Of a stretch of 37,110 nt of DNA, positions 1 to 37,110 are shown piece by piece. The position numbers were made by a program, and so were the translations under genes. Source of the stretch: Candidatus Propionivibrio aalborgensis (lineage in GTDB: Bacteria > Pseudomonadota > Gammaproteobacteria > Burkholderiales > Rhodocyclaceae); assembly GCF_900089945.1 (NCBI RefSeq), contig NZ_FLQY01000035.1:1-37110 (forward strand), in the 5' to 3' direction. Under the pieces are notes generated by a model. The model saw only the letters and a list, made by a program, of their open reading frames with translations. It was not told the origin of the DNA and did no database searches. The first letter of the stretch is position 1. Every line of letters starts with the position of its first letter.

Positions 1-1
1 C

Positions 2-787
2 CTGAGCATCGGCTACTTCGCCCAGCAGGAACTCGACGTTCTGCGTCCCCTGGACAATCCGCTGGAACACATGGTGCGCATGGCCAGGGAAGGCTTGCCC
101 GCCGGGCAGAGTGGTCGCGAGCAGGATCTGCGCACTTTTCTTGGCACCTTCAATTTCAGCGGCGACATGGTCAAGCAGCCGGTCGGCACCCTGAGCGGCG
201 GCGAAAAGGCGCGTCTTGTGCTGTGCATGATCGTCTGGCAACGCCCGAATCTGCTGCTGCTCGACGAACCGACCAATCACCTCGATCTGGCGACTCGCGA
301 AGCCCTGTCGATGGCGCTCAACGAATTTGAAGGTACGGTGATGCTGGTCAGCCACGATCGCTCGCTGCTGAGGTCGGTGTGCGACGAGTTCTGGCTGGTT
401 TCGCACGGTGGCATCGAACCCTTCGATGGCGACCTCGACGACTACCAGCGCTATCTGCTCGACGAAGCCAAACGTTCACGCGAGGCCTTGAAAGCGTCCC
501 TGAAGGAAGTGAAGGAAGTCGCTACACAAGCGCCGCCTGCCGCAGTGGCCAGCAAGAAGATTTCGCCCGTTCTGAAAACCTTGAAGCGCGACCAGGGAAA
601 GCTCGAACAGTCGATGCTCGACCGGCAAACCCGGAAACATTCACTCGAAGCGCGCCTGTCCGCGCCGCTGCCGGCGCAGGAAATCAGCGAGCTCGGCCTC
701 GAGCTGAAGAAGATCGACGAGGAACTGGCCGAATACGAAGAGCGATGGCTGGCGCTATCGGAGCAGATCGAGGCTGAAGAAGCGTAG
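2..787 (+). CDS. yheS: ABC-F family ATPase, YheS-like (3' part)
   Basis: The reading frame is open from the first bases, so the gene starts upstream of the window and only the C-terminal ABC domain and tail are present. The ABC signature (LSGGEKARL), Walker B with the ABC-F hallmark (LLLDEPTNHLD) and the switch histidine (SHDRSLL) are all visible. The segment IEPFDGDLDDYQRYL closely resembles E. coli YheS, followed by a charged coiled-coil tail of about 100 residues ending in acidic residues. ABC-F proteins are soluble and have no membrane domain; they bind the ribosome and influence translation. The N-terminal ABC domain and inter-domain linker lie outside the window. The next gene converges on it with only 17 bases between the stops, and no clear terminator is seen there. 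The family call is firm; the specific YheS assignment rests on tail similarity recalled from memory. Confidence 0.9.
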   Translation: MSIGYFAQQELDVLRPLDNPLEHMVRMAREGLPAGQSGREQDLRTFLGTFNFSGDMVKQPVGTLSGGEKARLVLCMIVWQRPNLLLLDEPTNHLDLATREALSMALNEFEGTVMLVSHDRSLLRSVCDEFWLVSHGGIEPFDGDLDDYQRYLLDEAKRSREALKASLKEVKEVATQAPPAAVASKKISPVLKTLKRDQGKLEQSMLDRQTRKHSLEARLSAPLPAQEISELGLELKKIDEELAEYEERWLALSEQIEAEEA

Positions 788-804
788 TTTGGTCTCGCTC
801 CCGT

Positions 805-1944
805 TCAGGGTTCGATCCTGACTTTAAGTATCCGGCACAGTCGGGCAGCCGCTTCCTCAATCAGCGATTCGGCGTCCTGCATGCACTGAGCCAGTGAGAG
901 CGGCCGCTGGCAAATGCTCAGAGTAGCGTTGATTCCGTGCGCCAGAACGTCGTCCGCGCCTTCGCCCAGCCCGCCTGAAATGCAGAATACAGGCACGGAG
1001 AATTGCCTGGCGACCCTGGCCACGCCAACCGGCGCCTTGCCGAACGCCGTCTGATAATCCGTTTGCCCTTCGCCAGTGATGACGAAGGCGGCGCCTTTGA
1101 CGATCTCGGCAAAGTTCACAGCGTCCAGAACGATGTCGACACCTGGCTTCAGTACGGCCGGCGTAAAGAACATCAGGCCGGCACCCAGACCTCCGGCGGC
1201 GCCCGCGCCGGCCATGTCCGCGACATCCCGTTCGGTGGCCGCCCGGGCACAACCGGCAAAACGGCTCAGCGCGGCATCGAGTTGCTGCACCATCTCCGGT
1301 GTTGCACCCTTTTGTGGGCCGAATACGGCGGAGGCGCCGCGCGCGCCGCACAGCGGGTTATCCACGTCGCAGGCCACAGTAATTTCGGCTTCCTTCAGCC
1401 TGGGATCCAGTCCCGAGATATCAATGTGCGAAAGCCCGGCCAGCGCGCCGCCGCCGGGGGGCAATTCCGTTCCATCTGCCGCCAGAAACCGGACGCCGAG
1501 CGCACGCGCCATGCCGCTGCCGCCGTCGTTGGTGGCGCTGCCGCCAATGCCGACAATGATTCGCCGCAAGCCGGCGTCCAGCGCCGCGCGGATCAGTTCG
1601 CCCGTGCCGTAAGTGCAGGTGATGCGCGGGTCGCGCTGCCCGGCAGCGACCAATGTCAGCCCTGATGCCTCTGCCATTTCGATCACTGCCGTAGTGCCGT
1701 CACCGAGAACTCCCCAGCGGGCCAACCGGGCTTCGCCCAGCGGCCCGCTGACCGGCGCTTCCTTCATTTGCCCGCCGGTGGCGCTGACCAGTGCTTCGAC
1801 CGTACCTTCGCCGCCATCGGCAATGGGAATCTTGCGAACCAAGGCCTTGGGGAATATCTTCAGTACGCCGCGCTCCATCGCCGCGGCCACCCCCAGTGCC
1901 GATACGCTGCCCTTGAATGAGTCCGGTGCCACAACAATACGCAT
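805..1944 (-). CDS. Glycerate kinase (type I, GarK/GlxK family)
   Basis: A 379-residue protein, the usual length for the family. It opens with the hallmark VVAPDSFKGSVSA and continues with IPIADGGEGTVEAL, the glycine-rich GIGGSATNDGGSGMARALG (about 134-152), DVDNPLCGARGA, and GAAGGLGAGLMFF in the C-terminal half. The family phosphorylates D-glycerate with ATP, giving 2-phosphoglycerate (or 3-phosphoglycerate in some members), in the cytoplasm. It feeds glycerate from glyoxylate, tartronate or serine-cycle routes into lower glycolysis. It lies 31 bases downstream of a small unknown gene on the same strand and probably shares its transcript. No glyoxylate carboligase or tartronate semialdehyde reductase is nearby, so the source of glycerate cannot be read from context. 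The start ATG gives the expected N-terminus. Confidence 0.95.
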   Translation of the reverse strand: MRIVVAPDSFKGSVSALGVAAAMERGVLKIFPKALVRKIPIADGGEGTVEALVSATGGQMKEAPVSGPLGEARLARWGVLGDGTTAVIEMAEASGLTLVAAGQRDPRITCTYGTGELIRAALDAGLRRIIVGIGGSATNDGGSGMARALGVRFLAADGTELPPGGGALAGLSHIDISGLDPRLKEAEITVACDVDNPLCGARGASAVFGPQKGATPEMVQQLDAALSRFAGCARAATERDVADMAGAGAAGGLGAGLMFFTPAVLKPGVDIVLDAVNFAEIVKGAAFVITGEGQTDYQTAFGKAPVGVARVARQFSVPVFCISGGLGEGADDVLAHGINATLSICQRPLSLAQCMQDAESLIEEAAARLCRILKVRIEP

Positions 1945-1975
1945 ATCAACCCGATCCGAAATGTGTTGTTCCCGA

Positions 1976-2302
1976 TCAACCGAAGATCGTGATTTTCAAG
2001 CGTTGAAGGTACCCGAGATTTTTCCACCAGCGCACTCCATTGTCGCGAAAACGCTTGCCGGAATCGGTCAGTGTTAGCATCCGGGCGCCGAACCCGGTGG
2101 CGCCGGCGTCCGCGACAAAGCCGGATCGCATGAGGTACTTGGCGATCGCCGGCGGCACCTGTTGGCCATCAAGCACCCAGAGTGTTCCGAAGCCACAGTC
2201 ATCGCCCGGCAGCATCAGCAGGGGCCGGTGCGTACCAATGTGTCTCAGCACGTCGAGCGTCTGCGCCCGGGTGGGGATGAAGTTCGTTGGCGAGGAGTCC
2301 AT
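1976..2302 (-). CDS. Small conserved-looking cytoplasmic protein, function unknown
   Basis: 108 residues if started at the ATG at 2302. The open frame extends further upstream, but that extension does not look coding. A short purine-rich stretch (GGAA) precedes this ATG. There is no signal peptide or membrane segment. The centre (CGFGTLWVLDGQQVPPAIAKYLMRSGFV) and the end (LTLTDSGKRFRDNGVRWWKNL) read like a winged-helix fold: a helix pair followed by a 'L-T-x-G' wing as in MarR or PadR-type proteins. That is only a pattern impression. It lies 31 bases upstream of glycerate kinase in the same direction and is divergent from the DUF2789 gene. I do not recognise a named family. Confidence 0.65.
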   Translation of the reverse strand: MDSSPTNFIPTRAQTLDVLRHIGTHRPLLMLPGDDCGFGTLWVLDGQQVPPAIAKYLMRSGFVADAGATGFGARMLTLTDSGKRFRDNGVRWWKNLGYLQRLKITIFG

Positions 2303-2476
2303 GATGCATTCCGATTGTACCTTTCCGGCTGTCAAAATGCAGGGGGCATTTGCAGGCGTCGACAATCGCTGCAAACGAGCGCTGAACCAGATTACGAACT
2401 TTCGTGCCGAAACGGGTTCGAACCGACTCGGCAGTCGAGAAGCATCCGTACCAGAACTCATTCATGGAGGTCAATG

Positions 2477-2716
2477 ATGGAACAGAATGTCCACAACATG
2501 AATAATCTCTTTGCTCAACTCGGAAAACCAAGCAATGACTCGGACATTGCCCGGTTTCTGGCGACGCATGGTCCGTTGGCCAACGAAGTCCCGCTTCACG
2601 AAGCGCCTTTCTGGACACCCTCCCAGGCGGAATTCCTGCGCGATGCCGTTTGCGAGGATTCGGATTGGGCGGAAGTCGTGGATGAGCTCAATGCCGGGTT
2701 GCATGCCCGGCAGTAG
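2477..2716 (+). CDS. DUF2789 family protein
   Basis: 79 residues. The sequence shows the family pattern I know for DUF2789: an N-terminal 'M..LFAQLG.PS', then 'FLATHGPLANEVPLHEAPFWTPSQAEFLRDA', then 'EDSDWAEVVDELNAGL'. The protein is small, acidic and cytoplasmic, with no known biochemical function. Two adjacent ATGs occur (2474 and 2477). A GGAGG at 2466-2470 is 6 bases from the second and only 3 from the first, so 2477 is preferred. The open frame continues far upstream but that part is not family-like. It stands alone, divergent from the small gene ending at 1976 and 169 bases ahead of the sensor kinase. Confidence 0.85.
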   Translation: MEQNVHNMNNLFAQLGKPSNDSDIARFLATHGPLANEVPLHEAPFWTPSQAEFLRDAVCEDSDWAEVVDELNAGLHARQ

Positions 2717-2885
2717 TTTGGCGATGCAGCACGCTTGAGGGGTGAGTGGCAGATTTCAAGGTGAGCCCACCGTTGCAACGAGCAACGACGACGTCGACGA
2801 CGAAAGACGGCCCAGAGCGAAAAGACCAGAGTATTATTTCGAGAGTTTTGTGCGCCTAGCCACACTTCTCACGGAATAAGCCCGG

Positions 2886-5633
2886 ATGATTTCTCAGTAT
2901 CTCGCACGGCTCTCGCTTAAAACCAGAATCACTCTTGGTAGCCTTGCAGTCTTTCTGGTCAGCATTTGGGTACTCACCTACTACACCAGCCAAACGCTGC
3001 GTGAAGATATGCGCCACTTGCTGGGCGAACAGCAGTTCGCCGCGGTTTCCTTCATCGCGGCGCATACCGATGCTGAATTCCGGTACCGACTGAGCGCATT
3101 GGAAGAAGTCGCCGCAATGATTGCGCCGGCTCTGCTGGAGGGCGGGGACGCCTTGCAGACATGCATGAATCAGCAACCGATCCTGAACCAACTATTCAAT
3201 GGCGGGGTTTTTGTTCTGTCGGCCGACGGCACGGCGATTGCCGACACCGTGCTGGCGACGGAACGAATCGGTCTTAACTACATGAACAATCCCGATACGG
3301 CTGCCGTCTTCAAGAACGGAACGGCAACGATAACCCGGCCGCTCATGGGCAGAAAGTTGATGAGCCCGGTGTTTGCGATCAATGTGCCGATTCGCGATGC
3401 CGGGGGCCGGATGATCGGCGCCCTGGTGGGAACCGTGAATCTCGGCAAGCCCAATTTTCTGGATCAGATTTCAGGGCAGCGCCACGTCCGTTCCGGCGGC
3501 TATCTGCTGCTGGTTGACCCGCAATCCCGGCTGATCGTGACCGCCACCGACCCGCGCCGCATCTTGGAAGCGCTGCCCGCGCCAGGGGTTAATCCGGCAA
3601 TAGATCGCTACATTGGTGGCGAAGAAGGCACCGGCATCCTGGTTAGTCCCGCAGGTGTGGAAGTGTTGGTCGCGGTCAAACGCGTTCCGAGCGCAAACTG
3701 GTATGTCGCACTTGTGCTGCCCACTGCGGAAGCTTTTGCGCCGATAAGCGCAATGCAGCAGCGCACGCTGATCGCGGCGATCCTGCTGACTCTGCTTGCG
3801 GGCGGGCTGATCTGGTGGATGCTGAGGCGCCAACTGGCGCCGATGTTGGCTGCGGTGAAAACGCTGGCTATGCTGTCGGCGACAAATCTGCCACACCAGC
3901 CCTTACCCATCGACCGGCAGGACGAAATCGGTGACTTGATTGGCGCGTTCAATCATCTTATTGAGACTTTGCGTCAGCGAGAGGAGGCGCTGGCCAAAAC
4001 GCATGAGGAGTTGAGCCGCAACAGTGAATTTCTGTCACGCACCAATGCAATGGCCAGAGTCGGCGGATGGGAAATTGATTTGTTCAGCGACAAACTCTAT
4101 TGGACGCAGGAAACCTACCGCATCCGTGAGATCGATCCATCGGTCGAGCCGGAACTGAGCGTGGGCATCCGTTGCTATGCGCCGGAAGCCCAGCCGAAGC
4201 TCCTCGCTGCCATAGAGGCTTGCCGTACACATGGTACGCCCTACGATCTGGAGCTGCCGTTCATTACGGCGAGCGGGCGGCACATCTGGGTTCGCACCCA
4301 AGGTTTTGCGCACACCGAAAACGGCAAGGTGACGAAGCTGCGCGGCTCGTTCCAAGACATCACCGAGCGTAAGCTGGCCGAGCTTGAAATCAAGAACCTC
4401 AACAACAGCCTTGAAGAACGAGTGCGCCAGCGTACCGCCGACCTCGAAACCGCCAATCAGTTGCTCAAGCAGGCGAAGCTCCAGGCCGAGGCAGCCAACA
4501 TTGCCAAGAGCGCCTTCCTCGCCAACATGAGCCATGAAATCCGCACACCGATGAACGGCATCATCGGCATGGCCAACATCCTGCGTCTGGAAGGTGTCAC
4601 CCCAAAGCAAGCACAGCGGCTCGACACGATTGATACATCCGCCAGGCATCTGCTAAACGTCATCAATGACATCCTCGACATCTCGAAGATCGAGGCCGGC
4701 AAGTTGGTGCTTGAGGAAGCGCCGGTCACCGTTAACAGCCTGCTGAAGAACGTCGTTTCCCTCCTGTCCGAACGCTGCCGGGCCAAGGGAATCAAGTTGC
4801 TGGTCAAGAACGAGCCAGTCCCGCCCAACCTCTATGGCGATCCCACCCGTTTGCAGCAGGCATTGCTTAATTACGCAAACAACGCCGTCAAGTTCACCGA
4901 AAAGGGAGCCGTGACATTGCGCGTCCGCAAGCAGGAAGAGACAGTCGAATCGACTACGGTGCGCTTCGAGGTGACTGATACCGGTATCGGTATCCCTGCA
5001 GAGACTATGCCCCGGCTCTTTAGCGCCTTTGAGCAGGCTGACAATTCCATGACCCGAAAATACGGTGGCACCGGCCTTGGCCTGGCGATCAACCGCCGTC
5101 TGGCCGAACTGATGGGCGGCGACACCGGCGTCGAGAGCACGCCGGGAGTTGGCAGCACCTTCTGGTTTACCGCGAAGCTCAAAAAGAGCACGGCGGCAAT
5201 CGAGACCATGCCGGAGACGGAAGCGGATGCGGAGGCGCTGATCCGGCAACGCTATTCCGGCCAGCACATTCTGGTCGCCGACGATGAACCGATTAACCTC
5301 GAGATCGCACGAATTCAGTTGGAGGGCATTGGGCTTGTCGTGGACACTGCGCAGGATGGCGCCAAGGCCATCGCACTGGCACAAAGCAATATCTATGCGG
5401 CCATCTTCATGGATATGCAGATGCCGAATACAAATGGGCTGGAAGCAACGCAGAGGATACGTCAACTGCCCGCATGCCGGGATACACCCATCATCGCCAT
5501 GACGGCCAACGCCTTTGCTGAAGATAAGGCGCAGTGCCTTGAGGCGGGAATGAACGATTTCCTGATCAAGCCTTTCAATCCAGAAGAGATGTTTGCGGCG
5601 TTGCTGCGCTCCCTAAATCGGTGCGCTGGATAA
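2886..5633 (+). CDS. Hybrid sensor histidine kinase / response regulator (dCACHE-HAMP-PAS-HisKA-HATPase-REC)
   Basis: 915 residues. Order read from the translation: membrane segment about 13-33; periplasmic dCACHE-like sensor about 45-285; second membrane segment about 292-313; HAMP linker to about 366; PAS domain about 387-498 ending in the PAC motif 'RGSFQDITERK'; short coiled coil; HisKA with FLANMSHEIRTPMNG (phospho-His at about 550); HATPase with NNAVKF, DTGIGIP and GGTGLGLAI; and a receiver domain from about 794 with ADDEP, MDMQMP (phospho-Asp about 843) and the KPF lysine. All catalytic residues are present, so it should sense an extracytoplasmic small molecule and relay phosphate to its own receiver. 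There is no HPt domain and no separate response regulator or cyclase nearby, so the output partner is elsewhere. Ligand unknown. Confidence 0.95.
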   Translation: MISQYLARLSLKTRITLGSLAVFLVSIWVLTYYTSQTLREDMRHLLGEQQFAAVSFIAAHTDAEFRYRLSALEEVAAMIAPALLEGGDALQTCMNQQPILNQLFNGGVFVLSADGTAIADTVLATERIGLNYMNNPDTAAVFKNGTATITRPLMGRKLMSPVFAINVPIRDAGGRMIGALVGTVNLGKPNFLDQISGQRHVRSGGYLLLVDPQSRLIVTATDPRRILEALPAPGVNPAIDRYIGGEEGTGILVSPAGVEVLVAVKRVPSANWYVALVLPTAEAFAPISAMQQRTLIAAILLTLLAGGLIWWMLRRQLAPMLAAVKTLAMLSATNLPHQPLPIDRQDEIGDLIGAFNHLIETLRQREEALAKTHEELSRNSEFLSRTNAMARVGGWEIDLFSDKLYWTQETYRIREIDPSVEPELSVGIRCYAPEAQPKLLAAIEACRTHGTPYDLELPFITASGRHIWVRTQGFAHTENGKVTKLRGSFQDITERKLAELEIKNLNNSLEERVRQRTADLETANQLLKQAKLQAEAANIAKSAFLANMSHEIRTPMNGIIGMANILRLEGVTPKQAQRLDTIDTSARHLLNVINDILDISKIEAGKLVLEEAPVTVNSLLKNVVSLLSERCRAKGIKLLVKNEPVPPNLYGDPTRLQQALLNYANNAVKFTEKGAVTLRVRKQEETVESTTVRFEVTDTGIGIPAETMPRLFSAFEQADNSMTRKYGGTGLGLAINRRLAELMGGDTGVESTPGVGSTFWFTAKLKKSTAAIETMPETEADAEALIRQRYSGQHILVADDEPINLEIARIQLEGIGLVVDTAQDGAKAIALAQSNIYAAIFMDMQMPNTNGLEATQRIRQLPACRDTPIIAMTANAFAEDKAQCLEAGMNDFLIKPFNPEEMFAALLRSLNRCAG

Positions 5634-5770
5634 CCTAAAACCTGCGACAGTATGATTTCGGCAACTCCTCGGCAGATACCGGATCGACAGAAATCGGTGC
5701 GTATCACCAACGACCACCCGGGTCTTTCGGCGGAAGACAAAAGAAGACGCGACAGGCACATCGCAAGTCG

Positions 5771-5799
5771 TTGATACGAGTCCTTGGCAACTGTATCCT
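5771..5799 (+). promoter_or_regulatory. Candidate sigma70 promoter for the DUF3604 triad
   Basis: TTGATA at 5771-5776 and TATCCT at 5794-5799 are separated by exactly 17 bases, with the predicted start of transcription about 50 bases before the DUF3604 ATG. It lies in the 196-base gap after the sensor kinase and is the only well spaced pair I found there. Confidence 0.5.
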
Positions 5800-5856
5800 G
5801 CGACCCTGTCGGCGTCACGCGACAAGGACTTGAACCTGTTTCCAGTAAAGAATGGA

Positions 5857-8091
5857 ATGCGCATGAAAATCAAACAGAAAAAGATGGCTGTCGTGTTGCT
5901 CGGCGCCGGACTCTTTAGTCTGGCCGCAGCGCCGGTGTTTGCACAGCAGAAGAATCCCGAACGCAATGTCTACTATGGCGAAACGCACTTGCATACGAGC
6001 TGGTCGTTTGACGCGTACGCATTTGGCGACACGCAGACCGGGCCGGAAGGCTTTTACCAGTACGCGACCGGAAAGCCGACCTTGCACCCTGGAGGCTACC
6101 AGGTGACGATCACCAAACCGCTGGACTGGGGGGCGGTGACCGAGCATTCGGAGTACATGGGAATCATCCAGGAGGCGATGGATCCGGAATCACCGCTGCG
6201 CAAGAGCTCGCCGGTCATGGCCAGGGTCCTTGAGGGCGGCGTCAAAGCCGATCCCTTGCTCGCCTTCAAGTTGCTGTCGGTCACCATCGCCAAGGGGGAT
6301 ACGATCAGGCAACTCAGCAATCCTGCAGTGGTTGCGCCGGTCTGGAAACGGATTGTCGACATCGCCGACAAATACAACCAGCCGGGCAAGTTCACGACCT
6401 TTGCCGCTTACGAGTGGACCTCGACGCCGGATTCGAAGAACCTGCACCGCAACGTGTTCTTCCGGGATTCGAAGAAGGTGCCGGAGGTGCCGTTTTCGCC
6501 CCTGGATTCGACCGATCCGCGCGATCTCTGGAGCTGGATGGACAAACAGCGTTCGGCTGGCAACGAGCTGCTGGCGATTTCGCACAACGCCAACTTGAGC
6601 AACGGCTTGATGTTCCCGACCGAGGTCGATCACACCGGCCGGCCGATCGACCGGGCGTGGGCGGAGTCGCGGATGCGCAACGAGCCGCTCACCGAGATGA
6701 AGCAGGTCAAGGGCCAGTCGGAGACGACGCCGGGACTTTCGCCGAACGACGAGTTCGCCAATTACGAGGTTTTCGTCTGGCACCTCCTGGGCAGGCCGGG
6801 CCCGCCGCCGCGCGAGTACGGCAGCTACGTCCGGCAAGCCTACAAGGACGGCATCACGATGGAGCAGGCGCGCGGCTTCAATCCGTACAAGACCGGCGTC
6901 GTCAGCGGCTCCGATTCGCATGTCAGCGTCGTGCCCTACCGCCAGAAGAACTTCTTCGGCGTGCACGGCACCGTCGACGATACGATCGAGAAACGCATCA
7001 ATGGCGCCACTGTGCTCGGGCTCAACAGTCTTTGGGTCACCCCTGCCGGCCTGAGCGCGGTCTGGGCCGAGGAGAACACGCGCGAGGCGATCTTCGACGC
7101 GATGAAACGCAAGGAGACCTACTCCACCAGCGGCGTGCGTATCCCGGTGCGCTTTTTCGGTGGTTGGGGGCTGGATGCTGGATTGTTCAAGCACAAGGAG
7201 TGGGTCAAGGCGGCCTATGCCACGGGTGTGCCAATGGGTGCCGATCTGCTCAAGCCGGCAAGCAAGGCGCCCTCGTTCGTCGTCTGGGCGACGAAGGATC
7301 CGGACAGTGCCAACCTCGACCGCATGCAGATCGTCAAGGGCTGGAGCATCAACGGGCAGTCGTTCGAGAGGATCTATGATGTTGCCTGGGCGGGGACACG
7401 CAAGCCCGATCCGGCCACCGGCAAGGTGCCACCGGTCGGTTCGACGGTGGATCTCACGAAAGGCACTTACACCAACAGCATCGGCGCGGTGGAATTGAAA
7501 ACGGTATGGACGGACCCCGATTTCGATCCAGCTCTCGACGCTTTCTATTACGTTCGTGTGCTGGAGATTCCGACGCCACGCTGGAGCACCATGCAGGCCT
7601 TGAAGCTGGGCAGGGTGCCCCCGAGCGGCACCGGATTTTCCGCAATCATCCAGGAGCGTGCTTGGAGCTCGCCGATCTGGTACACCCCCAGTGCACAGGC
7701 GCGCAAGGCTGCCAAGCCAGGCGTGACCATCGCCGATCTGGGCAAGCGGGGCGCAACGGCGCTTACCGATCAGCAACTCAAGGAGCTGATCGTCGGCAAG
7801 ACGGTGAAGGTGCACAATACGGTCACCGGGCAGAACTTCGAGATTCTCCACGGAACCACCGGCCGGCGCCTGATCACGGCAATTGACGGCAAGGCAGCCG
7901 ATTTGCGCGGGGCGGGCGAGATGATGCACGGCGGCGACCTCGACTACGCGATTCGCGACGGGCGTCTGCGCACGGACATCAACGGTACCGAATTCAATGT
8001 GGTTGTCTACAAGCTGGGCGACAAGTACCTGGCGGCGCGCAGCAACGAATTCGGTTACGCGAATTACGAGGTCGAGCCGCTGAAGGAATGA
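5857..8091 (+). CDS. DUF3604 family secreted protein (PHP-like metal-site motifs)
   Basis: About 744 residues from the ATG at 5857. An in-frame ATG at 5863 and a TTG at 5830 are alternatives; the TTG has AAGGA only one base away and is unlikely. A signal peptide is clear: basic start, hydrophobic core, APVFA before residue 30. The mature start, VYYGETHLHTSWSFDAYAFGD, is the DUF3604 signature. Spaced His/Asp motifs recall PHP-type metallophosphoesterases: HLH at 44-46, TEHSEY (H97) and SGSDSH (D353, H355). This suggests a periplasmic metal-dependent hydrolase, but the family has no established reaction that I know of. It overlaps the following isomerase gene by 4 bases and is probably cotranscribed with it and the HupE/UreJ gene. 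Length is typical of the longer members. Confidence 0.9.
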   Translation: MRMKIKQKKMAVVLLGAGLFSLAAAPVFAQQKNPERNVYYGETHLHTSWSFDAYAFGDTQTGPEGFYQYATGKPTLHPGGYQVTITKPLDWGAVTEHSEYMGIIQEAMDPESPLRKSSPVMARVLEGGVKADPLLAFKLLSVTIAKGDTIRQLSNPAVVAPVWKRIVDIADKYNQPGKFTTFAAYEWTSTPDSKNLHRNVFFRDSKKVPEVPFSPLDSTDPRDLWSWMDKQRSAGNELLAISHNANLSNGLMFPTEVDHTGRPIDRAWAESRMRNEPLTEMKQVKGQSETTPGLSPNDEFANYEVFVWHLLGRPGPPPREYGSYVRQAYKDGITMEQARGFNPYKTGVVSGSDSHVSVVPYRQKNFFGVHGTVDDTIEKRINGATVLGLNSLWVTPAGLSAVWAEENTREAIFDAMKRKETYSTSGVRIPVRFFGGWGLDAGLFKHKEWVKAAYATGVPMGADLLKPASKAPSFVVWATKDPDSANLDRMQIVKGWSINGQSFERIYDVAWAGTRKPDPATGKVPPVGSTVDLTKGTYTNSIGAVELKTVWTDPDFDPALDAFYYVRVLEIPTPRWSTMQALKLGRVPPSGTGFSAIIQERAWSSPIWYTPSAQARKAAKPGVTIADLGKRGATALTDQQLKELIVGKTVKVHNTVTGQNFEILHGTTGRRLITAIDGKAADLRGAGEMMHGGDLDYAIRDGRLRTDINGTEFNVVVYKLGDKYLAARSNEFGYANYEVEPLKE

Positions 8092-9026
8092 GCGTGAGTT
8101 CTGCATTACCCGGCGGTCCGCAGCCATCCCGTGTGCGGCGCTGGCTGAGCGAGCCATTGCTGCATTTTCTGGTGATCGGCGGTGCGCTGTTCGCCATTTA
8201 TGGCGCACTCAACCCGCAGACTGCTGCTCCATCCCAGGCCAATCAGATCCGGCTCACGCGAGAGGATCTGCGCCAGATGACGATGGTGTGGGCGGCGAAG
8301 TGGCAGCGCCCGCCGACGCCGGAGGAGATGCACAGCCTGATCGAGAACAAGATTCGCGACGAAATCCTCTACCGCGAGTCGCTCGCGCTCGGCCTCGACC
8401 AGAACGACACCATCGTCCGCCGCCGCCTGGCGCAGAAGATGGAATTTCTTGCCGAGGACACGTCGGCGATTGGCGATCCCTCTACCGCGGAACTTAAGGC
8501 ATGGTTCGAACAGAACCGTTCGAACTTTGCCTTGCCGGGCCGGATATCGTTCCGCCACGTGTACTTTTCACCCGACCAGCGAGGCCTCGGCGTGCGGGAT
8601 GCTGCCGTCGATGCGCTGGAAAAGCTTGTCGACAAGCCCGCCGATTCGCCCGTGGCAGCCGACATCGGCGATCGTTTCATGTTCCAGGACTACTACGCTG
8701 ACCGTGCGCCGGAGCAGGTGGCGAGCGTGTTCGGAACGGCGTTCGCCCAGTCGCTGTCCGGACTCAAGCCGGGCGACTGGCTGGGGCCCATCGAATCGGG
8801 GCTGGGGTGGCATCTGGTGTTCGTCGATTCGATCACCCCGGGACGGGTGCCGATGTTCGAGGAGATCGAGCCGGAGGTGAAAGCCGAATGGATCAACGCG
8901 CAACGCGCCGAAGCCAGGCGCAAGATGTTTGCCGCGATGCGCGCGCGCTACGAAGTCGTGCTGCCGCCGCCGGATGACAAGGACGCTCCGGTTGCCGGAA
9001 CGGAATCGAGCGTGAAAACTCGATGA
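8088..9026 (+). CDS. PpiC/parvulin-type peptidyl-prolyl isomerase, membrane-anchored
   Basis: 312 residues starting at an ATG that overlaps the DUF3604 stop (ATGA), so translational coupling is likely. One N-terminal membrane anchor (about 24-42, LLHFLVIGGALFAIYGAL) precedes a SurA/PpiC-like helical region with 'IENKIRDEILYRESLALGLDQND..VRRRLAQKMEFL'. The rotamase-like domain runs about 155-265: 'ISFRHVYFSP' through 'LKPGDWLGPIESGLGWHLVFVDSI'. The catalytic part probably faces the periplasm. Family members catalyse proline isomerisation or act as chaperones for secreted proteins. The obvious client here would be the cosecreted DUF3604 protein or the extracytoplasmic domain of the next protein, which is inference from the operon. 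Insertions inside the rotamase domain make activity less certain than the fold. Confidence 0.88.
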   Translation: MSVSSALPGGPQPSRVRRWLSEPLLHFLVIGGALFAIYGALNPQTAAPSQANQIRLTREDLRQMTMVWAAKWQRPPTPEEMHSLIENKIRDEILYRESLALGLDQNDTIVRRRLAQKMEFLAEDTSAIGDPSTAELKAWFEQNRSNFALPGRISFRHVYFSPDQRGLGVRDAAVDALEKLVDKPADSPVAADIGDRFMFQDYYADRAPEQVASVFGTAFAQSLSGLKPGDWLGPIESGLGWHLVFVDSITPGRVPMFEEIEPEVKAEWINAQRAEARRKMFAAMRARYEVVLPPPDDKDAPVAGTESSVKTR

Positions 9027-9036
9027 ACGGCACCCG

Positions 9037-10059
9037 ATGAACTGTGGCAGGCGCGTCCTGTTGCTGTTGCGCTGGTCGTTGCTGAGCGCGCTGGTCATGG
9101 CCTGGATGCCGTTGCCAGGCGCCTGGGCGCACGAAATCCGCCCGGCGTATCTTGAAATCAACGAGATCACGCCGGGCCGCTACGACGTTTTGTGGCGCAC
9201 GCCGGTGCTATCGGGAAGGCAGTTGCCGATTGTGTTGAAGTTTGCCGAGGGTACGCGCAACGTCACTGAACCGTCGTTGCGGGAGCTTCCCGATTCGCTG
9301 CTGGAGCGCCGCGTGATCGAATTGCCCGGCGGACTCGCCGGCACGCGAATCGATATCGTCGGACTGCAAGCCACGATTACCGATGTGTTGGTGCGCGCGC
9401 AAATGCTCAACGGCACGCACTCGACAACGCTCGTCCATCCCTCGCAGCCATGGCTGGAAATCGCCGCGGAGCGCGGCTGGCTCTCGGTCGTCGGCGCGTA
9501 CCTTCGGCATGGCATCGACCATATTCTGCTCGGCTACGACCACCTGCTGTTTGTCTTCGCACTGATGCTCATCGTGCGCCGGACACAGGCGTTGCTGTGG
9601 ACGATCACCGCATTCACGCTCGCGCATTCGATCACGCTGGCGCTCGCAACGCTTGGCCTGGTGCATGTGCCCGGACCGCCGGTCGAAGCCTCCATCGCCC
9701 TCTCGATACTGCTGCTCGCGTGCGAGATCGTACGCCTACAGCGCGGCGAAGCGAGCTTGACCTCGCGCTGGCCATGGCTGGTTGCGTTCTGTTTCGGATT
9801 GCTGCACGGGCTCGGATTCGCCAGCGCACTGGCCAGCATCGGCTTGCCGCGCGGCGACATCCCGCTCGCGCTGGTCGCCTTCAACGTCGGTGTCGAACTC
9901 GGTCAGCTGGCGTTCATTGCCGTGGTCCTGGCGCTCTTCGCTTTGGCCCGGCGGATCAGGCTTGCGGTGTCGTTGGAGCGCTACGCGCGCCCGGCTGCAC
10001 CGTACGCGATCGGCATCATGGCCTCGTTCTGGTTCTTCGAGAGGCTGGCGAGTTTCTGA
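9037..10059 (+). CDS. HupE/UreJ family membrane protein with extracytoplasmic N-domain
   Basis: 340 residues. A signal-like hydrophobic start ends in GAWA before HEIRPAYLEI, followed by about 120 residues of periplasmic beta-rich domain. The C-terminal half has six or so membrane helices of the HupE_UreJ_2 type. Conserved histidines sit in GIDHILLGYDHLLF (D161, H162, D168, H169), FTLAHSITL (H197) and GLLHGLGFA (H257). HupE and UreJ are linked to nickel supply for hydrogenase and urease, but neither enzyme is encoded in the window, so the metal is unknown. It follows the isomerase gene by 10 bases and closes the triad. The next gene is about 200 bases away. Confidence 0.9.
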   Translation: MNCGRRVLLLLRWSLLSALVMAWMPLPGAWAHEIRPAYLEINEITPGRYDVLWRTPVLSGRQLPIVLKFAEGTRNVTEPSLRELPDSLLERRVIELPGGLAGTRIDIVGLQATITDVLVRAQMLNGTHSTTLVHPSQPWLEIAAERGWLSVVGAYLRHGIDHILLGYDHLLFVFALMLIVRRTQALLWTITAFTLAHSITLALATLGLVHVPGPPVEASIALSILLLACEIVRLQRGEASLTSRWPWLVAFCFGLLHGLGFASALASIGLPRGDIPLALVAFNVGVELGQLAFIAVVLALFALARRIRLAVSLERYARPAAPYAIGIMASFWFFERLASF

Positions 10060-10260
10060 GCACGTATTTCTCTGTCCAGTCCGCATTCTCTGCGCCCGAT
10101 ACTGTTCCCGGATCGGAGTTCAGCATCGGTTTGGGATGGCTTGCAATTGCCGCTTGCGGGTTTTTGCGAAGCGCTGCATCATGCTAGCCGCGCAACGCTT
10201 CCGCTATCCGTTGGCATGTCGCCGCATCGCCGATAGCGCGGTTTCTGGAAATCCTCGGGA
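10060..10260. other. Intergenic gap between HupE/UreJ and lipoprotein genes
   Basis: 201 bases with no convincing gene, promoter pair or terminator hairpin. The lipoprotein ATG at 10261 lacks a strong ribosome-binding site (weak CGGGA just upstream). Confidence 0.5.
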
Positions 10261-10836
10261 ATGATAAAAAACTCTAAATGCATTACTTCCTTGCTGCTTT
10301 CTGCGGGGTTTACCGCTGCATTGGGCGGGTGTTCAACGCTCGAAAAACATATTCCGGGTATCGGCTCGTCAGCTACGGAGACGAGCGGGTCGACCGCAGC
10401 CGAGGGCGTCTACTACTCTGGTTCTCCCGATCTACCTTTGTACCGGAGTCCCGGCGGTGCCATCGTCAAGCGCCTGCCGCAGTACACAAAGGTCTATCGG
10501 GACGAACTTGACAAGGGTTTTGCCCACGTTCGTGTCGACTCGACGGGCGAAGCTGGATGGGTGGAAAACGCGAAGCTGATCTGGCGCCTGCCGAAGGCCA
10601 AGCCGTCGGAGCCGGCTCCCGCAGCCGCGAGCCAACCGGCTGCGGAGTCGCCCGCGCCGCAAGTGGTCGAACCGACGCCTCCACCATCGCCGCAGGTGGC
10701 CGAGTCACCGGAGTCACCACCGCCACCACCGCCCGTCGAAGCGCCGGAGTCACCACCGCCAGCGCCAGCGGCCGCCTCGCCGTCGAGCGCGCCTGCGAAG
10801 CCTTCGGTCGCTCCGTCGATCTTCAACCCCTACTAG
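10261..10836 (+). CDS. Outer-membrane-type lipoprotein with SH3-like domain and Pro-rich tail
   Basis: 191 residues. A lipoprotein signal peptide ends in the lipobox LGGC (Cys24). Residues about 45-110 resemble a bacterial SH3 domain: 'YYSGSPDLPLYRSPGGAIVKRLPQYTKVYRDELDKGFAHVRVDSTGEAGWVENAKLIW', with the typical GWV turn. The last 75 residues are almost only Pro, Ala, Ser and Glu, a flexible spacer of the kind that crosses or holds the cell wall. The tail is encoded by short direct repeats. Bacterial SH3 domains often bind peptidoglycan or peptides; no enzyme domain is present. It sits 18 bases ahead of the DUF389 gene and is probably cotranscribed with it. Function unknown. Confidence 0.85.
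   Translation: MIKNSKCITSLLLSAGFTAALGGCSTLEKHIPGIGSSATETSGSTAAEGVYYSGSPDLPLYRSPGGAIVKRLPQYTKVYRDELDKGFAHVRVDSTGEAGWVENAKLIWRLPKAKPSEPAPAAASQPAAESPAPQVVEPTPPPSPQVAESPESPPPPPPVEAPESPPPAPAAASPSSAPAKPSVAPSIFNPY
10708..10761 (+). repeat. Direct repeat coding the Pro-Glu-Ser tail
   Basis: The 18-mer CCGGAGTCACCACCGCCA occurs at 10708-10725 and again at 10744-10761, inside the proline-rich tail of the SH3 lipoprotein. Such in-frame repeats can expand or contract by slippage without breaking the protein. Confidence 0.8.
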
Positions 10837-10854
10837 TTCCCGGCGCAGGTCGTC

Positions 10855-12597
10855 ATGAATAGCAATAGCGCAGGGGCGGACCCGATCCGTCCCGATCCGG
10901 AGTCGACACGCGCTGATCTGGACGTGCCGCTGTTTGCGTTGTGGTCGGTGTCGCCGCGACGCAAGGCGCAGGTGATCAGCGATACGGCGATCGATTCCGT
11001 ACCGAGGCCGCTCTATTACTTGTTGCTGCTTGCATCCGCGGGAATCGCCGCTTTCGGCTTGCTCGCCAACAGCGCAGCGGTGGTCATCGGCGCGATGCTT
11101 GTCTCGCCTTTGATGGCGCCAATTTTCGGCATTGCCCTGGCGCTTTCCCGCGGTGATTTGCGCCTGTTACGACACGCGGCCATCGCCGAGTTCGGCGGCG
11201 TGCTGCTGATCATCGGGTTTGCCTTCATTCTGGGTCTGTTGCCGTTTGCCCTGGAAGTGACGCCGGAAATGCTGGCGCGCACCAGACCGTCTCTGCTCGA
11301 TCTTTTCGTCGCGGCCCTGGCCGGCCTTGCCGGTGGCTTGGCGATGGTTGATGAACGTACCAGTCCGGCCCTGCCGGGGGTGGCGATTGCCACTTCGCTG
11401 ACGCCGCCGCTCGCCACCTCCGGTCTGTCATTGGCATTCGGCGCTTACGAGGGTGCCTGGGGAGCCTTCCTGCTCTTCTTTGCCAACTTCCTGACGATAC
11501 TGGCCGTCGCGGCTGCCATCTTCATTCTGGCTGGATTCGTCACCCGTGCCGAACTTGGCACGCGCGTCGACTTCCTGAAGCGCTTCTCCGCGGCCGGTAT
11601 CGGCCTGCTCGCCGTCGCCGCCATCCTTACGCAGCAGCTCGTTGCCACCATTGACGACTGGCGCCTCAAGCAGTCGATCGTCACCACCATAGAGCATGCC
11701 CTGGCAGACGATCCCGGTGCCCGACTTGCGAATGTCATCTATGATCAGGTGTCGAACGGCCCGGTCAATGTGCTGGCGACAGTCAATACACCGCGATCAT
11801 TCTCCCCGATCAAGGTCAAGGCCATGCAGCAGTCGATCTCGGAAAACGTCAAGCGGGATATCAACCTGTTCGTCAGGTGCACTATCACTCACGACGTGGC
11901 AGCGGCCGGTTCGGCGAATCTCCTGCCGGCAGTGAACCTCGACGGCAAGTTCGTTGCCGCCAGCGTGACGCCCAATGTACGGATGACGGAAACCGCCGAG
12001 CAGACTCTCCGGGAATTGGTGAGCCATGGTCAAACTTTCGACTTGCAGGACGTGCAACTCGTCCAATTGCCGACGGGTCCGGTGATCGTTGCTACGGTGT
12101 CCGGTGCGCGCCCGCCTGTTCCCTCGCAGGTCCGGTTTGCCGAAGACACGATCCGCAAGCGGCTCGGCGATCAGACGGTCACCCTGCTGGTGAGCGCCAC
12201 GACCACCAGCAACGTTACCGCCAAGGGGCGCGTGCTGCTTGGAGACGCACAGTTCGTACCGATGTCCGCGGCCGACCGGACCGTTCAACAGAAACTTGAA
12301 GCGTTCGGGAAAACCAGGCTGGAGCAGTTTCCGAGTACCTTCGTCAACGGCCTTGATGCGGCGAAGTCTGGAGACGGTTGGGAAGTGCGGGCGGAAGTTG
12401 TCAGTGCCAAGCTGCTTCAGCCAGCCGATGTGGGAATGGTGGAAAAGGGCCTTGCCGAGATTGCCGGTACAAGCATCTCCCTTTCCGTACTCACGCCAGA
12501 CGGCTTGATCGTCGGGCCGAAAGGTTTCACCACAGTGCAACGCTCGGTCGAGGAGAGGTTTGCCCGGCAGCTTGCCACCACCACTCGGGAAAAATGA
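10855..12597 (+). CDS. DUF389 family membrane protein, long form
   Basis: 580 residues. The DUF389 core lies at about 45-250, with 5-6 membrane helices and the motif 'LLANSAAVVIGAMLVSPLMAPIFGIALALSRGD', then 'RTSPALPGVAIATSLTPPLATSGLSLA'. After it come about 310 soluble residues, which is longer than the usual 300-450 residue members. This tail appears to contain repeated alpha/beta units: 'RLANVIYDQVSNGPVNVLATVNTP', 'VQLVQLPTGPVIVATVSGARPP', 'FPSTFVNGLDAAKSGDGWEVRAEVVS'. These recall BON-like or divergent transporter-associated modules, a visual impression only. The family is uncharacterised at the biochemical level. The start ATG at 10855 is 18 bases after the lipoprotein stop, suggesting a two-gene unit at the cell envelope. 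Confidence 0.9.
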   Translation: MNSNSAGADPIRPDPESTRADLDVPLFALWSVSPRRKAQVISDTAIDSVPRPLYYLLLLASAGIAAFGLLANSAAVVIGAMLVSPLMAPIFGIALALSRGDLRLLRHAAIAEFGGVLLIIGFAFILGLLPFALEVTPEMLARTRPSLLDLFVAALAGLAGGLAMVDERTSPALPGVAIATSLTPPLATSGLSLAFGAYEGAWGAFLLFFANFLTILAVAAAIFILAGFVTRAELGTRVDFLKRFSAAGIGLLAVAAILTQQLVATIDDWRLKQSIVTTIEHALADDPGARLANVIYDQVSNGPVNVLATVNTPRSFSPIKVKAMQQSISENVKRDINLFVRCTITHDVAAAGSANLLPAVNLDGKFVAASVTPNVRMTETAEQTLRELVSHGQTFDLQDVQLVQLPTGPVIVATVSGARPPVPSQVRFAEDTIRKRLGDQTVTLLVSATTTSNVTAKGRVLLGDAQFVPMSAADRTVQQKLEAFGKTRLEQFPSTFVNGLDAAKSGDGWEVRAEVVSAKLLQPADVGMVEKGLAEIAGTSISLSVLTPDGLIVGPKGFTTVQRSVEERFARQLATTTREK

Positions 12598-12818
12598 ATC
12601 GATTGGTCGAAGCCGCCACGGGGTGGCCGAAAGTCGTCTGCCCGGAAGATTCCTGCCACAGCGGCGGCCAGGGAAAATGACAGGTATCCGGATTTCCGAC
12701 GAGGTGTCTTTGCCTCTTGCCCGAGAACTAACCGAGCTTTTTTCGGCCCAATGCGATTGGGGATAAGGCAGTAAAGCGAACTGAGTAGTCGTCACCACAG
12801 CAACGGAGAAAACAGGAA
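12598..12818 (+). other. Intergenic region with one possible 29-codon reading frame
   Basis: 221 bases before the glucosidase gene. An ATG at 12677, preceded by AGGGAA, opens a 29-codon frame ending at 12766 (starts MTGIRISDEV, ends AQCDWG). It could be a leader peptide or chance. No good -35/-10 pair or terminator hairpin was recognised. Confidence 0.3.
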
Positions 12819-15572
12819 ATGAAAAAAGCCGAATACACCAGACTTGAAGAAGCCCGGGAAGGAAAGATTGGCTGGAAGAAATGGGGCCCCTACCTCAGCG
12901 AACGTCAGTGGGGAACCGTGCGTGAGGACTACAGTGAGAACGGCGACGCCTGGAATTTCTTCACCCACGACCATGCCCGCTCGCGCGCCTACCGATGGGG
13001 CGAAGACGGTCTGGCCGGCATTTCCGACGACAAGCAGCGGCTGTGCTTCGCGCTGGCGCTGTGGAACGGCAAGGATCCCATCCTCAAGGAACGACTCTTC
13101 GGCCTGACCAACAGCGAAGGCAACCACGGCGAGGATGTGAAGGAGTACTACTTCTACCTCGACAGCACGCCGACCCACTCGTACATGAAATATCTCTACA
13201 AGTATCCGCACGCGGCCTACCCCTACGCCGACCTGGTGGATACAAACCGCAGTCGCAGCCGGCACGAGATGGAGTATGAACTGCTGGATACCGGCGCCTT
13301 CAGTGATGACCGCTATTTCGACGTCTTCGTGGAGTATGCCAAAGACGGGGCGGAAGACATCCTCGCAAAGATTACGGTGGCCAACCGCGGGCCGGACGCC
13401 GCCGAACTGCACGTCTTGCCGACGCTCTGGTTTCGTAACGACTGGGCGCCGTGGATTGCCAAATCCAACCGGGCGGATCAGAAACCAAACCTCAAGCAGA
13501 TCAAGGCGGCGGCGGGAACGAACGCGGTCGCGGTGTCGCATCCGTCGCTGGGCGAATTCGTGCTCGCCTGCGAAGGCGAGGTGCCGCTGCTGTTCACCGA
13601 GAACGACACAAACAGCGCGCGGCTCTTTCCCGGCCAGAACAACGCAAGCCCGTACGTCAAGGACGGCATCAACAACTACGTCGTGGATGGCAGTCGGGAT
13701 GCCGTGAATCCGGAGAAACAGGGCACCAAAGTCGCAGCGCATTATCGGCTGATGGTGGAGCCTGGCCAGTCGACCTCGGTGCGTTTGCGCCTGACGAATC
13801 AGGCTGCAGTCCGCGAGCGTGGCAAGCCCAAGACAGCGGCCACTGTTTTTGGCGGACCGTTTGACAAGATCTTCGACGCACGGCAGCAGGAAGCAGACGA
13901 CTTCTACCAGGCCGTGATTCCCCCGAGTGTTTCGCCGGACGAAGCCGGAGTGATGCGTCAGGCACTTGCCGGGATGCTGTGGAGCAAGCAGTACTTCTTC
14001 TTCGACGGCGACAACTGGCTGGATGAGCACAATACGAACCCCCTTCATTCCGGATATCAGAAGGGCCGGAATTCGGAGTGGTTCCACATGCTGAATGAAG
14101 ACATCATCTCGATGCCCGACAAATGGGAGTACCCCTGGTATGCGGCCTGGGATCTGGCTTTTCACACGCTCCCGCTGGCTATCGTGGACCCGGACTTCGC
14201 CAAGGAGCAGATGAAGCTGATGCTCAAGGGCACCTACCTGCACCCGAGCGGCCAGATGCCGGCCTATGAGTGGAATTTCAGCGACGTGAATCCGCCGGTT
14301 CATGCCTTCGCCACGCTCTTCCTGCTGCGCACCGAACAGGCGCAGCGCGGTGCGATGGACGTCGATTTTCTCAGGGAAACTTTCAACAAACTGGTACTGA
14401 ATTTCACCTGGTGGGTGAACCGCAAGGATCGCTTTGGCAAGAACGTTTTCGAGGGCGGTTTTCTGGGGCTGGACAACATCAGCGTATTCGACCGCAGCGC
14501 ACCGCTGCCTACCGGGGGGCACCTTGAGCAGGCGGACGGTACCGCCTGGATGTCGCTGTTCAGCCAGAACATGCTGGAACTCGCGATTGCCCTCGCTGCC
14601 CATGACCGCACCTATGAGGACATGGTCTTCAAATTTGCCGAGCACTTCTACTACATCGCCATGGCCATGAACAAAACCGGCCAGGACGGCATGTGGGACG
14701 AGGAGGACGGCTTCTATTACGACCTGCTGCGCTTGCCCGACGGCAGCGCGACGCGACTCAAGGTGCGCTCGATGGTTGGGTTGTTGCCCCTGTGCGCCAC
14801 CACGGTCATCGAAAAGGCACAGCGCGAGTCCATTCCAGGTACGCTGGCCCAGATTTTTGAACGCCTGCGCCGCATGCCCGAGCTCAAGAAATCCATCCAC
14901 CCTACCGGCGTGGGGCATTTCGGCGTAGAGGAGCGGGGGATCTTGTCCATGGTCAATCCGGAGCGTTTGCGCCGGATACTGACGAAGATGCTCGACGAGA
15001 ACGAGTTCTTGAGTCCATACGGCATCCGCTCGCTGTCCAAATTTCACGAGAAGCACCCGTTCGTTTTTCACGTCGAGGGCCAGGAGTTCCGGGTGGACTA
15101 CCTGCCGGGCGAGTCGGACAGCGGCATGTTTGGCGGTAACTCCAACTGGCGAGGGCCGATCTGGGTACCTGTGAACACCATGATCATTCGTGCCCTGTTG
15201 AATTTCTACCTGTACTACGGCGATAGCTTCAAGATCGAGTGCCCGACGGGTTCGGGGGTGATGATGAATCTCTTCGAGGTGAGTCGGGAGATTGCGGGGC
15301 GGCTCATCCGGATCTTCACTCGTGATGAAAACGGCCAACGCGCGGTCTATGGCGGTGAACAGACATTCCAGTCCGATCCTCAATGGCGTGAATACATCCT
15401 GTTTTACGAGTATTTCCACGGTGACAATGGTGCCGGACTCGGCGCCAGCCACCAGACCGGTTGGACGGGCATCGTGGCCAAGCTCATCGAGCTCTTCGGA
15501 TTCATGGACGCCGAAAAGTTGTTGAAAGAAGGCAAGAAGTCAGCGTTCGCATTGCGCACGAAGGCGACATGA
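12819..15572 (+). CDS. Glucosidase of the GH63 / MGH1-like superfamily
   Basis: 917 residues, starting at an ATG with GGAG nine bases upstream. It matches a bacterial and fungal family annotated as 'glucosidase' (relatives of yeast YMR196W) with an (alpha/alpha)6 barrel of the GH63/mannosylglycerate hydrolase type. Visible segments: the conserved opening 'EARxGKIGWKKWGPYLSERQWGTVREDYS', 'WNFFTHDHARSRAYRWGEDG', the barrel stretch 'WEYPWYAAWDLAFHTLPLAIVDPDFAK', 'GQMPAYEWNFSDVNPPVHAFA' and 'SNWRGPIWVPVN'. There is no signal peptide, so it acts in the cytoplasm. The substrate is not established; an alpha-glucoside is likely by family. The glucokinase gene starts 46 bases later and would capture released glucose. 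A large unbroken frame on the opposite strand is a codon-bias shadow. Confidence 0.9.
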   Translation: MKKAEYTRLEEAREGKIGWKKWGPYLSERQWGTVREDYSENGDAWNFFTHDHARSRAYRWGEDGLAGISDDKQRLCFALALWNGKDPILKERLFGLTNSEGNHGEDVKEYYFYLDSTPTHSYMKYLYKYPHAAYPYADLVDTNRSRSRHEMEYELLDTGAFSDDRYFDVFVEYAKDGAEDILAKITVANRGPDAAELHVLPTLWFRNDWAPWIAKSNRADQKPNLKQIKAAAGTNAVAVSHPSLGEFVLACEGEVPLLFTENDTNSARLFPGQNNASPYVKDGINNYVVDGSRDAVNPEKQGTKVAAHYRLMVEPGQSTSVRLRLTNQAAVRERGKPKTAATVFGGPFDKIFDARQQEADDFYQAVIPPSVSPDEAGVMRQALAGMLWSKQYFFFDGDNWLDEHNTNPLHSGYQKGRNSEWFHMLNEDIISMPDKWEYPWYAAWDLAFHTLPLAIVDPDFAKEQMKLMLKGTYLHPSGQMPAYEWNFSDVNPPVHAFATLFLLRTEQAQRGAMDVDFLRETFNKLVLNFTWWVNRKDRFGKNVFEGGFLGLDNISVFDRSAPLPTGGHLEQADGTAWMSLFSQNMLELAIALAAHDRTYEDMVFKFAEHFYYIAMAMNKTGQDGMWDEEDGFYYDLLRLPDGSATRLKVRSMVGLLPLCATTVIEKAQRESIPGTLAQIFERLRRMPELKKSIHPTGVGHFGVEERGILSMVNPERLRRILTKMLDENEFLSPYGIRSLSKFHEKHPFVFHVEGQEFRVDYLPGESDSGMFGGNSNWRGPIWVPVNTMIIRALLNFYLYYGDSFKIECPTGSGVMMNLFEVSREIAGRLIRIFTRDENGQRAVYGGEQTFQSDPQWREYILFYEYFHGDNGAGLGASHQTGWTGIVAKLIELFGFMDAEKLLKEGKKSAFALRTKAT

Positions 15573-15581
15573 AATTCTGGG

Positions 15582-15609
15582 TTGCGGCGACGTCAACAGG
15601 CGCTATGCT
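15582..15609 (+). promoter_or_regulatory. Weak candidate promoter before glk
   Basis: TTGCGG at 15582-15587 and TATGCT at 15604-15609 with a 16-base spacer lie in the 46-base gap. Spacing and match are only moderate, and the initiation point would fall at the start codon, so the gene may instead be read from the glucosidase transcript. Confidence 0.25.
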
Positions 15610-15618
15610 GGATGAGCC

Positions 15619-16605
15619 ATGTTGATTCTAGCGGGCGACATCGGTGGAACATCGACCCGATTGGCCTATTTCGACACTGCTGACGGAAAGCTGACGCCGG
15701 TTGTCGAAGATCGGTTTTCAAGTCGCGATGCAGGGGGCTTGGAGGAAATCGTCGGCCGTTTCGCCCGCGAGCACGGACTGAAGGCTGAGCGGGCCTGTTT
15801 TGGAATTGCCGGTCCGGTCCGGCAGGGAACGGTGAAAACGCCAAATCTTCCGTGGAGCGTGGATGCTTGCGAGTTGGCACGCGGCCTGGGTCTTGGGGAA
15901 GTGCAACTCATCAACGACCTTGAGGCCAACGCCTACGGTATCGACGCGCTTCTCCCCGAAGATTTCGCTGTTCTCAATCCCGGATGTCCCGATCCTGCCG
16001 GCCCCATTGCCGTGGTTTCGGCAGGTACCGGCCTTGGAGAGGTTCTGGCCTATTGGGATGGCAGCGTCCATCGGCCGCTTCCGAGCGAAGGGGGGCACGC
16101 CGACTTCGCTCCCCGTAACGAATTGGAAACGGCGTTGCTCCTTCACCTGCGCAGCGAGCATGGACGGGTCAGCACGGAGCGGGTGGTTTCCGGCCCCGGG
16201 CTGTACAATATTTACCGCTTCCTGCGCGACGCCGGCCATTTTCGTGAAACTCCCGCCGTAGCCGAGGCCATGCGCCAAGGCGATCGGTCTGCCGCTATTG
16301 CCAAAGCAGCCCTGGCCGGCGAATGCACGCTTTGCGACAAAGCCCTGGATCTGTTTGTTTCTCTGTACGGCGCGGAGGCCGGCAATGTCGCGCTCAGGGT
16401 GTTGGCCACCGGCGGTATCTATCTCGGGGGTGGCATTGCGCCGAAAATCATCGAGCGCCTCAAGGGGCCCGGCTTTATGCTGGCTTTTTGCGCCAAGGGG
16501 CGTCTCAGTCCGCTGCTCGAGAATGTCCCGGTGCGGGTTATTCTCAATGACCGAACAGCCCTTTTCGGCGCAGCGCGCTGCGCGATGTGCCACAAGACAG
16601 AATAG
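15619..16605 (+). CDS. glk: Glucokinase (PF02685 type)
   Basis: 328 residues, close to E. coli Glk in length. ATP-phosphate motif LAGDIGGTSTRLAYFD at the N-terminus, then CFGIAGPV, LINDLEANAYGI (which carries the catalytic Asp), VSAGTGLGEVL and PSEGGHADFAPR with the sugar-contacting Glu and His. The C-terminal ATGGIYLGGGIAPKI completes the fold. It phosphorylates glucose with ATP to glucose 6-phosphate in the cytoplasm. Its position directly after the glucosidase suggests that the pair salvages glucose from an intracellular glucoside. It is not of the ROK type; a separate ROK kinase occurs at 31146-32051. Confidence 0.94.
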   Translation: MLILAGDIGGTSTRLAYFDTADGKLTPVVEDRFSSRDAGGLEEIVGRFAREHGLKAERACFGIAGPVRQGTVKTPNLPWSVDACELARGLGLGEVQLINDLEANAYGIDALLPEDFAVLNPGCPDPAGPIAVVSAGTGLGEVLAYWDGSVHRPLPSEGGHADFAPRNELETALLLHLRSEHGRVSTERVVSGPGLYNIYRFLRDAGHFRETPAVAEAMRQGDRSAAIAKAALAGECTLCDKALDLFVSLYGAEAGNVALRVLATGGIYLGGGIAPKIIERLKGPGFMLAFCAKGRLSPLLENVPVRVILNDRTALFGAARCAMCHKTE

Positions 16606-16641
16606 ACGGCATAGGGCGGAAAACAACAGGAAGCAAATGCC

Positions 16642-17484
16642 ATGACCTCCAACAACTCTGTTTGGCTGATTACCGGTTGTTCGACCGGCTTCGGCCGCGA
16701 ACTTGCGCGCATCCTGCTTCAGCGTGGCCATAGCGTCGTGGTGACGGCACGCAAACCGTCGACTCTCGATGAATTCAGCTCGGCCGAAAACGCACTTGTC
16801 GCGGCATTGGACGTCACCGTACCCGGGCAAATCGCTGACGTGGTCCGGCAGGCGCTGGCGCGGTTCGGACATATCGACGTGCTGGTGAATAACGCGGGCT
16901 ACGGCTATCTTTCTGCCATCGAGGAAGGTGAGGACGATGAGGTTCGCGCCATGTTCGAAACCAACGTTTTCGGCCTGGCCAACATGACCAAGGCCGTACT
17001 CCCCGGCATGCGCGAACGCGGTCAAGGCCACATCGTCAATATTTCGTCGATGGGCGGGTTGATCGGCTTCCCCGGCATCGGCTACTACAACGCTACCAAG
17101 TTTGCCGTCGAGGGCCTCTCCGAAGCCCTGGCCAAGGAAACCGCGTCCCTCGGCATCAAGGTCACGATCGTCGAGCCTGGGCCTTTCCGCACGGACTGGG
17201 CGGGCCGCTCCCTCAGGACTCCAAAGAACGCGATTGCCGACTATGCACAATCCGCCGGTGCACGACGCGCAGCAGTCCGGGGCTATAGCGGCAGTCAGCA
17301 AGGTGACCCGGTGCGTGGCGCCGAAGCCATCATTCAAGCCGTCGAATCGCCTGAACCACCGCTGCATTTGCTCCTGGGTCGGCCGGCATACGAAATGACT
17401 GTCGCCAAGTTCAAGGAGTTTTCAGCGGAAATGGAGAAATGGCGCGAAGTTTCTCTGGGCGCGGATTTCCCTGACGCGGGCTGA
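16642..17484 (+). CDS. Classical short-chain dehydrogenase/reductase
   Basis: 280 residues. Rossmann cofactor motif TGCSTGFG at about 11-18, NNAG near 88-91, catalytic Ser in NISSMGG, and the YxxxK pair in YYNATKFAVEGL, so it should be an active NAD(P)H oxidoreductase. An Arg after the second strand (TARKPS) suggests NADP preference. The C-terminal 'PGPFRTDWAGRSL' is common in SDRs annotated as retinol- or 3-oxoacyl-type reductases, which does not fix the substrate. It lies 36 bases after glk on the same strand, and a hairpin immediately after the stop may end the transcript. Confidence 0.92.
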   Translation: MTSNNSVWLITGCSTGFGRELARILLQRGHSVVVTARKPSTLDEFSSAENALVAALDVTVPGQIADVVRQALARFGHIDVLVNNAGYGYLSAIEEGEDDEVRAMFETNVFGLANMTKAVLPGMRERGQGHIVNISSMGGLIGFPGIGYYNATKFAVEGLSEALAKETASLGIKVTIVEPGPFRTDWAGRSLRTPKNAIADYAQSAGARRAAVRGYSGSQQGDPVRGAEAIIQAVESPEPPLHLLLGRPAYEMTVAKFKEFSAEMEKWREVSLGADFPDAG

Positions 17485-17487
17485 TAA

Positions 17488-17510
17488 CCGAAGGTCTGCT
17501 CAGACTTCGG
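17488..17510 (+). terminator. Hairpin after the SDR gene
   Basis: CCGAAGGTCT, a GCTC loop and AGACTTCGG form a 9-bp stem with one bulged G, starting 4 bases after the stop codon. There is no run of T after it, so it may be a weak or Rho-assisted terminator. Confidence 0.45.
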
Positions 17511-17797
17511 CCACACTAAATGTGGATATCCGTATTCCGTGTTCACATTCCGTAGCCAGTGCTGCGTTGCAGCATTTAGCGGCGAATCATGATGAGCTTA
17601 TGGTTTTTTAACTGCCTCATTTGTGCCCACAAAAGACATTCAGGATTTCCGCAGCAGTGGCAGCAATGCAGCGATTCCGGACGGCCAGGGGGAATGATCG
17701 AAGAATATTTTTCCGGTGACGCGATGATTGGGGCAATGCTGTTTGAGAGGCCGCTCATCTCGTCATTGCAGCCATTCGATCATCGTCATTGGAGAAT
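17511..17797. other. Gene-free stretch, nothing recognised
   Basis: About 290 bases. One 83-codon frame (17589-17840) is present, but its composition (Trp, Cys and His rich, no family resemblance) and its run into the ribozyme-like region argue against a gene. It may be debris from an earlier insertion. Confidence 0.5.
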
Positions 17798-17799
17798 GT

Positions 17800-18195
17800 G
17801 GGCGTGTGCCGCAGGCACACAGGAAGGAAGTTCGCTATGAACTGACGAACTGAAGATTTGTGTTGAAATTGCACGGAAGATGAGGGTAGGTTGGTCCCTC
17901 GGTATCGGCTTTAAGGAGCAGGCCTCAAACCACCCCAAGGTGCTGCGGTCAAGAGCCGTGGTGGTGAGCGTTGGGGCAATAGTCCGAGAAATACCTTGGG
18001 CAGGTATGGATCAGAGAGACGAACGAAAGTGAACCTTCGATGAGGCGTCTTAATCCAATGATTTGTCATCAAAACCAGAAGCCGCTCGTACTTCTGGGAT
18101 AAGCTTGCCGGGCACCTGATTACTGGGCAAGCGGCGAAAAAAATGGAAACGCGTGCGGCGGATTTCATGATGTCTTCACAGAAAAAATGTTGGTG
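17800..18195 (+). ncRNA. Probable group II intron fragment (5' ribozyme domains, no maturase)
   Basis: The stretch is non-coding but dense in short stem-loops of group II domain I style: GTGTGCC/GGCACAC (17804-17820), GTTC/GAAC shortly after, GAGGG/CCCTC (17882-17900) and ATACCT/AGGTAT (17991-18007). The purine-rich GAACGAAAGTGAACC lies at 18021-18035. It begins near a GTGTG, the type of 5' end such introns have. The wording of the sequence matches my memory of the 5' non-coding part of bacterial group II introns that precedes the reverse transcriptase gene. No reverse transcriptase and no domain V follow; the opposite-strand cytochrome b5-like gene ends at 18204. So this would be a 3'-truncated relic. 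It could also be another structured RNA. Confidence 0.55.
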
Positions 18196-18203
18196 ATGAA
18201 TAT

Positions 18204-18590
18204 CTATTGCCTTGCGGGTGCGGACGATGTCTCGCCAAGCACCCCGATCAGGTAAGCGCCGAGCAGCCCATCGGCCTCTGCCGAATGCTTGCGTCCCTTT
18301 GTTTTCGTCCGATAAGCTTGCGATGCCTCCCTGCCGCACCAGGGGACGATGATGCTCGGTTTCGAGGGGTGCTTCGGCAGATAGGCACTCAGATCATAGA
18401 CCTTGCCTTCAATCGCCATCCAGCAATCTTCCCCGGCTGAATGCTGCGCAAGTTCCACGAGAGAAAAGCGCTTTTCGCTTGCCGCGACGGGTGCCTCCAC
18501 CGCCACCTCGCCGCCACGACCGGCGATCCAGGTGATCAAGATGCAGAGCCAAAAAAGCGCTGTGCCGAGTATGAATAGTTTGCGCATCAT
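18204..18590 (-). CDS. Cytochrome b5-like heme protein, membrane-anchored
   Basis: 128 residues from the first of two tandem ATGs; the ATGATG overlaps the upstream TGA, so translation is coupled. An N-terminal membrane segment (about 5-23, FILGTALFWLCILITWIAG) is followed by a cytochrome b5-like domain: FSLVELAQHSAGEDCWMAIEGKVYDLSAYLPKHP, then 'CGREASQAYRTKTKGRKHS'. The two expected heme-ligand histidines are present (about 74 and 102), although the classical HPGG is replaced by HPSK, as I recall for many bacterial members. It probably receives electrons from the flavocytochrome encoded just upstream and passes them on at the periplasmic face. Last gene of the eight-gene operon. Confidence 0.85.
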   Translation of the reverse strand: MMRKLFILGTALFWLCILITWIAGRGGEVAVEAPVAASEKRFSLVELAQHSAGEDCWMAIEGKVYDLSAYLPKHPSKPSIIVPWCGREASQAYRTKTKGRKHSAEADGLLGAYLIGVLGETSSAPARQ

Positions 18591-19840
18591 CGGAAGTCGA
18601 AGCGCTCGAAGTAGATGGCGTCCTGCGGTACATCGCGCGATTCGAGAATGCCTATTACAGATGACAGTAATCCGGGCGGTCCGCACAAATAGCATCTGCA
18701 GCCGGCCAGCGTTCCAGCATCGGGCAGGGTATTGGCCAGCGCCTGTGCGTCGCCCAGACCGACCCGGATCTCCAGATCGAGCGTCGCTTGCCGGCTGGCC
18801 AGAGTACGCAGTTCTTCGACATAGGCGGCGTCCGCCGGTTCGCGATAAAAATAGTGCAGACGCACCGGATGGCCGAGCGGCTCGCCGCGCAGAACGGCAA
18901 TGAAAGGGGTAATACCAATACCACCGGCAACCCAAAGCTCGGGGCCATTCCCCCGATCACGCAAAAAGCTGCCGAACGGCCCCTGCACCCGCACGGCGAC
19001 GCCCGCCGTCAGCGATTGCAGTTGGTGCGTACAGCCCCCCAGCGACTTGACGCCAATGCGCAGCTTGCCGTCGGAATCGACCGCGCTGATCGTGTAGGGG
19101 TGATACTCCCGGCACCCCTGAAAATGTGGGCCGTCGAAAAAAGCAAACATGGCGAACTGACCGGGCTTCGCGTTCAGCAACGTGGCCAGTGGACGCAGCG
19201 ATATCTCAAGCACGCCATTGGCATGGGTTTCGACATGATCGACGAGGAATGGTCGGGCAGCCAGTCCGCAGTCGATACGCAGAACCCGCCACAACATCAG
19301 CACGGTGGCCAGCAACAGTGCAAACAGTAGCGTCTGGCTCAGGCCAAGCAGGATCAGATGTGCAAATCCGAAAAGCACGGCCAGTACCAGCAGGCCGTGC
19401 AGCCAGCGCCAGACGGGGTAGCCCAGCTTGCGCGAAAAAGCAGCAGCCAGGCCGCACATCAGGCAAATTAAAGCCGCCCAGCCAAGCCAAATCGGCCATC
19501 GTTCCCGCCATGGCGAGAGTGTAGCCCACGCCTGATGCGCCGAGTGCTGCGCGGCATCAACGGCGAAGGCTAGGGGATGAACAAGCAGCACTAGATAGGC
19601 AAGCGTGCCCAGAACATGGTGCCATGTGTACATACGTTCGAGGCTACCAAAAAACTCGGTCAGCCGCACCTCGCGCAGCATCAGCAGCAGATTGGCCAGC
19701 AGCAACCCGCAACCGACCCAGCCAAGCACAATCCCGGCACTGCGTGCGACCGGCAAATCATCGGGGAAAGCCCAGAATACGGGCACCCCGACCAAGACAA
19801 GGGTGACCAGAGGAATCGACAGGCGATGTAGCGCTTTCAT
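18587..19840 (-). CDS. Ferric-reductase-like flavocytochrome (membrane heme domain + FAD/NAD(P) domain)
   Basis: 417 residues. About six membrane helices at 1-200 form a ferric-reductase-like domain with histidines suited to heme b: YTWHHVLGTLAYLVLLVHPLAF and WRWLHGLLVLAVLFGFAHL. The C-terminal half is a ferredoxin-NADP reductase fold: FAD motif REYHPYTISAV, FAD/phosphate loop VQGPFGSFL, NAD(P) motif AGGIGITPFIAVL and the terminal CYLCGPPGLL. It should carry electrons from cytoplasmic NAD(P)H through FAD and heme across the membrane, like NOX/FRE enzymes and MsrQ-type proteins. The start ATG overlaps the previous stop by 4 bases, and the downstream cytochrome b5-like gene is the likely electron partner. 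The final acceptor is unknown. Confidence 0.9.
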   Translation of the reverse strand: MKALHRLSIPLVTLVLVGVPVFWAFPDDLPVARSAGIVLGWVGCGLLLANLLLMLREVRLTEFFGSLERMYTWHHVLGTLAYLVLLVHPLAFAVDAAQHSAHQAWATLSPWRERWPIWLGWAALICLMCGLAAAFSRKLGYPVWRWLHGLLVLAVLFGFAHLILLGLSQTLLFALLLATVLMLWRVLRIDCGLAARPFLVDHVETHANGVLEISLRPLATLLNAKPGQFAMFAFFDGPHFQGCREYHPYTISAVDSDGKLRIGVKSLGGCTHQLQSLTAGVAVRVQGPFGSFLRDRGNGPELWVAGGIGITPFIAVLRGEPLGHPVRLHYFYREPADAAYVEELRTLASRQATLDLEIRVGLGDAQALANTLPDAGTLAGCRCYLCGPPGLLSSVIGILESRDVPQDAIYFERFDFR

Positions 19841-20145
19841 GGCGACTGGCGGACACTCGCTGGAGCTGAACGCAGGTGTTGGCAGAAATCCCGGCCACCG
19901 CCGGACACCTTCTTGCCCAGCTGCTCAGCCCGCGCTTCCATCTCGCGATGATGCTCGGCCTGGTAGGCCTCGCATTCAGCCAGCGCCGTAAAACCGCGAA
20001 TCCGGGCCTGATGCTCGATCCGCTCTTCCGGCGACATCAACTCCCAGCCACGCGTGTTGCTGTCGCTGGCCCGCCAAGGGCCACGTGCAAGGGCAGTTCC
20101 AGCAAAAATCAATAGCATGAAAATCACCCAACCACGTTTCCTCAT
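19837..20145 (-). CDS. Small exported protein, family unknown
   Basis: 102 residues with a signal peptide (MRKRGWVIFMLLIFAGTALA, cleavage after about 20-21). The mature part has WELMSPEERIEHQARIRGFTALAECEAYQAEHHREMEARAEQLGKK and two cysteines (about 58 and 88) that could form a disulfide. The 'MSPEER..H..R.....EC..Y...HH..M..RA...G' pattern recurs in many small periplasmic proteins of Betaproteobacteria, without known function. A good GGAGAAGGA site precedes the ATG. It overlaps both neighbours by 4 bases, inside the operon between the hydrolase and the flavocytochrome. Confidence 0.8.
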   Translation of the reverse strand: MRKRGWVIFMLLIFAGTALARGPWRASDSNTRGWELMSPEERIEHQARIRGFTALAECEAYQAEHHREMEARAEQLGKKVSGGGRDFCQHLRSAPASVRQSP

Positions 20146-21038
20146 ATTCCTTCTCCGCGACTGATGGCCCCATCGAGAAACTCGACGACAGTTCCGATGT
20201 GCTGCTCGATTTCGCTATATTCATCATGACTGCCGGGCATCAGCAGCAGGCGCACCCGGTCGTCGCGGCGATTGGCGTAAATATCCCGCGCTTCACTGAC
20301 CGGCACGGTGACGTCATTGGTGCCGTGTGCCAGTAGTACCGGGCAAACAATCGAGCGGATGGTATGGCGCGGTGCGATCGCGTCGAAACGATGGCCGATG
20401 ACGCGCTGCACGTAGAATAGAATATAGGCGCCGAGCGGCCAGTAGGAAATCCGTTTTGCAGCCAGCCAGCGGCGCATCATCGCCGCCGGATGGGCGAAGG
20501 CCGCCAGACTCACCACCGCAGCCAGATCACGCCGCCGGGAAGCCAGCAACAGTGCGGCGCCCGCCCCAACCGAATGAGCGATTACAGCGACGCGCTGCGC
20601 ATCGACTTCGGCTTGCGCCTGCAGCCAATCAACAGCGCTACTCAGATCTTCGGCAAAGCGCGGCAAGGAGGTAAACGTATCGCCGTCGCTGCGCCCGTGG
20701 CTGCGTGCGTCGAAAAAAAACAGTGCGTAACCGGCGGTATGCAGCGGCATGGCCAGTGGCAGCATCATTTCAGCATTGCCCCCCCAACCATGCAGAATAG
20801 CCAGCGCTGGCGTACCGCCAGACACCGCTTTTTCAGCTGGGATGAACCAGCCGAACAAGGTCTTGCCGCGTACCGCAGGAATTCTCACTTCGCGCCACGG
20901 CAAGCCATCGGGAACACCTTGCCCGCCGACGCGCGGCGCGGCCAGGCCAGCACGAATCAGACGATGGACGAGCAGCATGATCAAGGTGGCCGCCGACAGC
21001 AGGCCGAGGGCAATCCAGAGCGCTTCCGGAACGCTCAA
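20142..21038 (-). CDS. Alpha/beta-hydrolase, membrane-anchored
   Basis: 298 residues. An N-terminal membrane anchor (about 7-27) is followed by an alpha/beta-hydrolase fold: oxyanion segment LHGWGGNAEM, FFDARSHGRSDG, nucleophile elbow AHSVGAGAA (G-x-S-x-G type with Ala for the first Gly), acid in HGTNDVTVP and His in PGSHDEYSE. All three catalytic residues are therefore visible. The start is TTG, supported by GGGGAGAG about 5 bases upstream and by its overlap with the ATPase stop (TTGA). The substrate is unknown. Its place between an ABC exporter and redox proteins suggests it acts on the exported or modified lipid or ester, which is speculation. Confidence 0.88.
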   Translation of the reverse strand: MSVPEALWIALGLLSAATLIMLLVHRLIRAGLAAPRVGGQGVPDGLPWREVRIPAVRGKTLFGWFIPAEKAVSGGTPALAILHGWGGNAEMMLPLAMPLHTAGYALFFFDARSHGRSDGDTFTSLPRFAEDLSSAVDWLQAQAEVDAQRVAVIAHSVGAGAALLLASRRRDLAAVVSLAAFAHPAAMMRRWLAAKRISYWPLGAYILFYVQRVIGHRFDAIAPRHTIRSIVCPVLLAHGTNDVTVPVSEARDIYANRRDDRVRLLLMPGSHDEYSEIEQHIGTVVEFLDGAISRGEGI

Positions 21039-21766
21039 AGCGCTCTCCCCTCGCCGGCTTCCTCGTAGGTCCGCCCGTCGCGGATGTGATAGATGCGCCT
21101 GAAGGTCGGAATGATCTTCTCGTCGTGCGTGACGACGATGATCGCCGTGTTGTACTGGCGCGCCATGTCGTTGAGGATGCGCATGACGGCGAGGGCGCGT
21201 TCGCTGTCGAGCGGCGCAGTCGGCTCATCGGCAAGAATCACCGGCGGCTGGTTGGCCAGCGCGCGGGCAATCGCCACACGCTGCTGTTCGCCGCCCGACA
21301 GCTCGGACGGCTGCGCCCTGGCACGATGACCGACGTCGAGCGCGGTGAGCAGCTCGCCCGCACGCTGGCGTGCCTGGGCATTGGGCTGCCCGGCAAGCAT
21401 CGGCAGCAAGGCGACGTTGTCGGTCACATCGAGAAAGGGGATCAGGTAGGGCGCCTGGAAGACAAAGCCGATCCGGTCGCGGCGCAGCGCCCGCAGGTCG
21501 GTGCTTTTCCAGCCACCGTCGAAGATCGTTTCGTCGCCCAGCGTCATCCACCCGGCCGTTGGTTCGATGATGGCACCCAGACATTTGAGCAGGGTACTCT
21601 TGCCCGATCCGGAGGGGCCGATCAGGCCGACCACCTCGCCGGGCGCAACGCTCATGTTCACATCCTTCAAGGCGTCGACCGCCGTATCGCCCTTGCCGTA
21701 ACGCTTGCGCAGACCTTCGATGTGGATGCCGAAGCCTTCCTTTTCTGTCTGCTTCTCAGTACGCAT
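21035..21766 (-). CDS. ABC transporter ATP-binding protein (LolD/MacB/DevA type)
   Basis: 243 residues from the ATG at 21766, one base after the permease stop (TAAGATG); a TTG at 21778 would add 4 residues. Walker A GPSGSGKST (50-58), Q-loop FQAPYLIPF, signature LSGGEQQRVAIARALAN, Walker B VILADEPTAPLD and switch VVTHDEK are all intact. It powers the FtsX-fold permease encoded immediately upstream. Transporters of this class (type VII, mechanotransmission) extrude lipoproteins, peptides, antibiotics or glycolipids with a HlyD-like adaptor. Confidence 0.94.
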   Translation of the reverse strand: MRTEKQTEKEGFGIHIEGLRKRYGKGDTAVDALKDVNMSVAPGEVVGLIGPSGSGKSTLLKCLGAIIEPTAGWMTLGDETIFDGGWKSTDLRALRRDRIGFVFQAPYLIPFLDVTDNVALLPMLAGQPNAQARQRAGELLTALDVGHRARAQPSELSGGEQQRVAIARALANQPPVILADEPTAPLDSERALAVMRILNDMARQYNTAIIVVTHDEKIIPTFRRIYHIRDGRTYEEAGEGRAL

Positions 21767-21767
21767 C

Positions 21768-22973
21768 TTAGCCGCCAATCGCCGTTGCCGGATCGACGCG
21801 CAAAGCGGCGCGGATGGCCAGGGTGCTGGCCAGCGCGCAGATCACCATGACCACGGCAAAGCCGCGTGCCGCGTCGCCGGGTTCGAGCAAAACAAATTTC
21901 GGAAAAACCGGCGCCCACAGCGTGGCCACCGTCTTGCCGACGACGAAGCCGATCAGCCCGAGGCCGAGCGCTTGCTGCAGGATCATCCCGGCAATCGTCC
22001 GGTCGCGCGTGCCGATCAGCTTGAGCACGGCGATCTCGCGGATCTTGCCGAGCGTCATGGTGTAGATGATGAAGGCGACGATCGCTGCGCTGACAATCGC
22101 CAGAATCACCAGAAACATGGCGATCTGCCGCGCCGAGGTGGCGATCAGCTTGGCCACCAGGATCTCTTCCATCTGCTCGCGCGTATAGGCTTGGACGTGT
22201 TTCCAGCGGCGCAGCTCGGCCGCCACCGCCTCCGGCGCCGCGCCGCCGCTGACCTGGACGAGCACTGCATTGACGTTGTGGTTACTGCTCTGCGAGGCCT
22301 GGATGGCCTCCAGCAGACCGGGAACGCCCGGCCGGTTGAGCGCCGGGTTGGCTGCCGTGCGCGCGCGTTCGTTAAGAACAGCGTCGTTATCCTTGAGAAA
22401 CTGCGCTTCCTGCGCGTCCTTCAGCGGGATGAAGACCATCGGATCGCCACCCGACGACACCATGCGCCGCGTCAGGCCGACCACGGTGTAGTCATGGCGA
22501 CGTATACGGATGCGCTCGCCGAGCACGAAGCCGGTCTTGACGTCGGCAACGGCTTCGTAGTGACTGCGCGTGATCTGGCGACCGGCGACCAGATAGCCGG
22601 GCTCGCCCGGCTGCCCCGGCTCGAAGCCAACGACCATGGCGCGCACATCGCTGGCGCCTGTCTTTTCCTGCATTCGCACCTGCATGGTCAGATAGGTGAC
22701 GTTGGCGGCGCGCGCCACGCCGGGCATGCCCAGAATGCTGCGATAAAGGTCGTCGTGCAGACTCGACGATTCCGCATAGGGGCCCAAAGTATCTTTCTGC
22801 ACCACCCACAGATCGGCGCCGCTGTTGCTGAGCAGCGCTTTCGCGTCGTCGACCATGCCGCGGTAAATGCCGGCCATCGACAGCGTAACGCCGATCAGCA
22901 GACCGAGTCCGACGCCGGTGAGCACGAAGCGTCCCCACGAATGAAGAATGTCACGGCCGGCCAGGCTGATCAT
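21768..22973 (-). CDS. ABC transporter permease, FtsX/DevC type
   Basis: 401 residues. One N-terminal helix (about 14-35, GRFVLTGVGLGLLIGVTLSMAGIY), a large extracytoplasmic domain of about 220 residues, then three C-terminal helices. The last part (MFLVILAIVSAAIVAFIIYTMTLGKIREIAVLKLIGTRDRTI) is the typical FtsX signature. This four-helix plan is that of MacB, LolC/E and DevC. The start overlaps the stop of the HlyD-like gene by 4 bases. The order adaptor-permease-ATPase (B-C-A) matches the DevBCA exporters of cyanobacteria, which export glycolipids; that substrate is not implied here. Confidence 0.92.
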   Translation of the reverse strand: MISLAGRDILHSWGRFVLTGVGLGLLIGVTLSMAGIYRGMVDDAKALLSNSGADLWVVQKDTLGPYAESSSLHDDLYRSILGMPGVARAANVTYLTMQVRMQEKTGASDVRAMVVGFEPGQPGEPGYLVAGRQITRSHYEAVADVKTGFVLGERIRIRRHDYTVVGLTRRMVSSGGDPMVFIPLKDAQEAQFLKDNDAVLNERARTAANPALNRPGVPGLLEAIQASQSSNHNVNAVLVQVSGGAAPEAVAAELRRWKHVQAYTREQMEEILVAKLIATSARQIAMFLVILAIVSAAIVAFIIYTMTLGKIREIAVLKLIGTRDRTIAGMILQQALGLGLIGFVVGKTVATLWAPVFPKFVLLEPGDAARGFAVVMVICALASTLAIRAALRVDPATAIGG

Positions 22974-24187
22974 GAACGCGGCCCGATCAGTGAATCTACG
23001 ACCTTGATGCGGCTGCCTGCCGTCAGTTCCTTTTCATTATGCAACACAACGCGGTCACCGGCCTTGACGCCGATCAGCACCTGCACCTTGCCGTCGAGAC
23101 TCGACAGACCGACCTGCACCGCGACGAAGCGCAATGTACCGTCTTCATACAGCCACACGCCAGTCTGGCCGCCCTGCTGCCTGATGCTGGCATTGGGCAG
23201 CAGCAGGCCATCCTGCGTGGCAGGCAGGCTCAGTGTCACCTCGGCCAGCTCGCCAAGCGAAACACCACTTGGAATACTGTCGAATGCCACCTGCGCGACA
23301 CGCTCTTCGGTCACGCTGTCGCTCAGCAGTTCCAGCCGCGCCACCTTGCCGGGCTGCGACTGCGCCGGATTCGAACGCAGGACGACACCGGCCGACAGGC
23401 CGACCGCCAGGCCGCGCGAACGCCCCTGATCGAAGCGTACCCGGATCCATAGACTGGCCGGATCGATCAGTCGGACCACTGCCTGCCCGGCGACCACGGT
23501 CGAGCCCGGCTCGGCATCGCGCGCCGTGATCACGCCATCGCTCGGCGCCAGCAGGCGCACCATGTCGCGTTGCTGGCGCAGAGCGTCGCGTTCGGCCTGC
23601 AGGCGCCTTACGTCTTGTCCGGCAGCGGCAAGGTTGGCTTGCGCACCACTGCTTACGGCCTGCGCCGACACCTGTTCCTGCTGTTTGCCCTCAACGGCAC
23701 TGGCACTGACGAAATTCTTTTCACCGAGATCGACATAGCGCCGGGTATTCATCACCGCCAACTGACTGCGCGCCTGCGCGTCCCGACGCTGCGCCTCGGC
23801 CGCCGCGATGGCGCTGCCGGCGCGGGCAATCGAAGCATCGAGCGCCGCCACCCGTTCGTCGAGATCGACCGGGTCCATTTCAGCCAGCAGCTGCCCGGCT
23901 CTCACCGACTCGCCGACATCGACCAGCACCTTGAGCACACGGCCAGCAGCGGTCGGGCCGACGAGGTAGGAACGGCGCGCCTCAACGGTGCCAATGCCGA
24001 ACAGCGCGGGCGATACGCTGCCCTCTGCTACCTGCACGGTTGTTACCCGAATCGGCGCCAGCGGCCCCGAACGCAGCACGACAATGCCGAAGCCGAACAG
24101 CAAGGCCAGCAGCAGCACAATCAGGCCGAGGCGACCAACCAGCTGACGAAAAACCGGAAGGGAAAAAAGACCGAAAAATGCTTTCAT
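22970..24187 (-). CDS. HlyD/DevB-type periplasmic adaptor (membrane fusion protein)
   Basis: 405 residues from the ATG at 24187, which overlaps the regulator's TGA; the open frame goes further upstream but inside the regulator gene. N-terminal membrane anchor about 17-38, first half of a lipoyl-like domain (GTVEARRSYLVGPTAAGRVLKVLVDVGESVRAGQLLAEMD), a long coiled-coil hairpin rich in Ala, Gln and Arg (about 100-190), the second lipoyl half (LLAPSDGVITARDAEPGSTV) and beta-barrel domains to the end. Such adaptors connect an inner-membrane ABC pump to an outer-membrane channel. No TolC-like gene is in the window, so the channel must come from elsewhere. Confidence 0.92.
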   Translation of the reverse strand: MKAFFGLFSLPVFRQLVGRLGLIVLLLALLFGFGIVVLRSGPLAPIRVTTVQVAEGSVSPALFGIGTVEARRSYLVGPTAAGRVLKVLVDVGESVRAGQLLAEMDPVDLDERVAALDASIARAGSAIAAAEAQRRDAQARSQLAVMNTRRYVDLGEKNFVSASAVEGKQQEQVSAQAVSSGAQANLAAAGQDVRRLQAERDALRQQRDMVRLLAPSDGVITARDAEPGSTVVAGQAVVRLIDPASLWIRVRFDQGRSRGLAVGLSAGVVLRSNPAQSQPGKVARLELLSDSVTEERVAQVAFDSIPSGVSLGELAEVTLSLPATQDGLLLPNASIRQQGGQTGVWLYEDGTLRFVAVQVGLSSLDGKVQVLIGVKAGDRVVLHNEKELTAGSRIKVVDSLIGPRS

Positions 24188-24798
24188 GCACACGCTCCAA
24201 TCGCTCGCTGATAAAGCGCAAAGACGCGCTCGGCCTCGACCTCCATGAACTCGCAGCTGCCAGCCAGCATCGACTGCATGACCAGTCCCTGAACCGTGCC
24301 GATGAACAACGAAGCCGCAGCGCCATGGTCGACGCCAATGCCGAGCTGCCCGCGCGCTTCGACGCCGCTGAGCAGACGCAGCAGCAACTGGCGGTAACGC
24401 TGCAGCAGGCTGCGCACACGCGCCTTGACCGGCGTGTCTTCCGGTTGCTGCAACTCGCTGAAGATGAGTCTGGGCACGCCGGGGTGTGCGACGACAAAAC
24501 GCACATGCGCAAGAAACACGGCATGCAGGCCATCCCATGGCGTCGGCGCCTGATGTTCGGCGTTTTCGAGCACCGCATGCAGATTGTTTTCAATATGCGC
24601 CATGACCGCCAGCCAGATCGCATCTTTGCTCGGGAAGTGCCGGAATACCGCACCCTGCGTCAGACCCATGAGGCCGGCAATGTCACCGGTGGTGATCGAC
24701 GCCGGCGCACGCAGCGCCGTCAGGGCCAGCACCGCCGTGACGATCTCGCTCTGACGCGCTTCGGTCGGGATGCGCACTCGGGCTGTTGTTTGCTGCAT
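24184..24798 (-). CDS. TetR/AcrR family transcriptional regulator
   Basis: 204 residues from the ATG at 24798, which has GGTGG about 6 bases upstream; a GTG at 24807 would add 3 residues. The N-terminal helix-turn-helix is 'ITTGDIAGLMGLTQGAVFRHFPSKDAIWLAVM' (about 33-64), the standard TetR DNA-reading segment. The C-terminal ligand domain ends in a Cys- and Ala-rich tail. It is the first gene of the export/redox operon, so it probably represses its own operon and is released by a ligand related to the exported substrate. A palindrome lies just upstream. Confidence 0.93.
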   Translation of the reverse strand: MQQTTARVRIPTEARQSEIVTAVLALTALRAPASITTGDIAGLMGLTQGAVFRHFPSKDAIWLAVMAHIENNLHAVLENAEHQAPTPWDGLHAVFLAHVRFVVAHPGVPRLIFSELQQPEDTPVKARVRSLLQRYRQLLLRLLSGVEARGQLGIGVDHGAAASLFIGTVQGLVMQSMLAGSCEFMEVEAERVFALYQRAIGACA

Positions 24799-24812
24799 AT
24801 CTGCCACCGTAG

Positions 24813-24830
24813 TAAGTGTTCAATTACTTA
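24813..24830. promoter_or_regulatory. Candidate TetR operator
   Basis: TAAGTGTTCAATTACTTA is an interrupted palindrome (TAAGT, 8 bases, ACTTA) 15 bases upstream of the regulator ATG. A further ACTTA stands at 24857. A minus-strand TATACT (24833-24838) beside it could be the -10 box, so bound regulator would block transcription. The -35 box is not clear. Confidence 0.45.
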
Positions 24831-24858
24831 GCAGTATAGCAACAATATTATAATTTAC

Positions 24859-25020
24859 TTATGAATTGCCCAAAACGACGCTACGCCGTCCCATGGCTGA
24901 CACGACCAATAAAAAGACGATGCCGGATTTCTCACGACCGACAAGCCCCCCGAGAAACACACTTGCCTTAGAGGCGCTCTCCTCCAGTTCGGCCCGGACA
25001 GCGTCTTCGACGGCAATCAC
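24859..25020 (-). other. Possible remnant reading frame, unidentified
   Basis: A 53-codon minus-strand frame from a GTG at 25020 (starts VIAVEDAVRAELEESASKAS, later FLGGLVGREKSGIVF). It looks protein-like but I recognise no family, and an in-frame TAG lies a few codons upstream. It lies downstream of the NhaR-like relic in the same direction and may be debris of a lost gene. Confidence 0.25.
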
Positions 25021-25046
25021 CGGGCGCCACTGTCGCTATCTGTCAT

Positions 25047-25175
25047 TCACTCCTCGCCTGGCAGAAAGGGCGAGCAGGCCGAAGCGGTAATCGTCAGCAC
25101 GCACGGATGACTCAGCTTGCGCTCGATGGAAATCGCGTAATACTCGGTGCGCACTTCGGCGGCACGGCCGAGCAC
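25047..25175 (-). pseudogene. C-terminal relic of a LysR-type NhaR-like regulator
   Basis: The minus-strand frame reads AAEVRTEYYAISIERKLSHP followed by CVLTITASA and a short tail before the stop. 'VRxxFYAISVERRLxHPAVVAI' is the conserved end of NhaR-type activators as I know them. Only about 42 codons remain. The upstream part of the gene is replaced by the IS91-like relic, which meets it at about 25170. No N-terminal helix-turn-helix and no nhaA gene are in the window. Confidence 0.6.
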
Positions 25176-25448
25176 ATCCTCGCCCACGGTTTTGCGCGCC
25201 CGCTGTGCCGACTGTGGCCACGAATTCCTAATCGCGTATTCCGGCAAAGGTCGTGGCGTCTGACCGTCCTGTACAACCAAGCGCCTGCGCTATAACTTGG
25301 CGCACGATCCAGCGATCCTCAATACAGAGCGCTACATATCTTCCTGAACGCCATTGAGCGGACGCTGCGGCAAGGCAGTCCAGGTACAATCTCACAATCG
25401 CGCCTGGGGGCCGTCGCCCTCATCCACCGTTTCGGATCATCCCGGTGA
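25172..25448 (+). pseudogene. IS91-family transposase relic (frameshifted, deleted)
   Basis: Pieces of an IS91-type (Y2) transposase can be read in order. ILAHGFAR lies near 25172-25199. RCADCGHEFLIAYSGKGRGV, the zinc-ribbon region, begins at 25201 and is followed by an in-frame TGA. KRLRYNLAHDPAILN lies at 25279-25323. After a frameshift come HIFLNAIERTLRQGSPG and RLGAVALIHRFGSS (25335-25442), then a stop. The zinc-ribbon end is fused directly to the KRLRY segment, so the region between, with RQWVL in intact members, is deleted. The catalytic HUH-Tyr part is missing. The element is dead and probably old. Confidence 0.7.
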
Positions 25449-25689
25449 CCGAGGTACTTCGGTAAGCCGACGCTCGCCATCGCGGATGACGAGGAACCAT
25501 TTGAGATATGTTCTGGCTACTCCTATCTGGTGGCGAATGACGGCATTCAGTCTAAGGACCGGCCCGATGGCTTCAGCGGTCGAATGGCTGCAACTGGCCG
25601 AACTGATACAGATTGATGAGCCTCCCGCCAACATTGTGCATTGCGCAAGCACAAATCAATCACCGATTTCGGATAGCTCTACAACCAAA
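25449..25689. other. Unidentified DNA between IS91 relic and IS200 element
   Basis: About 240 bases. A plus-strand frame (RYFGKPTLAIADDEEPFEIC onward) and a minus-strand frame (LNAVIRHQIGVARTYLKWFL onward) are both open over part of it, but neither resembles a family I know. Possibly a remnant gene into which the IS200-type element inserted. Confidence 0.4.
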
Positions 25690-25696
25690 GGAGTTC

Positions 25697-25713
25697 CCCC
25701 GGCTCTGCCGGGG
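25697..25713 (+). repeat. IS200 left-end hairpin
   Basis: CCCCGGC, loop TCT, GCCGGGG: a perfect 7-bp stem with a 3-base loop, the type of imperfect or perfect palindrome that TnpA binds at the left end. Confidence 0.8.
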
Positions 25714-25800
25714 AGGCAGTAAAAGTTTGACGTATTCGGAGTTGTCCATCGTAGAAACTTCCAATCGTGAGCCGCCAAGCACATGAGAGGAAGAAACCAG

Positions 25801-26232
25801 ATGGACAAGTTTGAAAGTTTGAGCCACACGGCGTGGGACTGCAAATATCACGTGATATTCATTCCAAAGCGTCGGCGCAGGACATTGTACGGAGAGTTGC
25901 GCAAGCATCTCGGAGAAGTATTCCGCAAGCTTGCTGCTCAGAAAGAGAGCCAGATAGTGGAAGGGCATTTGATGCCTGACCACGTGCACATGATGATTGC
26001 GATACCGCCGAAGTACGCGGTGTCGCAGGTGATTGGCTTCATCAAGGGCAAGAGCGCAATTCATTTGGCGCGGGTGTATGGGGAACGCAAACGCAACTTT
26101 GTCGGGCAGCATTTCTGGGCAAGAGGGTACTTCGTATCAACAGTCGGTCGCGATGAGGCCGTTGTACGGGAGTACATCAAGAAGCAAGAGCAAGAGGACG
26201 AGCGGTTGGACCAACTCGGCCTGTGGAGATGA
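25801..26232 (+). CDS. tnpA: IS200/IS605-family transposase TnpA (Y1 HUH)
   Basis: 143 residues from the ATG at 25801, with AGAGGAAG about 7 bases upstream; an in-frame ATG at 25783 is a worse choice. The HUH pair is in LMPDHVHMMI (His61, His63), and the catalytic tyrosine is in VVREYIKKQEQED (Tyr125), followed by the helix that carries the conserved Gln/Asp. Typical landmarks KYHVIFIPKRRRR, IPPKYAVSQVIGFIKGKSA and GQHFWARGYFVSTVG are present. The enzyme cuts and rejoins single-stranded DNA at the element ends, guided by the hairpins. Full length with no frameshift. Confidence 0.95.
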   Translation: MDKFESLSHTAWDCKYHVIFIPKRRRRTLYGELRKHLGEVFRKLAAQKESQIVEGHLMPDHVHMMIAIPPKYAVSQVIGFIKGKSAIHLARVYGERKRNFVGQHFWARGYFVSTVGRDEAVVREYIKKQEQEDERLDQLGLWR

Positions 26233-26235
26233 GTC

Positions 26236-26312
26236 GCCACCGAACCGGTGGCTCCAAGAATGCGGAGCCGCGTTAGCGACTCTGAACTGCCGCTTTGAGC
26301 GGCTCACAACTG
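26236..26312 (+). other. Structured segment between tnpA and IS right end
   Basis: A perfect hairpin GCCACCG-AAC-CGGTGGC (26236-26252) begins 4 bases after the tnpA stop. GAGTCGC (26231) and GCGACTC (26276) can pair over it, and GCCGC/GCGGC forms a further stem near 26290-26302. Such a folded tail recurs after tnpA in this IS group as I remember it. It could protect or terminate the mRNA, or be a small RNA. Confidence 0.5.
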
Positions 26313-26316
26313 AATG

Positions 26317-26335
26317 CCTCCGGCTCTGCCGGAGG
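26317..26335 (+). repeat. IS200 right-end hairpin
   Basis: CCTCCGGC, loop TCT, GCCGGAGG: a perfect 8-bp stem sharing core and loop with the left end. Confidence 0.8.
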
Positions 26336-26342
26336 ATTGTTA

Positions 26343-26582
26343 CTTCTGATTTTGAACCCCCGGGCTGTTTGGCCTTGGCCGCTTCGACCTCCAGCCTTAT
26401 CATGCAGGGGCTCGATCCATTTCTTCTGATTTGTTGTCGTTGCGCCGTTTCAGTAGCGCGATGGTTGGAAAGCATCATGTGCAGAACTGCTTCTGCAATA
26501 AACTTCATGAAATCAAACGGATTCTGGCTGTTGAGAGGAGTTTGGGATTGAAAGCACGCACTGGAAGAAGTGGAGGAGTGGC
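26343..26582. other. Intergenic region before the DUF2189-phaC group
   Basis: About 240 bases, no gene recognised. A minus-strand frame crosses it (with FIAEAVLHMML and MIRLEVEAAKAKQ) but has no family match. A strong GGAGGAG at 26572-26578 serves the next gene. No clear -35/-10 pair was found. Confidence 0.4.
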
Positions 26583-27416
26583 ATGGCTCTAACCCCCGTT
26601 TTCCCTGTTCACCCACCGCTTGTCTCACTGCCCGCGCGGGTTGTCCCCCTGTCCTCGCCTGTGCAATGGCTGACCCTCGGGTGGCGCGATTTACGGCAAT
26701 GCGGCTGGCTGAGTTTGGCGCACGGGGCCTTCCTCGCGGCATTCGGCCTGGCGCTGATGGCCACGGCCTACCGGCATTTCTGGCTGCTGGCTGGAGCCAT
26801 CTCGGGCTTTCTGGTGGTGGCGCCGGTGCTGGCAACCAGTTTGTACGCCATGAGTCGTGCCATCGAACATGGGGTCCCCGTACGCTGGCAACTGCTCAGG
26901 GATACCTGGCTCAGCTGGCAACAATCCAGATTCGCGGAATCGGGCGGTTATTGGTGTCTGGTACGTTTTGGCATACTGTTGGCACTGGCAGGCACGGGAT
27001 GGGTACTGACCTCGGCCGCGCTGATTACGCTGCTGGCACCCGCCCCGGTCAACATGCCGACTGACTTCCTGCGCCATGTCGTACTGGCAGAAGACAGCAC
27101 TCTGTTCGCGCTCTGGCTGGCCTTGGGGGGCGTGCTGGCGGCTCCGATATTCGCCTCCAGTATCGTCGCCATGCCGCTGCTGCTCGACCGGCGCACCAAC
27201 CTGTTTCAGGCGGTCCTGACCAGTTGGCGGGTCGTTCTCGCCAACCCGGGCCCGATGGCGGTTTGGGCATCACTGATCATGCTGCTGGTGTCGATCGGTT
27301 TTGCGACAGGATTGCTGGGCCTGATCGTGCTGATTCCCCTGTTGGGCCATGCCAGTTGGCACGCTTACCGATCTTTGGTTGATGCCAGCGCATTGCCCGA
27401 ACGTCCGCGGGGTTAG
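26583..27416 (+). CDS. DUF2189 family integral membrane protein
   Basis: 277 residues with GGAGGAG 4 bases before the ATG. About 5-6 membrane helices: LSLAHGAFLAAFGLALMATAY, FWLLAGAISGFLVVAPVLATSLY, FGILLALAGTGWVLTSAALI, LWLALGGVLAAPIFASSIVAMPLL, and two near the C-terminus, with a short cytoplasmic start. The pattern 'APVLATSLYAMSRAIEHG' and 'SSIVAMPLLLDR' is that of DUF2189 proteins, often encoded near cytochrome oxidase or c-type cytochrome genes in Proteobacteria, with no known activity. Its stop overlaps a possible GTG start of the DUF2788 gene, and phaC follows, so the three may be one transcript. Confidence 0.85.
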   Translation: MALTPVFPVHPPLVSLPARVVPLSSPVQWLTLGWRDLRQCGWLSLAHGAFLAAFGLALMATAYRHFWLLAGAISGFLVVAPVLATSLYAMSRAIEHGVPVRWQLLRDTWLSWQQSRFAESGGYWCLVRFGILLALAGTGWVLTSAALITLLAPAPVNMPTDFLRHVVLAEDSTLFALWLALGGVLAAPIFASSIVAMPLLLDRRTNLFQAVLTSWRVVLANPGPMAVWASLIMLLVSIGFATGLLGLIVLIPLLGHASWHAYRSLVDASALPERPRG

Positions 27417-27427
27417 TGAGCGCGCCC

Positions 27428-27640
27428 ATGTTTGGTTTTTCAGAGGAACAAGTTTCCGCGTTTGGCCTCTCCTTCGGGGTTGGCGCATTCATGCTGTACA
27501 TGTTGTTCATCATCGGGCAACTGGCGTGGGAAGCCAAGGCCGGGAAGTTCGGAACCTTCGTGCTTTTCCTGGGCCTGGCATTCGGCATGGTTGGGTTCGT
27601 GGCAAAGTATCTGATCCAGTGGTTGCTAGATATCAAATGA
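27428..27640 (+). CDS. DUF2788 family small membrane protein
   Basis: 70 residues from the ATG at 27428; a GTG at 27416 that overlaps the previous stop would add 4. Two hydrophobic helices (about 10-32 and 40-64) with 'SFGVGAFMLYMLFIIGQLAWEAKAGKFGTFVLFLGLAFGMVGFVAK'. The KAGKFGTFVLFLGL stretch is the DUF2788 signature as I know it. No function is established. It lies 11 bases after the DUF2189 gene and 59 bases before phaC. Confidence 0.8.
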   Translation: MFGFSEEQVSAFGLSFGVGAFMLYMLFIIGQLAWEAKAGKFGTFVLFLGLAFGMVGFVAKYLIQWLLDIK

Positions 27641-27699
27641 GCCGCTTTCGATTCTGGTAATGGCCCCGTTTCAGTAACCGTTTGAGGGTGGAGATTGTC

Positions 27700-29454
27700 A
27701 TGGGCAGAAATGCTTCTGCGAAGAGGAAAGCGTCCGATATTGATCTGACGGGCATCGGTGCCTACGAAAGTCTGATGACGCACCTTCAGCAGCGCCTCGA
27801 TCCTTTTGGCGTGATGACGTCCATTATCAATGCACAGGCGGCCTGGATGATGCATCCACAGGAATTGACGCGAGAAGTCCGCAGGATGTCTGGCGACGTG
27901 CTGGCCTTGCAGACGCATTTGATGCGCCGCGCCCTGGGGATGCCGAGTACGGATGTGATCAAGCCGCATGCAGACGATGCCCGTTTTGCCGATCCGGTGT
28001 GGGACGACGTTCCGACCTGGGACATCATCAAGGAATCGTATCTTTCATTTACCCACCGGCTTGAAGACATGCTGTATGAAACCCCGGGTCTTTCCGAGAA
28101 GGAGCGCAGGCGGGCGGCGTTCTGGGTGCGAAAGTGGCTCAACGCGATGGCGCCGACCAATTTCTTCATCACCAATCCGGTGGCCATACGCAAGGCCGCC
28201 GAGACCAAAGGCGAAAGCCTGAAGCAGGGTTTCAACAACCTGATGCGCGATGTCAGGGCGAAAAACATTCTCATGGTCGAACGGGACGCGTTCACTGTTG
28301 GCGTCGATCTGGCCACGACGCCGGGGCAGGTGGTTTTCCGCAATCGCCTGGTCGAGCTGATCCACTACACGCCGACCACGGACAAGGTGCATAAGACGCC
28401 GATCGTGATCGTCATGCCGTGGATCAACAAGTTCTACATTCTGGATCTGACGGCCAAGAAGAGTATGGTCAAGTACCTCACCGATCAGGGTTACAGCGTC
28501 TTCATTACGAGCTGGAAGAATCCGACCGCCGAGATGGCCGGAGTCAGGTTTGACGATTACCTGCAGGAGGGCGTCGATCAAGTCGTCAGTACCGTGTGCG
28601 AGCTGTGCAAGGTGCCAAAGGTGCACCTGACCGGCTACTGCATTGGCGGTACGCTGGTGGCGACCTACATGGCCTGGGCCTGCCGGCATTATGGCGAGAA
28701 GAAAATACCGGTGGCGCACTGGACACTGTTCACCACGCTGACCGACTTCTCCAAGCCGGGCGACATTGAAGTGTTCATCGACGAGGCTGCGATTCGTGCC
28801 CTGGAAAAGAAGATGGCGGAAACGGGCTATCTTGACGGCAGTGACATGGCATCGAGTTTCCGTCTGTTGCGTTCGAATAGTCTCGTCTGGCATTTCTTCG
28901 AGAAGAGCTACCTGTTCGGCGAGCCGCTGCCGGCGTTTAACGTGCTGTTCTGGAATATGGACACGACGCGCATGCCGGCTGCGATGCATTCGTTCTACCT
29001 GCGCGAAATGTATCTGCATAACAATCTGATGAAGCGCGATGCGTTGACCATCGCCGACGAGCCGATCGACCTGGATCGCATCACCCAGCCGCTCTACGCG
29101 GTGAGCGCCGAAGACGATCACATCGTTCCCTGGAGTCAGGCCTACCGCATTCACAAATACATCAACGTCACCGCGCCGGTGCGATTCGTGCTGTCGACTT
29201 CGGGGCACATCTTCAGCATCGTCAATCCGGTTGTCGAGCCGCCGAAGCAGGGTTTCTGGGTGGCCGAACCCGAGCGCAACGAACATTTCGAGCACTGGTT
29301 CGCGCGCTCAGAAAAGCGGTCCGGGACGTGGTGGGAGGACTGGCTGGCCTGGCTTTCTCCGCAATGCGGGCCGATGGTCAAGCCGCCTTGTGCTGAGGCG
29401 GGTTCCTTCCCGGACCTCGGTCCGGCGCCCGGAATTTACGTCTTCGAGAAGTAG
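27700..29454 (+). CDS. phaC: Class I poly(R)-hydroxyalkanoate synthase
   Basis: 584 residues from the ATG at 27700, with GGAG 6 bases upstream; a TTG 18 bases earlier is in frame but without a site. Class I PhaC length. The catalytic triad is visible: Cys314 in the lipase-like box GYCIGGT, Asp473 in SAEDDHIVPW, and His503 in STSGHIFSIVNP. The N-terminal domain contains WDDVPTWDIIKESYL and FFITNP. It polymerises (R)-3-hydroxyacyl-CoA of 3-5 carbons to PHA on granules. No phaA, phaB, phasin or phaR gene is nearby, so precursor supply is encoded elsewhere. The neighbouring small genes DUF2788 and the Cys-rich protein are possible accessory factors, by position only. Confidence 0.96.
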   Translation: MGRNASAKRKASDIDLTGIGAYESLMTHLQQRLDPFGVMTSIINAQAAWMMHPQELTREVRRMSGDVLALQTHLMRRALGMPSTDVIKPHADDARFADPVWDDVPTWDIIKESYLSFTHRLEDMLYETPGLSEKERRRAAFWVRKWLNAMAPTNFFITNPVAIRKAAETKGESLKQGFNNLMRDVRAKNILMVERDAFTVGVDLATTPGQVVFRNRLVELIHYTPTTDKVHKTPIVIVMPWINKFYILDLTAKKSMVKYLTDQGYSVFITSWKNPTAEMAGVRFDDYLQEGVDQVVSTVCELCKVPKVHLTGYCIGGTLVATYMAWACRHYGEKKIPVAHWTLFTTLTDFSKPGDIEVFIDEAAIRALEKKMAETGYLDGSDMASSFRLLRSNSLVWHFFEKSYLFGEPLPAFNVLFWNMDTTRMPAAMHSFYLREMYLHNNLMKRDALTIADEPIDLDRITQPLYAVSAEDDHIVPWSQAYRIHKYINVTAPVRFVLSTSGHIFSIVNPVVEPPKQGFWVAEPERNEHFEHWFARSEKRSGTWWEDWLAWLSPQCGPMVKPPCAEAGSFPDLGPAPGIYVFEK

Positions 29455-29490
29455 CTCAACTCCGAAAATGCGATCAGTGCTGCAATCGCA

Positions 29491-29519
29491 TTGAATGCTG
29501 ATGTACTACGACCTATACT
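29491..29519 (+). promoter_or_regulatory. Sigma70-type promoter of the small Cys-rich gene
   Basis: TTGAAT (29491-29496), 17 bases, TATACT (29514-29519). Initiation about 40 bases before the ATG at 29567. A GGAAGGAG lies in the leader about 7 bases before the ATG, and GCACC/GGTGC (from about 29525) may form a small leader hairpin. Confidence 0.6.
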
Positions 29520-29566
29520 GGTAGTGCACCACCAGCACGAGGTGCGGTAACAGGAAGGAGTGAATC

Positions 29567-29758
29567 ATGAGCTATATTGATTCCCCAATGGGTATCTGCG
29601 AAGCGGAGCACACGATTGTGCTTACCGATCAAACGCAGCGTGAGTGCGCGCTGGAGCATGGATGTCCTCCGGGGCGTCATTGTCCGCTTGACGGATGTTT
29701 CGCCAGGGTTTCCGGCCTGAGTGAGGAGCAGGTTCGCGCGCTGGCGGCCAAAAAGTAG
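29567..29758 (+). CDS. Small cysteine-rich protein, family unknown
   Basis: 63 residues, well supported by a strong ribosome-binding site and an own promoter. Cysteines at about 11, 27, 33, 39 and 44 (GICEAEH, RECALEHGCPPGRHCPLDGCF) could bind zinc or an iron-sulfur cluster. The end (SGLSEEQVRALAAKK) is a helix. No signal peptide or membrane segment. I believe similar short proteins occur in Rhodocyclales but know no name. It follows phaC by 112 bases and faces a convergent MFS gene. Confidence 0.75.
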   Translation: MSYIDSPMGICEAEHTIVLTDQTQRECALEHGCPPGRHCPLDGCFARVSGLSEEQVRALAAKK

Positions 29759-29786
29759 CAGGCTTGTAGCGGAAGAGCCATTTTGT

Positions 29787-29812
29787 CGCCCGGTTTTCTT
29801 CAGTGCCGGGCG
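29787..29812. terminator. Stem-loop between convergent genes
   Basis: CGCCCGG (29787-29793), 12-base T-rich loop, CCGGGCG (29806-29812): a 7-bp GC stem between two converging genes. No T run follows on either strand, so it is a weak terminator candidate. Confidence 0.4.
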
Positions 29813-29831
29813 CGGGCTTCGCCGGTTCCCT

Positions 29832-31040
29832 TCAATCTGGCGGAGAGGCTTTTCTCCCGCTGATCAGCAGCCAGGCGCAAGCAGCAGCCTGTAGCGCGAA
29901 GAGCACAATGAAGGCATCGCGGTGAGCGGTTTCAATGTCGTGACCGTTGGCTTGAGATGCGTCGATCAGGATGCCCATCCCCCATTGCAGGCCGAAGGCG
30001 CCGATGAATACAATCAGGTTGAGGGTTGTGTTGGCGCGTCCGGAAAGTGCGACCGGAAAACCGGCAGACGTCAGCGAATAGGCGAGTGTGCCGAAGCACG
30101 ACAACACACCGAAGGCTACCCACAATAGATAGTGCTGTTCGGTCGCCTGGGTGATGATCAGCAGCAAGGTCAGCAATGCCAAAGAAAGCCCCCACTTGAG
30201 CAAAGACATTGGACCGATGCCTCGACGGCCGAGACCGGTGGCTAGCAGACCGATCAGTATGTAGCCGATGACCATGGCGACACTCATGGCCGCCAGATGA
30301 TTGGCCGCAATGGCGCGAGAGTGGCCGTTGACATGCATCAGCCAGGCGCTTGACCACAGGCTTTGGACGGCCATGAAGCCACCAATGTTGGCGAAGCCGA
30401 GTGGCGTGAAACGCCAGAAGTGCCGGCTGCCCAGCACCAGTCTTATGCCCGCCCATTGTTTTGCCAGAGGCTCGGGTTGCGGTGTGCCGGGCTTGTCCGG
30501 TACGCTGAAGTACAGCCAGCCGGCCACCATCAGGGTGATGCCGGACAACAAAAAGAATATCTCGCGCCAACTGGCGATCTGCAGCGCGGCGTTCAGCGGT
30601 GTCGATGCCGCCAGCGCGCCGAGTGTTCCCGACGTCATGATCCAGCCGGTCATCGAGGCCTGCTTTTCCAGCGGAAACCACTGCGAAAAAGACTTGAATG
30701 CGGCCATCAGACAGGCCGATACGCCCAGACCGATCATGCCTCTGCCGATGGCCAGCGTACCGATGCCGTCGCCACAGGCAAAGACCGCCGCGCCCGCGGC
30801 GGCGATCAGCAGCAGCGCGGATTCGACCCGTCGTGCGCCGAAGCGGTCGAGCAGCATGCCCAGCGGCAGTTGGGCAGCGCCAAACGCAAGAAAATAGGCA
30901 CTGGTCAGCAGGCCGAGATCGGCAGCGCCGAGCGACATTTCGTCGCTCAGTACCGGGCCGATTACCGCATTCGCGGTACGAAAGTGGTACGAGAGGAAAT
31001 ACGCTGCAGCGAACGGCAGGAAGAGCCTGATCTGGAGCAT
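29832..31040 (-). CDS. MFS transporter
   Basis: 402 residues from the ATG at 31040, with AGGA about 5 bases upstream; the frame runs 28 codons further upstream without MFS-like sequence. About 12 membrane helices in two halves. The A-motif-like loop after helix 2 is 'LGMLLDRFGARRVESALL', and the start (FLPFAAAYFLSYHFRTANAVIGPVLSDEM) is typical of the anion or UhpC/nitrate-type branch often annotated only as MFS. The substrate is unknown. The ROK kinase gene lies 105 bases upstream on the same strand, so the two may be cotranscribed and the substrate may be a sugar, but this is a guess. Confidence 0.9.
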   Translation of the reverse strand: MLQIRLFLPFAAAYFLSYHFRTANAVIGPVLSDEMSLGAADLGLLTSAYFLAFGAAQLPLGMLLDRFGARRVESALLLIAAAGAAVFACGDGIGTLAIGRGMIGLGVSACLMAAFKSFSQWFPLEKQASMTGWIMTSGTLGALAASTPLNAALQIASWREIFFLLSGITLMVAGWLYFSVPDKPGTPQPEPLAKQWAGIRLVLGSRHFWRFTPLGFANIGGFMAVQSLWSSAWLMHVNGHSRAIAANHLAAMSVAMVIGYILIGLLATGLGRRGIGPMSLLKWGLSLALLTLLLIITQATEQHYLLWVAFGVLSCFGTLAYSLTSAGFPVALSGRANTTLNLIVFIGAFGLQWGMGILIDASQANGHDIETAHRDAFIVLFALQAAACAWLLISGRKASPPD

Positions 31041-31145
31041 ATCGTCCTGGAGAGTCGGTGAGTTACGAATGTGCAGGACTGCGGGCAGCGTTGTGAAGCC
31101 GCGACTCACCAGGCGCATGCACAAGCACCGGAAACGCTGTCCGTT

Positions 31146-32051
31146 TCACTTTTCGTTCCACAGCCACGCCGCGCCACGTACGCCGGAGGAATCGCCATGC
31201 CGGTTCCGCAGCAGTTTGGTGCGGACGATGTCTGAAAAAACGTATTCGGCCCAAAGCACCGGAACGTTGGAGTAAAGGCGGTCCATGTTCGAAAGCCCGC
31301 CGCCCAGCACAATCACCTCCGGGTCGAGAATGTTGATGACCTGGGCCAGGGCCTTGGCCAGCCGGCGCTCGTAGCGCTGCAGCGTCGCTTCGCAGGCGGC
31401 GTCGCCTTGTCTCGCCCGAGCTTCGATGTCCTGCGGCGACAGAGTCTCGTTATTGTGCCGTGCGTGATCGGCAGTCAGCCCCGGGCCGGACAGCCAGGTT
31501 TCGACGCAGCCCTGGCGACCACAATAGCAAACCGCAGGGGGCAGGGCTTCATCTTCTGGGTACGGTAAGGGATTGTGCCCCCACTCGCCGGCAATGTGAT
31601 TGGCGCCAGTGAGTACCCGCTCATGCGCCACGATGCCGCCGCCGACGCCGGTGCCCAGGATAACGCCGAAAACAATGCCGGCGCCTTGCCCTGCGCCATC
31701 TACCGCTTCCGACAGTGCGAAGCAGTTGGCGTCATTCTCGATGCGGATCTGGCGCTGTAGCAGCGTTTGCAGGTCACGGCGCAGCGGTTGGCCGATCAGA
31801 CACGTGGAGTTGGCATTCTTGATCAGTCCACCCGTGGCCGATTCGGTGCCGGGAATTCCCAACCCGACTCGACCACGCTGCCCCAGCTCGCCTTCTATCG
31901 CCTCAACCAGGCCCGCGACGGCCGCGACCGTGCCCGTGTAGTCGCCCTGTGGCGTTGGCACCCGTCGGCGGAGAAGCTCGCGCCCCGACGGGTCGAGCGC
32001 GATGATCTCGATCTTCGTGCCGCCAAGATCGATTCCGAGTGACAGCGTCAT
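31146..32051 (-). CDS. ROK family sugar kinase (Mak/NagK-like)
   Basis: 301 residues from the ATG at 32051, which places the phosphate loop LGIDLGGTKIEIIAL at the very start; an ATG at 32078 would add 9 residues and neither has a strong site. Motifs: VGLGIPG, NANSTCLIGQPL, IENDANCFALSEA (catalytic Asp), GVILGTGVGGGIV, GEWGHNPLP, and the zinc-binding CYCGRQGCVETWLSGPGL characteristic of ROK kinases. The closest pattern is manno(fructo)kinase Mak or N-acetylglucosamine kinase NagK. It would phosphorylate a free hexose in the cytoplasm. The substrate cannot be decided from sequence alone. Confidence 0.92.
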   Translation of the reverse strand: MTLSLGIDLGGTKIEIIALDPSGRELLRRRVPTPQGDYTGTVAAVAGLVEAIEGELGQRGRVGLGIPGTESATGGLIKNANSTCLIGQPLRRDLQTLLQRQIRIENDANCFALSEAVDGAGQGAGIVFGVILGTGVGGGIVAHERVLTGANHIAGEWGHNPLPYPEDEALPPAVCYCGRQGCVETWLSGPGLTADHARHNNETLSPQDIEARARQGDAACEATLQRYERRLAKALAQVINILDPEVIVLGGGLSNMDRLYSNVPVLWAEYVFSDIVRTKLLRNRHGDSSGVRGAAWLWNEK

Positions 32052-32223
32052 GTTGTGTGAATGTTCCAGAGCGGACATGCTTGACTATTCGTTGGCCACC
32101 GGGAAGGTTGCCCAGCCCGCAAAGAGAGAGGATGCCATGGGCAAGGGTACAATGGAAGGGCAGGTCCATCCGTCGCCCGGCTGAACGGTCGGCAGAACGC
32201 GAACCACCTTGGGGAGAAAAATC

Positions 32224-32592
32224 ATGTTGGTCAAACTGACTTCAAGCGCCTCTGGCGAAATCATCATGTTTGCCAAGGATGCGCACCAGCTTTTCGAGAT
32301 CATCGGCAAGGAGCGCACGGCGCGCGGGGTGTTTACCAAGGAGCAGTTGCCGGAGGCCAGGGCGAAGTTGCAGCACGCCGTCGATGAGGAAAAATCGGCC
32401 TTGCGCGAAGCCGAGCGCAAGGCGCGGGAAGGCGGCGTTGTTGATGAACACGAAACTGAGAACGACGAAGACCATAAATCCGGGCGAGTCGGCATCAATC
32501 TGGGCCAGCGTGCTCATCCACTGATTCACATGATGGAATTGACGCAAAAGGAGGAGGGTTTCATCGTGTGGGAAGCCCCCGGCGACTTCTGA
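32224..32592 (+). CDS. DUF1840 family protein
   Basis: 122 residues. The opening MLVKLTSSASGEIIMFAKDAHQLFEIIGKERTARGVFTKEQLPEARAKLQ is the DUF1840 pattern common in Betaproteobacteria, followed by a charged helix, an acidic linker and 'LGQRAHPLIHMMELTQKEEGFIVWE'. Cytoplasmic, function unknown. GGGGAGA lies about 8 bases before the ATG. A TACAAT at 32148-32153 could be the -10 of its promoter, but no matching -35 is seen. Divergent from the ROK gene. Confidence 0.85.
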   Translation: MLVKLTSSASGEIIMFAKDAHQLFEIIGKERTARGVFTKEQLPEARAKLQHAVDEEKSALREAERKAREGGVVDEHETENDEDHKSGRVGINLGQRAHPLIHMMELTQKEEGFIVWEAPGDF

Positions 32593-32623
32593 GCCAGACG
32601 GAGCAGGGCTGGAAAGATACCCG

Positions 32624-33121
32624 ATGAACGCAACTCAACACATGATCCGAATAACGCTGATCCTGATTTCCACTTTCCTGGCCGGTCATTCCCATGCGGC
32701 GCCACCAGCGCCCGCGCAACAGGTTGTGGAAATCGTCGGTGCGGAGTTTGGCACCTTCAGTTCCGGCAAGCCGCTCGAACTGGACCTGGAGCCCACCCGT
32801 GTGGTTCCCAACAAGGTGGGCCAGCGCTACGGCTGGATCATCGAAGTTCGCACGAGCAAGCGTGCCTTGAGTGTCCGCGAAGAATATCTGCTGCCGAATG
32901 CCTCCGGGGCACAGAACGCCAACGCCGCGGATCCGGCAGGCGAGAGCCAGGATATTTCTGCCCAGCGGCTCAAGCAGGTCAGCCAGAGACAACTGGTGCC
33001 CATGGATGGCACGATTTATGGGGAATGGACCATCGGCTCAGGCGAACTCGCCGGCCACCGACATCTTCAGGTAGTCATTGAAGGTCGGGTGGCGGCAAGT
33101 TTCGAGTTCGAGGTGAAGTAG
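32624..33121 (+). CDS. Exported protein of unknown function
   Basis: 165 residues. GGAAAGA about 7 bases before the ATG supports this start; an ATG at codon 7 is an alternative. Signal peptide about 1-25 (MIRITLILISTFLAGHSHA, cleavage near AA-PP). The mature region reads as beta-strands (VVEIVGAEFGTFSSG, YGWIIEVRTSKRALSVREEYLLP, GTIYGEWTIGSGE, HLQVVIEGRVAASFEFEVK), like a small periplasmic immunoglobulin-type fold. No cysteines in the mature part. It follows DUF1840 by 31 bases, likely on the same transcript. Confidence 0.75.
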   Translation: MNATQHMIRITLILISTFLAGHSHAAPPAPAQQVVEIVGAEFGTFSSGKPLELDLEPTRVVPNKVGQRYGWIIEVRTSKRALSVREEYLLPNASGAQNANAADPAGESQDISAQRLKQVSQRQLVPMDGTIYGEWTIGSGELAGHRHLQVVIEGRVAASFEFEVK

Positions 33122-33180
33122 ATTCGCCGCATACGGAATCCTGATATTCGGATATCCGGACGCTGACCAGTCTCGGCGGA

Positions 33181-33312
33181 TCAGGATGAGCGGGGAGTCA
33201 TCGGAACGACGTCCGATGCGTGTTTCTTGGCCTGTTTTGCGGCCTTTTTCTCCTTCGGGGTCTTTGCCGGTTGTTTCTTCGCTTCCTTGCTGGATTCCTT
33301 TGCCTTGCCCAT
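33181..33312 (-). CDS. Lysine-rich mini-protein (43 residues)
   Basis: A very short gene with a perfect AAGGAG (33320-33325) 7 bases before the ATG at 33312. The product begins MGKAKESSKEAKKQPAKTPK and continues with Lys/Ala repeats (EKKAAKQAKKHAS), ending DVVPMTPRSS. About a third of the residues are Lys. It resembles histone-H1-like or nucleic-acid-binding tails and is probably cytoplasmic and unstructured. I recall similar tiny ORFs in Betaproteobacteria but no name. It lies 126 bases downstream of the FmdE-family gene on the same strand and converges with the exported-protein gene. It is easily missed by gene finders. Confidence 0.7.
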   Translation of the reverse strand: MGKAKESSKEAKKQPAKTPKEKKAAKQAKKHASDVVPMTPRSS

Positions 33313-33438
33313 GATCATGCTCCTTGTGATTGCCGGCGAACGCAGGCGGACTTTCAGTGTAATCCGATATCAGGCGCAAATCCACATGTAATAAATGGGC
33401 GAGTTTGCGACCCTTGTTGCGTTGCATGGATGCCCTCG

Positions 33439-34044
33439 TCAGGCGAGACTGACCAGCTCCGGGTCGTCGCCGTGATCGATAAGAATCCGTCGCACACGAT
33501 CCTGCCACAGACTGGTAAAAGCTTCGGCGACCGCCGGGTCGCGTTCGCCGGCCAAAAGGCGTTGCAGCAACGGGCCCGTACGCGGATCGGGCGTGACGCG
33601 TTCAAGGTGCAGCGAGGCGCTTAGCATCCTGCCGTTGTCACGGCGAGTGAAAGCGATTCCACCCGGCAGATCGAGCGCCTCGAAGCCAAGCAGATTGCGT
33701 CGCGAAAACTGTCCGGCGATTCCCTTGAAGCCGCCGATTCCGGCGGCACCGGTGATCAGGCCGACGACGGCGGCCATCACCCCGGCGACACCTTCTTCCT
33801 GTGCATCGCGGAAGCTGACCTCGATCTCACCGCGCTCCGGCAGTTCGTCCGGATACAGCGCGGCCAATACGCGGCGGGTGAGCAGATAGGCGCCGGCAAC
33901 GGTCGGGCAGGAATGGCCGGCGAGCTTCACCGCATCGACATAGCGGTATTCGATGATGCCGGCCTCCGCCGCGCCGAGAAACTCGGCCAGCCGGTCGTGC
34001 ATGACAACAGACGGAACTTCGGCGAAGAAGGACGGAAAGGCCAT
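33439..34044 (-). CDS. FmdE-family protein (formylmethanofuran dehydrogenase E-like)
   Basis: 201 residues. The motif AGHSCPTVAGAYLLTRRVL (Gly43-His44-Ser45-Cys46-Pro47) matches the GHxCP motif of FmdE/PF02663 proteins, followed by 'PERGEIEVSFRDAQEEGVAGVMAAVVGLITGAAG' and 'GFKGIAGQFSRRNLLGF'. No C-terminal zinc finger is present. Family members bind metal and are found outside methanogens with unclear roles, often near molybdenum or respiratory genes. There are no methanofuran genes here. It is 9 bases downstream of gloA in the same direction, probably cotranscribed. Confidence 0.8.
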   Translation of the reverse strand: MAFPSFFAEVPSVVMHDRLAEFLGAAEAGIIEYRYVDAVKLAGHSCPTVAGAYLLTRRVLAALYPDELPERGEIEVSFRDAQEEGVAGVMAAVVGLITGAAGIGGFKGIAGQFSRRNLLGFEALDLPGGIAFTRRDNGRMLSASLHLERVTPDPRTGPLLQRLLAGERDPAVAEAFTSLWQDRVRRILIDHGDDPELVSLA

Positions 34045-34053
34045 GGACTCGAT

Positions 34054-34437
34054 TCACCTTCTCTCGATCAGTTCGATCTTGTAGCCGTCCGGGTCTTCGA
34101 CGAAGGCGATGACGGTCTTTCCATGCTTCATCGGCCCGGCCTCGCGGGTGACCTTGCCACCCTTGGCTTTGATTTGCTCGCAGGCCGAGTAGGCATCGTC
34201 GACGGCCAGCGCAATGTGGCCGAAGGCGTTGCCCAGCTCATACGATTGCGTATCCCAGTTGTGCGTGAGCTCAAGCACGGCCCCTTCGCTTTCTTCGCAA
34301 TAACCGACGAAAGCCAGAGTGAATCGGCCCTCGGCGTAATCCTGTCGGCGCAGCAGGCGCATGCCCAGGACTTCGGTGTAAAAGGCCAGCGAAGTTTCAA
34401 GATTGCCGACGCGGATCATGGTGTGCAGGACTCTCAT
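34054..34437 (-). CDS. gloA: Lactoylglutathione lyase (glyoxalase I)
   Basis: 127 residues, the typical bacterial length. Metal ligands His5, Glu56, His74 and Glu122 are all present ([33 protein letters not shown]). The short loop pattern fits the nickel-type GloA of E. coli. It converts the methylglyoxal-glutathione hemithioacetal to S-lactoylglutathione in the cytoplasm. It starts 3 bases after the panE-like stop, so both are on one transcript. Confidence 0.96.
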
Positions 34438-34440
34438 GTG

Positions 34441-35373
34441 TCATTCCTCCGATAAGGTGTTAACGGGTGTCGATTGCGGCTCAAGCGATTTGGTCTCCAG
34501 CGCTCTTACCAGCGTGTGCAGGACGCGATTGACCGGTGTTGCGATGCCCAGCGCTTCGCCCTGGCGCAGCACATAGCCGTTGAGATGATCGATCTCGCTG
34601 CGTTTGCCACGCGCCAGATCCTGGGCAGTCGATGAATATTGCTTCGGCATGGTGCGCGCGATGCGTTGTACCGCTTCCCACGTATCTCCCGCAACACGCA
34701 CGCCCAATCTCTGCGCAACGGCAAGGCACTCCTTGACCACGTCGCGCATCACGTCCTCCACGCCGTCGCTTTGCACCAGACGCGCATAGGGCAATTGCGT
34801 GATCGCGGACAAGGCATTATAGGCACAGTTCAGGATCAGCTTGGCCCACAGCTCGCCCGCCACGTTGTCGGAGATCTCGGTCGGGATGCCGGCTTCGACA
34901 AACAGCCGGACCAGTTCCTCGCTCGCGGCGGCCGGGCCGATGACCAGTTCGCCGCGGCCATGGTGGCGGACATGGCCGGGCCCGGCCATTTCGGTGGCAA
35001 CGTAGACAACGGCAGGGACGACTTGCCGACCGAGCAGCGCTTGGAGTCGCTCGGCGTTATCGACGCCGTTCTGCAAACTCAATACCGACGCATCGGGATC
35101 GAGGTGACGGGCCATGTCTCTGGCGGCGCTCTCGGTATCATTCGACTTGACGCAGCAGAGGACGAGCCGTGCACCTTCTAGGCCATTGGCCTTGGTGCTG
35201 GCCTGGGCCGGAACGTGCATGCTGAACGACTGCGTATCGAGGAGCAGGCCGTCGCGGCGCACCGCCTCAACATGCGCCGGGCGCCCGATCAACATCACGG
35301 TATGCCCTGCGCGCGCCAGCATGCCACCGTAGTAGCAGCCCACGGCGCCTGCGCCCATCACCGCAACTTTCAT
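34441..35373 (-). CDS. panE: 2-dehydropantoate 2-reductase (ketopantoate reductase)
   Basis: 310 residues from the ATG at 35373, where the Rossmann motif begins at once (MKVAVMGAGAVGCYYGGMLARAG). The open frame extends 31 codons upstream but has no family sequence. A purine-rich GGGAGCAGG precedes the ATG. Later motifs: CCVKSNDTE, LWAKLILNCAYNALSAITQ (catalytic Lys region) and ARGKRSEIDHLNGYV (Glu region). It reduces ketopantoate to pantoate with NADPH in coenzyme A synthesis. Many genomes have several paralogs with other 2-oxoacid substrates, so the pantothenate role is likely but not certain. Confidence 0.9.
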   Translation of the reverse strand: MKVAVMGAGAVGCYYGGMLARAGHTVMLIGRPAHVEAVRRDGLLLDTQSFSMHVPAQASTKANGLEGARLVLCCVKSNDTESAARDMARHLDPDASVLSLQNGVDNAERLQALLGRQVVPAVVYVATEMAGPGHVRHHGRGELVIGPAAASEELVRLFVEAGIPTEISDNVAGELWAKLILNCAYNALSAITQLPYARLVQSDGVEDVMRDVVKECLAVAQRLGVRVAGDTWEAVQRIARTMPKQYSSTAQDLARGKRSEIDHLNGYVLRQGEALGIATPVNRVLHTLVRALETKSLEPQSTPVNTLSEE

Positions 35374-35437
35374 GTTGCCTGCTCCCGTACTGAGGGTGTC
35401 AAAAGCATATTCCGGTTCACGAACACGGCCGCCATGA

Positions 35438-36118
35438 TCAGGGAAGCCGCCTGAGTTGCTGCGCACGATCCTTCAGTTTCTTGACCCAATTGGGTGAGAG
35501 CGTCGGCATCGCCGCAATTGATTCGAGCATCTCCGGATCCGGTCGATGCTCTCGCCAGATCGTCAGCAGTCGTTCCACCGTCATTTCGCGGGAGTCCTTT
35601 TCGATCCGGCGAAACTCGCCGCCGGGGCCGGCCAGCCCCTCCTTGAGCACGCGGAAATACCAACCCGTCAAACCGTGGTCATAAATGTATTGCGTCATCC
35701 CTTCCACGCCGAAGCGGCTATCGATCTTCCAGCAAGGGGTGCGGGGCTGCGATACCTGGATCACCGCGTCGCCGAGTTGAAAGATGTCGCCGATGCACAC
35801 GTTCGTTTCGTCCCAGCCGGCAACGGAAAGGTTTTCACCGAGCGAGCCGGGAACGAGATCATCGATGACGTCAGAAAATGCGTTGGCCAGCGCGGCATAA
35901 TTCCCTGCCGGATACTGGTGCAGGGCCTTTTCGGGCCCGCCATGTACGCGAAGGTCGGCCTGTTCGTCTCCAGCCAGCCCGTTCATGCCAACCCAGGCGG
36001 GCTGGTTCAGCGCTGTTTTGAATATCCCGCTGGGTCGATTGTTCGGAGGCAGGGGGCGGACGCTTCCCGCAAAGAGCGTCACGGTGCCAGGCTGCGTTTC
36101 AAATGAGGCTTCACTCAT
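35438..36118 (-). CDS. MOSC domain protein, YiiM-like
   Basis: 226 residues from the ATG at 36118, comparable with E. coli YiiM (224); an ATG at 36133 is in frame too. The MOSC core reads GLAGDEQADLRVHGGPEKALHQYP, GSLGENLSV, NVCIGDIFQLGDAVIQVSQPRTPCWKID with the conserved Cys129. The C-terminal helical '3-alpha' part (VERLLTIWREHRPDP and LSPNWVKKLKDRAQQ) is also present. YiiM binds molybdenum cofactor and reduces N-hydroxylated compounds such as 6-hydroxylaminopurine. Ends 64 bases before the panE-like start, same direction. Confidence 0.92.
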   Translation of the reverse strand: MSEASFETQPGTVTLFAGSVRPLPPNNRPSGIFKTALNQPAWVGMNGLAGDEQADLRVHGGPEKALHQYPAGNYAALANAFSDVIDDLVPGSLGENLSVAGWDETNVCIGDIFQLGDAVIQVSQPRTPCWKIDSRFGVEGMTQYIYDHGLTGWYFRVLKEGLAGPGGEFRRIEKDSREMTVERLLTIWREHRPDPEMLESIAAMPTLSPNWVKKLKDRAQQLRRLP

Positions 36119-36209
36119 TGGAATCGACGACATCGGCTCTGCAATTGGAGTCCGGACTGCCGCCTTCAGCAACGCGGCTGAAGTCGTTCGATTTTGTCAT
36201 GCCCACAAC

Positions 36210-36638
36210 TCAATGACCTTGGCCCTGCCCCTTGGACTTCTTGTGACCTTTGCCACCCGATTTTCCTTCGTTTCCATGCTGCTCGTTCTGCCGGTAATCA
36301 CGATGCTGCTCCTGATAGCGCGGAACATATTCCCGGTTGTACCAGTCGTCTTTCACGAAGTAGACGCGTTCACCGCAGGCGTTGTATCTGCTGCAGTGCT
36401 TGCTCCAGTGTTTGGCGTGGCCCGGAGGTACACGCAGATAGACCGGAGGGTGATTCATCGGCGCCGGCCCGATAAAGACCGGCTGTGCGTAGATGAGTTG
36501 TGGCGGAGGGTAGCCGCCGATGTCGAGGCGGCCGTAGAAGCCAGGCTGGCCGATGCTGACCGAGACGCCCACGTCGGTCGCCAACACCGGAGAGGCAAAA
36601 GCAATCGCCATGGTGGATGCAATCAGAAATCGTTTCAT
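36210..36638 (-). CDS. Exported protein with basic Gly/Lys/His tail
   Basis: 142 residues from the ATG at 36638 (AAGGA about 8 bases upstream). Signal peptide MKRFLIASTMAIAFASPVLA, then 'DVGVSVSIGQPGFYGRLDIGGYPPPQLIYAQPVFI', 'PVYLRVPPGHAKHWSKHCSRYNACGERVYFVKDDWYNREYVPRYQ', and a tail of about 25 residues rich in Gly, Lys, Gln and His. Two cysteines (about 82 and 88) may form a disulfide. I know this layout from periplasmic hypothetical proteins of Betaproteobacteria; function unknown. The tail could bind metal or nucleic acid. Confidence 0.8.
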   Translation of the reverse strand: MKRFLIASTMAIAFASPVLATDVGVSVSIGQPGFYGRLDIGGYPPPQLIYAQPVFIGPAPMNHPPVYLRVPPGHAKHWSKHCSRYNACGERVYFVKDDWYNREYVPRYQEQHRDYRQNEQHGNEGKSGGKGHKKSKGQGQGH

Positions 36639-36715
36639 GAGAAGTTCCTTGTCTGTAACTCGGAGGACGGAGATAGTGGGCCGGCACGAGCATGGCCCGG
36701 CCACGGGACTCAACA

Positions 36716-36742
36716 AGTATACGCCGATGTAACCGTATCCAA
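36716..36742 (-). promoter_or_regulatory. Weak candidate promoter for the exported-protein gene
   Basis: Minus-strand TTGGAT (36737-36742), 15-base spacer, TATACT (36716-36721). The -10 is good but the spacer is short. The leader would be about 70 bases. Confidence 0.3.
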
Positions 36743-36759
36743 TGGGGCGAGTCGAGTGT

Positions 36760-37110
36760 TGCCCAGCCCGATTCAATCGCACTGCTATCGTCCGCAGCGG
36801 AATTCGACAGCGGGCAAGGTCGTGATTTCAGCGGGTTACCGCAAGTCGCGCAAAAGTCCTGCTGGCAAAATCTCGCCACCACAATCGAGGTCTTCCGATA
36901 ACTGAAGGAACGCTAGGCATGGCTGGAAATCGGCCTCAGCGGTCATTGGGGTTCTCTGCCACCAACGGCCGCAATCAGTTGGTCAACGGTCGCAGCCTTG
37001 GAATTCTGGTTGAGTGACCGCTTGGCATTTCAGGCTACTACCGCACCGTGCCCTAAGCAGTCGGTCGATCTTTGGAAAAGCAGACCTTCAACTTTCGTGC
37101 GAAACCGCGC
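36760..37110. other. Gene-free end of the window
   Basis: About 350 bases. The longest plausible frame is a 31-codon stretch from 36919. No family, RNA gene or repeat recognised; it may hold the upstream region of a gene beyond the edge. Confidence 0.4.

Follow-up and report, generated by a model that had tools for sequence, protein, structure and literature searches.

An operon of Candidatus Propionivibrio aalborgensis joining a MacB/FtsX-type exporter, a hydrolase and a NOX-like redox module is a mosaic of usually separate parts

Tripartite exporters of the MacB/FtsX (type VII, ABC3) kind, such as DevBCA and MacAB-TolC, combine an adaptor with an FtsX-type permease and an ATPase, and HrtAB has a role in heme handling. 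On Pelobacter pPRO2 and on plasmids of Klebsiella and Providencia, an operon of the order tetR-hlyD-ftsX-abc-cytochrome c'-OMF is found. Among the bacterial NOX-like enzymes, SpNOX produces superoxide according to excerpts of PMC5676040, and in the MsrPQ and LcoA-BcnA envelope-repair systems a membrane heme protein and a periplasmic partner act against oxidative damage, as described in excerpts of PMC5676040 and PMC9113575. The operon analysed here is pieced together from an exporter, a redox module and a hydrolase, which usually occur apart from one another. Of these, the redox module, with its link to arsenic resistance, is more novel than the exporter.

The window, that is, the whole stretch of DNA that was analysed, is one entire contig of 37,110 bases from an assembly of 405 contigs with 5.01% contamination. 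A chain of eight minus-strand genes at 18204–24798 runs 5' to 3' as tetR, hlyD, ftsX, abc, hydrolase, small periplasmic protein gene, fre and b5, with the following features.

24811..24829, minus strand: putative TetR operator AAGTAATTGAACACTTACT, 12 bases ahead of the tetR ATG
24184..24798, minus strand: tetR, TetR-family regulator, 204 aa, ATG start (PF00440 28.2 bits, cut-off 24)
22970..24187, minus strand: hlyD, periplasmic adaptor, 405 aa, one TM-like helix (PF13437 and PF16576 above cut-off; TIGR01730 142.9 bits against 94.9)
21768..22973, minus strand: ftsX, MacB/FtsX-type permease, 401 aa (PF12704 60.4 bits, cut-off 27; PF02687 50.4, cut-off 25.5)
21035..21766, minus strand: abc, ATPase, 243 aa (PF00005 119.4 bits, cut-off 25)
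20142..21038, minus strand: alpha/beta hydrolase, 298 aa, TTG start, N-terminal hydrophobic helix (PF12146 66.8 bits; AHSVGA motif)
19837..20145, minus strand: small periplasmic-type protein, 102 aa, signal-peptide-like N-terminus, Cys58 and Cys88
18587..19840, minus strand: fre, NOX-like two-heme flavocytochrome, 417 aa (PF01794; SpNOX closest PDB relative)
18204..18590, minus strand: cytochrome b5, 128 aa, one N-terminal TM-like helix (PF00173 53.8 bits against 23.7)
18075..18097, minus strand: weak terminator-like hairpin past b5, from a hairpin scan in which such sites occur near the chance number

Six of the seven junctions are 4-base overlaps, ATGA at tetR/hlyD, hlyD/ftsX, hydrolase/small, small/fre and fre/b5, and TTGA at abc/hydrolase, where the hydrolase start is TTG; at the remaining one the ftsX TAA is followed by 1 base and the abc ATG. 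The tight chaining of eight minus-strand genes described in an earlier note was therefore borne out, with every reading frame present and every junction as claimed, and so were the gene identities, for which Pfam gives TetR_N, HlyD_3/HlyD_D23, MacB_PCD and FtsX, ABC_tran, alpha/beta hydrolase, Ferric_reduct and FAD_binding_8, and Cyt-b5. Tight gene overlaps are common in bacterial operons and favour co-transcription without proving fixed stoichiometry, so that the fixed stoichiometry and single function which the same note drew from them do not follow. Judged from the sequence, the eight genes are likely a single TetR-controlled unit. No sigma-70-like promoter appeared in a scan of 17600–25300, which includes the region upstream of tetR, and terminator-like sites in the scanned region numbered 9 against a chance mean of 6.5.

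The exporter half has the MacB-like periplasmic core, the FtsX permease domain and the ABC ATPase of the MacB/FtsX (type VII) ABC exporter superfamily. It falls below the curated scores both for DevBCA (DevC 42 against 290.35, DevA 184.5 against 295.8, DevB 19.5 against 129) and for MacAB (MacB 184.5 against 966, MacA 70.8 against 342); MacB is one chain, whereas permease and ATPase are encoded by separate genes in the window, and the eight genes differ from both systems in lacking an outer-membrane factor and in being joined to redox genes. The permease has a mean column identity of 83% in an alignment of 13 sequences, and no PDB relative was found for it by sequence at E 0.01. The first four genes are shared with the plasmid operons, whose permeases are 74–76% identical and whose operator is of the same type as that of the window. 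The first two junctions are 4-base overlaps in all three plasmid operons, and the 1-base gap between ftsX and abc is present in two of them, with 4 bases in Providencia. After abc, however, the plasmid operons continue with cytochrome c' (PF01322) and an outer-membrane channel, whereas the window continues with the hydrolase, the small protein, the NOX-like protein and b5.

Of 39 exporter loci, 37 have an operator-type palindrome with at most one mismatch in the 100 bases before tetR, and in 32 the match is exact, as against 1.1% of shuffled upstream sequences; the copy in the window carries one mismatch and is the single match across the whole window. Exporter halves were found in 208 plasmid records, and the records listed include both clinical and environmental isolates. 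The tetR-hlyD-ftsX-abc set is a widespread exporter, plasmid-borne too, with a conserved operator, and literature searches of open-licence papers returned no function for it. The slot downstream is variable and often occupied by unrelated genes. Cytochrome c' follows the exporter in three of the four plasmid loci viewed, a c'-like protein follows the second exporter copy in the Candidatus Propionivibrio aalborgensis genome, and b561 follows it at locus L197. Proteins with CxxCH were dropped as support, since of the 36 chromosomal loci in the sample that extend far enough downstream only 3 have one behind the exporter, or 7 of 42 once the organism's own second copy, locus L083 and the plasmids are counted.

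In the redox half, SpNOX is the best PDB relative of fre in both the sequence-profile search (E 2.3e-44) and the fold comparison (TM 0.80/0.84), and the two have in common the full-length fold, the two bis-His motifs and the FAD and NAD(P)H domains. Heme ligand pairs in fre are H74-x13-H88 and H148-x12-H161. Of the filters for bacterial NOX-like proteins in excerpts of PMC5676040, the window protein passes that for two bis-His heme pairs (simple patterns in 79/80 and 80/80 relatives) and one further filter (68/80 relatives), but it has HPYT in place of the strict FAD motif H[PSA]F[TS][LIMV], which 63 of the 80 relatives carry. It differs from SpNOX in this motif and in its genetic coupling to b5 and a small Cys protein. 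The earlier description of a ferric-reductase-like flavocytochrome thus stands as to the flavocytochrome and fails as to a ferric reductase specifically, since the protein is NOX-like, with two hemes and the SpNOX fold. Nor is it an MsrPQ system, as the eight genes include no MsrP and the flavin domain is fused to the heme subunit; in contrast to both MsrPQ and LcoA-BcnA there is no molybdoenzyme or lipocalin among them, and b5 is the likely carrier.

The b5 domain, the sole one found in the genome, has 1cxy as its best PDB relative (E 1.8e-32); in the alignment both Cys match and the sequence runs ungapped up to the second heme His. The entry 1cxy is the disulfide-containing cytochrome b558 of Ectothiorhodospira vacuolata, from which the window protein differs by its N-terminal TM-like helix and by the position of its gene behind a flavocytochrome gene. 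Both heme ligands (of 77 rows, 76 have H74 and 75 have H102), together with the PF00173 score, place it among the cytochromes b5, and C56 and C85 are conserved in 76 and 77 rows, respectively. In the small protein, Cys58 and Cys88 are invariant across 47 sequences, and the AlphaFold2 model is a helical hairpin (pLDDT 81). No Pfam family (E 0.01) or NCBIfam family was matched, a fold search returned nothing at E 0.001, and Pfam and PDB comparisons at E up to 1 gave scattered weak matches for single or few members, the best being DUF3106 (0.0084) and TetR_C_11 (0.0063). The neighbourhoods of its paralogues suggest that it may have a sensor role like that of CpxP or Spy.

Conservation of the redox half was assessed in the loci of the 80 best relatives of fre, where b5 is present in 77 and the small protein in 68. 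The genes fre and b5 share 4 bases in 36 of 76 pairs, and a 1-base overlap was counted from the pair list for 32 others. The small protein, the NOX-like flavocytochrome and the membrane-anchored b5 form a conserved module, in which the small protein is a usual partner. The cultured relative Dechloromonas denitrificans carries this module as well, at locus L099. The near-constant heme partner bears on the possibility that the flavocytochrome works as an NADPH oxidase or ferric reductase, making periplasmic superoxide or reducing iron with b5 as an accessory. The SpNOX fold, the two-heme motif, the superoxide production of SpNOX (excerpts of PMC5676040) and the presence in L083 of a TonB-type receptor some 7 kb away from the module are in line with such an activity, but the coupling of b5 in 77 of 80 loci points to a protein acceptor, and together with the absence from the window protein of the strict FAD motif that most relatives have (same excerpts) it makes this explanation unlikely.

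The arsenite-pump gene acr3 lies near the redox module in 17 of 80 loci, compared with 2 of 58 control loci (Fisher p 0.0024), the controls being 38 exporter and 20 hydrolase loci, with acr3 at a single locus in each of these two sets. When the loci are clustered at 80% identity, 9 of the 50 groups show the linkage, and at 60% 3 of 11 do; it stems partly from one lineage. The window itself has no ars homologue, where an ars operon would have arsR, arsC or an arsenite pump in its cluster; the genome has one acr3 match, on contig C12. No description of the redox module or of the joined operon was found in searches of open-licence papers, in excerpts of PMC5566968, or by word search in two ars surveys.

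The two halves are joined in two of the 80 redox-module loci, L083 and L108, which belong to two separated lineages. L083 keeps the operon order, without the hydrolase, on an independent 3.46-Mb contig, and L108 reads abc-small-fre-b5, its contig covering the operon only from abc onward. The joining of an exporter to a membrane redox chain, claimed before, therefore recurs in two other assemblies. That an assembly or binning artefact fused two fragments might be suspected from the window being a whole contig of the 405-contig, partly contaminated assembly, but it is highly improbable given this recurrence in L083 and L108 and reading frames that are unbroken across the junctions. L108 stands apart from the window and L083 in the fre and abc trees, the window and L083 are not paired in the abc tree, and in both trees the joined label is no more clustered than in shuffles.

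The gene-order search, which the earlier note had set as its own refuting test, also gave results on the other side. Six other genomes in the sample carry both halves at separate places, no exporter is present in the available flanks of 78 of the 80 redox loci (many flanks being cut by contig ends), and 20 hydrolase loci have neither permease nor fre nor b5. Apart from reading frames that overlap it, no gene regularly accompanies the hydrolase, which likely carries a Ser/Asp/His triad judging by its sequence; the largest set of neighbours that looks real covers 5 of 20 loci. The rarity of linkage across the sampled genomes speaks mostly against a fixed eight-gene system, a reading that was rejected for this reason. 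The same 78 loci (with the same contig ends), the permease without a PDB relative by sequence, and the lack of any heme-transport family among the Pfam and NCBIfam matches shown make it very unlikely that the exporter moves heme or porphyrin with b5 and cytochrome c', the heme proteins linked to it, as clients or buffers, even though heme proteins recur behind the exporter, MacAB is implicated in protoporphyrin efflux in excerpts of the review PMC8277102, and HrtAB is a MacB homologue in those of PMC5985334.

Third-position GC is 0.82 in ftsX and abc and 0.66–0.68 from the hydrolase through b5; this step at the abc/hydrolase border fits an origin from stacked parts, although values from 0.65 to 0.81 occur among the other genes of the window. 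The step, the usual separation of the parts, the variable slot behind the exporter and the absence of the hydrolase from L083 would all suit co-regulated but mechanistically independent cargo, in which a TetR-controlled exporter promoter captured the redox module and the hydrolase, so that they answer one stress and never act on the same molecule. Against this stand the joining of the same two modules in two separated lineages and the tight couplings across module borders in the window, and we regard independent cargo as quite possible but short of probable. Our preferred reading, with a probability of about 0.5, is a TetR-controlled toxicant-response operon assembled from two older units plus the hydrolase, whose halves would remove and reduce one class of insult; we infer that both serve one mechanism. 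The junctions and the operator, the conservation of the redox module, the SpNOX fold, the recurrent joining and the heme proteins behind other exporter copies are in line with it, as is the acr3 association of the redox module, counted as a stress linkage. The separation of the halves elsewhere, the fre and abc trees, the variable slot behind the exporter, the share of one lineage in the acr3 linkage and the lack of an ars homologue in the window and of a promoter-like site in the scanned region weigh against it.

In the toxicant-response operon, an inducer would release TetR, and a toxic compound would be expelled from the periplasm or membrane by the adaptor, permease and ATPase together with a TolC-type channel whose gene lies elsewhere. 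NAD(P)H in the cytosol would be the electron donor of the flavocytochrome, whose FAD and two b hemes would hand the electrons on to b5 on the periplasmic side. There b5 would reduce a periplasmic acceptor, which may be the toxicant itself, a metal or metalloid species, or a component of the envelope that has become oxidised. The small Cys protein would be a ligand-binding or acceptor partner, and the hydrolase may cut an ester or lactone form of the toxic compound. More tentatively, and with doubt prevailing, the redox module may be an undescribed periplasmic electron-delivery module for metalloid or toxicant defence that was recruited beside different efflux pumps, of the Acr3 type in several betaproteobacterial lineages and of the MacB/FtsX-type ABC exporter probably twice independently; the pump in the window would then be redox-assisted, its substrate or the damage done by it being reduced at the periplasmic face during expulsion. 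If so, many genes annotated as ferric reductase-like or bacterial NOX-like would gain a testable role in supplying electrons to a periplasmic b5, tied to metalloid and toxicant efflux. A phenotype for the exporter half would be useful in itself, given its plasmid spread.

Plasmid copies of the redox module were also sought, and the search yielded distant NOX-like proteins only, at 28.6–29.0% identity (30 listed of 48 records). One plasmid NOX-like gene that was viewed adjoins PepSY proteins and a two-component system.

The eight genes lie consecutively on the minus strand, from the tetR ATG at 24798 to the cytochrome b5 stop codon at 18204–18206, and the tight chaining that the earlier note had claimed for all of them is borne out, with 4-base overlaps (ATGA or TTGA) at six of the seven junctions and a 1-base gap at the other. 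Pfam and NCBIfam confirmed the family assignment of seven of the eight products and gave no family match for the 102-residue small protein. The window is contig C35 in its entirety (37,110 bases), from a genome of 3.8 Mb in 405 contigs. GC3 falls from 0.82 in ftsX and abc to 0.66–0.68 from the hydrolase through b5, a weak sign since the remaining window genes span 0.65–0.81. Two other stretches were noted:

25783–26232, plus strand: small transposase-like ORF upstream of the operon, REP/IS200 type by eye
5860–10053, plus strand: consecutive genes for a DUF3604 protein, a PPIC-type isomerase and a HupE/UreJ-type membrane protein

For the exporter module, tetR-hlyD-ftsX-abc, the permease (ftsX) query matched 36 of 148 sampled genomes at E ≤ 1e-30, the window's genome counted. 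At 38 exporter loci of other genomes it is accompanied by the ATPase gene abc in all 38, the adaptor gene hlyD in 37 and tetR in 33, and the permease is strongly conserved (mean column identity 83%, 13 sequences). It also has matches in 208 plasmid records. Pelobacter pPRO2 and plasmids of Klebsiella and Providencia carry tetR-hlyD-ftsX-abc followed by a cytochrome c and an outer membrane subunit, and an Aeromonas plasmid keeps the first four genes with the cytochrome gene reduced to a fragment. All four of these loci share 4-base overlaps at the first two junctions; ftsX and abc are separated by 1 base in three of them and by 4 bases in Providencia. The plasmid cytochrome is of the c' family, with relatives in 184 plasmid records. 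Directly upstream of tetR, the palindrome AGTAA-N4-TTACT or AAGTA-N6-TACTT was found with at most one mismatch in 37 of 39 loci (32 exact), against a background of 1.1% of shuffles. The window has:

24811–24829, just upstream of tetR: putative TetR operator palindrome, one mismatch to the conserved form

Given the conserved order, the plasmid spread and the palindrome, the tight head of the operon is, on sequence grounds, an old, mobile exporter unit, and the palindrome is a putative, likely autoregulatory, site. The literature searched gave no function for the plasmid-borne exporter operon. In plasmid loci L221, L222 and L223 (tetR-hlyD-ftsX-abc-cytochrome c'-OMF), Tn3-type transposases adjoin L221 and L223, and Tni-type genes L222.

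The genes behind the exporter differ among the 38 chromosomal loci. Five have an outer-membrane factor downstream (L178, L183, L188 and L192 by similarity, L173 by Pfam) and two a c'-type cytochrome (L178, L180); L189 has a further CxxCH protein that matched nothing in Pfam, and L197 a cytochrome b561. At the others the downstream genes are unrelated, or no gene follows on that strand; the Pfam check covered ten of the listed ORFs. Heme proteins behind the exporter are recurrent, yet a minority. The window's own genome holds a second exporter copy on contig C33 (locus L060, about 12800–18263), followed by a c'-like protein slightly below the Pfam cut-off (25.0 vs 26.5 bits). A small-protein paralogue also follows, on the opposite strand, and upstream of this exporter stands an ORF resembling, by eye, window ORF 33442–34044. 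The hydrolase has matches in 25 of 148 genomes; in the 20 loci examined neither permease, fre or b5 nor any constant neighbour was found near it, and it may be a late insertion.

The alignment scan with fre, the flavocytochrome gene, gave 147 relatives, and the best 80 were retained as loci of the redox module (small-fre-b5). Among these best 80 of 147, fre has a b5 gene beside it in 77 and a small-protein gene in 68, both scored at more than 40 bits. The two modules are joined in two of these 80, the window not being one of them: in L083, on a 3.46-Mb contig of an uncultured Rhodocyclaceae, as tetR-hlyD-ftsX-abc-small-fre-b5 without the hydrolase, and in L108 as abc-small-fre-b5 up to the contig end. 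Locus L092, a candidate third, was left uncounted (ATPase match of 39%, opposite strand, no permease). A distance survey of two samples, of 148 and 379 genomes with the window genome in both, found adjacency in none of the six other genomes holding both genes above the limits used; they lie on different contigs in G058, G062 (very short contigs, weak fre match), G063 and G418, and about 244 kb and 1.07 Mb apart in G086 and G302. The fre tree sets the window next to a clade that unites L083 with unjoined Dechloromonas (SH-aLRT 91, not starred). L108 belongs to a different, starred clade together with Accumulibacter loci, where seven of ten rows are ars-linked. L108 is again apart in the abc tree, where the window is not paired with L083; the hlyD tree pairs these two (94). 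At least two state changes are forced by starred branches in each of the fre and abc trees, the comparison for fre being with the 17 arsenic-linked rows; gain and loss are indistinguishable, and the joined label is no more clustered than in shuffles of either tree. Two or more separate joinings are the simplest reading. A less probable alternative is that exporter and redox module are co-regulated yet independent cargo; the reading we prefer, with a probability of about 0.5, is a toxicant-response operon whose halves would cooperate.

An ACR3-type arsenite pump lies within about 10 kb of fre in 17 of the best 80 loci, always on the same strand as fre, and over the same distance ArsR/ArsC occur in 15, ArsJ in six, its GAPDH in six and ArsA in five; these names are our reading, and Pfam was applied to single examples of ACR3, ArsR-ArsC and ArsJ. 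In control stretches of comparable length, ACR3 was present in one of 38 exporter loci and one of 20 hydrolase loci (Fisher p = 0.0024), the controls coming from the sampled genomes, a different sample from the 80; in a smaller sampled-genome set, partly of the same genomes, it was present in three of 12 redox loci. Ten of the 17 linked loci are named Accumulibacter or Nitrotoga, and when fre is clustered at 80% identity the linkage spans nine of 50 clusters, at 60% three of 11. The arsenic signal is partly one lineage.

The fre profile aligns with SpNOX across most of its length (E 2.3e-44), and the AlphaFold2 model (pLDDT 88.5) matches the SpNOX fold with TM 0.80/0.84; its two pairs of heme histidines have spacings of x13 and x12. 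Sequence filters for bacterial NOX are given in PMC5676040 as histidine, NADPH and FAD (HPF[TS]) motifs, and the window protein has the first two, with HPYT instead of HPF[TS]. The operon b5, the sole b5 domain found in the genome, is nearest to bacterial b5 PDB 1cxy, and its heme ligands and two cysteines are retained in 75 to 77 of 77 rows. From its N-terminal anchor and cysteines we infer a periplasmic location; 1cxy presumably contains a disulfide. The small protein, a predicted helical hairpin, has invariant Cys58 and Cys88 (47 sequences), and its wider domain family is present in 39 of 99 sampled genomes. An OmpR-type response regulator lies no more than 500 bases from ten of 25 family ORFs (22 loci), in one case via an over-long ORF, and three of the ORFs stand shortly before another ABC-FtsX-LolA-like set, on the same strand (L226, L230, L239). 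At L227, L228, L229, L231, L233, L238, L242, L243 and L245 the gene is divergent from the regulator, in most cases with a sensor kinase as well, and we take this arrangement to resemble CpxP/CpxAR. L238 also encodes, at 7207–8082 (genome G002, contig C34), a single protein with three such domains (three matches, one frame). An ATP synthase beta-subunit-like gene lies nearby in seven of the best 80 redox loci; by eye, such genes follow b5 in L093, L096, L100, L101, L104 and L105.

NOX-like enzymes pass electrons outward from NAD(P)H through FAD and two hemes, and a MacB-type pump works with an adaptor and a channel. In the toxicant-response reading the b5 would accept electrons from the flavocytochrome, the small protein would be a partner of the redox chain, and the operon would answer toxicants through cooperating exporter and redox halves. 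The sequence itself shows the gene chain, an operator-like site, the protein families, heme ligands, a NOX fold and conserved modules. A review connects MacAB pumps with defence against peroxide and implicates them in the export of porphyrins (PMC8277102), and Burkholderia envelopes are described in PMC9113575 as shielded from peroxyl radicals by a cytochrome b561 and a periplasmic lipocalin; an exporter with a membrane heme reductase is therefore plausible as envelope defence. In the open-licence literature searched, neither the small-NOX-b5 module nor the joined operon was found described. Two further NOX-like flavocytochromes (28–30% identity) are encoded in the window's own genome, at L060 and L061, near small secreted heme-protein-like and two-component genes by eye, a neighbourhood that presumably resembles an SHP/DHC-type cluster.
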